Shown here one piece after another: positions 1 through 64,000 of a stretch of DNA of 64,000 nucleotides (within the stretch, counting starts at the first letter, position 1; each line of letters opens with the position of its first letter). A program made the translations under genes and the position numbers. The notes below the pieces were generated by a model that saw only the letters and a list, made by a program, of their open reading frames with translations, made no database searches and was not told where the DNA came from. The DNA is from Coptis chinensis (Eukaryota; Streptophyta; Magnoliopsida; Ranunculales; Ranunculaceae): the NCBI GenBank assembly GCA_015680905.1, contig CM027377.1:36170501-36234500 (forward strand), given 5' to 3'.

Positions 1-1628
1 GTATGGAATGGTGTTGTTATCTCACTCTTCTTCAAAACCATCTCATTTGGTTTGCTAGATAATAAATGAAGGCATGGGCAAGACTCTGTGAAGCATGTCT
101 TTTGTGCAACATTGAAGGTACACAAACATTTTCGAACTTCTCCTTTTCTCTGATAATGGTTCATGGCTCCATTGAATTAGGTGCATCCATTTGTATAATT
201 CTATGTATAACTGTTCTTCTCTTATTTATTTTTAGCATCATCAATATTACAGTTCCAAATAAAAAATTCAACAAACATTTAAGAACACTTCTGCGTAATT
301 TTTACTTTCTAACAGTAATCTTTAATTTCTTTTTGTATCATATTTACTGGCCAATCTCTCTGTAATGACAGTGATTTGAGTCAGATAATCATGATAAGAG
401 AAAGTGAGATAAACGGTGTAGCTTGAAATGCAGTCTTTCCTAAGGTATGACACATTGAAATCTTATTTAATGAATCTAGGAAGTTTAAAACTAGCGTTTC
501 CCAGCTAAAACAACATTAAAGGATTCTTTTTGAGTAACGTCAGAATCCAGCAAAAAAAAATCAGAAACCATTCCAAAAACCCCCGAAATACCGACTCTTC
601 TATCTTGAAAATAAATTACTCTATTTTAGAACGATGATCACTCATATTCCTTCTTCTCTCGGTGGCTTCCTCCCTCTTCATCCTGCACGATATGATTATG
701 TTTTATCGGCTAGGTTCTTGTTTGCATTGTGCGGGAACACTTATCACATGAAGATGGCCTTTCGTGTACAATTGTTTCGTGCATGTCTAAATGCATACGG
801 CGGTTTAACTCTCGACTTCACTAAATGTTCCTTCCGAGTGTTGATTATTCACTAGCTTGAATCACATATGTTACAATTTGTAAATTTTCTATGTTCTTGG
901 CTAAGCAATTTTTTTATATATATTTTCGTTTAGTTTTTCTTTTCTAATTTGTTGTTTTGTTGATGAATATGGAATTTGAATTATACTTCCCGAAGTGTTT
1001 GTTATATTCTAATCAAGTCTGAGTAAAGAACTATTGTTTGTTTAGAGTGCCTCAACGAAGTAACTTTTTTTTTTTCTTAACTCAGGTCCAATGACGAACT
1101 TGCAGCCGATCAAAACTCGACTTGACCATAATTGGAAAAGGGTATAAACTCTAATCAAGAAGCACAACTCTAATCCTGTTATCTGTTTTCCTAGAGCTTT
1201 GACAGGTTAGATTCATTATTTTATTTATAATTCTTCCTTTCTTTTATTTTTTCAAGAAAAGCTCTTCATAGTAACCATACACCTAAGTTGTCATTTCACC
1301 TAAACTAGATAATTACTTAAGCTCTCTTCATATTCATCCAATGTGAATTACCTCTGCCATGAATGTGTGGTTACAAATAATCCATACAATGTATATTTTT
1401 CTTTACATCAATTTGGAAAACATTGACGTTACTAATTTTGAGTTTTTAGACAACTTAGTCAATGTATTGATTCAAAGGTCCATTCTCTCGCCATGAATGT
1501 CCGGGTTACAAATAAATCATTTTAGGCTAATAGTTTGGTTTTTGGTTTTGGCAAGAGTTTGTTATTGGTTACGCATCCTATTAATATTGAGAACCATATT
1601 ACCAACACTTTGCATTGTTACCTTTCAG
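1..1628. other. AT-rich DNA without a recognised gene
   Basis: The stretch is AT-rich with many stops. A 73-codon ORF at 634-855 on the plus strand has no motif I recognise. A short segment after a pyrimidine-rich acceptor (ctcag, about 1085) and before a gtata donor-like site could be an exon remnant, but no frame connects it to the ORF. Long T runs near 1070 fit intron or intergenic DNA. Confidence 0.5.
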
Positions 1629-1764
1629 ATTCGAAGGTGTGATCCAACATCTAGGAATGGAAAATCTAGCTCCTGATATGAGCCTTTCTGAAGAAGAACT
1701 ACGTACAAATGGAAGGGTTAAAATAGAAAAATTGAAAGAAATGGGAAGAGACTGGTCTTACATG
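1629..1764 (+). pseudogene. isolated exon-like segment, unknown protein
   Basis: This 136-base segment has a good acceptor (ttacctttcag) on its left and a donor (ATG|gtaaaa) on its right, and is open in one frame. The peptide is acidic and helical-looking, with pieces such as LSEEELRTNGR and KIEKLKEMGRDW. A later segment after ctgcag (about 1879) does not continue the frame without adjustment. I do not recognise the family. It is either an exon of a gene whose other exons I cannot see or a gene relic. The splice borders and open frame are seen; the exon reading is inference. Confidence 0.35.
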
Positions 1765-4700
1765 GTAAAACTTTATTTGGACATTTTAAATAATTTATCA
1801 ATTGGTTGACCTTACTATCATAAAACAAGGGAAAATGTAAAAGGAAAGTTGTTTTTAAAAAATGTGTCCCGACTGCAGAGTTGAAGTGAAAGACGACAAT
1901 AAGTGAACTTCGAAGGCACATGGGGGTGTTGGTTGAAATGTAGAAACCAAATAATGATTGAAACAGAGGTGAAGAGACATTGGATTTCGTGTGTTTATAG
2001 TATGTTTTTTCTTTCAAGAGATTTGCATGGTAGTAATAGTGTTAGTAGTTATCTTTGCTTATGTGATTTTACTAAGCAAAGCAACTGCATTATTGCTCTT
2101 ATGGTGATTTCCATGGAAATGGCATGCTTCCCCATTTTCTTTTTCATTTTCAAAATTATGTTTTTGTAAACTGTGTTTGAGATTCAAAACTTGATTATAT
2201 ATGAACTTTTGAGTTGAATAGGGACCACAAAAGGAACCGAATATTGGAAGGAGAGTATTGCAGGAATAGGTGTTTCCATGCCTTGCTGAGATAAACAAGG
2301 CATGTTTACTTTTTCATGGGGTTTTGTCTTTGTAGACTATGAGTGTTTTTTTTTTTAAAAAAAAAAAGAAAAAAATGATTATTTGGGTTTTTGTATGTGT
2401 GTTATGTAGGGTGGTAGGGTAGTAGTCATTAAAAGGAGGTATTGTTAGCTAAATACCGAGGAGTACTTGGTTTTAGAAAGCTGATAGGCATATGCTTAGT
2501 GTACTGAAGGTCCTGTATTCATTTCCCAAGAATTTAGAAATCAATTGAAGTGGAAATAATGGTATATACATGTCCACTAAGGATGTCATTGTTAAGAAAA
2601 AGTTAGGGAAAAAACCAATGTAAACTTCATATACATTTCCTATGCTAGCTTTCAAATGATATTGGGTTGTAAATTGGAATTTGTTGAGAATTTGACTGAT
2701 AAAGAAAACCCGGATTAGGTTGAGATTTTATTAGAGAGGAGACAAGTGTTTAGTGAGTATGAAACACCTTTAATTGACGAGTCGAGCGTATTAAAACCAC
2801 AATAATGGTGGTGTTCCATTTTTAACTTTCTGACTCTTGGGATAATAAACAACTTATTACTCCCAAGGCTTCATGTTATAATTTTACTTTGTGACTCTTA
2901 TAAGTGCAACCCATGTTTAATAAATTTCTTTGTAATGTACGTTTATGGTGTATGTATTTCGTGAGAGTAGGTATTTTAAACTAGGACCTGTATTTTCTGC
3001 TTTGTTTTGCCATTATTAATTAACTTGAGTATAAAGCTTTGTACTATAACGGTGCAACTATGTGTTTAACAAAGAAAGGGAGGTAGCTTACTGTTTTCGC
3101 CACGTCCTCTATGTAAGTAAATTAGTAAACTGGTCATTTTTCCAAATGCTCATTGGCTCTTGCACGTGGTAATTGATGGCTTTATTTAATGATTTCTTCC
3201 TTGAACTTTGGGGATGTGAAGAGGACTCCCAATAAGCATATTGGTTACTTGCCCAATATTTACGTGAGTGAGCTTGAGCTTTCACAGTGGGCAAAGTATG
3301 TTACCTAATTCAGTTGGTTTCTAAACATTTAAGTGGGGTGAGTAGTAGAGCAGATCAACTTCATGGTTTTGTCGGTAGAAGGCCATCCAAGAGTGTTTAA
3401 AGGGAATGAACTTGCTATAATGGAAATCAAAATACAGATCCCTACCATAGAGGTTTTTAATACCATAACTCTTATTTATCATAAGAGAGAAGGAAACCGC
3501 AACTGCTCATCTAAATATTTTGCTAAACTGTTTATCTTTCCTATTTAGCTCTTTTGAGCTTTACATCGAATTTATACGAATTTAATCAGGAAATGTTTCC
3601 ATTAATTATATGTTTCCATATACTCATACTCATACAGTAACCGAAGGCAGAGATGTGAGGCAACTTAACCTTGCATGGGCATGGGCTTCTAAACACTTTT
3701 TAATATAACTTTCAAATAAATGTCGCACTCTTGCTTGCCCCTCTAAAGTCTCAGCTCCTCATCTCCTCAACTCCAACTCTAATCTTTACTCTCTTCATAT
3801 TTGTTATCATGTAATCTCTCTCTATTCTATCATGCTCTCTAATTTTTTGTATGTTTCTTTCGACAATTTTCCAGGGCTTTATTTTTGGAAGGGGATTCGG
3901 AGCAGAGGATGATTTCCAGTAAACTTGGGATACACATGTAATGACTGAGAAATTGTCAACTAGTGATGGATTCAGATGATTTCGGATTACACCCCTTTCC
4001 TCCCTCGAACCCCTCACTAATTAACACGAGGAATTCACTTCATCCACCACCACAACAAAGATCGAAAGTATCCTTATTCCCTCAAATTTTTTATGCTACT
4101 TATTTTTTCTGATTTAACTTTGGGAAATTTGTGGCACTTTTTTATCTTTCGACTTCTTATCTCCAATTTGCAGGTGAAGGTAGATGTCTCTTGTTTGGTT
4201 TCATGCACCATTACACTAATAATTTTGTGGACTACTCAATCTATACTTTAAAAGTTCGTTTAAGGTGATATTTTTATTAGAAACTGTTGTCGTGGGCAAC
4301 GACAACAACCTGAAAAGGTTTACTGTCGACAACTTATGCTTGCTCATGTTTCTCATTACGTGGAATGCCGGATTTATTTTATAATATAGGATTTAATTTC
4401 AGTTTTGGTTATAAGATTGCTTTGCAGATCTTTCATAATTTTGTACTTTGTACTTTGTACTAATCAATTTGTGGTTATTGGCGTCTTATCACTCAAAAGG
4501 TTGCTTCTAAATGGACTGGTAGTTTAGGTACAAATGACTTTTTTGAAATCTTTATGTTTTTTGTTCTCAGGAAAGGGTTAGCTCATTTTAACACAAGCAA
4601 GGGTATGATTTTCTCTGTAATACGTATTTTAAATCAGTTACTTTGTCTTTCATTGTGCAGAAGCACTTATCAAATGGAAAATCTCCTTTCAAATAGACAC

Positions 4701-5598
4701 TAACATAGTTTACCATCAACTTCAGTTTCTTTTAAATTTGCTTACCCATTTTAATTACATACTCAATTCAAAAATTTGTTCGAACAACTTATTTTACTTG
4801 GTTCAGCAAATCTTAATTTTATTTTTCCTTTCATAATTTGAAAAGCCAGATTATACTTTAATTGAATTTTTTTATTGCGATAGTCAGATGTAATTTCTCA
4901 TAGGGTCAATCCCTTATTTAAACGGTCAATTGGTATTGTTTGTTTAATCTATCATTGCTAACGTTTGTAAGGTATCCTCAGTCCTTTAAACTAATGGCGA
5001 ACAATCAATTGAGACTATTTTTTTTTTCAAGCATCTAAGATATTGTTGTTATCTTACAGTCCGTATGAGAAAATACCCCAAACATTTTTATTTCTCTGAG
5101 TAAGAAAATGAAGCAAAGTCCTTGCTGATTGATATTAACTTAATTATTTATTTTTTGGGTTTACTTTTTGCAGGTTCAAAAAGGGAGTTAAATCGCGTGG
5201 TCAAGCTACTGAAACACAGAGGGACATAGAGGGTTTCGAATGGTGGATCATGGGAATGTACAAATGGTAGTACTTTGTTTTCCTTATTAGTGGTACTAAG
5301 CATAGACAAGTATTCAAAAAATTTACGCAACTTTAGATGTAAATTCTTTGATAGGTCGTTTAAAGGTATAATTTAACAAATGAACATGCGAACAATACGC
5401 CGGTTTTCTAGCCATGTTTGCTTTCTGAAGAAGCTAACAAGGTGGTTGATACCTTAGCAGTTAGCATCTACTTGTTGGAGTTGGGACAAACTGATAGTGT
5501 TTGCATATCCTTTTCTCAAATAAAATTGCAACTCAATTTAGAAATGATACTCAAGACATGATATTTGATAAAACAAACTTATTCATTGTGTTTTCTTA
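1765..5598. other. AT-rich noncoding or relic DNA
   Basis: Only short ORFs occur, none with a familiar motif. Several acceptor-like sites (about 4173 and 5174, pyrimidine run then gcag) precede segments that quickly hit stops, so they may be relic exons of an unidentified gene. A short inverted repeat, GTTGTCG/CGACAAC, lies near 4285-4305. I see no tRNA, rRNA or intact gene. Confidence 0.45.
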
Positions 5599-5990
5599 GG
5601 GCATCTCCAATGGGGGGTGTAAAATTACACCTCCACCTAGGCTCCACGTAGGTGCCATTAGGATTTTACACCTCTAATTGTATACTATTGTATAGCTTAT
5701 AAATATCCACACTCTATACTCTCCAATGGAGAAGTGTAAAAAAAAAAATAGTTTTTAAATAGAAATTCAATGCATACATTAGGCGTTTTTCAATAAAGAG
5801 GTGGAAATCTATTTTGTATACTCAATTATTTTTGGGTATACATTAGGTGTTAATAGTATACATTAAAAATAGTTTTTAATGTGGTGTGTAAATTATTTTT
5901 GGGTAAAAATTATTTTGTGTTCAATACATACATTGGGCGTTTTTTATACCTATGTGGTAATGGGGACATTTGAAAGGTCTCCTAAAAAAC
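5599..5990. mobile_element. MITE-like element, one terminus only
   Basis: GGGCATCTCCAATGG directly after TTA (5596-5598) is the kind of end carried by plant Tourist-type (PIF/Harbinger) MITEs, whose target duplication is TTA. The body is AT-rich with repeated 'tacattaggtg' pieces (5775-5940). I could not find the matching inverted terminus ending in CCATTGGAGATGCCC, so the right border is a guess and the element may be truncated. Confidence 0.3.
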
Positions 5991-6748
5991 ATTTAAAGTT
6001 TTTACTTAACACATTAAATACACCTTTGACAAGTCTTCATCTATATTATATATGATTTTAAAATATATTAAACCCCAAGATGTAAGCTTGTAATTCACTC
6101 GTGTATCAACCAATTTAAGATTGTCAGTTTGTAACCGTGGTGTGTAAAGTCTACTTGAAAACTCTTGCATTAGGCTTAAAGATAGTTAATGGTTATTGGA
6201 AAATAAATTAATGCGTTTTGAATCCCAACTATTTGTCACATATATAGTCTTTAAAAGGTGCTGTACTTATCTAAATAAAAATGTGTCGACCACAAGAACT
6301 CATTGTAATATAATTAAAAATAATTCAATTAAAAAATAAATTTCCCATATTAAAATTGGCGTGTCTTGGGAATATATGTTTTTTTCTTAAACACTAAACA
6401 AATGATATTGAGTGAATTTATTTAATTATATATATTTATTTATTTTTCCTAACAACAATGTGCATCAAGAAATATAAAGACAATCGTGACGAAGGCATAG
6501 GTTATACCTAGTATATATATAAATAAAACAAGGGAGGGAAGTTTTATGACCCACGGTTGGGATTCCATCTTACAATGGGTTGAGTAGTGGCTAGGATTAC
6601 CTTGAATGCGGTGTTGGCTAGATTAGGAAATTAATTAGAGAAATTAATTATTAGAATTTCATATTAGGAATTAATTAGGAATCTTTAATTATGAAATTAA
6701 TAAAAAAAAAAAAAAAACCCATCGTTCTCCGAACTTGCACAAATCCTT
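5991..6748. other. AT-rich intergenic DNA
   Basis: No ORF of note. It contains short direct echoes of attaattag (6630-6700) followed by an A run. Nothing else is supported. Confidence 0.5.
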
Positions 6749-6960
6749 TGTAATAACCCGGAATTTTACCTAAGGACAATCCGGTCATTTCACGTGTTAG
6801 TTCAGTGCTACGATAGAATAATTGATGTAGACTGATATGGGTGACGAGTGTTGGTATCTGTTTTATTTAAGTATTAGGGTATGCCCGTGCCTACGACCCG
6901 CGAGGCGTCGACGTGCCTGTGGCGGCGCGGCGCTACCTCAACACTCGACGCGTGACCCCC
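6749..6960 (+). mobile_element. LTR 5'-end-like sequence, truncated
   Basis: The sequence TGTAATAACCCGGAATTTTACC resembles the start of many plant Ty3-gypsy LTRs (TGTAAT.CCC). A short GC-rich block (6890-6960) follows and stands out from its AT-rich surroundings. No matching 3' end or TSD was found, so this is a fragment at best. Confidence 0.3.
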
Positions 6961-7150
6961 CCTGGCACAGACAAATACCTTGGTTTGAAGGATTCTCAAC
7001 ACGCAACTCCTCTAAATAGAGGTATTGGTTTGAAGGATTCTCATCTGGCACAGACAAACTCAACGTGCTTTCGGCACTAACTTCATCCGCCTTTGACACT
7101 ACCAATAACAGCCAAAGAAGAAAACCATAATGTGTAGGAAGTTTGGACAT
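6938..7150 (-). CDS. possible secreted-peptide fragment
   Basis: A 70-codon minus-strand ORF starts with MSKLPTHYGFLLWLLLVVS, a short N-terminus plus a hydrophobic core like a signal peptide, then an acidic segment. The last part contains a direct duplication: ENPSNQ occurs twice about 16 residues apart, matching a DNA repeat at about 6982-7000 and 7028-7045. No family is recognised. It overlaps the GC-rich block of the LTR-like fragment, so it could equally be chance or a gene relic. Confidence 0.2.
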   Translation of the reverse strand: MSKLPTHYGFLLWLLLVVSKADEVSAESTLSLSVPDENPSNQYLYLEELRVENPSNQGICLCQGGSRVEC

Positions 7151-8091
7151 AACCTCCCCATTTTCTTTGACTCTCCATTGTTTTGAATCCTGTAAAAATG
7201 CTGAAAATACATAACCAATACCAATACATCATCTTTAAAATATTACTTTTAATATGTATCTAAAGAGCAACACCTCCCTTGTAAATCTCATGCCTCCAGA
7301 AGACTTACACACGCAATACGACTGCTCTCCGTCATTTTTCCTTACAGAGATCAACTGTCTTGTATCACCATGAAGGTAGAAAAGTAAAACACACCAAAGT
7401 AATCAATATAAATTCACCAAACGGAATATTCTATAAACAACTCTAAAGCAGGAATTTTCTAAAGAAATAAAAAAAAGAAATAAGCAATAAGTACTTGGCA
7501 AAGCCTCAATTGTTTTCTAGCATTGTAAGAATTTTGATCCATACAAAAACTTGCAAACACAATATTACAAAAGAATATCTAACTCAAATTCGCAACAAAA
7601 GATCAAGAAAATTAAGCTTTAAAATTTCAATTGAAGTTGTTCATATCGGAAAAAGAAATAAGATAAATATTGAAGTCACTGCCATGTCTGGTAGATGGAG
7701 TGAGTTGGATCATTGTGATTGTTTTTATAGGTTATTTATCAAAACATAGGTGAATTTATGAGCAGGAGAAACTTTAGATTGATGTGTTCAAGACCATTCA
7801 GTCCACTTTCAGAATTTAGAAATAAGGAAGCTAATGTTGTTGGTGAGTCGTCATGGTGCTTGGATAATTAGCTCGATGCATGGATTTTCTTTCGCTATAC
7901 TTTCTCCATTGAAATTCATCACTAATCTGAAACCAATTAGTTAGACCAATAAATCAAAATTACTGTACATAGATAAACCAAACATTGTCAAATGAAAATA
8001 ATATGTCAGTGACTTACCATTGATCAGAGCGTGCTCCAGTGGAGTTAGACTTTAGCATTCCTTATAGTGGTTAATGACATACAAGTCAACC
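7151..8091. other. unassigned AT-rich DNA
   Basis: A stretch between the LTR-like fragment and the TPR gene relic. An 84-codon plus-strand ORF (7495-7749) is K/R/I-rich and shows no motif. I see no repeat or RNA gene. Confidence 0.45.
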
Positions 8092-8583
8092 CTACAGTGA
8101 CATACACATATATATAATTAAACTAAAACACTTCACAAAATACCAGGTAGTAATTAAACAACACATTTTATTCTCATGCAGCATAATATATATAGTCTTA
8201 CACAACATGTGTTCAATGCCACCCCCTCAAAACCATCTATATTCTATACAGAGTTTAAGACTAGTTAAAGGCATGGGCCATTCTCAAAGGTCTCAGAACC
8301 AACAACTACGATGCTTTCAGGTAATGAACATAAACAAGAAACCAAAACAAGTTTAACCATTGAATTAAAGCCAATGTTGTTGGATGGATAGGAACATTAT
8401 GCTTGTCTGAGTTCTATGCCTCCAATCTTGTGCCCATTAATGAAATGCTTCAAATTTATTCATTACAAAGAATAAGGCTTCACCTTTACGACATGCATCT
8501 GTGCGACTAAAATCCTTATGTTACGCTCCTCGATGACTTTTTTTTTCATGTTGAGCAAATTCCAAAGCCTTATTTAGCATCTC
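8092..8583 (-). repeat. partial tandem copy of the TPR exon plus intron
   Basis: This segment repeats about 9292-9785 in direct orientation. It holds the second half of the exon (MLNKALEFAQHEKK, then a frameshift) plus the following intron, with the same landmarks in order (poly-A-like block, 'catgggccattctcaaagg', 'accaggtagtaattaaa'). It begins exactly at the stop codon of the last exon (about 8583) and ends at the acceptor of the next exon (about 8091). It is a gene-fragment duplication, not a second gene. Confidence 0.75.
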
Positions 8584-9834
8584 AATTTTTGTATGAATAT
8601 TCAGCCTTAAACTCTTTCTGAAGTTGGTCACTTGGTTCTGTTTTTGCTGCCAGCATGACATCATCAAGGAATCCTCTTTGAGGAAATTCCTGTGGTACAA
8701 GACTTCGATACATCCCAAATTACTCCTCTACTTCCATCTTTTTATTCAATAAGCTGTAGATTATCCCCTGTCCAAAACCAATAACCAAGATAAGAGAATT
8801 TTTAAGATACATTCATTAGCTGGATACAAAACAATAGTGTGGGTAGACCGTGTGATGATCAAATATGGAAACAACATGGCCATTTTCACTAATAACCTTT
8901 ATGGCCACTAATAGGAAACAATTTGTCACAACTTGCAGAATTTTAAATTTAGGTAAAAAAGGGAACAATAAGGATTTTTTAGGGACATAAGAGGCATAAC
9001 GGGAACTATTAGAACTTGTCACCTGACACATCAATTGCGATTTATAAGAGTTCGTCATGTTCAGGAAGGAGAATTTTACTAATCAACCTTCAGAATGTAA
9101 GTAGTGACAATCCTCAAACACGATCTACCAAACTAAATAATCTTAAGAATATTATCAATGCAAAAGAAGTGAGCTTAAATTATCTCCACTTCGTTCTATA
9201 AGCATCCTTACCTGACAAAGATATGGCCGAAAATCACAAGGGTTCTCATCAACCAGATCTTGGAATTTCTTCAAACCCTCCTCCAAGTCACCCTACAATG
9301 ACATACACGTATATATAATTAAACTAAAACACTTCACAAAATACCAGGTAGTAATTAAAAAACACATTTTATTCTCATGCAGCAGAATATATATGTTGTC
9401 TTATATAACATGTGTTCAATGCCACCCCCTTAAACCATCTATATTTTATATACAGAGTTTAAGACTGGTTAAAGGCATGGGCCATTCTCAAAGGTCTCAG
9501 AACCAACAACTACGATGCTTCAAAGTAATTAACATAAACAAGAAACCAAAGCAAGTTTAACCATTGAATAAAAGCCAGTGTTGTTGGATGGATAAGAACA
9601 TTATGCTTATCTGAGTTCTATGTCTCCAATCTTCTGCCCATTAATGAAATGCTTCAAATTTATTCATTACAAAAAATAAGGCTTCACCTTTGTGACATGC
9701 ATCTGTGCGACTAAAATCCTTATATTACACTCCTCGATGACTCTTTTTTCACGTGGAGCAAATTCCAAAGCCTTATTTAGCATCTCAAAAATAGCTGGAC
9801 CTTCATGATTTTTATGCATGGCCATTGCCAAACC
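8582..9834 (-). pseudogene. SLOW GREEN 1-like TPR protein, C-terminal exons
   Basis: Three minus-strand exons join in frame with canonical borders: 9834-9688 (acceptor ttacag, donor AAG|gtg), 9292-9212 (acceptor tgtag, donor CAG|gtaagg) and 8768-8582 (acceptor acag, ends in TGA). The peptide runs MLNKALEFAPREKR, then GDLEEGLKKFQDL..PYLCQ, then GIIYSLLNKK and EFPQRGFLDDVMLAAKT. From memory this matches the C-terminal TPR part of the chloroplast protein SLOW GREEN 1, needed for chloroplast development. An in-frame TAG in the last exon (after KKMEVEE, where the family usually has Gln) would truncate it. No upstream exons for the transit peptide or first TPRs were found up to 10.5 kb. It is therefore a 5'-truncated pseudogene, unless the stop is a sequencing error and the 5' exons are diverged. 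Confidence 0.7.
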
Positions 9835-10543
9835 CTGTAAAGGAGGAGATTCTTAGTGCTTTGTTTCCAAATGAATAGCCAACCAAAGCAAAATTATGTA
9901 AGAATAAAACACAAGCACCCTATAACCAGACACCACAAAGAACAATTGCTTGATATAAGCAAGCAATCTATATAATACCTTTTTTTTTTTTTTTTTTTTT
10001 TTTTTTGACATTTTTCTCCCAAATTATTAGTTTACAGAATTTACCATTAAGTTTTAATAGGATGTTCTACAAATCTCTGGTAATAGCAATCAAATTTTCA
10101 ATTTTTTCTCAAAAAATCATACCTTTATAAACCCCAAAACACCTTTTGGGAACCCATGGTGTTTATCCTTCACCTTCATTCACATAAACCAAATTCCTGC
10201 AAAAGAAAAGGAAATAACCAAACGAAAAAAATGAAGAAGAGGGAACTTAAAATGGAGTGAGCAAGGATATCATTGGGAGGGAGCTGTACCAGCGATCTGT
10301 GATAGTTAGACTGCGTACCACCTTCATTCTTTATTTTTTTTTTACCCTAAATTAATTAGAGAAGAAGAGATATTGAGGAACCGATATTAGCTTAGAAATA
10401 CATCACACCACCTAGATGAACTTGAAAGTGTCATGTCACAAGTTGTGAAATACAATGACAACCATTGGATGGAGGCCCTGCGGCCCCACACCATTGCTTT
10501 TAATTAGATAGATTCTAGTAATTATAATTTTTGGTATGGTTGT
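9835..10543. other. intergenic DNA with poly-T tract
   Basis: Contains a poly-T run (about 9979-10006) and an exon-like minus-strand piece at about 10120-10205 (acceptor ttttgcag, donor AAAG|gtatga) that is not open in any useful frame. No gene is supported. Confidence 0.45.
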
Positions 10544-13500
10544 TGTCACACCTCGAATTTCAACAGAATTCGGAAAAACAATATTTGTTCCGGACTCTTC
10601 GATTTTCGAGGTGTGACGCACTCTCAACTACCAAAAACCCATAAACAGTTTAAATATGCAGATAATTAAAAACCAATAAAAATTTTCAATTAAACAAAAG
10701 TCCTCTTCATTACAAAAATTCACAAATAAGATTAGGTTACAAATCTCTTTTCAATAACTCTTTATTTAAAATTACAAATGAAAATACAAATAACATTGTC
10801 TCAACTGAAAATCTATTTCACCTCAAGGGAAAACAAAACCTATCTTGAAAGGCGACGCTAACGCAAACCACAAGCAGCAACCAACCTTCTTCAACACTAA
10901 ACCTGTCAAGACTTATCAACTATGTTCATTTAATGAACACACCCGATATGCAAACATGCAAATCGGGTCAGCATTATAAAAATGTTGGTGTGAGTAGCTC
11001 TAAAATACAACATGTACGTATACATATACATACACAATCCATAAAGCAGTTAGTTCCTCCCCCGAGGCGCCTTAACTTTCAACAACTAATACGACATTCT
11101 TAACTACAATAAGTAAGGCAGATAGTTCCTCCACTGAGGCGCCTTAACTTCTCACTAACCACACAACAAACCATACGCATAATAAAAAGGCATTTAGTTC
11201 CTCCACGAGACGCCTTAGGTTCTAACTAACTAATAACCAGGTAAGCATATTCTATACTTACCGCATTTCATGCTCAATTACAGAGTGGGTCGTCTCTACA
11301 CAAGTAATTAGTTTGACCCACCCTTCTGCAAAACCATATACAATCATCTATCTAAAGATATATCATTAACCAACATATTACCATAATTACATTATTTAAG
11401 GTTTTCTTTGTATGTCCCTAAAATCACGTCGTATCTATGTCTTACCTAGTTTTCCTGGCTACGACAATCGTTTCCCAACGCCGAACATGTACATCCACAT
11501 GTCTCCTCTCACATAATGAACCACTCCGTGCGTAACTACCCCTGGCGGGATGCGCGCGACACCGGTAACCCTCACACGAAAGCCATTATGCAAGTACTGC
11601 TTCTATTCGGCATAAAATATCGCGCGTCTCGTTCTAATTTTGCGAACGGAATAATCAAGCCACCATTCGGCTACGCCAGAAGGGTCATTCAGCTTCACTG
11701 AAACGCCAGAAGGGCTAATCACATTACTTACGCCAGAAGGGCCATTCATATTCATTGAAATGCCCGAAGAGCCAATCATATCACATACGCCCATCACAAA
11801 GGCCAAATCACATGAGTTGTGGTAGTTAGGTTCTAGGATTTTCGTTACGTAATTTATTCAGGTGTCATACATTTATATCTCAGAATAATTCTTATTCTAT
11901 CTCATGCCAGTATACTTAATTGTACTGAAGCTCAACGTTTCTCGTTATAAAACAATCAACATTATCACGTGCCAATACTATTTATTGCACGATATCCAAG
12001 TATCTCTATATCAAATCTTTAAACTTATTATTTCACGTGCCAATCATATATTACACTACACCATATGGAATATCTCAAGCCTTCATACATACTACAATTC
12101 ATTTAAGTAGCAACTCATAATAGTAATCAATCATGTAATATATTCGTTCAATATTTTATGTGAACTCAATTCACCATCAAAGGCACGCATTATTTCCATT
12201 TGTGCACAATATAAATAGTATATAAATAATTAAAATATATGTCCATTCTACCACATAACGTCACAATAGCTCCAAATGTACCGCATAACATTTTTATAGC
12301 GGTTTAGGAATATTATGTCTTATAACATTTCAATCTCGTCACGTGTCAAAAATACACAACATCAACGTCAAATCTTTCTTAGATAATGACTGACCAATTA
12401 TACAGGCTTTCATTATATTCTATCATTGGACTTGTCCATACAATTTACAATATAAAACGTAGCACAATTCCACAATCGAAAGTCCACAATCAAAGCCCAA
12501 AACCCGAAAGTCCAAACATTTAAAGACCCAATTGGATCTATATTAAGTCCTATGGGCTGCCCCAAACAATATTAGAAACTGGCCCCAAACCATTAAGTGA
12601 TTCGGCCCAAAGAAAGCTAATAGGTTTCGGCCCAAGCCAACAAAAATGCAACTTAAACTGGCCCAAAACTTTAATTAGTTTGGCCCACAAAACTGAACCT
12701 AAACCGGCCCAAAGGAAACTAATAGAATTGGCCCAAACCAAACTGATTTAGTTTCGGCCCAACTAACAAAACCCAAAAGGCTTTGGCCCAAAGCCCAAGC
12801 CCAAACCGGTCATCTTCTCCCTCCAGCAGCCTCTTCCACCACCAGCCACCACCAGTTCCGATCACCACCCCTCCAAACATACTCGAAAATGATCAAGGGA
12901 AAAACCCCAACTACTTTAACAAAAGCGAAATCCCCAACTCATTATATCAATACCCTTCATCAAATCTAGATCTGGATTCGCCATTACCATTAAGCTTCAA
13001 AAGCCCCGCCACTCTACAAGTCTACAACACTCAACGATCAATTCTAATACAACCAAAACAACTACCCTATAAATTTGATCGAACCCTTCCTCCACAGCGT
13101 TGCCATTAACGCTCCTCCTGAGCTTCAGCCGCACCATTACAACCCACACACACACTACAATCAACTATGAACCCATCGATTTTTAATCTAGATAAAAGCA
13201 CTACAGCTCTAATTAAACTAAAAACAACCCAATCGAGTTTTCCCAAAACTCCCCCTCGACGCCATGGACGCCTTCTTCCACCTGCAACAGCACCCACCTA
13301 ATTAAACACCCCTTCAGCATACCCAACACTCAATCAACCCAACATTCACCCTTAATCAACCAACACAACAATATACAGAACAAACGTTGGTTTGGCTTGC
13401 GCCACCATTGACGCTCTTTCGAGCTTCAACAGTTCAAATTCCGATTTCAGAGTTCATCAGTTTAATAAAACTAAATAATATCGACAGAAATAATAAGTAG

Positions 13501-13886
13501 AAAATTGATCTGAAACACTCGACAGTAAAAGTTTTTATTCGTAGACGTAGAACTTTAGTTTTGATAAAAAGAAAAAACATAACTACTCACATGTATTAAA
13601 CCTCGACGAATCCCTCATCGTCCGAATCGTCGTGCTCCAACGCTCTAGCAATCCAGCTTTTTATCTCCGCCTCCATTTTTATTTTATTTTATTTTTATTT
13701 CCAAACCCTATTTTCTAGAAAAAATATGAATATATACTTGGGTTCGAAACCTAAGCCCAATACAAACTCGGGCCCAGAAATCAGGCCCACATATCTCAAA
13801 TCCAATCCAACGAATTTTAAATAAAAATTAAATTAATTAATTAATTAATTAATTAATAAATATGTATTTTAAATACGGGCATTACA
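10544..13886 (-). mobile_element. 3.3-kb solo LTR, copy 1
   Basis: Read on the minus strand it starts TGTAATGCCCG and ends GGTGTGACA. It is flanked by near-identical 5-bp duplications, gttgt (10539-10543) and gttat (13887-13891). It matches, inverted, 30050-33403 and 56671-60081 over the full length: same ends, the GGGCCCGAG block, the 'ggcccaa' block, repeated 'cgccagaaggg' units (11670-11790), and three 'ggcgcctta' plus 'ttagttcctcc' repeats (11040-11220). No coding domains. It is a solo LTR of a Ty3-gypsy element; Tekay/Del-type is my guess from the TGTAATGCCC start and LTR length. Confidence 0.75.
13596..13676 (-). CDS. short acidic ORF inside the solo LTR
   Basis: A 26-codon ORF begins MEAEIKSW and ends DDSDDEGFVEV, about 210 bases from the LTR start, and is followed by a donor-like GTGAGT. 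The copy at 56851 keeps MEAE but is then frameshifted. The copy at 30234 has a deletion after the ATG. Its location after the presumed LTR promoter makes it a candidate leader ORF of the parent retroelement. Function unknown; coding status is inference from an intact start and a gene-like composition. Confidence 0.35.
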   Translation of the reverse strand: MEAEIKSWIARALEHDDSDDEGFVEV

Positions 13887-14456
13887 GTTATCGTGGTAAT
13901 TTCTAAAGTTAGTGCAAATTTATTGTTGTTACCATTAAATGGAACCGGTTAATTACTAGATATATGGCGGGGTTAACGTTATCATTGACCGGGGGGGGGT
14001 AACGGATATTATTGGCGGACTTTGATGATTATGGGCTCTTCATTAATGGGTATTTTTATATTGGACCTATATATTGTATTGGGCCTGTTATATTAAACCA
14101 AGTTTGAGTTGTTTTTATTGGGCCTCTTGTTATAATTGTGGGGGGTATGTTTTATTAGTAAGCCACGTATGGCTTCTTCCAGAGAGCGGATGGAAAGGAT
14201 AAGGATAAGCAGAAACACCTCCTGCTTCGAAAAAGAGGATCGCGGGTCACCGATTATTGAAGATTTTGGAGATGATTCTCTCTCTCTCGCTCTCTGGAAT
14301 AGCGGATCTCTGGCCCTCACTTTGAACGCCACCAGGTTAGATATATCGAAGGTAAGTCAAAGATATGGTAACTTAATCATAGCTATTAATATGTTATTGT
14401 TCATGAAATTTAAATGGTCAAGGTTTGATTAGCTAATTTAAGAGTGGCATACCTTA
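13887..14456 (+). other. site-II-like promoter motifs and short ORF
   Basis: Two TGGGCC motifs (site II class, common in plant housekeeping promoters) lie at about 14080 and 14119. A plus-strand ORF starting MASSRERMERIR (ATG at about 14168) is open to a donor-like GAAG|gtaagt at about 14350. The peptide is not recognised. The arrangement resembles a first exon of a gene fragment, or the 5' part of another LTR, since the neighbouring LTR family also carries GGGCC blocks. Confidence 0.3.
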
Positions 14457-16240
14457 TGTCTGTCCTGTTGTTAAGCAATTGTTTGGATTTCTCAAACGGT
14501 TCTCACACCTTCACGTTTACATTTAAGCATAGAAGGTAGTTTTCGCCCTTGAGTCATCTTTACTGGAATTTAGAGTACGTATTCTATTTCTTTGAATGTC
14601 TTATATTTGCACTAACCGTACTGGACCAGCGTAATGTTGAGGTGTTTAGTTGGTTGGCTAGAAAAACAGTTCATGTGTAAGTCACTCCTACACCATTTGT
14701 TAGGGACAACGCTAGACCACGTGTAATTTATTGTTTATTTTTCTAGCGAAATTATATTTTGACTAGTTCAAGTAAAAATAAGTTAATATTCTTTTATTGG
14801 TATTGAGAGTTGTGCTCCGAAAGGCCGCAATAGGCCCTTGTTAGGCCACAAGGAGTCTATCACCAGGCCATTTGTCAGGCCGCTACATGCCGTGTTAGGT
14901 CACTGTAGGCCATTGTTGGGCTGCCGCAAGCCGCAACAAACTTTAATATATCCATGCATATTTTTATTAATTTATTGTTTTATTTCCCGCTTAATTAATT
15001 ATTTGTTAGAGTAGTATTGAGATAAGTATATTAATGCCATGCGATTGTCATAGGTTCTCTTACGTGAATTATTTCTTTTATCTAGGTTGAGTAATACATA
15101 TATATATGTTGTGCGGTTGCTCAAGAATTTGGCAAAATCCTCGAAAGATTAAAAGTAAAGGGATGTACGATATAGTATACAGATTCAAGGTTGAGAATCA
15201 GTTAGTGGACGTTATATGGTTAGAACAAGAGTGAGAAATCTATACCGCCTTCCTCATCGGAAAGGCTTAATCCATTCTCATAGAACCTTACACCCCAATA
15301 AGAGAACTACGATTGGCTTGATCCCTAAATGGGTACGTAGGTAGCCACCCGGCTCAGCCGCTTCTATAGGAAAACCCCTACCCCTTGTACAAAGAGCCGA
15401 GTGTTTAATCTGTTTTATTATTGATAAATTCTAGCTAAATTATATTGTACGTGTTATGCATGGATATACGGAATTATATTGAATGCTAACGTTTTTCTTG
15501 AGAGTATGTTAATCGATGCACTTACGAGGATTTAATAAGGAACGGTAAGTGGTATTAAGCAGCTAAAGGTATGTGTTAACCTTGTCTTTTGTTTTCAATT
15601 TCATTTCAAGTGGATTATTATATATTGACTACGTATCCAGAAAACAAGAAAAAGGCATATGTGTTCACTAAGAAAAATTTAACGTAAAGCGTACTCTGAT
15701 CGGCTAAGACGGTTCTTTTAGTTGTTCTTATTCCTAAATTTATTCATTTAAGTTGTTTTGTAATAAATTAGTATTTTTTTATTGTCTTTAATAATGAATC
15801 CATATTAGAATGCATCCATTAGTTAGAAACTATGACATGGATTAGCATTCACTTGTGAAAGACCGATCACGGGGGTATGAGATTGGTTTGCCGTAGCCTA
15901 CTTGATTTAACCGACATTTTGTCGAGATGGTTAAGTAGCAAGGTGCCATTTTAATCAATATCTTTAGTAGTTGGGTTTACGGTTGAGGTTTTAATATGAG
16001 GAAGTGTATTATTTGATTTTCAGGTTAGGACAGGTTGTAAATTTATGAAATGTTAGAAATACAGAGGAAATTCTGCCGAATTTTTGTTAGAATGCGATGT
16101 TTATGGGGGTTTTATATTTTAGTTTTAGTTTGGACTCGTGTGAGTCAAAACCGTCACGTCTCACTTTATTAGATAATTGAATATTTGGATCGAGCTCTTT
16201 TATCCGAATATTTAATTGTCTGGAAAATCAGGGCACTACA
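14457..16240. mobile_element. candidate solo LTR
   Basis: The right edge reads GGGCACTACA, the complement of TGTAGTGCCC, an LTR-start type like that of the 3.3-kb family. Outside it lies ccttt, and cctta precedes TGTCTG at 14457, giving a 4/5 match for a 5-bp duplication. Inside is a GGCC-rich patch (14820-14940) and GGGTACGTAGGTAGCC (about 15339), a block also found in the LTRs of the gene-capturing element. No ORFs. Borders are inferred from one weak TSD and may be wrong; orientation is unclear because the two clues disagree. Confidence 0.35.
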
Positions 16241-16504
16241 CCTTTTCGCTCAATTCTCAACATAATTAGAACTTGGATCGAATAGTCATTCTCTCTGTTC
16301 GCCTTCTCCAATTTTTCCCAATTCTCCAAACTTCTACAAATCTCTTTCACGGCTATTACCAATGTGTTGTCTTCTTCACTGAAGCCAATGGATGCATTTA
16401 CAAGGTAAAGTTTCTATCCTCTTTTCTTCTTATGCTTCGGTCGTTCTTTATTCCCAAATTTTAAATGGTTTATGTTTTGGTTCAATTAAACTATTGGCCT
16501 TTTA

Positions 16505-16735
16505 TTGGCTGAAATTCTCCATACGACTTGCGTACGGGATGACGATTAATAAATCCCAAGGCCAGTCAATCAAGTACGTTGGGATAGATTTACGGACGCC
16601 GGTATTCAATCATAGACAATTATACGTTGTGCTCTCAAGATGCCCATCATAAAAAAAAATTAGTGTCATCCTTCCACAAGATGCTTCTGATTGTACTACA
16701 AATATTGTCTACCCAGAAGTTTTACTATAAGTAGA
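16505..16735 (+). pseudogene. PIF1-like helicase C-terminal fragment (Helitron-type)
   Basis: An open stretch to 16652 contains [13 protein letters not shown] and then RQLYVVLSR, which correspond to helicase motifs V and VI of the SF1B PIF1 family as found at the C-terminus of plant Helitron Rep/Hel proteins. A stop follows; the same protein seems to continue after it (CTTNIVYPE). In an intact enzyme these motifs bind single-stranded DNA and ATP during rolling-circle transposition. Only about 75 residues remain, with no Rep domain or Walker motifs upstream. It is a relic of a Helitron or of a PIF1 gene. Confidence 0.7.
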
Positions 16736-16979
16736 GGTATGTCATCCTGATAGCTCCTAAACTATTGTAGGTATCATGCTGTTATGGGAAATAGTTGTTT
16801 TACTTTGTAATTATGCACTGGAAACTATATATGTTGTAATTCCATATCCACCATTTCACAATCGTAACATTTTATAGATGTGGATCAATTCATTCTTGAT
16901 TTAAGCATTTCTCTATTAAGATGTTTAACAAAATAACCTTATCTGACTTCTGCATTTCATATTTAAATTACTTGCAGAC

Positions 16980-17025
<46 letters not shown>

Positions 17026-17942
17026 CAACAACAACAACAACAACAACTTCGTTTTAAGCATTAGCTTTTGGTGCATGAAAAGCAGGCAGTCTTATTCTAC
17101 ATGTAGTTCAAGTAATATCATAGATCGACAAAAAAAAAGTTAAATATCATTCTACTCTTATTCTTCAAATGCAGTGTGTTTATCCATATTTAAGGTAGTT
17201 AAACTTGCCAACTGTATGTGAAGATTACTTGTTTGATCCATCAATTTGTTGTGTTTTTTTTTTTTTAGAAAGGAAAAAATTGCATAATTGAAACCCCGCT
17301 CTCAAATTTTGTTCATTGGAATGTGTAGGTATGTTTCTCATTGTACTCTGGTCATCTAGACATAATTGAGTTGAAATTTGCATATGAGGTAAACATGATA
17401 GGAGCATCTACATGTTTTACATTTAAAAAGCTTTTAGAAAAACTTTAACCACTAAAAAAGGCAACTGCTAGATCAAAATATTTGCTTCGGAAAAATGAAC
17501 ATTTTAATCGCTTTTGGTCATGGTGTTTCCTATTTTTGAGACTGGAAATTGACAACCTTGTCTCATTTTGCAAAATTTTTCTGTCTCCTGATTCCTACTG
17601 TAAGTATAATATATTTTTCGTTCGCAACTATTTGTTTCGCTTGACGTGTGCAATTATTTGATATGATCATGCAAAAAAATGTTATTTCATTTTAGATGCA
17701 AACCGTCTTTACAAGTACAATGTTTGTGATTTGTCAATTTATGTCGGGTCTTATTTCTCACATTTGCTTAGTATAATTTGTTGAGTGTTATTTTAATCTC
17801 ATTATTCATTATATGTATAGCTTTTTGCTACAAACAGATTAAGGCTTCACAATAGAATATGACAAAGCTGGAGATTTCTAAAGGCCTGAAGCATAACTTA
17901 GTTTGGTATGGAATGAAGTATCAGAAGTGTTCATATGGTGTG
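16736..17942. other. AT-rich DNA with trinucleotide microsatellite
   Basis: Between 16981 and about 17047 lies an (ATA)n tract followed by an (AAC)n tract. The rest is AT-rich. The last 100 bases before the next insertion (17850-17942) are open on the plus strand and continue open on the far side (from 25563), so the gene-capturing element may have split a coding segment, but the peptide is not recognised. Confidence 0.5.
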
Positions 17943-18273
17943 TGTAGTAGCCATATTCAGGGATGTATCACATAGGTACTGGGCCAAGAGATAAGGCCCA
18001 GACCACAGTATTTGTTGAGCCCAGAGAAAAGCCCAAGACTAGACTAGGCCCCATGAGGTAAACCTAATAGAGGGATATAAAAAGGAAGAGAGAGGAGAGT
18101 AGAGTGGAAGAGGAAAAGAAGAGAGACATGGGGGGTGAGGAGAGAGGTGAACTACGGCGGCTTGATCCCGAAATGGGTACGTAGGCAACCAAATTGGTGC
18201 AGCCAATCTAAAATATAGAGTGAATGTGAGTAAAGTTAGAGATTGACGATTTCTTGGGAAAGAGGTTGTAACA
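17943..18273 (+). repeat. 5' LTR of the gene-capturing element
   Basis: It starts TGTAGTAGCC and ends GTTGTAACA. Compared by eye with 25226-25557 it differs at one base near 18068 (t/g) and in a small patch near 18251, which suggests recent insertion. It contains a TATAAAAAGG promoter-like box (about 18077) and the block GGGTACGTAGGCAACC (about 18175). Confidence 0.9.
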
Positions 18274-18275
18274 AA

Positions 18276-18290
18276 TGGCGCCTGTGGGGG
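18276..18290 (+). other. primer binding site
   Basis: TGGCGCCTGTGGGGG starts two bases after the 5' LTR. The first seven bases (TGGCGCC) match the complement of the 3' end of plant Asp-tRNA; beyond that the match is poor, so the primer identity is uncertain. Confidence 0.6.
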
Positions 18291-18839
18291 ATCGGTCTTT
18301 GGTTTGGGGTTTACTTTTCGCAGAGGTAAAGCTAAACACTTGGCGGTCCCCGAAAGTAGTAGTGAACGGAGGGATGGAGGCTCTTTGTTGAAAGCTCTTT
18401 TAAGGAGACCTAATTGAAGCCATGAATTTCGCGGAAATGGGTAGTGGGGTCCTTAAATCGATTATTGGACCCCAAGGATTCTTGAATAATTGAAGAGCAT
18501 CGGCCTAGGAGCTAGAACCTTGATTTGCATCTTCTCGATCGAGGCTGGGTCTTTTAGCAAGCGTGCATCCGACCAAACAAGATATCCCCATATATCTGCT
18601 TGAACCTAGATGTGGAAGGAAAAATCTTAAAAGTATTCATAGATTTAGAGTCTTAAGAGATTCTCTTAAAAGAAATGGGATTGGCCGAAGTTAAATCATA
18701 CACCGTGATACTGAGATGGTGGCGGTGAAGAGGCTCTGAGGAACTCGAGATCCGGTTTCGTGGAGATAGGGCTAATTAACGCGCGTCTTTGAGTCAATAT
18801 GGCGTAATGTATTTCGTGATATCTTGTTGTTGTTATCAG

Positions 18840-19206
18840 TCTTTGGTTTTGGGTGGACTTGGTACCGCCGGGCTCTTCATGATGCCTCCTTTAAGGGGTG
18901 CATCATGGTTGCATGGTGTCCGGGATGAGAATCTATTGGCTCTTTTGGTAGGAAGACTTGGATTGCCGCCAGATCGAACAAGTGGTGACAATTCGGTCTC
19001 AGATGACCATGATCCGAAAGCTATGCACTTTTCGATGTAGATGGAAAACAAGTTCCTCAAGATCTAGTTACAAAGATTGGTGAAGAGTGTGGGTTATGGC
19101 GTAGTGTGAGAGAGAGGGTGGTGATGAATGGAGGGCACCTATTCTTCTTTGAAGAAATGAAGATTGTGAAAGAGCTTCAAGATCGGTCAAAACTAAGAAG
19201 AGTATA
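18840..19206 (+). pseudogene. unidentified captured coding fragment
   Basis: An open stretch ([29 protein letters not shown]) ends at a stop near 19040. A second frame then opens ([20 protein letters not shown]..) and runs to a TAA at 19204-19206. Composition and codon use look gene-like, and it sits with other captured fragments, so it may be one frameshifted host gene piece. I do not recognise it. Confidence 0.35.
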
Positions 19207-19212
19207 AACTCG

Positions 19213-19290
19213 AGCGGTGGCAGGCCGTCGGTCCGCTTGTTTCCTTGCCTCAAGTCGGCACCTTTTGTACTACTTTCCTCAAGAGCACGG
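19213..19290 (+). pseudogene. auxin response factor N-terminal fragment
   Basis: A stretch reads GPLVSLPQVGT and, after a 1-base shift, LYYFPQEHGER. This corresponds to the conserved sequence just before the B3 DNA-binding domain of auxin response factors. In ARFs the Trp and Ala-Gly before it are conserved; here W and A are partly present (RWQAVGP). Only about 25 residues match and the flanks do not continue as ARF, so this is a very short relic. Confidence 0.45.
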
Positions 19291-20159
19291 TGAGCGGGAA
19301 TAACCGAAGTCTCACATCCGGACCAATTTAATGGTAGGAGAAGAGGAGAGGGTAGTTCGAGTAATTAAAGAAAGACGGTGGTGGGAAGCGAAAGGGTGTC
19401 GGTGAAGGCGAGGTTTTGTTGAAAGAGAGGTCATTTTGAATGTGTTTAGGAGCTTTGATCGACTATGGATTAGGCATTTATGGTTATGGATTAGGCTTTG
19501 ATATGAGGATGGTGCTAAAGAGTGTTGTTCTTTAAAGTATGGACAAACCGCCTTTGTTGTTATATATGGATTTGGTTTGGAGAGGGTCTAGCAAAGCGTA
19601 AGTAATGCGTAAGGTTTTCCTTATTGCGGCACCTGTATATCTCCTCCCGGAAGTACTAGCGGTGGTTCTATTGGTTCTACCTTCAGCGTAACTTTCTGGG
19701 AAACTAATTGGAGAATCTTTAATGCCGTGAATCGAGACATAAAATTTTGTTGGTCGTGGCCTCGGTGAAGGGATGGTTGATGCCAGGAGCACTCGGTTTC
19801 TCGGATTCTCATTCTTGCCATGAAGTTTAGTTTCAGATTTCTACTTCCAGATTATGCCGGGGGTGGGTGAACCGAAGGCTATATGGAAGCTTAAAAGAAT
19901 AGATTATGACTGGTTTCGGAATTATCGTTGCACTTGAGATGAGAACCCATAATAGTGTCAACTCGATATTCCTTCTTCAATATCTCATGAGCATATGATC
20001 AATGGGAAATCGCCTTCCACCACGTGCCCATCGGAGATCCGATAATGATGGAGTATGGTATGTCATTTGGGATGAGGGTTCCGTAATTTACATTGTTGTC
20101 GTTTGGTGGTGAATGGGTCGATCGTGGTGGTGGAGAGATGGGTAGAGAAGAGGGGGGAA
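19291..20159. other. captured or internal DNA, unidentified
   Basis: A broken stretch between the ARF-like patch and the Hsp70-like fragment. Open pieces on both strands (for example 19532-19821 minus) carry no motif I know. The peptide around 20110-20160 on the plus strand does not yet match the Hsp70 family. Confidence 0.4.
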
Positions 20160-20900
20160 AGGGTGTTATCCGATTTGAAGGGATTGCCGAGAAGAATTTG
20201 AATACCATTGTTGTGGATTGTGTTATTGGGATTCTGTTTATTTTACTGGATTTACAGAGGAGGGTGGTTATGGATGCGGCTACTATTGCCGGTTTGCATC
20301 CTTTGAGGTTGTTTCATGAGACTACGGCTACCGCTTTGGCGTATATGGGATTTATAAGACCGACACGGAGAATGATCGTGAATGTTGCATTTGGTGATGT
20401 TGGGCATGCTAGTATGCGAGTTTGTATTCTTTGGGGTTTAAGAAAGGGCGGTTGAAGGTTTTGGCTCATTCTTTTGATTCAAATCTTGGTGGTAGGGATT
20501 TTGATGAAGTGTTGTTCCAAAGATTTTGTGGGGAAGTTTAAGGGTGAGTATAAGATTGATGTCAACCGAATGCTCGAGCTTGTCTTAGACTTCCGAGATG
20601 CTTGTGAGAAGTTGAAGAAAATGTTGAGTGCAAATCCAGAGGCTCCTTTGAATATCGAGTGCTTGATGGATGAGAAAGATGTGAGGGGTTTCATCAAGAG
20701 GGATGAGTTTGAGGATATAAGCATTCCTATTCGAGCGTGTGAAGGTTAGTTGGAGAAGGCTATCGCAGATCTTTGGAAATTTGTGATGGAGAATATACAT
20801 TCAGGTTGAGGTGGTTGGTTCAGTTAGCGTGTTCCCCGCTATCATTAGGATGTTGACCGAAGTTTTTTGGGAAGGAACCGAGGCGGACTATGAATGCCAA
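20160..20900 (+). pseudogene. captured Hsp70-14/15 (Hsp110-like) fragment
   Basis: The plus strand encodes [71 protein letters not shown] and DVRGFIKRDEFE. These match in order the nucleotide-binding domain of the plant Hsp110-type proteins Hsp70-14/15, cytosolic nucleotide-exchange chaperones. The match starts near residue 120 of the family, and runs to about GKEPRRTMNA (20868-20900), with several frameshifts and stops (for example after 20455 and 20749). No introns interrupt it, although the plant genes are, to my knowledge, intron-rich; this favours cDNA capture. It joins directly to the PPR fragment. Confidence 0.75.
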
Positions 20901-20904
20901 AAGT

Positions 20905-21868
20905 GTGTTCTTGGGATTGCGAGATGGTGTTTCGTGGAATTTGTTAGTTTCGGTATTGTCGGATGGGGTTCCATGGAAAGGCGATGGAAGTGTTTCACGA
21001 TTCTAGAGTTCCGATGTAACGTTGGATAAGTTTTCTTTGGCGCGGCGTATTGGGTGTATGTGCTCAAATGCGGGATGTTAAGTTAGGAGAAATAGTACAT
21101 GGATTAATTTTTGTTAGTGGATTGAGTGTACACGAATTTTTAGTTAATTCACTTATTGATATGTACTCAAAATGTGGTAAGGTCGATAATGCTAGACTTG
21201 TGTTTGAAAGTTAGGATAATGTAGATGATGTTTCTTGGAACTTCGGTGATTTCGCATATGTTAGAAGTGGGTTTAGCGAAAAGAACATTAGGAGTTTTGG
21301 TGAAAATGCACAAGTCCGGATTGAAGTTGAATTGTTTTTAGCTAGGTAGTGTCCGAAAGGCATGCTCGTGATGCTTTAGTGGTTCAGGGAATTTGGAAGA
21401 GTTGCTCACGGTTGTGCCAGGTCAAACTTATTTTGGATTTTGATGTTGTTGTAGGGACGTGATTACTTGACATGTATGCGAAAAATGGTGGTCGGAGAAT
21501 GCAATCAAGATTTTTAAGCTCATGCCCGATCGAAATGTTGTCATGTTTACCGCAATGATCATTTGGATTTTCCCAGTCGTAAACCTGAAGTGTCGAAGAA
21601 TATGCAGATGAAGTCTTTGCATCTCTTTTCTCAAATGCGAAAAGAGGGAATTAAGCCCTCACAGGTTTACATTCTCAAATATAGTTTCGTGGACATCACC
21701 GATGGCGGGTTGTGTTCGAAACTCATAGTTTGAGTAGCATGGAGTCTCTTTAGCTTAACTTCGGGTATCCGGAAGAAAGCAGCTAATTCACTATGTCTTG
21801 TGCTTTGAGTGCTTGTGCAAACTTAGCTGCTTCAAGATTAGGTGAGCAGATACAAGGTGGATGTGGGC
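20905..21868 (+). pseudogene. captured PLS-class PPR protein fragment
   Basis: Typical PPR phrases occur in order: DGVSWN, LGEIVHGLIFVSGL (frame-shifted start), VNSLIDMYSKCGKVDNARLVFES, DMYAKN, IKIFKLMPDRNVVMFTAMI, LHLFSQMRKEGIKPS and [18 protein letters not shown]. These are the P, L and S repeats of an organelle-targeted RNA-binding PPR protein. From memory the order resembles Arabidopsis At3g13880. Frames change at least five times and stops are frequent, so no protein could be made. It starts where the Hsp70-like piece ends and stops where the helicase begins. Confidence 0.75.
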
Positions 21869-23689
21869 GATGCTTGTAATCAGGAGTATAGGATTCCAGA
21901 ATCGTATGATGATATACACAGTGGGAATGTGGACCAGGAGAAAAGGTTTTCTGCGGCTTTACAGCGATACAGGGAAAACCACAGCTCTAGTTCTAATGTA
22001 CGTGATTCGTGGGAAAATAATCGGCTAGCAAAAGGGATGATGGAATTTGGTTCAGAAAAGAATCAAGTATTTGGTAGTAGTTATCAGTATGTGTTTGAAG
22101 AAGACCCGATTGAGTTTGTCAAGGCATGTGTGGATAATGAAGAATTGTTCAGTAAGCCAGAATCACCCTACGCTGTCAAGGAGAAGGAGGTACAGAAACT
22201 TCATGATGACAGGAAAGATCTTCCTATTTATCGGTTACGAGAAGACTTACTCCAGGTAGTGGGTGACCACCAGGTTCTTATAATTGTGGGGAAACCTGGC
22301 GGGGAAAACTACTCGATTCCCCAAGATATCTACATGAAGTCGGGTTACACAAAACATGGAAAGATTGGATGTACTCAGCCACGCCGTGTTGCAGGGATGA
22401 GCGTTGCTGCTCGGGTTTCGCAAGAAATGGGTGTGAAGGTTGGTCACGAGGTTGGTTACTCGGTTCGGTTTGAAGATTGCACATTATCAGAAAAGACAGT
22501 TGTGAAGTATATGACAGACAGAATGCTACTGCGAGAATTTCTTGGTGAGCCTGATTTAAGAAGTTACAGCGTGCTCATGGTGGATGAGGCTCATGAGAGA
22601 ACACTTTCAACTGATATTCTATTTGGTCTTGTTAAGGACATAACATGCCACCAGAGTGATCTAAAGCTTCTTATTTCCAGCACCTACTTTGACTGGGCTC
22701 CTATTTTTAGAATTCCAGGGAGGAGATTTCCAGTTGTCTCATACTTCACAACAGCGCCGGAAGCAAATTACTTGGATGCAGTAATAGTCACAATTCTCAA
22801 AATTCATGTGACTGAACCGAAAGGCGACATTCTTGTATTCTTTACGGGACAGGAGGAGATTGAAACTGCCGAAGAGATTTTGAAGCATAGGACAAGGGGA
22901 CTAGGAACAAAGATCGCTGAGCTCATAATATGCCCTATCTATGCCAACTTGCCAACAGATCTTCAGAACAAAATCTTTGAACCCACAGGAAGGGGCCGGA
23001 AAGTGGTCCGGCAACAAACATAGCGTAAAACATCCTTGACCATCGACGGAATAACATATGTTGTGGATACAGGATTCAGAAGATGAAGTCCTACGACCCA
23101 AGAAAGGTATGCGATCCTTACTTGTCACTCCTATCTCAAAAGCCTCAAAGAACGCAGAGGCTTTGGTCAGCTGACGCGTCTGAGTCGAGGAAAGTGTTAT
23201 CACTTGTACACGCAAGATACTTATCATAATGAGTTGGAAGAAAATACACAGCCTGAAATTCAAAGGACTGACCTAGCAAGTGTCGTGCTCATTCTGAAGA
23301 GCATGGGTATTGAGGACGTGAGGAGTTTTGATTTTATGGACCCACCAGCGGATGAAGGATTGTGTCAAGCATTGGAGTTGCTCTTTGCTCTCAATGCACT
23401 TAATAAAAAGGGAGAGCTTACTAAGCTCGGGAGGAGGATGGCTGAGTTTCCACTTGATCCAATGCTCTCCAAAACGATTGTCGCATCAGAAAAGTACAGA
23501 TGTACTGAAGAAATCCTCTCAATTGCTGCTATGTTGTCCGTTGGCAACTCTATATTTTACCTCCCGAAGGACAAAAAGGTCCATGCTGATAAAACAAGGA
23601 TGAGTTTCCATACTGGAAATGTCGGAGACCATATTGCGTTACTTAACGTCTACAATTCGTGGGAAGAGATAGAGATAAGCTGCCTTTAA
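21869..23689 (+). pseudogene. captured DEAH-box splicing helicase fragment
   Basis: A 393-codon ORF (from 21842) plus a second ORF (23204-23689) encode about 600 residues of a DEAH RNA helicase of the plant DEAH1/PRP2-like group, an ATPase that remodels the spliceosome. Visible: [20 protein letters not shown] (motif Ia), [17 protein letters not shown] (motif II), [19 protein letters not shown] (motif IV), and after the break [16 protein letters not shown] and [12 protein letters not shown] (ratchet/winged-helix region). Motif I is destroyed: GETGSGKT is GKPGGENY here. The SAT motif III region is deleted. Motifs V/VI (about 23020-23200) are frameshifted. It cannot bind ATP normally. N- and C-termini are missing, and no introns are seen. 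Confidence 0.85.
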
Positions 23690-25211
23690 GCCAAAGAGCG
23701 GGGGGGATGAGCTTTCCGCGGACCCTTTTGTCCCGAATCAAACGTGGGGGAGAATTTGAATTTTGGGATGTGCATTCCGGGAGAGAAGCAGAGGGTTCGA
23801 GAAGACCGCCGTGGATATGTCGTGGGACTATCCGAAGGAGTCGGGGGGATGAGCCCTCCGCGGACCCTCGTGTCCAAACAAATGGCGTGTGGGGGTGCGG
23901 ATCCCGAACCCGGCGACAACCAGTCGAGCCCGCTGAGTGGGATGAGCCCTCCACGGATCGAGGAGATGCTAGAGATACATGGGGCAATGAGAGAGAGCCC
24001 AGCGAGAGCCGAAGAAGCGAGCCCCAGCGGGCGGGATGAACCCCGCGGACGAGGAGATGCTAGAGATACATGAGGCAACGAGAGAGCCCCAACAAGCGAG
24101 AGCTCGAGCAAGCCCGTGAGTGGGAGGAGCCACTGCGGGACAAAAGGCAAGAGGCAGGCCCGGTGTCAAAAGAGAGTAGCCCCAGAGCTTGGTTGGCAGG
24201 CTCCGGAGCAAGAGATATCGCGGACATGAGATCCCGAACAACTGGGGGATGAGCCTCCGCGGACATGAGATCCGAAGTCAAACACAGGGGCAAGCAAAGT
24301 TACCCCTCATCGACTCCCTCGGAGGCGTGAGAGAGGGGGATGAGCCCCTGCATGGACATGAGATCCGAAGTCAAACACAGGGAGCAAGTTGAGTAAGCCC
24401 CTCATCCGATTCTCCATTCCGGAGAGAGGATGGCCGGGGGGATGAGCCCTACGGAGATGAGATCAATCGGACTTGGGGCGAGAGCGAGTGGCCCTCAATA
24501 GACTCCACTTCGAGTAGAGATAGTGGGGGGGGGGGATGAGCCTTCCGCGCGCCGGAGTTTTAGAAGGAACAATACTATTGAATTCTACAAAAGAGAAATA
24601 GAGGGGAGGAGGCCCTTTGCAGACGGTATATCGAATTCCATGAGTAAGTGCAAGGGGGATGAGACCCTTGGCGGATACAATGTGGAGTCCTACGAAAGGG
24701 AAATGAAAGGGTGAGACACTCCGCGGACATGATATAGATTTCTATGAAGGAGAGCTTATGGTACGGGGGAGGAGACCTCCGAACATTGTAGTGAAGTTAT
24801 GAGAAGGAGAAATGCGAGGGGCAGAGACAATCCGCGGACATAGTGGTGAGTTCTCGGAAAGAGAGGTCGGCCGAGGTGAGACACTCGCGTGGGCGTAGTA
24901 GTGAGTTCTATGAAGGAGAGCTTATGGTAGGGGTTGAGAGACACATTGTGGGCATCAGATCGAGTTGAAGCGGAGAGAGCGAAGGGGATGAGATCCTTTG
25001 GGGATACGTTAATGGGGTATATGAACAAGAACCCGATGGATTGAGTACTTCACGCGGACATACGGTCGATGAGCGAGTACATGATACGAAATGTCCTAAG
25101 GAGGAGAAAACTACGTACAGTCACAAGATACGGTGGATATCTAGAGTTCAAAGAGAGAGACAAGAAAGTTGGAGGACTTCTCGGGTCCACCGTCGTCATC
25201 GCCGCCAAACC
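23690..25211 (+). repeat. degenerate G-rich repeat block of the capturing element
   Basis: About fifteen imperfect units share the core GGGGATGAGCC..CCGCGGACATGAGAT at irregular spacing of roughly 50-100 bases (for example 23701, 23848, 24246, 24334, 24438, 24530, 24653, 24717, 24822, 24984). GA-rich composition makes several long overlapping ORFs on both strands that look artefactual. It fills the space between the captured helicase and the polypurine tract and may be the element's own 3' region. Confidence 0.65.
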
Positions 25212-25225
25212 CGAGAGGGGGCAAA
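25212..25225 (+). other. polypurine tract
   Basis: CGAGAGGGGGCAAA directly abuts the 3' LTR, as expected for the plus-strand priming site of an LTR retroelement. Confidence 0.75.
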
Positions 25226-25557
25226 TGTAGTAGCCATATTCAGGGATGTATCACATAGGTACTGGGCCAAGAGATAAGGCCCAGACCACAGTATTTGTTG
25301 AGCCCAGAGAAAAGCCCAAGACTAGACTAGGCCCCATGAGGTAAACCTAAGAGAGGGATATAAAAAGGAAGAGAGAGGAGAGTAGAGTGGAAGAGGAAAA
25401 GAAGAGAGACATGGGGGGTGAGGAGAGAGGTGAACTACGGCGGCTTGATCCCGAAATGGGTACGTAGGCAACCAAATTGGTGCAGCCAATCTAAAATATA
25501 GAGTGAATGTGAGTAAAGTTAGAGATTGACGAGATTTGCGGGAAAGAGGTTGTAACA
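25226..25557 (+). repeat. 3' LTR of the gene-capturing element
   Basis: It starts TGTAGTAGCC and ends GTTGTAACA, followed by the TSD gtgtg. It is nearly identical to 17943-18273. Confidence 0.9.
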
Positions 25558-26287
25558 GTGTGAAGTGTCAAATTGTTTCTTCGGACCATTTCTTTTCCCA
25601 CCAACACAAGAGAGCAGCCTAGTCATTATTTTAAATGCCAAAAAAAAATTGTTCAAGTACTAGGTCTCATGTAGTTTAGTCTCGTAATTTGCTCCTTTTT
25701 GAAGATTACTTAAGTACGGAGCATTTGAAACAAACTTAGTGGAATGCATTTGAAGTCTAAGTTATGAATCTAACTTATGGTGGTGATGCTCATACTCTTT
25801 GCAATATGGAAGGAAATCTCACTTTTTAAAAGCCTATTTGTGTTCATGACATACTAACATATGTCTGTTTATGTGCTGCAAATATTATAGGATTGTGTTT
25901 CTTTAATTTATAAATAAGATGAGTTCGCCTGGTGAAAGCAAGATCAACTTCACCATGTGCTAGCTGAGTAACTTTTCATAGAACTTTGTTCTGACCATTT
26001 AGAATGGGAGCCAAAGACTTGGAATGTTGTACTACTGTGTGAAGGTTAGTTCGACACTTAGATTCCCAAGTTACTAGTGAAGTTTCAATAGATGTTATAT
26101 ATCTAACAAAACTTTACACAAAAACGAATTTGAGCAAGAAAACTAAATTGGTTACTTATCTTTACATCATAGTAACGAGGGAACCTTAAATTGTTGTTTA
26201 AAGATATGGAGACCATAAATAGGATCAACTTTGAGAATGATAAATACAAGGTGTATACAATCATGTCTGACATCATGTCAAGATAGT
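25558..26287. other. pre-insertion DNA between two elements
   Basis: AT-rich DNA that was contiguous with the sequence before 17943 until the gene-capturing element inserted. It also ends in atagt, the left TSD of the giant element. No gene is recognised. Confidence 0.5.
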
Positions 26288-27843
26288 TGATAAGCACCCA
26301 AAATGTAACACTAAACCCAGTAGAGAGACGGTGTTTTGGTTAATTATGTGTTTAATGATCATGAAATAATTATATTTTCATACTTTTGCGAGGGTTTTCG
26401 CAGTTAATGTGAATATGATGATAAAACATGCATCAAAGCACGGAATCGTGCATACTTTCGAAGTTTTCTCATTCAAGTCCAAGTGAAGCCAACATAGCCC
26501 CGACTAGAGCCGAAGATTTCAAAGGACAAAACCGGTCTTGAGAGCGGGTCCGTGTGTAAAAAAGCAACAAACTTTGAAACTCACATCTTTCAAACACGGA
26601 CGCCGAAGTTAGGAAAGTGAAGCGCCAAAAGCACTGAGTATGACGAGCTCTACAAAAAAGATAGAAAGTTGTAAAAATGCCGAATTGGGACCGCCATTGG
26701 ATACAATGGACCCACTCTGGCCGTAAGGCATGACGAAGTAAGATATAAGCGGTGGTGATGATGGTCACTTATGTGTGACATCTTGCACATAAGAAAAGAC
26801 AAAAGAAAGAAATACAAACTAGAAAAAGACAAGCTTTGTTAAAAGGTTTTGGATTTTTCTAGAAACATAAAAAGACAAAAAGAAATTAAATGGGAAGATT
26901 TCACGTGAAGGGGCCATATATATATGGATATGGGGGCTGGAGACTAGAGACTTTAGTTTTAGCTTTTCATTTCCTGTTTTCATTTCCAGTACGTTGTCTT
27001 GCTTCCAGTAGCTTTCATACCAGCATCAGTATTGTAAGTCTTTTTACTTAATAAAAGTCAGTTTTTTTTCAGTTAAATTCCTGTTCTTTAATTACTTAGT
27101 ATATACAATAAGATTAATCTATCCATCATGACCATGTGCTAAAATCCTCCCTAGGGGGAGGGTTAATGACGCTCATATTCCGATCCGGATTGACACTTTA
27201 ATGTTCAAGAATCACTACTTAGGAATTAGGTGTAAATTATGCATCCGGTCCCAAAATGATTGAGACTATCCAAGTTTAGATCCGATGCTTTCTATGGTGT
27301 CGATAACTCTCTAATTTGTCCAGTTGATGTAAAATCGACCAGATTTGAAATTATATTCCAAATATGGAATATTAGTTCAACTCCTTATCTTGAAATGAGA
27401 TAAGCTCGAGAGATCGTGCATCTCACTAGAGATTAATACTTCGACGCCGTCTTGGGTTTTGTCTATGAACTCAAGACGGATTAAAACTAATAGTGATATG
27501 GAATCAGAATCGTTGAAATTGATTCTTGCATGAGTGCGGTTAACCCTTCTCATATATCTTTATCCCCTGTTTATTTTACGTAGAAATCATCGTTATTATT
27601 TTTCGTTACTTGCATTGTCGTTAATTTCTCTAAACCTAAAGAAATAACCTAAAATCCTACTCACTAAAATTTGTAAATCCGGTTGTGAACCTTGTCTAGC
27701 CCCTAAAGTATAGGCGATCCCTTACTTGACCTATCCCTACCAACCGACGCGTGAGTAAGGTAACTTGACTAAATGGGCGTTTACGGACTTTGGACTTCGG
27801 ACTTAGGACTTAAAAGAATCAAACCCTAAATTCTTGTTTATCA
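26288..27843 (+). repeat. 5' LTR of the giant element
   Basis: It shares with 56024-61152 the start TGATAAGCACCCAAAA, the block 'ggagactagagactttag', a TTAATAAAAGTC polyadenylation-like region, 'ccctccctaggggg'-type purine blocks, and the end TTTATCA. Length is 1556 bases. No primer binding site follows it; an inverted LTR fragment lies there instead. Confidence 0.8.
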
Positions 27844-27845
27844 AA

Positions 27846-28110
27846 GTGTCAATCAGGATCCTCATATGAGCATCATTAACCCTCCCATTGGGAGGATTTT
27901 AGCTCATGGTCATGATGGATGGATTGATCTTATTAATATACACTAAACAAGTAAATAAAGAACGTGAATTTAACTTGAAAAGAACCGACTTTTATTAAGT
28001 AAAAGGACTTATAGTACTTGAAGCTTGGAAAGCTACCGGAAGGAGAAAGCTACGTCTCGAAATGAAAATAATACAAGAATATAAAGCTAACCACTAAAGC
28101 TAACCTTCGT
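27846..28110 (-). repeat. inverted LTR fragment beside the 5' LTR
   Basis: From gtgtcaatcaggatc onward this is the diverged reverse complement of about 26940-27193 of the adjacent LTR: 'taaccctcccattgggagg', 'gacttttattaagtaaaa' and 'gaaagctaccggaag' appear in inverted order. It begins two bases after the LTR end and replaces the expected primer binding site and gag leader. The right border, after about 28030, becomes vague. Confidence 0.7.
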
Positions 28111-28329
28111 TCGGATCGCGACAAGTAGCCATCACTTTCCACCATCCAACTCATTACCAACGAACAAGTCTTGCTTAGGTTGTTTCCCTTCACCTTACCG
28201 ATAAAGCTTCCGGTTTGGCTCGTGGCGAAGTGCCACAATCCGCGACACATGGGCCAAACTCGCATAAAGCATTCATGATAAAGTTCTCTTTCGAAAAGAA
28301 AACTACATAGATGCTTGAGAAGATTCAAT

Positions 28330-29900
28330 TCTTTTGCTAGCATCCGGGGAATCCTTTACGGAAGCATGGAGCAGATTTCTCGATCGCTTCTCGAATGTCC
28401 TCATCATCATTTCGACACATTTGTCTTAGTCCGTTCATTTTTAATGGTCTCTCTGACTATAAAAAGGAAACATTAGATATCATGAACGGCGGCTGTTTCA
28501 TGGACAAAGGCGTTATTGAAACATACACTTTTCTCAAGAAACATGCTTCACGAAACACCCATTGGGGTAACACTGATTCTTCTAGATCTTCTAACGACAC
28601 TCCTACCAAAGTTACGTCTATGTTCGAGGTCAAACCCGATCCGGAATTAAAAACTCTGATCGAGTCCCTAACCAAAAAGGTCAATGCTCTTTCGGTTCAA
28701 GTAAATGATCAAAAACCAAAACAAGTCATGGCTGTCATCGCTTCCCCATGTCTTCTTTGCTTAAGTCCTGAGCACTCCAATTTTTATTGTCCTTTGGCAT
28801 ACGAGTGCCCTCTCCAACCATCTGAAGAGGCTTGTGATTTCAACATCCCTAATGCACCTTGGCGACAACATCCGAATTTAGCTTGGCGTCCCCCTTCCCA
28901 ACAACCAGCTCCTCTGGGTTTCAACAACCCTCCTGTACGACCACCCACGAACTACAATTCCAACCGTCAAGGAAATCCTCCACAATTCCGCCAAAGGGCA
29001 AAGTTAGTCTCCCAACACTGTTAATATAGGGTACAAAACAACCATGACCTTGTTCCCGCTTAATCAAGGTTATGGCTACCAAAATCAACCCATAAACAAT
29101 AAGCGTAAACTTATTTCCTGGCCGCTCCTTTGGGACAATCCCTTTGATAAAACAAATTTTAAACTTTTATGACTTACATGCATCAACATAATCAAATCAT
29201 AGCATCTATCAGCCCGATCTTTTCAAATTTATTAGCACTGGGATAAAAGTCAAAAGGCCGTGTTTCTGGCCAAGCGGTTCCAAACCCTAAGCCCCCAAAC
29301 GCCTTTGAACTCACCAATGCACCAGGATCTAGTAATCCCAACCGTGGTGAGGTGAATGCAATCACCACTCTTCATTCAGGGCCGAAGCGTTGATAATCAC
29401 ATACATATGCGGACATTGAATCGACGAAAAGCCGCGGGTGACATCCTTCCAACTCCTACCTCGCGAACTATATGGCGGACGAAGTTGTTCCTTCCAAATC
29501 TACAACCACGCTGGGGGAAAACGCGCCATGGTTCCATATGCGAAATTCCACCTAAAAGCTCCATTTCCCCCGTTTGGCAAAGAACAAACGATGAGCATTT
29601 CGATAAGATCGAGAAACCTTCAAAAAATTGACCATAAACCTACCTTTTCTAGATGCACTTAAGCATTTGCCCAAGCATGCCAAGTTTTTGAAGGACATGT
29701 GCACAAACAAAATCCATTTAAGCGAATGTTCCTCAACAAGCATTCCTCATCGGCGGTTTCCCTCCATTACTACTACCAATGGTATGGTTAAATACAAAGA
29801 CCGTGTCGATTATTGTACCATGCGTTTGGGCGACAAAGTATACCGGGCTTCGACTTTTTGACCCGCCCCGGTGTTAACCTACTTCCCTACTACTTATTTA
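28330..29900 (+). pseudogene. gag of the giant element, degenerate
   Basis: A 209-codon ORF (28395-29024) carries the end of a retrotransposon gag capsid domain (CPHHHFDTF is just upstream in another frame; then SDYKKETLDIMNGGCFMDK), then a CX2CX4HX4C zinc knuckle (C-LL-C-LSPE-H-SNFY-C) and a Pro/Gln/Asn-rich tail. After stops and frameshifts the typical Athila gag end follows: PPFGKEQ, DALKHLPKHAKFLKDMCTNK (29645-29705). Gag packages element RNA in cytoplasmic particles. The N-terminal half is missing, consistent with the rearrangement at 27846. Confidence 0.75.
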
Positions 29901-32900
29901 AGCGGTTAGGTCTTCATGAATTAAAACCTACCAACATGACCACTGACTCGCGGATTACTCCATCAAATACCTAAAGGGCATAGAAAACGCCCTAATAAAG
30001 GTCAAGATTTTTACTACCCCGATTGATTTTGCCATTCTAGAACCGAAGTTGTAGCGCCATATTTAAAATACATATTTATTTATTTATTTAAAATTCACTA
30101 GATTGGATTTGGGATATGTGGGCCTTATTTCTGGGCCCGAGTCTGTGTTGGGCTTAGGATTCAAACCTAAGTATATATTCATATTTTTTTTTAGAGAATA
30201 GGGTGGAGAGATGAAAATAAAATAAAAAAAAAAATGGCGCTTTGATTGCTAGAGTGTTAGAAGCGACAATTCGGACGATGAGGGATTCGTCGAGTTTTAA
30301 TACAGGTGAGTAGATTAGTTTTCTATTTCACGTCTAAATTTATTGTTTAGCCGCTAATGTTTTCGGCTCATTCTTCTGTCATTATTATCTGTCCGGTCTA
30401 TGTTAAACACTTGTTAAATTGTCGTGGTTAAAACTCGAAAATCGACATTGGTATCGAAGCTTGAAGTTGTTAATGGCGTATGAAGCCCCACAAAAAGATT
30501 TCGGCGTGTTTCGTTTAAACTCTTTTTTGTTTGTGGTTTTGAAACTCTAAACTTAAAGTCATTTGAAGCTTTAAAAGGCGTTAATGGCGTCGCCTATCAG
30601 GACCTTTTCATTTGAACCCCTTGTCTTTATGATTTTTACTTTGTGGATTTGAGGTTGGTTATTGATATTGGGTGTGATTTGTGAAGCTCATACCGTTCAT
30701 CAATGGTGTCTTCGCGATTTGGTGGAGGGTGAGTGATCGGTGGCGGTGCTTGTTGGGTGGTATGGGAAGAGTGTGGGTTTTGATATTGGTTGTTGGTGTA
30801 TGGGTAAAGTGTGTTGATGATTTGGTGGTGGAGAAAGGGTGATGTCGAAGCTTTGAATCCGACGTTAATGGCGGCGAGAAATTTCCAGATCTAGCGTTGG
30901 TTGAAGAATTTTGAATTTAAGAATTGAGGTTTTTCCTTTTGTGAAAGTTGTAGGGGTTTTGTTTTGGGTGATTTCGATTGGGTTCACCGGGTAGTGGTTG
31001 TATAGGGGTTGGTGTTGGTGGTTTGGTGGAGAAGAAATCGGAGGGAGAAGATGACGGTGAGTGTCATCCAGTACTCCCGCGTGCATGGTAATTGAGTTAT
31101 GTTCGGATACCTTAGTTGGACCGAACCAACTGATGGTTTTGGAGGGCGGTGGTGGAGAAGAAGGGTGGTGAGGTGAGGGAAGATGACCTCTTTAGTTGGG
31201 CATTTACCGGCCTAACATTAGTTTGTTGGTTGGTAGGAACTAAGTTAGTTTTGTGCGGGCCCGGTTTAGTTTAAGTTGTTTTGGGGCCAAAGCTAATTAG
31301 TTTTCCTTGGGATGAAATCTATTTGTTTTGAAATGGGACTAAATTAGTTTATTTTGTGTTGGGGGCGGTTTCATTTTAGTAGTTTGTGGGCTAACCAATT
31401 AAAGTTTTGGGCGGTTTAAGTTTCATTTTTTGTTGGCTTGGGCCGAAACCAATTAGCTTTCTTTGGGCCAGTTTCAAGTTTGTTTTGGGACCGGTCCATA
31501 TAACTTAAAATAGATCCAATGGGGTCTTTAAATATTTAGACTTTTGGGTTTTGGTTTTGGGCTTTGATTGTGGATGTGGGATCATTTTAATTGTACTCAC
31601 GTTTTATGTTGTAAATTGTATGGACAAATCAAATGCTAAAATGTTGTGGAAGCTTGTATAAATTTGGTTGTCATTATCTAAGAAAGATTTGACATTGATA
31701 TTGTGTATATTTTGACACGTAACGAGATAGAAACTTTAGGAGATATAATATTCTTAAAACGCTTATAAAAATGTTATGTGATACATTTGAAGCAATTGTG
31801 ACATTATATAATATGTTGGGATATATATATTAAATGCAATAGTTTTGGAGAAATAAATGTATAAATGCTCCATTATTTTTATCGTGAGATGCTACTAGGA
31901 GGTAGTAGAGTATTTGTGGATATTTCCCCATTCGGATCGCGTAGGCGTAGTGCAATAATATATTGCACGTGAAAAATGAAAGTGGTTATGAGATATATTG
32001 AGATATTTCCAAATATGGTGGCTTAGTGCAACAATTTATTTGGCACGTGATAGAGTGAAATGGTTATGAGACATGAAGGTATGATTTTGAATAAATTACG
32101 AATGAAAATCCTAGAACCTAGCTACCACAACTCATGTGATTTGGCCCTTGTGATGGTATGTGATCTGATTGGCCGCCGGGCATTTTGATGAATCTGAATG
32201 GCCCCTTCCGGGCGTAAGTAATGTGATTGGCCCCTTACGGCATTTCGGTGAAATTTGAATGGCCCTTCCGGTGTAGCCGAATGGTGGCTTGATTATTCCG
32301 TTCGCAAAATTAGAATGAGATCGCTTGGCGATATTTTATGCCGTATAATGGCGGTACTCACATAATGGCTTTTCGTGTGAGGGTTACCTAGTGTGTGGCA
32401 TCCCATTTAGTTAGTTCACATGCGGAGTGGTTCATTATGTGAGGGAGGCATGTGGATGTACATGTTCGGCGTTGGGAAGCGATTGTGGTAGCTAGGGAAA
32501 CTAGGTAAAACATAGATACGACGTGATTTTAGGGACACGCAAAGAAAGCCTTAATTAATATAATTATGGTAATATGCTGATTAATGATATATCTTTAAAT
32601 AGATGATGATATATAGTTTTGCAGAAGGGTGGGTCAAACTAATTACTTGTGCAGAGACGACCCACTCTGTAATTGAGCATGAAATGTGGTAAGTATAGAA
32701 TATGCTTGGCTGGTTATTAGTTTAGTTAGAACACAAGGCGCCTCGTGGAGAAACTAAATGCCTTTTTATTATGCGTATGGTTTGTTGTGTGGTTAGTGGG
32801 AAGTTAAGGCACCTCAGTGGAGGAACTACCTGCCTTACTTATTGTAGTTAAGAATGTCATATTAGTTGTTGGAAGTTAAGGCGCCTCGGGGGAGGAACTA

Positions 32901-33540
32901 ACTGCCTTATGGATTGTGTATGTATATGTATAAGTATATGTTGTATTTTAGGGATACTCACACCAGTATTGTTTATAATGTTGACCCGATTTGCATGTTT
33001 GCTTATCGAGTGTGTTCATTAAATAAACATAGTTGATAAGTCTTGACAGGTTTAGTGTTGAAGAAGGTTGGTTGCTGCTTGTGGTTTGCGTTAGCGTCGC
33101 ATTTCATGATAGGCTTTGTTTTCCCTGGAGGTGAAATAGCTTTTCAGTTTAGACAATGTTTTTGTATTTTCATTTGTAATTTTAATTAAAGAGTTATTGA
33201 AAGGAGATTTGTAACCTAATCATATTTGTGAATTTTTGTAATGAAGAGGACTTTTGGTTTAGTAAAAATTTTATTGGTTTTAATTATCCGTATTTAAAGA
33301 TTTAAATGATTATGGATTTTGGGAGTTGAGAGTCGTCACACCTCAAAAATCGAAGAGTCGAGAACAAATATTGTTTTTCTGAATGCGAAATCAGGGGTGT
33401 GATGAAGTTGCTTGTGACTCCATTCCTATCATTTTAGGGCGTCTATTTCTTGCAATCTGCTAACACTCTCATCAATTGTCGGGATGGTTCAATGACAATG
33501 TCTTTTCGGGAACCTTTATGTAGAAGTAAATGTGTTCAAC
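29790..33540 (+). pseudogene. retroviral-type aspartic protease, split by a solo LTR
   Basis: MRLGDKVYRAS leads to a protease whose active site should read D-L/T-G; here the frame around 29855 gives LTRPGVNLLP, so the catalytic Asp is lost. The downstream half (RLGLHELKPTNMT, then DFAILEP) stops at 30049, where the 3.35-kb LTR enters. It resumes at 33409 with CDSIPIILGR and NTLINCRDGSM, the flap-to-C-terminal part of the family. Several frameshifts are present. Confidence 0.75.
30050..33403 (+). mobile_element. 3.35-kb solo LTR, copy 2, inside protease
   Basis: It starts TGTAGCGCC and ends GGTGTGAT, between perfect 5-bp duplications gaagt (30045-30049 and 33404-33408). Full-length match, inverted relative to it, with 10544-13886: GGGCCCGAG block, 'gggatttcgtcgag', 'ggccgaaac' block, 'aaggcgcctcg'/'ggaggaact' repeats (32735-32900), and the end 'cacacctcaaaaatcgaagagtcg'. 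No internal element genes. The protease frame on both sides shows the exact insertion point. Confidence 0.9.
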
Positions 33541-35130
33541 TTAATGAAACAACTTCGATCGATCCTCGACCTCGGGGTGAGATTAGCCTGGTTGATAGTC
33601 CGGCTTTTCACAGGAATACTTTGCAAACTCTTTTCTCCCAGACGAGGTACACTAATTTCTTTCTTTTGATAATCCTGAATTTGACTATGACTCGTACATT
33701 AAAGATGTCCACGCATTATTAGAGTCACTACCATTATTTGACCCTACTGCTGCGTTTCCAACCTGATTGAGGAAGAATCGAACTTCGCTATTTTCCATTG
33801 AAAAGAGCGACCCCTCGCGAATCCTTGATCCCCAATCCTCCAACTCGGTTTAAAACCTCTACCTTCTGAATTGTAGTACATGCATCTCGATCTCGATGGT
33901 AGTCACCCTATAATAACTTCTTCTCACTTGACTACCGACGAAGAACGCACGTTTGATTTGTATCATTCATGAACACCGCTCCACTATCGGATGGTCCTTA
34001 GATGATATCAAATGAATAGACCCTAGTGTTACGCACGCATCGCATACATCCGATGATGACAAAACAAAGACATCGCGAGAACCGATAATGTCGCTTTAAC
34101 CCCACCCCACCATGAAAGAGGTGGTGAGGGAGGAAGTTTTACGTTTACTTGATGCAAGTATCATATACCCTATCTCGATGATAGTGGGGGTTAGTCCTGT
34201 CCATGTTGTTCCCAAAAGTCCGGCATTACAGTTGTGCAAAATGAAAATTATGAATGCATCTCCACTTGCATTCCAGTGAAATAGAGAATTTGCATTGACT
34301 ATCGCAAACTTAATGCCAGAACACGTAAAGATCAATTTCCTCTTCCATTCATTGACCAGATGCTAGAACGTTTAGCCGGTCATGCTTACTATTGTTTTCT
34401 TGATGGCTATTCGGCTATTTCCAAATTGTCATCGATCCAAATTGAGCAAGAAAAGACAACTTTCACATGTCCCTTTGGCACCTTTGCAATACAAGCGAAT
34501 GCCTTTTAGTCTTTGCAATGCCCTGCTACCTTCAAGTATTACATGCTTCACATTTTTAGTGATATGGTGGAACGTTATATGGAAGTCTTCATGGACGAAT
34601 TTTCCATTTATGGGATTGACGACTGCCTATCAAACCTTTCTAAAGTGTTAACACGTTGCGAAGAGAAAAATATGGTGCTTAATTGGGAGACGTGTCATTT
34701 CATGCTTACCAAAGGAATTGTTCTAGGTTATATTGTTTCGAAAGACGGGATAGAAGTTGATAAAGCTAAAATTGTTAAAATTGCTTCGCTACCTATCCCC
34801 CGAACAGTTTGCGATATACGTGTTTTTTTAGGCCATGCTGGGTTTTACAGGCGATTCATTCAGGATTTTTCTAAAGTTGCTTGACCCTTAACCAATCTCC
34901 TACTTAAGAATACAGTCTTCGACTTCAATTTCAATTGCAAACAAGCTTTTGAAACTCTAAAAACCGCCCTGACTACCGCTCCTATCATTCAACCCCCTGA
35001 TTGGTCTCAAGTCTCAACCATTCGAACTGATGTGTGATGCTAGCAACTTTGCTATTGGCGCTATACTAGGCCAACGACGTGATGACAAACCCATTGTCAT
35101 TTTATTTATTTTAATAAAACTCTTAATAAC
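33541..35130 (+). pseudogene. reverse transcriptase and RNase H start, degenerate
   Basis: RT motifs of the Ty3-gypsy type appear across changing frames: EEVLRLLDASIIYP (about 34125), a Y-F-L-D-G-Y-S-G-Y region near 34390-34425, RMPFSLCNA (34500), VFMDEFSIYG (34585) and VLGYIVSKDGIEVD..FLGHAGFYRRFI (34725-34860). The catalytic pair normally read as D-D is D-E here, an expected loss-of-function change. A tether/RNase H start follows (LMCDASNFAIGAILGQ, 35028-35075). In the intact element this enzyme copies RNA to DNA. Stops and indels make it dead. Confidence 0.85.
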
Positions 35131-35914
35131 GCCCAACGTAATTACACAACAACTGAGAAAGAGTTCCTAGCTGTTGTCTATGCTTTGGATAAGTTTCGCC
35201 TTTACCTGGTTGGATCATCCACTATCGTATATATTGACCATGCCGCACTTCGGTACCGAAAAAAAGGAAAAGGGCGGCCGATTGTTCATTTGGATTCTTC
35301 TCTTGCAAGAATTCACCCCGGAAATCAAAGACAAAGAAAATAACCGAAAATGTGGTGGTCGACCATTTATCAAGGCTAGTTAGTGACATTGATAGTGATT
35401 CGAAGCCATCCGTGATTCTTTCCTGCACGAACATTTGTACTCCATTTTCTCCTTTCCATGATACGCGGATATCGTTAACTACCTAATTCTTGAGGAAGTT
35501 CCTTCCTCTTGGTCACGCACGATCGTAAAAGTTCTTATCCACTGTAAAATATTATTTATGGGATGACCCTACCTCTTTAAGTATTGTTCCGACCAACTCA
35601 TTCGTTCATTTGCATTCCTAACGGGAACACACCGACGTGTTATCCTTTGCCATGAACAATCTTGCGGTGGTCATTTTTGGAAAGAAAACGGCGCCAAAGT
35701 TTTGCAATGTGGTTTTATTGGCCTACCATTTTTCGCGATACACACCGAACATTGCAAAGCTTGCATTTCATTGTCGACACCTAGGTCGCATTACCAACGT
35801 AATATGATGCCCCTAAATCCCATTTTAATTGTGGAATTTTTTATGTTTGGGGCATTGATGTTATGGGACCCTTCCCTATTTCTCAAGGTTTTTCTACATT
35901 CTAGTCACTATGGG
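35131..35914 (+). pseudogene. RNase H end and integrase zinc-binding region
   Basis: TTEKEFLAVVYALDKFRLYLVG (about 35150-35215, not longer than shown in frame) is the RNase H end. After several breaks, HEQSCGGHF (about 35650) and EHCKACISL (35750) give the HHCC-type zinc-binding segment of a gypsy integrase, then PLNPILIVEFF and a Trp-Gly-X-Asp region. It runs into the solo LTR at 35915. Confidence 0.75.
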
Positions 35915-37449
35915 TGACACTCTAGCTCCTTTTGTGTTTAGATGGTATATGGATGATGTAGATGGATGATGGTCGTTGAACAAAAAGAAGCATTATCAAA
36001 AGCTAATTATCCCTCAATAAGTAAAAAGGATGAGTAGGTATCATTCCACTTTTAAATGTAAGAAGGACGAGGAATTTGGAAAGGGGCTTGAGGGATTAAA
36101 ACTATGATTGTAGAGATTTTAGATTCTAATGCTAAACTAAACTAAACTATTGAGAATTTATAAGAGAGGAATTCAAGAGATTAGAATCCACCAATAATTT
36201 TGACCTATGACCTTCTACTTCATGGTTGTTCTTACAATTAGACTACAATTAGGCAATCGAGCAAGTGCTGATGCCCTCTTGGACGAATATTTATGCTATT
36301 AATATCTTCTTTCCTTTTATGTAAGCTCGGGCATCCATTCAATGTATTACCAAGAGCAACATCAAGGAATATTTCCTAATAGGTGCCATTCAATGAATCA
36401 CCACTTAAGGCAAAACACAAAGAATACTTCCCTAGGCTGACCACTCCCGGCGGTCCTTCTAAAGCAACACAAAGAATATTTTCCTAACTCTAAAGAACTA
36501 TACTACTAGAAGAAAAGTAAAGAACACTAGCATGATATTAATATTGCAAAGCATAAACCCTATTCTATACTTCCATTCCCTGGTGTGGACAATAGAACTA
36601 ATAACTAAAAACATAAAGAACTAACCTGATTGAAGAACACCATGAACCAGAAGAATCATTAAATCTTAAGCACCGGCTTCATCTCCTCCCTTGAAAGAGA
36701 AGATTAGACTTCCATAAAGAAGGAAGAACATGAAGAACGAGAAGAAGAAGAGTCGAAGAATATAAAACTAGAAAGACTAATTTATTAAGACTCGGCTAGT
36801 TAAAACCGAATCTTTTATTATTAATCTCTCTCTGCCTCAAGTTCTGGAGACAAGAATATAAGTGAATTGACAAATTACATGAGGCACTTAGGTCCTCTAT
36901 TTATAGTGGTTACAATGAGTTCTAAAAGCATTCCAAACCGCTAATTGTTTTCTAATACAAATCAACTTCTTTCAGAGTCTAACTTCGTCTCCAAAACTGA
37001 GAAGGAAGTGGCTACAGTGTCATTTCATGCATTTGGATGCACGATTCACCTCTGATGCGAGCAATACATCTGGATGCACGATCCATGCGTCCCAGACGCA
37101 GAAGTCTATTTTCTTTTTTTTTGCTCTATCCTTCTATCCTCTTTTGCGGGCTTTGGTCCAAGCAACGAATCCTTTTGCCTTGGGCTTCCAAATAGGCTTT
37201 AAAATAGGTCCAAGTCGCATCTTTAATAGCTTCAATTCCTTGGCCTTCTCCATGATTGTCCACGGGCTTCCCATGTGATCCTTAATGCTCTGAATTGCTC
37301 CGTTTTATCCATTTTTCTCTAATATTCCACAAAACTCTCTCTTTCACCTTTAGAATCATAAAACATAACTTACAAACACAATTAGTCTACTAAGATGGAT
37401 AAACAAGAGGCATAATTGAAGGTTAAATTACACTTTTTGAGCACTTATC
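35915..37449 (-). mobile_element. 1.5-kb solo LTR inside integrase
   Basis: On the plus strand it starts TGACACTCTAGC and ends GCACTTATC. It matches the two LTRs at 40744-42408 and 48016-49683 along its length (ccctcaataagtaaa, ctaaactaaact, ggaagaacatgaagaacgag, catgcgtcccagacg blocks). Flanking atggg (35910-35914) and atgga (37450-37454) are a 4/5 TSD within the integrase codons that encode VTMDYVSKW. Read on the minus strand it starts (T)GATAAGTGC. Its retroelement family is that of the gag-protease element below. Confidence 0.85.
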
Positions 37450-38283
37450 ATGGACTATGTGTCCAAATAGATTGAGGCACTCGCATGTCGCTCCAATGAC
37501 CATAAGACTGTCGTGAAATTTGTGAAAGAGAGCATTTTCTCTCGTTTTGGTGTTCCCAAAGCTATCATCAGTGATGGGGGTACACATTTTTGTAATAAAT
37601 TTTTTGGGTTTTTAATGAAGAAATATGGAATTACTCACAAAGTTGCTACTCCATATCACCCACAAATGAGTGGCCAAGTGGAAGTCTCCAACAGAAAGAT
37701 AAAGTCCATTCTGGAGAAAACTGTCAATCCCTTAAGAAAAGACTGGTCTCTCTGGTTATCAGATACCTTGTGGGCATACCGAACGACATTTAAGACACCT
37801 ATAAGGATGTCTCCTTACCGCATCGTTTTTGGAAAACCTTGTCATCTACCAGTTGAACTTGAGCATCGTGCCCTATGGGCCATCAAAAGCCTCAATTACA
37901 ATATCAATGCGGTAGGCGATAAACGAAAACTGCAATTAAATGAGCTTGAGGAGATTCGGAGTGATGCTTATGATCTCTCAAAATCTTATAAAGCTAATAT
38001 GAAAAAAGTACACAACAAGCACATTTTGCATAAAGATTTCAAAATGGTCCAAAAAGTTTTACTTTACAACTCCATATTACACATTTTTCCTGGTAAATTG
38101 AAAACACGGTGGTCTGGTCCTTTCATTGTGTCAATTGTGACCCATTATAGGGCAATCTCTTTGCTTAATCCACAAGATAACAGCGAATTTCATGTAAATG
38201 GACAACACCTCAAACATTACCACGAGTTATGCTCCCCAACTGTTGAACAAACTCTTCTTCAGGATCCGGTCTACATAGATTAG
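37450..38283 (+). pseudogene. integrase catalytic core and C-terminus
   Basis: A clean 256-codon ORF (37513-38283) plus the start [17 protein letters not shown] just before it. DDE-type residues are visible: the second Asp in [15 protein letters not shown] and the Glu in [21 protein letters not shown]-like C-terminal part ([10 protein letters not shown]) and the tail [20 protein letters not shown] are typical of Athila/Tat gypsy integrases, which insert element DNA into the chromosome. Of all pol domains here it is the best preserved; the first catalytic Asp would lie across the solo LTR. Confidence 0.9.
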
Positions 38284-39720
38284 ATGTTTCATTTGGCGTA
38301 CTCAATCTTACTTTTTTTCTGTAAAAGTGCGCCATTTTGGTAGTGGGCCATCTTCTATTCTATGATCTCAAAAGTACTTTGAAGTGTGTGGTTGCAAGCA
38401 CCGGAGCCGTAGTCCACAAAAACTCTATTTTAGAATCGAGTATAAATGTCTTCGCAAAGCGAAAGCAAAGCGTTCCTATTGGTAAGCGATGAGTTCCAAA
38501 AATTTCACCTCCTTCCTTCTCTTCCCTTTTCTACTCTGCGTCCGCGAACTTCAGCTAATCATTTAGTGTAAGTCTCACTCATCCGAATAGGTAATGATTG
38601 TAGTACTTTTGCTCATAAACAACGTCTTGTGAAGGATGGGGTGGTGCATGCATTGTCAAACACCTTTCTATCAAGTCTTGACTTCATATCAATACTAGCC
38701 GGTATAAGGTATACTTTTGTCGACACTAGCTGAGCGGGATAAACCGTCTCCAAGACCGTTTATCCCACGGGTTGAGATTCATCTTGAGGATCTGATGTTA
38801 AAAGACTCGCAAACGTCTTGAGGATATGACGTTAAAAGACTCACTTTGTAGATATGTATATAGTTATCTTTTAAAATTCCCCTTGCATTAAGCTGTGCAT
38901 GTAGAGATTCATGTTCAACCTCGGATGTTGCCTACTTGAAACACGTACAGGCAATGGATTCCACCAGGCCAACCCCTAGAATTGGTTACTTTGAATTCCC
39001 TTTGGGGAGGTTTGAGGATAGCCGTATGTAATAAGGGCAATATTATTAGACCGTAGCGTGCACGGACCAAGATGGTACCATCCTGCCCCTAGACCCATTA
39101 TACATAAAGGTGAAACCACAGTCTAGCTAGATTGGGTTCCCTCCAGAGCCGATATGACAGTTGCCTATGAATTTAAATGGTGACTCTTCTGGACATCCAG
39201 TGTTGTTCACATTAATCTGCCTTAGAAATAAAACCATATAAAAATAAAAAAAATTGTTCATAAATAAAACATCCCTCCTTCTTTCAAAAATTCTTGTAGC
39301 CTTTGAGAATGACTCATATAATTGGATGGCATTTTTTGTGCCGATAATTCGGGTAGCTCATTTATCCAATTCGAGTCGAACGAGTCATAATGCGCATTTA
39401 CATTTTTAGGCTTAATTGGGGCTTTTGACTTGATTTGGGCTTGGGAAAAATTTTGGGCCCGACCAAATCTTGTAATTCTAGGCCCATGTATAAACCGAGA
39501 CACCCATCCCACGCATCACCATTTCATCTTTCATCTTCCCCAAAATCCGGATCTAAGTTCCCTCAGACGTATCGATCTCTAGACGCGAGAGCGACCCCTA
39601 TCGCTAAATTTGAGTCTTGCGCAAGACCATTATAGCTTGCTTTCAAATTCCCTTCCGTCAACAACTTCCAATTCTTCCCCTTATCTCAAATCTATAACCA
39701 TCCTCTTCCTGCGATCACCA
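38284..39720 (+). other. post-integrase spacer with putative promoter
   Basis: Noncoding stretch after the pol stop. It ends in an arrangement that looks like a promoter for the next ORF: GGGCCC/TGGGCC motifs (about 39455 and 39481), TATAAA at 39489-39494 and a C/T-rich leader up to the ATG at 39721. Athila elements are known to carry a long noncoding region here. Confidence 0.5.
39489..39494 (+). promoter_or_regulatory. TATA-like box before ORF 3a
   Basis: TATAAA lies 227 bases before the ORF 3a ATG and just after a TGGGCC-type motif. Similar boxes precede ORF 3b and the small membrane ORF, which strengthens the reading. Position-based inference. Confidence 0.35.
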
Positions 39721-40743
39721 ATGGCCGGAAATAGGCGAATTTCGGTGGAAAAAAATTTTGGATCACTATTTGAAAATGGGATGTTTTATCCATTTTTTGA
39801 TATGGAAATACACTCTAGAGGATGAGAGTATCTCTTGTATGCTAACGGCGGGTTGTATTCAACGGATTTGGTGTTGAAATTTTACAACAATGGTAGCTTT
39901 AATGGAGACCATTTTTGGGTCACCATAGACGGAGTGCGCCACCAAGTCACACCCGCTTTGATCTCCGGGATCACAGGCATACCTATTGTCGACCACGTGC
40001 TGACTCAGCAGCAGTCCATGAATCCACGGACTTACGACCTCATGCTCGACACGCTGATCGAGGGTGATTATAAAATGGTGGGGAAATGTGTGTATCAACG
40101 CCCGATCTGACGGAACCGGTGGCCGTGACTCAATGGTCGGGACGAGAATGTCATTGGCACCTCAAAGCCATCGGACATTAACAAGACAATTCTCCACCTA
40201 CTCTGGATCCTCCAGGGCGTAAAGGGTAACTTCTCGCGATAGTCACCTTTCTATTCGATATCATTACGCATGCCACACTCAAGTCAGCCCCTCTTGCCGT
40301 TCTTGTAACGCAAGTTATGATTAATTTGGGTTTCCTGTCTGCCACCTCGTTAGTCCTTATGCTGCCATATGAGAATATGCATGTTTTTAAGAAGTGTGCA
40401 TACTGTCCCCATGGGAACCCACCGCTCGCATGGCAGCTGAACATGATCACATGGGTCCAAATCACCCACCCCCTCCACCTTTCTTTGATGAGGCTGCTAT
40501 GAGCCAGATGAACCATCATATGGATGCCTTATGCACCATGAACAGTGGCATGAGAGACATGTATACTCGCCATATATCGATGGAACATACCATGGGCGAG
40601 TTCACGGAGGATATGACCACTCGCCACGAGTCACTGACAGACACCATGGGCGAATTTCAGCAAGAAATGCGCACTTCTATGAATGCATTTCAGGTTAATA
40701 TGACTACTCGCCAGAATCAGTTCCAGCGAATGCTCATGGCGAA
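39721..40743 (+). pseudogene. downstream ORF 3a, plant transposon protein type
   Basis: The ATG at 39721 opens MAGNRRISVEKNFGSLF..GMFYPFFDM, then after a TGA continues YSTDLVLKFYNNGSF, HFWVTIDGVRHQVTPALISG (39835-40110) and, after more breaks, a His/Pro linker and a coiled-coil-like C-terminus with repeated 'M.TRH..MGEF' (40500-40740). The layout resembles the 'putative plant transposon protein' domain found in Athila-type env-position ORFs. Function is unknown. It is homologous to ORF 3b and probably 3c. The C-terminus is cut by the minus-strand element at 40744. Confidence 0.6.
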
Positions 40744-42408
40744 TGACACTGCCTCTTTTTGTGTGTGTAGATGAGATGATGGGTGATGTAGATAGATGAT
40801 GATCGTTAAACAAATAGAAGCGTATCAAAATCTAATTATCCCTCAATAAGTAAAGGATGAGTAGGGTATCGTTCCACTTTTTAAGTGTATGTTTATATGA
40901 AGGGAGGAATTTGGAAAGGGGTTTGAGGGATTAAAACTATAATTGTAGAGATTTTAGATTCTAATGCTAAACTAAACTAAACTAACTAAACTTATACTAA
41001 AGCTAAGAATTGGAAATAAGGAGAGAATATGAGAGAGATAGATTCAAGAGATTCAAATCCACCAATGCTTTTGATTCAATGACTTTTTGCTTCATGTTGT
41101 TCTCCAAGTAGACTACAATCGGGCAATCGAGCGAGTGCCGATGCCTTTTTGGGTGAAACATCGTTAAACAATTAACTCTACTTAAGGTTGTTCCTATGTT
41201 CATATTACTAGTATCTCTTTCCTTTTATGTGAGCTTGGGCAGCTATTCAATGAATCACCATCTAAGGCAAACACAAGGAATGATTCCCTTACTTTAAAAC
41301 ACTACACAATTAGAAGAAAAGTAGAGAATAATAGTATAATATTCAATTACAATAAATAAAACTCTATTCTAGCATTATATTCAATTGCAATAAATAAAAG
41401 CATGTTACTAGCAAATATTCAATTGCAATAAATAAAACCCTAAACTAGCATGATATTCAATTGTAATAAATAAAACCTTAATCTATACTTCCATCCCAGT
41501 GTGTGGGCAATGGAACTAATAACTAAAACATAAAGAACTAACTGATTGAAGAACACCATAAACCGGAAGAATCATTAAACCTTAAGCACGGCTTCATCTC
41601 CTCCCTTGAAGGAGAAGATTAGCCTTCCATAAAGAAGGAAGAACACGAAGAGCGAGAAGAAGAAGAGTCGAAGAATATAAGACTAGAAAGACTAATTTAT
41701 TAAGACTCGACTAGTTAAAACCGATCTTTTATTATTAATCTCTCTCAAGTCAAGTTAAGGAGACAAGAATATAAGTGAATTGGCAAATTACATGAGGCAC
41801 TTAGGTCCTCTATTTATAGGGGTTACAATGAGCTCTAGAAGCATTCCAAACCGTCATTTGTTTCCTAATACAAATAGACTTCTTCGAGTCCGACTTCGTC
41901 TTCAAAGCGAGAAGGAATTGGCTCTGATTGTCGATTCATGCGCTGGACGCATTATTCATGCGTCCCAGACTTAATCAATGCGTCTGGACGCTTTGATTTA
42001 TCGCCCCGGATGCACTTCAATCGCGTCCCGGGCCTTTCGATACATGCATCCCAGACGCATAAGCCGATTTTCTCTCTTCTGCTCTATCCTTCTATCCTCT
42101 TTTGCGGGCTTTGGTCCAAACAACGAATCATTTGGCCTTGGGCTTCCAAATAGACTTTAAAATAGGTCCAAGTTGCATCTTTAACAGCTCCAATTCCTTG
42201 GCCTTCTCCATGATTGTCCAAGGGCCTCCCATGTGATCCTTAATGCTCCGAATTGCTTCGTTTTACCCCATTTTCTCTAATATTCTACAAAACTCTCTTT
42301 TTCACATGTAGAATCTTAAAACACAACTTATAAACACTATTAGTCCACTAAGATGGCTAAACAAGAGGCATAATCGAGGGTTAAATAGCACTTTTTGAGC
42401 ACTTATCA
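40744..42408 (-). repeat. 3' LTR of the gag-protease element
   Basis: On the minus strand it starts TGATAAGTGC and ends AGTGTCA. It is nearly collinear with 48016-49683, including the 'ttcaattgcaataaataaaa' repeats (about four units, 41340-41475) and the cg-rich 'catgcgtcccagac' block (41935-42060). Confidence 0.9.
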
Positions 42409-43286
42409 CAACTCCCAACTAGCCTTTTGCTAGTCTCTTAGCAAATAAGATAAAAAAATAGATAAGTGATCAAAATCACATCCTAATAACAAAAATAAAA
42501 TCCTAACTCATTTTTTAGAGGGCATCGCGATTGCATTTACCATATGCAACAAGGCTTTAAACCTTTATGTTCCCCAAAAAGGACGAGTTATAGTCTCGTG
42601 AGGGTTTTCAGGTGATATACCCACAAAATCAATCAATAGCATGTTCAAGAATGATAGTATTTTTCAGAGAGAGAAATTCCTTACCCACTTAGTGCTTACT
42701 CCAACAGACGGTCTCCATTACTAACTACATTTTGCAAAGACTCATAGATTATGATGGGAGACAAGTAAAAATTGACAAAATTCTTAATCAAGGCTTATGT
42801 GTGTACTTAGTCAATCTCCTATACTCTCCTATCCAAGAAACGGAATCCCTAGTTTACCATAGGTAGATAATCTCGACTTTCAATCCTCACCAGTCATACT
42901 CTCAGAAAAGAATCTCTCAGAAGATGGTCTACTATTTTACCTCATGTATGTGGGGAAAAGAATAATGCAACGAACATCCCACATACTACCTTGAAAAACA
43001 GAGACTTGAATAAAAGTAGTCTCATGGAAAGAATGTCAATCACATATGAAGTGTCGGGTCCTTCACTTTAGCATCCTCTCACCTATTCTAGACTTCATAC
43101 CATACTGTAGTGATAAGTCATGGGTTGTAACTTGGCTTGGGTATTGGTTTATGAAGAAAAGGTAAAAAGGATTCTAAGGTTGTTTTGAAAAACACTAAGG
43201 GTTTTGCTTTCTTTCTTTGGAAGATTTCTTCAAATTACGTATTGCGAGAGAAAATTCTTCCTTTGTCTTAGCTTTTCCATCCATTA

Positions 43287-43320
<34 letters not shown>

Positions 43321-44361
43321 CTTCGATTGGTATATCCTTGATTAGTCTTTGGATATGCTTGTTTTCCACTAGCTTCTTTCACTTTTGATGAATGATGGTC
43401 TTCATTGTATCTCTCGATATTTCCTTGTAATCTTCCTTTTGTGGTCTTTCTTCCTCCTTGTGCCCCTCGTATTCTCAGAAACATATGGGTATGGATGATA
43501 AAGATTTTAGCTATACTCCTTGTCTGGAGTTGGGTAAAGGGTAGGGAGTTTTATGAAAGAAAATGGCTTATTGTAAGGCGCAAAAGGGTTTAACATGATG
43601 GTCCTACTAGGTGGGATAAAGGCTGAATGGGTTCACTACTTGGCTTATCAGTCTATCTCCCCAGTTGATGTCACTTCGTGATTAACCAAATCAACAAAAT
43701 AATGAGACTATATTACAACGACATAAAGAACTGAAAGATGTTGAGTCACTAAGACTCGGATTTTTCTTAAGAACTCTCCAAAGAATGGGTATAAAGCTCA
43801 AGTCTCACGGGCTAAGTCTAAATATTCTACTTCCAGTTTACTAGGGGTTTAAATCTCTCTTCTAGCAAAAGTATACAAAACTGATCAAGTATTATGGTGG
43901 TACCTTAATAAAGAATTCTATCAACAAGAACTATGTCCGAGCATAATAAATAGTCTAAGCGGTAATGAAATCAATAATATCAACTATCTATCAAACTCAA
44001 CACTAAGCAGTATAGAATATATATCCCGGACTCATCATTAAAATTCATTTTTCTCATGCAAGTGATATGGAAACAAAAATATTTTTTGTTTTGAAAATTA
44101 ATTTTGAAATTCATTTTTCTCAAGTACTTCTCAAGTACACCCTCCCCTACTTATGCATGCATTGACCTCAATGTATAAAGAAGTAAATGAAATGGATGAG
44201 AAAAAGGTAGGATATTACCATTGATGCGAGAATATCGAGAATTAGTTCAAGAAACAAATTTTTAGGTCTTTTTCGTCGGATCCCCAAGGCGTAATGTGAG
44301 TCTTTTAAAAGTCAGATTCTCAAGACTTTATATCATGCATTATCAATTTGGAGTGAAGAGA
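42409..44361 (-). other. noncoding 3' region of the gag-protease element
   Basis: Read on the minus strand this lies after the protease-coiled-coil ORF. It contains a poly-A/T run (43288-43317) and no pol domain. A purine-rich tract (GTTGGGAGTTG) abuts the LTR at 42409 and is the likely polypurine tract. Confidence 0.6.
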
Positions 44362-45480
44362 TCAGATTTTCTCACCCAAATCGGCCGAATGTTTGGAGGG
44401 GCGAGGAGGTCTCACCTTGTGGGTCATCAAAATAGTCCTTGATATCTTTGGAAAGATTGTTGGTGAAGTTGCTTCTCTACCTTGAATTATTTTAGGTCTG
44501 ACGATTGTGTGATAGGCCTTGTGGTTCCTCTGTGTAGAAGATTGATGAAAATCTTTCTTTCTAACAGGATAATAGTATCTGATGTGTCCTTTACCACCAC
44601 AGTAATGATAATGGATGTCTGGCTGACTGCGCTCAAGGTGGGCGGTAGACTGGTTTACATACTTCTCTTGTTCAGACAATGATGGTGTAGAAGAAGCTTC
44701 AACAGTGCAATTCTCCTTATCAATATGGTTCACTTTCTGCTTTAGAAGACTCATTTCAGTTTTTAGATTCTGTTGTTTTTCCAAAATTTCTTTAAGCTGA
44801 TTTTCTAGTAACTGATTTTTCTGGGCAGAAGTCTGTTGTTCATCCTGAAATGTAGAGTTCATCTTCTCAAGATATGATACTCTCTCTGTCAATTTTCCAT
44901 TCTTCTCACTTAAATTCTGAATTTTCTGCAGAGATTCCAAGAACATGGCTAGCAGCGCCTCTGTGGTGGGGTTCTCAGGTTCATCACAGTTTTCTGTAGA
45001 TTGAGCACTTTCAATTGTATCTTCGAATGGGATGAATTCTTGTATCATACTATCAAGGAAGTACACCTCTCCACCTTCGGCTTCATCACAATCCTTACAC
45101 AGGTGAAAGATATTTATGTCCATGGACATCTTACCAAAGTTGATCTTCATTTCACCGTTGTAACAATTTATCAAAGCTTTTGCGGTAGCGAGGAAAGGTC
45201 GGCCTAGAATAATTGGAATTTTATCAAAGGCTTCCTGGGTGTCTATCATAATGAAATCCACTGGATAGTAGAAATCGGCTACTTGAACAAGAACATCCTC
45301 AACTATGCCTCTGGGAATCTTGGTAGAATGGTCAGCTAACTTTAATTTGACTTTTGTAGGCTTTAGGTTCTCCAGGCCCAACGCTTGGTACACATGATAT
45401 GGCAAGAGATTAACACTAGCACCAAGGTCTAAAAGAGCATTACCCGTGAATTTTTCTCCTATCCTGCATGATATTGTAGG
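44362..45480 (-). CDS. protease, coiled coil and zinc knuckle ORF
   Basis: The 347-codon ORF (45405-44362) extends upstream in frame to include ALLDLGASVNLLPYHVYQ, the active site of a gypsy protease (D-L-G-A). DKIPIILGRPFLATAKALIN completes the fold at about residues 60-85. After it comes a Glu/Gln/Lys-rich coiled coil (about residues 150-240, NQLLENQLKEILEKQQNLKT region) and a degenerate CCHC knuckle (HYCGGKGHIRYYYPV). The last part is unlike the usual gypsy continuation into RT and resembles the gag end of Copia elements, so this may be a chimera. The ORF ends with GEKI and a stop, with no RT. A stop lies upstream at about 45485. Confidence 0.75.
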   Translation of the reverse strand, partial: PTISCRIGEKFTGNALLDLGASVNLLPYHVYQALGLENLKPTKVKLKLADHSTKIPRGIVEDVLVQVADFYYPVDFIMIDTQEAFDKIPIILGRPFLATAKALINCYNGEMKINFGKMSMDINIFHLCKDCDEAEGGEVYFLDSMIQEFIPFEDTIESAQSTENCDEPENPTTEALLAMFLESLQKIQNLSEKNGKLTERVSYLEKMNSTFQDEQQTSAQKNQLLENQLKEILEKQQNLKTEMSLLKQKVNHIDKENCTVEASSTPSLSEQEKYVNQSTAHLERSQPDIHYHYCGGKGHIRYYYPVRKKDFHQSSTQRNHKAYHTIVRPKIIQGREATSPTIFPKISRTILMTHKVRPPRPSKHSADLGEKI

Positions 45481-45543
45481 ACTTCACGGATCTTTGAGCT
45501 TATTTGGAGCTTGGCGATGGATAATAGATGTTGTTTGTCCAAG

Positions 45544-46254
45544 CTAGAAACGGCTAAGCTTTGGAACATAAGTACTTCTCTTTATGTTGCATGCATCCTT
45601 CAAGAATTTGGCATATGATGGCAAGCTGCTTGATCGCTTTGAGAAAGGGATATTGATGTTATCTTTCTCAAATGCCTCCTTCATCTCTAAAATTGCTTGT
45701 CCTTTTTGCTTTGAGCAAAAAAAATAGGAAAAAGGTGCTTTTGGTACAAACACATCAGCATGTGTTTGCTCTTCTTTCTCTTTGGTCTTCTTGCATATCT
45801 TGTCTTGGTCATCTTGACAAATGGGAGTGGAAAGGATTTCCCCCACTTCCTTTTGAAATTCATTTGAAATCTTGACCGATTGCTCTGTAGCAATGTCATC
45901 ATGAGAAGGTAAGTCAACCTTGTAGTCTATCTTCAATCCTGATCTGAGAGTAGTAACTGAGCTTACATGATCATGGAGGTGATCAGTACTAGAAGTTGTC
46001 TCAATATGGCATACATCTTCACTCTTCGATATTGGTTCCAATAAGCTAGGTTGAGTGGCTTGTGTCTTTACAGACAAAGCAGTAGTGAGTTGGTCGACCT
46101 TAGCCTCTAGAGACTCCATTCTCGGAACATTGACTTGCACGAGATTGCTTTGGAGATTGGTGAGGCAGAATGCAATAAGCTCTAGAACACTTTCAAACTT
46201 CTGATTTTTCTGTGATAGCAAAGTAATTGCATTCTCGGGTTGGCGGTGCGGCAT
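45544..46254 (-). CDS. gag C-terminal region
   Basis: A 236-codon ORF includes KVDQLTTALSVKTQ (helical), a Ser/Thr-rich linker, HVSSVTTLRSG, KAPFSYFF..QAILEMKEAFEKDNINIPF and LPSYAKFLKDACNIKR. The last block is the conserved end of Athila-type gag, just before protease. It is separated from the capsid ORF by degenerate sequence (46255-46440) and from protease by a stop. Confidence 0.75.
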   Translation of the reverse strand: MPHRQPENAITLLSQKNQKFESVLELIAFCLTNLQSNLVQVNVPRMESLEAKVDQLTTALSVKTQATQPSLLEPISKSEDVCHIETTSSTDHLHDHVSSVTTLRSGLKIDYKVDLPSHDDIATEQSVKISNEFQKEVGEILSTPICQDDQDKICKKTKEKEEQTHADVFVPKAPFSYFFCSKQKGQAILEMKEAFEKDNINIPFSKRSSSLPSYAKFLKDACNIKRSTYVPKLSRF

Positions 46255-46439
46255 AATTTCTCCTAGGATCGAGGCAATAACTCTCCACTTGTATTGGAAT
46301 TTTGTTGAGAGTATAATTGTTGTTGAGGGACCAACTATGAAACTTGACTTCTCGTGGAATATAACTTTGATCTTGAGAACCTAGGGGTCCGGCGATTACG
46401 TCTCAATAATTACCTTGAAAGTTATTACCACCTTGGTTG

Positions 46440-47466
46440 GGCCTCACGAAATGAGTTTATATTGTACTCTCCAACCGATGCATGTTGATAGTAACCGGGA
46501 CATTCTAGAGTTGCATGGGAAGTGTCGAACGGACTTAGCGATATTGGCTAGCTTGCATGGTGGGAGAGATTTATCTTGAGACTTGTTGAACTTGGAGGGA
46601 TTCATAGAGAACTGATTAAATTTCTTACTCAGAGTTTCAATGCTGGTGGCCAGGCTGGCCAATGTAGACTTCAGTTCTTGATCTTATTGTTCATGTGCTT
46701 GGTAACCAAATTGCTTTGGCTCCCCCTCCATGCTAGCGACATCCTCGTTGCTAGTAGTCCATTGTTGTGTTTCTTCAGCTAAATTTTCGAGAAAGTTGTA
46801 AGCTTCCTCTCCATCCATCGATGTAAACTTGCCTTTGTGCATTGACTGTATCATCTGCTTGTTCATCATCGAGAGTCCTCGATAGAAAAAATGAGCCAAT
46901 GTGCTCTTGTCATATCCATGATGTGGACATGAGACTAGCAGATTATTGAATTTCTCCCAGCTTTGATGATATTCTTCAGTCACTTTTCCTTTGAAATTTC
47001 TAATGGCTTGCTGCATGGCATCTGTCTTCTGGGGTGGGTAAAACTTGTTCATAAACTTTGTTCTCAACTTCTCCCAATTATCTATTGAATTGATCGGTTG
47101 TGCAGTTAACCATTCGGAGGCTTTACATTCGAGTGAGAGCGGAAAAAGAATCAACTTGATACTCTCATCTCAGATATTCTGGTTCTTGAAAGTTCTGAGG
47201 ACTGATAGAAATTTGTTCATGTGAACATAATGTTGATCATTATCTGAACCGTTGAACTTTGGAAGCATAGAGATTACTGATGCTCTAAGCTCAAACTGGT
47301 TAGCTTCTGTTTCTGGAAAAACAATACTGCTGGGTGGGTCTCCAATGATTGGTGAATAGAAATCGCTCAACTTCTTCCTCTGTTGTGCTTGCATGGGTGG
47401 GATAGCGGGGATTATTGGTGTCCAAAACACCTCCATCATTCGCGTCTTGGCCATTATATCAATCAT
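46440..47466 (-). pseudogene. gag capsid region with two in-frame stops
   Basis: The frame starts MIDIMAKTRMMEVFW at 47466 and stays open except for a TGA at about 47170 and a TAA at about 46684. In the middle, PLSLECKASEWLTAQP, WEKLRTKFMNKFYPPQK, YHQSWEKFNNLLVSCPHHG and FYRGLSMMNKQMI give the retrotransposon gag (capsid) domain at about residues 100-210. Both stops look like single-base changes, so the element was recently coding. Gag forms the particle that packages the RNA. Confidence 0.8.
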
Positions 47467-47998
47467 CTAGTATTCTTGCTATGCGAAGATGATGAAAACT
47501 ATCCTATTATGCTTGAATGCAATTAAACTAATATGCAACTATTCTAAATTATACTTAATATGCAAAACTACTTTCCTTCAACTTGGTTGGGCTTTGCAGC
47601 TAGTATCTGCCTGGTTGTCTAAAATTTATCTCTTCTAGGGTTATGGTGAATCACTTGGATTGCTTAAGTACCACACGCCCTGGGCGATAGTCCGTTTGTC
47701 AAGATTCGGACAAAAACACTAGAGTTTGATGTTTATTTGTGTTGGCTTACAACTTCAATTGTTGAAAAGGTCCTAAATGCAATTATACTAGAAAGCAATA
47801 AAACTAAACTACGATGCAACTATACTAAGAATTAATGAAATAAAAAGAATGAAGATTCAACTAACACGGATGGTAGATCTTGTCTTGAGATGTCCTTCAA
47901 GTTTCTTTCTTTTCAAAAGGTTGGATGATGCAACTAAAATTGCCTCAAGATCCAAAGTTCTAATCTTGAAAGAAAACGTTAAACATAAACAACTTAAA

Positions 47999-48013
47999 AC
48001 GGCAGCGGCGCCA
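47999..48013 (-). other. primer binding site, Asp-tRNA type
   Basis: On the minus strand TGGCGCCGCTGCCG lies two bases after the 5' LTR. From memory it differs at one position from the complement of the plant Asp-tRNA 3' end (TGGCGCCGTTGCCG). Athila elements use Asp-tRNA, which fits the gag type. Confidence 0.75.
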
Positions 48014-48015
48014 TT

Positions 48016-49683
48016 TGACACTACCTCTTTTTGTGTGTGTAGATGAGATGATGGGTGATGTAGATAGATGATGATCGTTGAACGAAATAGAAGCGTATCA
48101 AAACCTAATTATCCCTCAATAAGTAAAGGATGAGTAGGGTATCGTTCCACTTTTAAGTGTATGTTTATATGAAGGACAGGACTGGAAAGGGGGTTTGAGG
48201 GATTAAAAACTATAATTGTAGAGATTTTAGATTCTAATGCTAAACTAAACTAAACTAACTAAACTTATACTAAAGCTAAGAATTGGAAATAAGGAGAGAA
48301 TATGAGAGAGATAGATTCAAGAGATTCAAATCCACCAATGCTTTTGATTCAATAACTTTTTGCTTCATGTTGTTCTCCAAGTAGACTACAATCGGGCAAT
48401 CGAGCGAGTGTCGATGCCTTTTTGGGTGAAACATCGTTAAACAATTAACTCTACTTAAGGTTGTTCCTATGTTCATATTACTAGTATCTTCTTTCCTTTT
48501 ATGTGAGCTTGGGCAACTATTCAATGAATCACCATCTAAGGCAAACACAAGGAATACTTCTCTTACTTTAAAACACTACACAATTAGAAGAAAAGTAGAG
48601 AATAATAGTTTAATATTCAATTACAATAAATAAAACTCTATTCTAGCATTATATTCAATTGCAATAAATAAAAGCATGTTACTAGCAAATATTCAATTGC
48701 AATAAATAAAACCCTAAACTAGCATGATATTCAATTGTAATAAATAAAAACCTTAATCTATACTTCCATCCCCTGGTGTGGGCAATGGAACTAATAACTA
48801 AAAACATAAAGAACTAACACGATTGAAGAACACCATAAACCGGAAGAATCATTAAACCTTAAGCACCGGCTTCATCTCCTCCTTGAAGGAGAAGATTAGC
48901 CTTCCATAAAGAAGGAAGAACACGAAGAGCGAGAAGAAGAAGAGTCGAAAAGAACATAAGACTAGAAAGACTAATTTATTAAGACTCGACTAGTTAAAAC
49001 CGATCTTTTATTATTAATCTCTCTGCGCCTCAAGTTAAGGAGACAAGAATATAAGTGAATTGGAAAATTACATGAGGCACTTAGGTCCTCTATTTATAGG
49101 GGTTACAATGAGCTCTAGAAGCATTCAAACAGTCATTTGTTTCCTAATACAAATAGACTTCTTCAGTCCGACCGTCTTCAAAACTGAGAAGGAATTGGCT
49201 ACGATGTCAATTCATGCATCACGGACGCATTATTCATGCGTCCCGGACTTAATCAATGCGTCACGGGCCTTTCGATTTATCGTCCCCAGATGCACTCAAT
49301 GCGTCACGGGGCTTTCGATACATCGTCCCCGCACGCATAAGCCCGATTTTCTCTCTTACGCTCTATCCTTCTATCCTCTTTTTGCGGGCTTTGGTCCAAA
49401 CAACGAATCCTTTGGCCTTGGGCTTCCAAATAGACTTTAAAATAGGTCCAAGTCGCATCTTTAACAGCTCCAATTCCTTGGCCTTCTCCATGATTGTCCA
49501 CGGGCCTCCCATGTGATCCTTAATGCTCGAATTGCCCGTTTTACCCCATTTTCTCTAATATTCTACAAAACTCTCTTTTTCACTGTAGAATCTTAAAACA
49601 CAACTTATAAACACTATTAGTCCACTAAGATGGCTAAACAAGAGGCATAATCGAGGGTTAAATAGCACTTTTGAGCACTTATC
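48016..49683 (-). repeat. 5' LTR of the gag-protease element
   Basis: Plus-strand left end TGACACTACC, right end GCACTTATC; the last base of the usual TTATCA is changed to g. It matches 40744-42408 along its whole length with scattered small indels, more than expected for a very young insertion. Confidence 0.9.
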
Positions 49684-49983
49684 GGCCGAACCGGGACCAA
49701 GTGATGCGGACTAGGCGATATCCGGGAGCAATTAGCCTCCATGGGAGCTCGTCACGCACACCGGCCTTAAGACTCTGGTTCCTCTTTAGCTGCCCCGAGG
49801 ATTCTCAGTAGACTTTTTATTTTCCCGCACTTGTATTTTATTTATGTCGGATATTTTATTTACGTGTTTGCATTTTAATTTAATTTCTAGCCTAGTATGT
49901 CTTATATTTCCTACCTTTTCCAAAAAGTTCTGCCTTATCAAATATTATATTAGATCCTATATATTTGCAATATATATATAGGA

Positions 49984-50018
<35 letters not shown>

Positions 50019-50222
50019 ATTAATCACGTTACCGTCACTAACGATCTGAAAAACGGTCAGAAATCGGTCAGCAAAACGGTCAAAAAATGGCTCCATTTCC
50101 TTTCTATAAATAGGAAGTTCACCACATCCTTCACATTAACTCCTTTCATCTTCTTCTCTCTACATTTTTTTTCTTTAATTCAAATTACGTTTTTTGTTAC
50201 GTTCCTGCCAAATTTGAGCTTC
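49684..50222 (+). other. spacer with TA microsatellite and promoter-like region
   Basis: Continuation of the giant element after the minus-strand insertion. An AT-rich part has ggatctaatata/tatatagg inverted pieces and a (TA)n tract (about 49988-50015). Then repeated 'aacggtca' motifs (50050-50083) and TATAAATAG at 50105-50113 precede the small membrane ORF. Confidence 0.5.
50105..50113 (+). promoter_or_regulatory. TATA box before the small membrane ORF
   Basis: TATAAATAG is a near-perfect plant TATA box, 110 bases before the ATG at 50223, with a C/T-rich leader between. Four 'cggtca' motifs lie just upstream. Confidence 0.45.
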
Positions 50223-50342
50223 ATGGATGCACTAGAAAAGTTTGAGCATAGGCAAATTGAATATACTACTCAAGTCTTCATGCTAGTTTGTTTTATTATC
50301 GTAATGTTGTTAATGTGGCATATAGTCCTATCTAATATTTAG
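50223..50342 (+). CDS. 39-residue single-pass membrane peptide
   Basis: The ORF opens MDALEKFEHRQIEYTTQ and is followed by a strongly hydrophobic segment, VFMLVCFIIVMLLMWHIVL (about residues 18-36), then SNI and a stop. It would make a small type II or tail-anchored protein. It is not recognised. A TATA box and leader lie upstream, and it sits in the env position of an Athila-like element. A longer frame upstream (from 50016) lacks a good leader. It could also be chance in AT-rich DNA. Confidence 0.35.
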   Translation: MDALEKFEHRQIEYTTQVFMLVCFIIVMLLMWHIVLSNI

Positions 50343-50645
50343 ATTTGTATTTTTTTTCCGTTATCATTATGGTTTATTTTCACATCTCTATACGTTGTTA
50401 CAAATTAATGTAAGATCTTATCTACATGCTTTATTGATTTATGAATATACAAGTTGGTCAGACTACCCTGTGCAACATTCTCTCGTATATTCCATCTCTT
50501 CCCACGTCTAATTCACAGTATTAGGGATTTGATTTTCAACCATCTTTTGGGCAAGCACCTTGGCAGAATTATTTTAGGAAATACATGCGGTCTAACTACC
50601 ATGTGACACCTCGATCCGTATTTTCTAAGCTATCATATTGGTGCC

Positions 50646-50654
50646 TATATATAG
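50646..50654 (+). promoter_or_regulatory. TATA-like box before ORF 3b
   Basis: TATATATAG is 78 bases upstream of the ORF 3b ATG, followed by a C/T-rich leader typical of plant transcripts. Inference from position. Confidence 0.35.
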
Positions 50655-50731
50655 CAGGGCTAGACACCTCTCCAATTCAGTCTTCCCATTTTCATTAAAT
50701 TAGCTACACCATTCCATTCATTCCATCTTTA

Positions 50732-51835
50732 ATGGCCCTCAATCGAATTTTCGTGCTCGAGCAAAATTTTATGGAAAATTTCCAAAACGGTCTTTTTCAT
50801 CCATTTTTTGACACATAAATTTTACGTCGAGGATGGTTCCCTCTATTACATCATAAGCAGGCATTTTATTCCAGAGAATTGGTCCTGCTATTCTATACAC
50901 AAGGTTATTTCCAAACGGAAATTCTTTGTCCGTGCAAAACGGATGTGAGCGCGAATTGACTCCGAAAATCATCTCCGAGGTCCTTCAAATTCCCATAACA
51001 AACCCTAGGGTACATCTTCAGGATTCACCATTCGACAATTTAAGGCATCTAATGTTTGCAACTATCCTTCACGGTGAATATAACTGAAAAAACCACATTG
51101 TGTATCAGCAATCCTTGCAAAGGAACCAATTATTTGTGATCCAATGGCTAGCTCATAATGTGCTCGGCACATCCAAGACTTCCGAAATAACAAAACCCCT
51201 CCTCCATCTACTCTGGGTCTTGCAGACTAAATGCAATGATTTTTGCATAATTAAATTTCTCTCGAACGCGATCATGACGTGCGGGGAAAAGTCACTCCTT
51301 TGCCAACCATTGTGACACTTATCATGATGCGTTGGGGTTTTCCTATTACATCGTTCCTAATACACCTCTCGGAACAGCTAACATTCTCACCATTCACTCG
51401 GTTTGTATGAACGGGTTTTGGACTCGGGCGTTGTAAAGAACCATGCCGGTGCGAGAAACCAACGAAGCTTGTTCATTTGTCAACATCTTCACCGAAAATG
51501 CAATACCACAACATATTTAATCCTATAGAAGGCCTTCATTTAATTCACCAAGGACTAATAACATTATACACACATCGAATATCATCATCATCCGGTCTTC
51601 TTGAGTTTCACAATCGTAGGCGATAAAAGACAAGGAACAAGCACAATTTCTGCACAGCCACAACCAGTTCTTGGCAAATCACACTTTCATAATGGAGAAC
51701 CAAGCCGAGATTTACCAGACACAGAGTGCCCTATTACAACGGGTTGTTGCACGGATTGACTGCATCGAGAATCTTATAAATGGATTTCTCTCACCTAAGG
51801 ATCCTCGCCGTTACTTGGGCCATGACACAAATTAG
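50732..51835 (+). pseudogene. downstream ORF 3b, paralogue of 3a
   Basis: The start MALNRIFVLEQNFMENFQN..LFHPFFDT mirrors ORF 3a (NFGSLFENGMFYPFFDM). It continues YSRELVLLFYTQGYF, HLMFATILHGEYN and LLHLLWVLQ, the last matching LLWILQG in 3a. The C-terminal 47 codons (from 51692, MENQAEIYQTQSALLQRVV..) are helical and end in HDTN and TAG. Many stops and frameshifts make it a pseudogene. A TATA-like box lies 78 bases before the ATG. Confidence 0.6.
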
Positions 51836-52005
51836 ATTATGCAAATTTATGTTCTTTGTCATTTTTTTTTTTTTAGTTTTTAGTATAGTGCAAAATTTCC
51901 TATTGTAATAAATGTCATTTGTTTTTACTTAGTCATTTCCATCGTATTCTAAACTTTGGTTTATCTTTGTCTACAGGTGGTATCTTTCATCACACGTCTT
52001 CTGCA
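51836..52005 (+). other. linker between ORFs 3b and 3c, possible splice acceptor
   Basis: A T-rich stretch ends in tttgtctacag (51966-51976) 30 bases before the ORF 3c ATG, a good splice acceptor. It suggests ORF 3c could be expressed from a spliced transcript, as proposed for env-position ORFs of some plant retroelements. Confidence 0.35.
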
Positions 52006-54287
52006 ATGGCATCTCCAAAGATTATCGCTGAACAATCATTTCATGCTTTGCCGAATTCTCCTGCATATGGACATCTTTTCCGAGTCTGAGACCTTATCAC
52101 GCAAGTTGGTTGGACCTCCTTCATTCTGCACCCTGAGTAGACATACTCTCCAGGTTTGGCAGCTTATTTTTATGATCATATAGATGATCTACCTACTACA
52201 CGTGGTTTCTTCTTGAACGGATTTGCAATCCGTATTGGTAACACCAGACATCTCTTTTATGAGCCAACAATTGCTATGGCTTTAGACCTTCCCTATAATC
52301 AGCCAACCCCCATTCAATACATCATACAAAACAACTTTAATCACTACTTTTGGGAAGATTTTGCCGACCTCTATGGCGATGGCCTAACCCAAGTCATTGA
52401 ACGTGGGGAATCTGGCCGATGGCCGATTAAATCAATTTCCTTAGCCTGTATGACAATGAATGTCGGGACGGCCATGTTGTTTGTCCTTTTGAACATCATG
52501 GGGGATTGGCATTTTTCCACTACCACCGAAGCAGCTTGTAGGACTTTCCATGCTCTGGCTCAGCAACATACCTCCTTCGACATCACCAACTGATAAGAGT
52601 CCAAAAATGTAATATCATTACATTTAGACCAATTATGTGTATAATAAATAAGAGTTAGTACTGTTTACGTGATTTTGTGTATTTCAGGTCTTGGAGTCAA
52701 ATATGTGAAGAAATATATCACTTTTGCATGAGAAAGGAGCAAATGTTGGTTGCTAAGAAGTTCTATGGTTAAAGCCCAAGTTTCAAGGAGAAAAAACATT
52801 TTTAAAGCCTAGTCAAAGCTGAAAAGTCAAAGTCAAAGCGGGTAGAAAAAGAGCAGAAAACACAACAGAACTTCCGCAGGCCGTATCTTTGGACTCAGAC
52901 CTCAGAATTAGGCCTATTATATGTCAAAACGACCACCTCAGAAATAGATTTCTAATAGCCCAAGCCTTGACCCAATCAGAGTAGTAAAAGTGGATGAAAA
53001 TGGTGTTGAAGTAATTTCACGCAGAGAAACCCTTTTTGGACATATGTAATTAGGTTTTGGGCTTGATTTCATGGCCCAAAACATGGCTCCAAATCCCATG
53101 CACGAAATTGTAGCCTAACCCTCTCATATATAAAGAGGGTTAAGGCTAAAACAAAACTTGGCTACTCCCATCTTTAGTTTAGTTATAAATTAGGATTCTA
53201 TCTCTCTCTCTTTTTAGTTTAGTTTAGTTTAAGTTAATTAGTTTAGTTTGTAGCCTCCATTAGAATATTTTAATAAAAGCTTTAGTTTATTCAATTCTAG
53301 TATCTTTAATAAAGTAGTTCTTCATGATGTCTTCTTCTATTTATTATTATGTTTATGATACCCTCATGATTCTTAGCTTAACCTCGATGAAGACTTGATG
53401 TGTTAGTTAGAATTATTATATTTAAGAGTTTCACTCTAGTAGGTTAGTTGATTTGCCATGAGAATGGGTTAAACTTCCTCACATGCTAATTATTAGTTAG
53501 TAGAGATTATCATGAATAATTAGGGATCAATCACTTAATCTTTATTGGTTAGGATTGCAATAATCTACACTATCATATTAGGAATTTATCTAAGTGGAAT
53601 CAAATCCCCTAATTCCTTCTCCATATTCTCCATATTCTCCATATTCAATTGCTTAGTTAAATTATTATAAGTTAAATTCATATAATTAGTTTCATAATAT
53701 AAATTCACCTCTATAAATATTGCTCTCACCATTGTTTCCTTGTGTTTGATTAATTGGATTCTATTATGTCTTGGTAGCTTAGGAGTGGAACGATTACGTA
53801 CTTTGTATATTGCATGAATATACATGTGAGAGTAGGAAATAAATAATTTATATCTTAAGAATAAAGTTAGAGTAATCTAGTTGAGTTTTTACAAGTTATC
53901 ACCAACCTCGTAATTGAGAACCTGAAAAGGGTTCGTCTTTTTCGACAGCATTATATCACATTGCCAGTTACAGCATGCCGAATAATGATGACATTCTTCC
54001 CACAATTTGTGGCCACTTTTCATGACTGGGTACGAGTTGATTCTATGTGTCTGATGAACATGATAATTCATTCTTTGAGATTTAGGGTCTGGCGACAACG
54101 CTCTTCAAGGTATCTGAGGTACATTGATTATTTTCGTAAAGACAAAGACATGATAGCTCATTTGGACACTTCTAGAAAGAGGAAGTGGAGCGAAGTCTGG
54201 CAGACCGTGATTAACTGGCACGACGCAAAGGAATGGCATTTCGATAAAGATGAAGCGAGGATGGACACACCCCTAATTCGTAATTAG
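52006..54287 (+). pseudogene. downstream ORF 3c, split by a solo LTR
   Basis: Two parts (52006-52590 and 53907-54287) share one frame once the LTR and one TSD copy are ignored, about 320 codons in total. Motifs: YSPGLAAYFYDHIDDL, FAIRIGNTRHLFYEP, MALDLPYNQP, then after the LTR VIENLKRVRLFRQHYITLP, and a basic C-terminus (RKRKWSEVW). The order F/Y-rich segment, beta-like segment, LP motif echoes ORFs 3a and 3b. Two in-frame stops (TGA and TAG) lie in the first 60 codons; the rest is intact, making this the best-preserved downstream ORF. Function unknown; no signal peptide or membrane segment is obvious. Confidence 0.65.
52591..53901 (+). mobile_element. 1.3-kb solo LTR inside ORF 3c
   Basis: It starts TGATAAGAGTCC and ends AAGTTATCA, with a perfect 5-bp TSD ccaac (52586-52590 and 53902-53906). 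Its first 600 bases match 61463-62129. No coding region. The terminal TGATAAG resembles the giant element's LTR and the gag-protease LTR, so all three belong to related families. Confidence 0.9.
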
Positions 54288-56023
54288 GGCAGTGTAAGTT
54301 GATGTATAAATTTGTTGTTTTACATTTTGATGTAAAAAATAAATTACCTAACAGTGTGTTTTCACTTTTGTGTTGTATAATATATGTTGTGTTAGCATAA
54401 TTTTCTATTAAAGATGTCAGCTATATTTTTGCTCAAGCCTCTCAGGTATATTCTTTCTTTCTCTTGACATTTTGAGGACACAGCATCCGACTGTTTGGGG
54501 GTTGTGAGAACCTTTCGCAAAAATTAAGCATTTATAGTTTTATATAGTTTTATTTTCTGTCTAAATAAGTGTATTTAGTGACAAAGTCTCGTTTCCTTTT
54601 TTGTGATGAAAAATATTTAAAAATCTCACCCTAGCATTAGAATTAGGATTTGTTCTTAGAAACTTAAGTTAATACATATGCAATAGTTTTTACATCTTTT
54701 CATGAGCATTCATGCACTGACTATCATTAAATGTATATAGCATTAAGTTTTTGGGACCCACGGTTAGACAACCTAATTTTCATATCCTGTGAGAATTTAA
54801 CCAAAGAGCCTCAAAATATGTGATATGTGAGTAATGACACAGAGGAGCAGTTTTTCCGAATAGAAAGTTCACACATCTACTTACTTGATCATTACCCAAA
54901 TCCTAGGTGAGAATTTAGGCTTTATTTGGATTGATATAGCCAAAAATTCACACCTGTAAAAAAAATTACCGCTAGTCGCCCTACTGAACCTTTCATTAAC
55001 CCTTTCTATTTCACCAAAAATTCATTACCCATCTATTAACCACAAATAATAAGCCCACCTAGATGATGAGTATGAGAAATAGGATGATGTGCGGAAAAAT
55101 GAAGAGAAAAACTTGTCACAAATCAAAATCAGTTACCTTCTTCAGAAGAAACGAAAAAGGAAATTAGAAATATGTTTCCAAAAATCAAAAGAAATATCAA
55201 AGTTAGAATTTTCCCCAAAATCAAATCAAAGGAGAATACAAAAGCTTAAAGCTAAGTCTGGAAACTCATGTTAGAAGCAGAAAAAAAAATGATTTCTCTG
55301 GTGTAAATATCTCGAAGACCTTATTCTCTCATACGTATCATTTTTTATTTTTCCATTCCATTTTCTTCTACACTATCACTTATGCCCCATAACACCTAAT
55401 AAAGACCTTTAGCTCAATTAGGAGTAGGATGGTGTGATAATAAGTATTAGATGTGAATTTTCGACCTCGGCTCCTCTGACTGTCATTGAGTATGTGAGGA
55501 AATGTGTGCCCACTGCACACTGGAGTTAGGAAAACTTGAGTGGAAAAATAAGAAAGAAATTGTGTTTCAACACATACCTGTGAGAACCTACTTAAGGACG
55601 TTATCCAAAGGATCCAGAAATGACCCTGCTCGTACATTTCATTGTAAAGATCACTGCATGCATGCTCATATGTAGATGTTTTGATTATTGTACATATATT
55701 AACTTGAATTTCGAAAGAATTAATCTTTGTTTCCCCCGTTAGTGAGATGTATAGAGATCTGAGATTAATTAAAGGAACAAGCCTTTGTTACTAAGTCGTT
55801 GTAGTATAAATGAAGTTTGTGAGTATCTTCTCTGGAAAACTCTCACGATGTTATAACTCGTCCACTAGGGAATTTCTAGTGGTCTAAGGCCTTATTACAT
55901 ACGGTAAATGCAACCGCACTCTGCAAAATGAGACTTAATTTAGGACAGCACATTTTTGGCCACTTATCGTTTTAATGTCTCTTCTTTGCTTGAGGACAAG
56001 CAAAGTGCAGTTTGGGGGTGGTG
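54288..56023 (+). other. 3' noncoding region with polypurine tracts
   Basis: After ORF 3c the element has no clear gene. A 61-codon Lys/Arg/Gln-rich ORF (55089-55274) looks like degenerate coiled coil. Two similar tracts occur: TGTTTGGGGGTTGTG (about 54492) and GCAGTTTGGGGGTGGTG, the latter directly before the 3' LTR at 56024 and preceded by 'gaggacaagcaaag', a phrase typical of this position in plant gypsy elements. The first may be a decayed duplicate or the trace of a deleted LTR. Confidence 0.6.
56009..56023 (+). other. polypurine tract of the giant element
   Basis: The run AGTTTGGGGGTGGTG abuts TGATAAG of the 3' LTR. It fixes the direction of the element as plus and shows that 56024 is a true 3' LTR start. 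Confidence 0.75.
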
Positions 56024-56670
56024 TGATAAGCACCCAAAACTGTAATACTAAACCCCGTAGAGACATAGTAGTTTGGTTAATTATGTGTTTAATAATCATG
56101 AAATAATTATATTTTCGTACTTTTGCAGGTTTCCGCAATTAACGTGAATATGATGATAAAATATGCATCAAAGTACGGGAATACTGTGCATACTCGAAGT
56201 TTTCCCACTCAGCCCCAAGAAAGCCAACATAGCCTGACTAGAGCCAAAGATTCCAAAGGGACAAAACCAGTGCAGAACGAGTCCACGTGTAAAGAAGCAA
56301 CAAACTTCCAAAGCTCACATCTTTCAAACCTTGACACCGAGTTCGGAAAGTGAACTGCCAGAACGACCAGGGCAACGAGCTCTACACAAAGATAGAAAGT
56401 TGTAACAACGCCAGAATCCAGGCCGCCACTAAATACAATGTGGACCCACTCTGAGGGGCCGCAAGGCATGACGAGTCAGCATAGGCAGGTGGCAAGTGAT
56501 GGTCACTTGTATGTGACACCTTGCTCATAAGAAAAGACAAAGAAAGAAATACAAACTAGAAAAAGACAAGCTTTGTTAAAAGGTTTTGGATTTCTCTAGA
56601 AACATAAAAAGACAAAAAGAAATTAAATGGGGAAGGTTTCAAGTGAAGGGGCCATATATATATATATATA

Positions 56671-60205
<3,535 letters not shown>

Positions 60206-61186
60206 GGGCTGGAGACTAGAGACTTTAGTTTTAGCTTTTCATTTCCTGCTTTCATTTCTAGTACGTTGTCTTGCTTCCAGTAGTTTTCATACCAGCATCA
60301 ATACTGTAAGTCTTTTTACTTAATAAAAGTCAATTCTTTTACAGTTAAATTCCTATTCTTTAATTACTTAGTATATACAATAAGATTAATCTATCCATCA
60401 TGACCATGAGCTAAAATCCTCCCTAGGGGGAGGGTTAATGACGTTCATAATCCGATCCGGATTGACACTTTAATGTTCCAGGATCACTACTTAGGAATTA
60501 GGTGTAGATTATGCATCCGGTCCCAAAATGATTGAGATTGTCCAAGTTTGGAGTGCTGATGCTCCAGAACAGTCTCACGAGAGACCCAAAATGTCTCACG
60601 CGAGACTCTATGGTGTCAGATAGCTCTCTGATTTGTCCAGCTGATGTAGAATTGAACCAGGAGTTGAAATGATATTCTAGAGATGGAATATTAGTTTAAC
60701 TCCTTATGCTAGTGAGATGAGCTCAAAGATGCGTGCATCTCACTAGGGATCGATACTCGACGCCGTCTTAGGTTTGTCTATGAACTCGAGATAGATTAAA
60801 GCTGTAGTGATATGGTACTCTAACTGTTGAAACTGATTCTTGCATGAGTACGGTTAACCCTTCTCCTGTATCTTTATCCCTGTTTATTTTATGTAGAAAT
60901 CATCATTATTATTTTACGTTACTTGCATTGCCGTTAATTTCTCTAAACCTAAAGAAATAACCTAAAATCCTACTCACTAAAAGTTGTAAATCCAGTTGTG
61001 AACCTTGCCTAGCCCTAAGGTATAGACGATCCCTTACTCGACCTATCCTACCAACCGACGTGAGTAAGGTAACTTGACTAAACGGATGTTTACGAACTTT
61101 AGACTTCGGACTTCGGACTTAAAATAATCAAACCCTGAATTACCATTTATCAACAGTCACTTAAGACGATGATTCCAAAGCCAAGA

Positions 61187-61412
61187 CCTCCACTTCCAAA
61201 ACAACACTCAATAGCAATATTGAGTATGACCACACTCAGCAGACTATATATAGCAACTGGCCCACAATTATCTTTGATGGAGCCTTTAGCAGATTCAAGA
61301 AAAAAATGGTGCAGCAACAGCTTTCTGTAAGGGACCCAATGGAACTATACTGGGAGCTATTCATAGCACATTTAGATGTCAGAATGCTATGCAAGCTGAT
61401 CAAGTATATATA
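61187..61412 (+). pseudogene. RNase H-like (reverse-transcriptase-type) fragment
   Basis: The frame gives NWPTIIFDGAFS, then after a 1-base shift GAATAFCKGPNGTILGAIHS and CQNAMQADQ. The F-D-G-A-F and G-A-A-x(n)-G-x-I-L-G-A pattern is that of the RNase H domain at the end of plant LINE reverse transcriptases and related single-domain proteins. Only about 70 residues remain. It lies 35 bases outside the giant element. Confidence 0.5.
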
Positions 61413-61462
61413 GTTTTTTTTTCAAAATCAAGCCTGTAACTAATCACTATATGTATACTAAG

Positions 61463-62129
61463 TGATAAGCAACTAAAAGTGTAATTTAAACCCCTTAATA
61501 GTATTACATTTAGGCCAATTATGTTTATAATAAATAAGAGTTAGTATTGTTTACGTGTTTTTGTGTATTTCTGGTCTTGAAGCTGTTTTTGTGCTTAAAG
61601 ACGTCATTTTGCATGGAAAATGAGTCAAGATGATTGTTGAGGAAGTTCTACATTTAAAGCCCAAGAATCATGAAGAAAATCCTTTTTCAAGCCCAATCAA
61701 AGCTGGGAAGTCAAAGTCAATTCGGGTAGAAAAAAAATTGAAAAGTCAACAGAACTTCAAATAGGCGTATCTTTAGACTCGGGCCTCAGAATTGGGCCTA
61801 CTTTATGTCAAAACGACCGACTCAGAATAATCTTTCCAATGAACCTGGCCTTGGCCCAATCAGAGATGTAAACGTATATGAAAAAGGTACTGAAATAATT
61901 TCCAACAGCTGTGGCCTCTTTAAACTTAACCTAATGGACTTTGGGCTCACATTAGAGGACCAAAATCTCCCTTTTTGGCCCATGCACGAAAATGTAACAT
62001 TAACCCTCTCCTATATAAAGAGGGTTAAGGCTAAACAAAACTTGGCTACTCCTACTTTAGTTTAGTTGTAATTAGGGTTCTCTCTCTCTCTCTCCCTCTA
62101 TAGTTTAGTTTAGTTTTAATATCTTAAAT
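61463..62129 (+). mobile_element. LTR fragment, same family as 52591-53901
   Basis: It starts TGATAAGCAACT and follows 52591-53220 in order ('ttacatttaggccaattatg', 'aataagagttagta', 'ccaatcagag', 'aaagagggttaaggctaaa', 'tagtttagtttag'). A MITE interrupts it at 62133. After the MITE I cannot follow the match, so the right end is undetermined. Confidence 0.75.
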
Positions 62130-62132
62130 TTA

Positions 62133-62573
62133 GGGTGTGTTTGTTAAATTTTAACTCATGGAAAGGAAAGGAAATAAAATGGGTGGTCCACTATGGAATG
62201 GAATGGAATGGAATGGAAAGGAAATAATTTTAAGTGGTATGTGTTTGGTAAACTGGGGAAAGGAAAGTAAAAACTGGGGAAAAGAATAATCATGTTTGTT
62301 TGCAAAAGCTATGGAAAGGAATAATTGTATTGTTGGGTCATAGGTGTATTAGTAGTAAGTCATATCTATTTATTTCCTTTCCTTTCCTTTCCACAAAAAT
62401 TTCAGGGGTTAGCTAAGGACACAAAACCTTTTCCATTTCAATAATTTTGTTTCCATATGGAAAAGCCCATTTCCTTTCCATGGGTAAACAAACACCTTAT
62501 AAACTATGGAAAAGGTGGACCACTCTTATTTTCCTTTCCTTTCCATAGTGTTTCCATCATAACAAACACACAC
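62133..62573. mobile_element. Tourist-like MITE with TTA target duplication
   Basis: It starts GGGTGTGTTTGTT and ends AACAAACACACAC (12 of 13 bases inverted match). It is flanked by TTA on both sides (62130-62132 and 62574-62576), which fits PIF/Harbinger-derived elements. The termini extend into a longer inverted repeat: 'ggaaaggaaa..ggtggtccactatgg' against 'ccatag'-ending 'ggtggaccactc..tttccttt'. GGAAT and GGAAA runs fill it. Length 441 bases; no ORF. Confidence 0.85.
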
Positions 62574-62576
62574 TTA

Positions 62577-63090
62577 CTGTTTTCATAGCTTAAGAATTAC
62601 TCTCTCATTAGTGGATTAACTTAATTAGTCTAGATTCGTTTTAAGTACGTACAAGCAAAAGTGGAGAACACGATTGCTCCTCTATATCAGCATGTTTAGA
62701 GAGTATAATTATAACTTGATTAGAATGAGATTAGTATGTTAAACAACCTGCTTTCACATTTAGTTTTCTTCTCTTGTCACTAAGCATACTGTTTGGGTAA
62801 GAACTCACCCAAACACACTAACGATCTTGTTAAGGAGATTGTTAAGAATTGTTGAGACTGTACCTTCAATGGCTGCCTACGTACGTATCCAAATCGTTCT
62901 CTGGAATCAAGTCTCTCAAATGAATGTAGTTCTTTGTTTCAAAGGAATGGGGTATTTATAGGATAATAATGAGAAATATCATTTTCTTAATTGCTAGAAA
63001 AGCTTATGTAATTATGTAAAGTCTTAATATGGAAGCATATCTTGATAAATATGTTTTCTAAATCTGAACCTGCTATATCTAGCTTATGGT
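62577..63090. other. AT-rich DNA, possible rest of the LTR
   Basis: This may be the remaining LTR of the family above, but I could not align it. A short hairpin-like 'gtttgggtaagaactcacccaaac' lies near 62791. No gene is supported. Confidence 0.4.
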
Positions 63091-63321
63091 GCCATAATTT
63101 TAGACAGGGCAGGTACGCCATAATTTTGGGCAACGCAGGCACGCCATAATTTTGGGCAGGGCAAGCACTCCATAATTTTGGGCAGCGCAGGCACGCCATA
63201 ATTTTGGGCAGCGCAGGCACGCCATAATTTTAGGCAGGGCAAGCACGCCATAATTTTGGGTAAGGTAGGCATGCCATAATTTTGAGCAGCGCTTGCATGC
63301 CATAATTTTGGGCATCGTGCC
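63091..63321. repeat. 26-bp minisatellite, about nine units
   Basis: The unit is GCCATAATTTTGGGCAGCGCA plus GGCAC, with variants at the GCG/GGG/AAC positions. Because 26 is not a multiple of 3, the minus strand reads through all three frames and gives overlapping ORFs with repeated PKIMACL-type phrases. The ends drift more than the middle units. Confidence 0.9.
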
Positions 63322-64000
63322 TAGTAGTGAGTGACGCTATAATAGTACCCAACGATGGTAGTTTATAGGGGTGCAAATATGGTGGCACATACACCGCCCC
63401 CTCTTTGCCGGATGGAACTAGTTCCTTGTGGTGAAGAATAATAAAAAAAATTGGTTCAAAAAGGATGCGACAGTGGAAGTTATAGACAGAGGTGAAGATT
63501 GAGAAAAGAAAGCAACCAAAGGTTGTTTTCTTGGCACGAATGCCTAAGGCTGTTTGTACGGCCATGAAATTGATCGTTGTTTTTGTTCACTGCTTAGTTC
63601 AGGCAACACCGGTGGTATAAAAACACTCAATACTAATGAGATGGAGAAACTTTTGGGCGTTAAACGTATTGCAGTCGCCTCCAATTGTTGGCATTTCACT
63701 GTAGGCGAGGACCTTATGTTATTGGGGGATAGTTATAACCCTCCAACTTAAAATCATTATATTATATATTCGGAATAACATAAGTAGCCCTTTTGATCTT
63801 CTACTAGATAGAGATTAAATATATTGGACAGTTTTGCCCTTCTTTCTATTTTGCATGTAATATGGAATAAGAGATAATTAAATAAAATAATTATGTTGCT
63901 CCATAAAGTATGTTGATGCACCGTAGGTACTTGAATGTCCCATTGCATTTGAACATTGTTTTATATAATATTTATGCGTGGAGAGAGGTGTTGCAAGCGC
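63322..64000. other. unassigned DNA at the window end
   Basis: A plus-strand 65-codon ORF (63554-63751) contains EMEKLLGVKRIAVASNCWHF and is not recognised. The rest is AT-rich. A gene could continue beyond the window. Confidence 0.4.

Follow-up and report, generated by a model that had tools for sequence, protein, structure and literature searches.

The genome of Coptis chinensis harbours a family of non-autonomous LTR elements that has very probably captured parts of spliced host mRNAs, repeatedly, and has afterwards reshuffled them among its members by template switching. The element under study occupies positions 17943–25557 of the window, the stretch of 64,000 nucleotides that was analysed (C1:36170501-36234500), and carries fragments of an Hsp70 chaperone, a PPR protein, and a DEAH helicase. 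Other members of its LTR family have only Hsp70, only PPR, Hsp70 and PPR together, or other genes. Since there are sisters with one, two, or three pieces or with quite different genes, the genome itself records the steps by which the mosaics were assembled.

Structure of the element and its host gene fragments

The window element is a young LTR insertion on the plus strand. Its 5′ LTR (17943–18273) and 3′ LTR (25226–25557) are identical at 328 of 329 aligned bases, with 5 additional gap columns, and comparison of the flanks revealed the same 5-bp target site duplication (TSD), GTGTG, at both ends (17938–17942 and 25558–25562). A PBS-like site, TGGCGCCTGTGGGGGATC (18276–18293), and a PPT-like sequence, GAGAGGGGGCAAA (25213–25225), immediately 5′ of the 3′ LTR, were read directly in the sequence. 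The TGGCGCC at 18276 was recognized by eye as a primer-binding-like motif; many sister copies have TGGCGCCGTCTGTGGGGA at this site. The description of a complete LTR element given in an earlier note is thus accurate. We take the PBS to resemble that of the Tat lineage of Ty3/gypsy, which would make this lineage a candidate for the autonomous partner. In the C. chinensis genome paper, Tat makes up 53.02% of the gypsy group (PMC8166882).

The earlier note had placed the chaperone, PPR, and helicase pieces head to tail on one strand; Pfam, PDB search, and codon alignments bear out the order, and all are on the plus strand. The family's own leader (19906–20162), which is also present in members without Hsp70 (L020, L017) and has the capture site GGAAATGG at its 3′ end, is followed by a frameshifted fragment of an Hsp70-14/15-like protein of the Hsp110 class (20163–20919; residues ~121–366 of P0123), a fragment of the DYW-type PPR gene P0121 (20920–21858), a DHX16/DEAH1-like DEAH helicase fragment (21860–23669), and the family's own 3′ part with GA-rich degenerate repeats (23660–25212). 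Among 10 chosen ORFs, HSP70 was matched in those at 20087–20455 (3.2e-14) and 20456–20749 (1.2e-9), HA2 in that at 23087–23689, and PPR weakly in that at 21020–21214 (8.2e-5, under Pfam's cut-off); DHX16 is the top PDB match of 21842–23023 (9.6e-113). In frameshift-tolerant alignments, 203 of 255 codons of the Hsp70 piece are identical to the Ranunculus Hsp70-14/15 P0123, 229 of 255 codons of the PPR piece to the C. chinensis P0121 (with 13 frameshift steps and 6 stops), and 375 of 508 codons of the DEAH piece to the Ranunculus DEAH protein P0011. About 177 bp of PPR that are present in L021, L027, L028, and L035 are gone near 21679–21682. The Walker A motif of the helicase is garbled in the window element and intact in L026 and L033, and none of the four DEAH copies found (window, L026, L033, L037) retains the motif III region, which is deleted in each. 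Misassembly of a repeat may account for some of the window copy's small indels.

Upstream of the family's own leader lies an extra segment (18397–19905). A coding piece within it, at about 18815–19108 (start approximate), had been left nameless; its homology to the sister L024 identifies it as a flavin amine oxidase fragment, presumably polyamine-oxidase-like, which brings the unrelated host sources of the window element to four. Within it, positions 18894–19108 are homologous (86%) to a part of L024 overlapping a Pfam match to PF01593. The L024 piece has weak amine oxidase matches in a PDB search (best 0.0017) beside CHFR matches (0.0043), and the amine oxidase match of L022 in Pfam reaches only E 0.21; downstream of Hsp70, the PDB search with L022 yielded nothing beyond SSE1. 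An ARF-like patch that had been claimed is not supported, because a Pfam scan of the three plus-strand frames of the leader (18278–20170), with E values of up to 5 admitted, found nothing; this is weak evidence, since the same scan also missed the amine oxidase piece.

Sister elements of the same LTR family

The loci read contain nine kinds of host genes, with one to four per member, including 4-alpha-glucanotransferase, Agenet, C2, and DUF1295 together with Ca-ATPase, and members without any recognized host gene coexist with them in the same genome. More than one host gene is present in 8 of the 24 loci read, which were picked by their likeness to the window element. Exact 5-bp TSDs flank 14 of 17 loci tested and are absent at L017/18, L019, and L033; for L035, L030, L031, and L032, the stretch read includes the left LTR only. 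The start of the 3′ part (23660 onward) matches 31 loci beyond the four DEAH-bearing ones.

In chunks of 250 bp, the window element is a mosaic of likenesses to different sisters. The first 250 bp of its 5′ LTR are closest to L009 (95.6%), compared with 81.3% and 82.1% for the DEAH-bearing L026 and L033, and the extra leader segment is shared with L022 (84–94% per chunk) and partly with L023 and L024.

In keeping with the earlier note, retroviral genes were not recognized: no retroviral Pfam domain was detected in the 10 chosen ORFs and the three plus-strand leader frames of the window element, or on the element plus strand in the interiors of L009, L012–L016, L019, L020, and L024, most of L022, and positions 861–10000 of L017. 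Copies that lack the joins do exist, and pol was not found in any of the Pfam scans made. L017/L018 were considered as a pol-bearing partner, but this found no support in the part scanned: the plus-strand frames of L017 contain no Pfam domain whatever. The same joins were not seen at a locus outside the family; each of the four loci found with DEAH is flanked by LTRs of the window element's family. With its paired LTRs, TSD, PBS-like and PPT-like sites, and no recognized gag or pol, the window element is a non-autonomous, LARD-like LTR retrotransposon, and the host coding fragments within its LTRs, intronless for PPR and DEAH, also place it among gene-capturing LTR elements of the Bs1 kind.

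Joins, missing introns, and a probable recombinant intermediate

The two abrupt joins noted earlier at about 20900 and 21868 were placed at 20919|20920 (Hsp70 to PPR) and ~21855–21860 (PPR to DEAH). The former is identical in L033 and L035 and recognizable in the window element and L026; the latter is common to the window element, L026, L033, and L037. Microhomology is absent from the Hsp70–PPR join and present at the join from PPR to backbone (TCAAGCT; both parents read), at the Hsp70 ends (ATGG and GACAAG), and where the DEAH end and the family's 3′ part overlap by 9 nt (TGGGAAGAG), with the gene side inferred in the latter two cases.

The claim of missing introns holds for the PPR and DEAH pieces. 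A 213-bp GT-AG intron of the PPR gene is exactly missing from L021 and L035; the closest DEAH gene is split into 10 or more exons across a region that L033 carries uninterrupted, and another DEAH exon border is read through in the element without a break. Since both pieces are intronless, spliced mRNA must have been their source. The test covered PPR, DEAH, and Hsp70, and Hsp70 was compared only with the distant locus L038 (C9:72979500-72985500), whose Hsp70-14/15-like gene is interrupted by introns behind residues ~391 and ~467. Being only ~67% identical, L038 is a paralog and was rejected as the Hsp70 source, as was L029, a broken copy ~79–83% like other copies. Among the 40 candidates scored for each, no source gene was found for Hsp70 or DEAH; once element-like or broken copies are set aside, identity does not exceed 67% for Hsp70 and 75% for DEAH.

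The ancestry of the Hsp70–PPR mosaics can be traced in L035, which is of the Hsp70+PPR type without DEAH. It aligns with the Hsp70-only L031 over positions 95–1963 (93.1%) and with the PPR-only L021 over positions 1964–4078 (92.8%). Its entry from leader to Hsp70 is the same as in the Hsp70-only copies, and it shares with L021 both the base of exit from the PPR gene and the backbone that follows. Because Hsp70 extends past the join in the Hsp70-only copies and PPR extends upstream of it in L021, neither can derive from L035. L021 itself is not the donor: it departs from both PPR genes at 36 sites, and the base it has there recurs at only 3–10 of them in the four Hsp70+PPR copies, and at 13 sites where these copies agree against both genes, L021 matches 3. 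The PPR pieces of L033, L026, and the window are 96.9%, 96.1%, and 92.8% identical to gene L027 and only 93.4%, 93.3%, and 91.5% identical to element L021, so that the case for an element origin of PPR in DEAH-bearing copies rests on the join shared with L035.

Origin of the mosaics and fate of their cargo

The earlier note had proposed serial template switching. Capture of several host mRNAs with switching still explains the element best, though by more than a single pass, because there are sisters with Hsp70 and no PPR, sisters with PPR and no Hsp70, and the DEAH-less, joined L035. Initially, an Hsp70 mRNA piece (residues ~120–620) would have replaced a stretch of backbone (~450 bp if L020 represents the plain form, ~210 bp if L017/18 do), and a PPR mRNA piece would have separately entered another backbone. 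A non-homologous switch between an Hsp70-carrying and a PPR-carrying RNA would then have generated the Hsp70+PPR type seen in L035. Subsequently, ~177 bp of PPR would have been lost and the DEAH piece inserted where PPR had met the family's 3′ part (window, L026, L033, L037), and the window copy would have swapped ends with other members, yielding its L022-like amine oxidase leader and L009-like LTRs; the order of these last two steps is presumed. The switching probably occurred during reverse transcription, with proteins supplied in trans by a putative autonomous element.

It is unlikely that the reverse transcriptase jumped from element RNA directly to the Hsp70, PPR, and DEAH mRNAs, without recombination between gene-carrying sisters. 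The common strand of all pieces, the missing introns of PPR and DEAH, and the closeness of PPR in L033, L026, and the window to gene L027 rather than L021 would fit such a course, and DEAH, which was not seen in any PPR-less element among the 40 candidates scored, may therefore stem directly from mRNA. However, intermediates exist, and L035, which combines the PPR-to-backbone exit of L021 with the leader-to-Hsp70 entry of the Hsp70-only copies, disfavours direct capture for the Hsp70–PPR step. Capture at the DNA level, in which illegitimate recombination or repair brought host gene DNA into chromosomal copies and dispersed copies formed the mosaics through ectopic recombination or gene conversion, is very improbable: although junction microhomology fits end joining as well and gene conversion could have given the window element its L009-like and L022-like ends, the intronless PPR and DEAH pieces point to an RNA source, and the exact TSDs at 14 of 17 loci indicate that whole mosaics moved as units. 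Beyond mRNA capture and reshuffling as such, we give somewhat less than even chances to a standing system of gene shuffling, comparable to Pack-MULEs but based on RNA: the family's RNAs would be unusually prone to co-packaging with host mRNAs and have preferred acceptor points (e.g., GGAAATGG, the leader end), so that repeated switching between gene-carrying members makes, sorts, and spreads new exon combinations across unrelated genes.

Gene capture by LTR elements is already known from maize Bs1, in which, according to a review (PMC13317346), three host genes are represented by fragments, those for a plasma membrane proton ATPase, a xylan endohydrolase, and a beta-1,3-glucanase. Bs1 resembles the window element in carrying several host gene pieces, whereas the Coptis elements make up an entire family in which at least nine kinds of genes occur, one to four per member, with an extant recombinant intermediate, and no pol was found. 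In maize B73, 425 intact LTR elements carry host gene fragments, but no single one had fragments of more than one standard nuclear gene under the conditions used (Baucom et al. 2009, PMC2774510), in contrast to 8 of 24 Coptis loci, albeit picked by likeness to the window element. Retroduplicated NLR genes of pepper were likewise captured as spliced mRNA and amplified in non-autonomous LTR elements, with two or three genes within one element mentioned (PMC5664825); reshuffling of fragments between sisters, as in Coptis, does not appear in the pepper passages. Pack-MULEs and Helitrons, described in the review as families whose members transport and join fragments of numerous host genes (PMC13317346), are DNA transposons, whereas the Coptis family is RNA-mediated, intronless where tested, and has LTRs and 5-bp TSDs. 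Veju and BARE-2 are chimaeric LTR elements attributed, in the same review, to abnormal template switching between packaged RNAs (PMC13317346), but they gained unknown or other-element sequence, whereas the parts exchanged in Coptis are host cargo. Among the papers listed in a search for precedents, none came closer than these cases, against which a shuffling family with surviving intermediates is new. How host genes enter LTR elements has so far been deduced largely from finished products, Bs1 among them. Because members with one to four genes and members with none recognized coexist and their joins are readable, the sequence of the steps and their chemistry can be put to the test, including which mRNAs are taken, where switches occur, and how frequently members trade cargo.

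The cargo is most likely a passenger. That it forms a functional chimaeric gene under selection, as proposed for maize Bs1, is extremely improbable: L033 retains an open 267-codon Hsp70–PPR fusion and a 588-codon DEAH frame, and three loci carry protein-gene annotation, but dN/dS values between DEAH copies are near 1 (1.19, 0.68, and 0.89; small counts), motif III is deleted in every DEAH copy found, and the window copy is frameshifted. The divergence between copies looks neutral, and the annotated C. chinensis genes IFM89_031646, IFM89_007041, and IFM89_024714 are built on transposon cargo. The first of these gene models, called RNA helicase in the public annotation, sits on the window element.

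Structure and age of the element

The element (window 17943-25557, plus strand, 7615 bp) lies within C1:36170501-36234500 of an assembly totalling 935.6 Mb. An earlier note had described it as structurally complete, which is borne out by an LTR pair identical at 328 of 329 positions (plus 5 gap columns), the target site duplication (TSD) GTGTG, and the presence of PBS-like and PPT-like sites. The LTR divergence (K = 0.0030) corresponds to an age of about 0.1 million years at a rate of 1.3e-8, as given in PMC5664825. On the plus strand, the first LTR is followed by an amine-oxidase leader, the element's own leader, pieces of an Hsp70-14/15-like gene (Hsp70), the PPR gene P0121 (PPR), and a DHX16/DEAH1-like helicase gene (DEAH), the element's own GA-rich 3' part, and the second LTR. 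The element encodes P0240 (IFM89_031646), a predicted protein of C. chinensis, several pieces of which match at 100%.

The leader piece is assigned to amine oxidases by homology through L024, a member of the same LTR family: window 18894-19108 shares 86% identity with L024 positions 1945-2161, and L024 has a PF01593 match (9.7e-9) spanning approximately 1870-2085. By motif likeness, the piece may be from a polyamine oxidase.

The published C. chinensis genome, of which LTR retrotransposons make up 49.84%, is PacBio-based and was polished with Quiver and Pilon, according to PMC8166882. The window copy has clusters of small indels that are absent from L033 (another DEAH-bearing copy) and may partly be assembly errors; the mosaic structure is independent of them.

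Related copies and the order of assembly

A genome search with window 21700-23900 (best 40 of 362 first-look candidates scored) located the DEAH piece at no fewer than four loci: the window, L033 (C3:12581636; 96% to the query), L026 (C2:69773921; 94%), and L037 (C2:87038424; 93%). LTRs of the family enclose the piece at all four. Among the three DEAH-bearing loci tested for exact TSDs, these were found at the window element and L026 and not at L033. The identical LTRs of L026 (336/336) indicate a very recent move. L037 carries a deletion that spans the downstream portion of Hsp70 and almost all of PPR. About 177 bp of PPR are absent from the window, L026, and L033 but present in L035, L021, and the two PPR gene loci (the P0121 locus L027 on C4 and a further copy, L028, on a contig of 315 kb); the region is not preserved in L037.

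The search with window 20100-21900 (best 40 of 47 candidates scored) yielded 47 matches, including the four DEAH-bearing loci. Hsp70 occurs without PPR at several loci, where most matches stop at window 20909, and PPR without Hsp70 at three of the loci scored. L030, L031, and L032 carry Hsp70 from residue ~120 to 616-620 (numbering of the Ranunculus protein P0123), in L022 and L023 Hsp70 covers residues 120 to 418-419 and a 4-alpha-glucanotransferase piece comes next, and L021 carries PPR residues 1-526 with an inverted piece of residues 596-637 upstream. L035 (C4:93051400-93058000), which has the left LTR alone within the stretch examined, contains Hsp70 and PPR without DEAH (match C4:93054914-93056852). 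Its positions 95-1963 follow L031, and 1964-4078 follow L021; L021 and L035 share the base at which they exit the PPR gene (L027 position 3202) as well as the sequence that comes after it, and the Hsp70-PPR join is identical in L035 and L033. By these sequence comparisons, L035 would be the key intermediate in the build-up of the mosaic. The one-gene types are older than the two-gene type, because Hsp70 extends past the join in the Hsp70-only copies, and L021 includes PPR sequence from upstream of it. L021 itself was rejected as the direct PPR donor, since the four Hsp70+PPR copies have its base at only 3-10 of the 36 sites where it departs from both PPR genes, and it agrees with them at only 3 of the 13 sites where all four depart together from both genes; a sister PPR element is therefore assumed.

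A comparison of the window copy with 13 loci in 250-bp chunks placed its LTR ends nearest L009 (95.6%) and its leader (18193-19942) nearest L022 and L023, with L022 alone from 18693 on, joined by L024 in two chunks; chunks 21943-23692 are nearest L026, L033, and L037 (up to 99.6%). Whereas the DEAH cargo of L026 and L033 is 95.8% and 97.5% like that of the window, their first LTR chunk is only 81-82% alike, which argues either for a swap of the window copy's ends once the cargo had been assembled or for transfer of the cargo into another family member.

The genome search with the LTR gave 758 first-look candidates, of which the best 40 were scored. Both LTRs are present in 19 of the 24 family loci examined (window, L009-L016, L017/18, L019-L026, L030-L033, L035, and L037); for L030, L031, L032, and L035 the stretch examined includes the left one only, and L025 lacks an LTR pair of its own. 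Recognised host cargo is present in 17 of the 24 (window, L014-L016, L019, L021-L026, L030-L033, L035, and L037) and at least two host genes in eight (window, L016, L022, L023, L026, L033, L035, and L037), fractions that are not genome frequencies, because the loci were picked by likeness to the window element. Nine kinds of host gene are represented in the cargo of these loci: amine oxidase, Hsp70, PPR, DEAH, 4-alpha-glucanotransferase, Agenet, C2, DUF1295, and type IIB Ca-ATPase. L015 has a weak PPR motif that, at 21.3 bits, falls below the cut-off of 25 and was excluded from the cargo count. No host cargo was recognised in L009-L013, L017/18, and L020, with a Pfam scan that covered L009, L012, L013, L020, and the L017 part of L017/18.

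L016 (C3:7420900-7428500), with DUF1295 and Ca-ATPase N-terminal matches in one frame and three residues between them, is a second multi-gene mosaic of the family. L010 and L011 resemble L012, which has no Pfam match; the three have in common a 2.8-kb interior (93-95% alike), ~2.4 kb of which is absent from all other members compared and which is possibly another captured sequence. L017/L018 (C5:65733300-65750300) is a 16-kb member with ~10.4 kb extra inside; its L017 part has no Pfam match. The gene models IFM89_031646 (window), IFM89_007041 (L026), and IFM89_024714 (L023) rest on cargo of this family.

Joins, introns, and selection

Short overlaps between the parents occur at several joins: TCAAGCT at PPR/backbone (seen in the sequence of both parents), ATGG at leader/Hsp70 and GACAAG at Hsp70/backbone in L030 and L031 (L032 differs there), the gene side of both Hsp70 joins being deduced from residues M-V and D-K of P0123, and TGGGAAGAG at DEAH/3' part, where the DEAH side was deduced from the W-E-E of two related proteins, P0247 and P0321. 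The Hsp70/PPR join has no overlap between parents. We infer a switch during reverse transcription.

The absence of introns claimed in the earlier note holds for PPR and DEAH; Hsp70 is comparable solely with a distant intron-bearing paralog (L038). The 213-bp intron of the PPR gene (GT/AG ends; L027 and L028) is precisely absent from L021 and L035. The nearest DEAH gene among the candidates scored (C1:11429900-11438900) falls into eleven separate tblastn blocks and has at least 10 exons over residues 286-907, where L033 is uninterrupted. At the DNA level, six blocks that lie 116, 1391, 516, 74, and 558 bp apart in the gene directly adjoin one another in the element, the one exception being the last gap, where 47 bases are unmatched. 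The element also continues past another DEAH exon end.

The divergence of L033 from this gene (dS 1.68, dN 0.178; 321 codons, one exon) argues that its DEAH piece derives from a different, selected paralog, which was not found among the candidates scored in the genome search. Between copies, dN/dS was 0.0196/0.0164 (L033-L026), 0.0227/0.0331 (L033-window), and 0.0423/0.0474 (L026-window), so that no constraint is seen after capture, in a test that is weak because substitution counts are small. Each of the four DEAH copies (window, L026, L033, and L037) has lost helicase motif III by deletion.

Known gene-carrying elements and neighbouring repeats

Maize Bs1 carries three host genes, as summarized in review PMC13317346, and a maize survey (PMC2774510) gives 425 gene-carrying LTR elements, among which, under its conditions, no element had two or more standard nuclear genes. 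In pepper, PMC5664825 describes spliced NLR mRNAs within non-autonomous LTR elements, some single elements having two or three genes. LTR-captured genes are reported to number 672 in rice and 1343 in sorghum. No precedent for an LTR family reshuffling host fragments among its members was found in the open-licence PMC literature, mostly at listing level.

Window 40918-48749 is another LTR-like element, with direct repeats (40918-41475 and 48191-48749; 97-98%) and minus-strand ORFs (44362-47169) of gag/protease look by eye. A further copy of its repeat at 36069-38283 is followed by a plus-strand ORF (37471-38283) that by eye looks like an integrase. Direct copies at 26933-27702 and 60205-61015 (~95% alike) are separated by 33 kb, and 10670-12685 is inverted relative to 30066-33281 and 58587-59915 (72-95% alike in pieces). 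ORFs in the left flank of L026 (469-1336) resemble by eye the window ORFs 52141-52593 and 53871-54287 and apparently derive from another repeat family.
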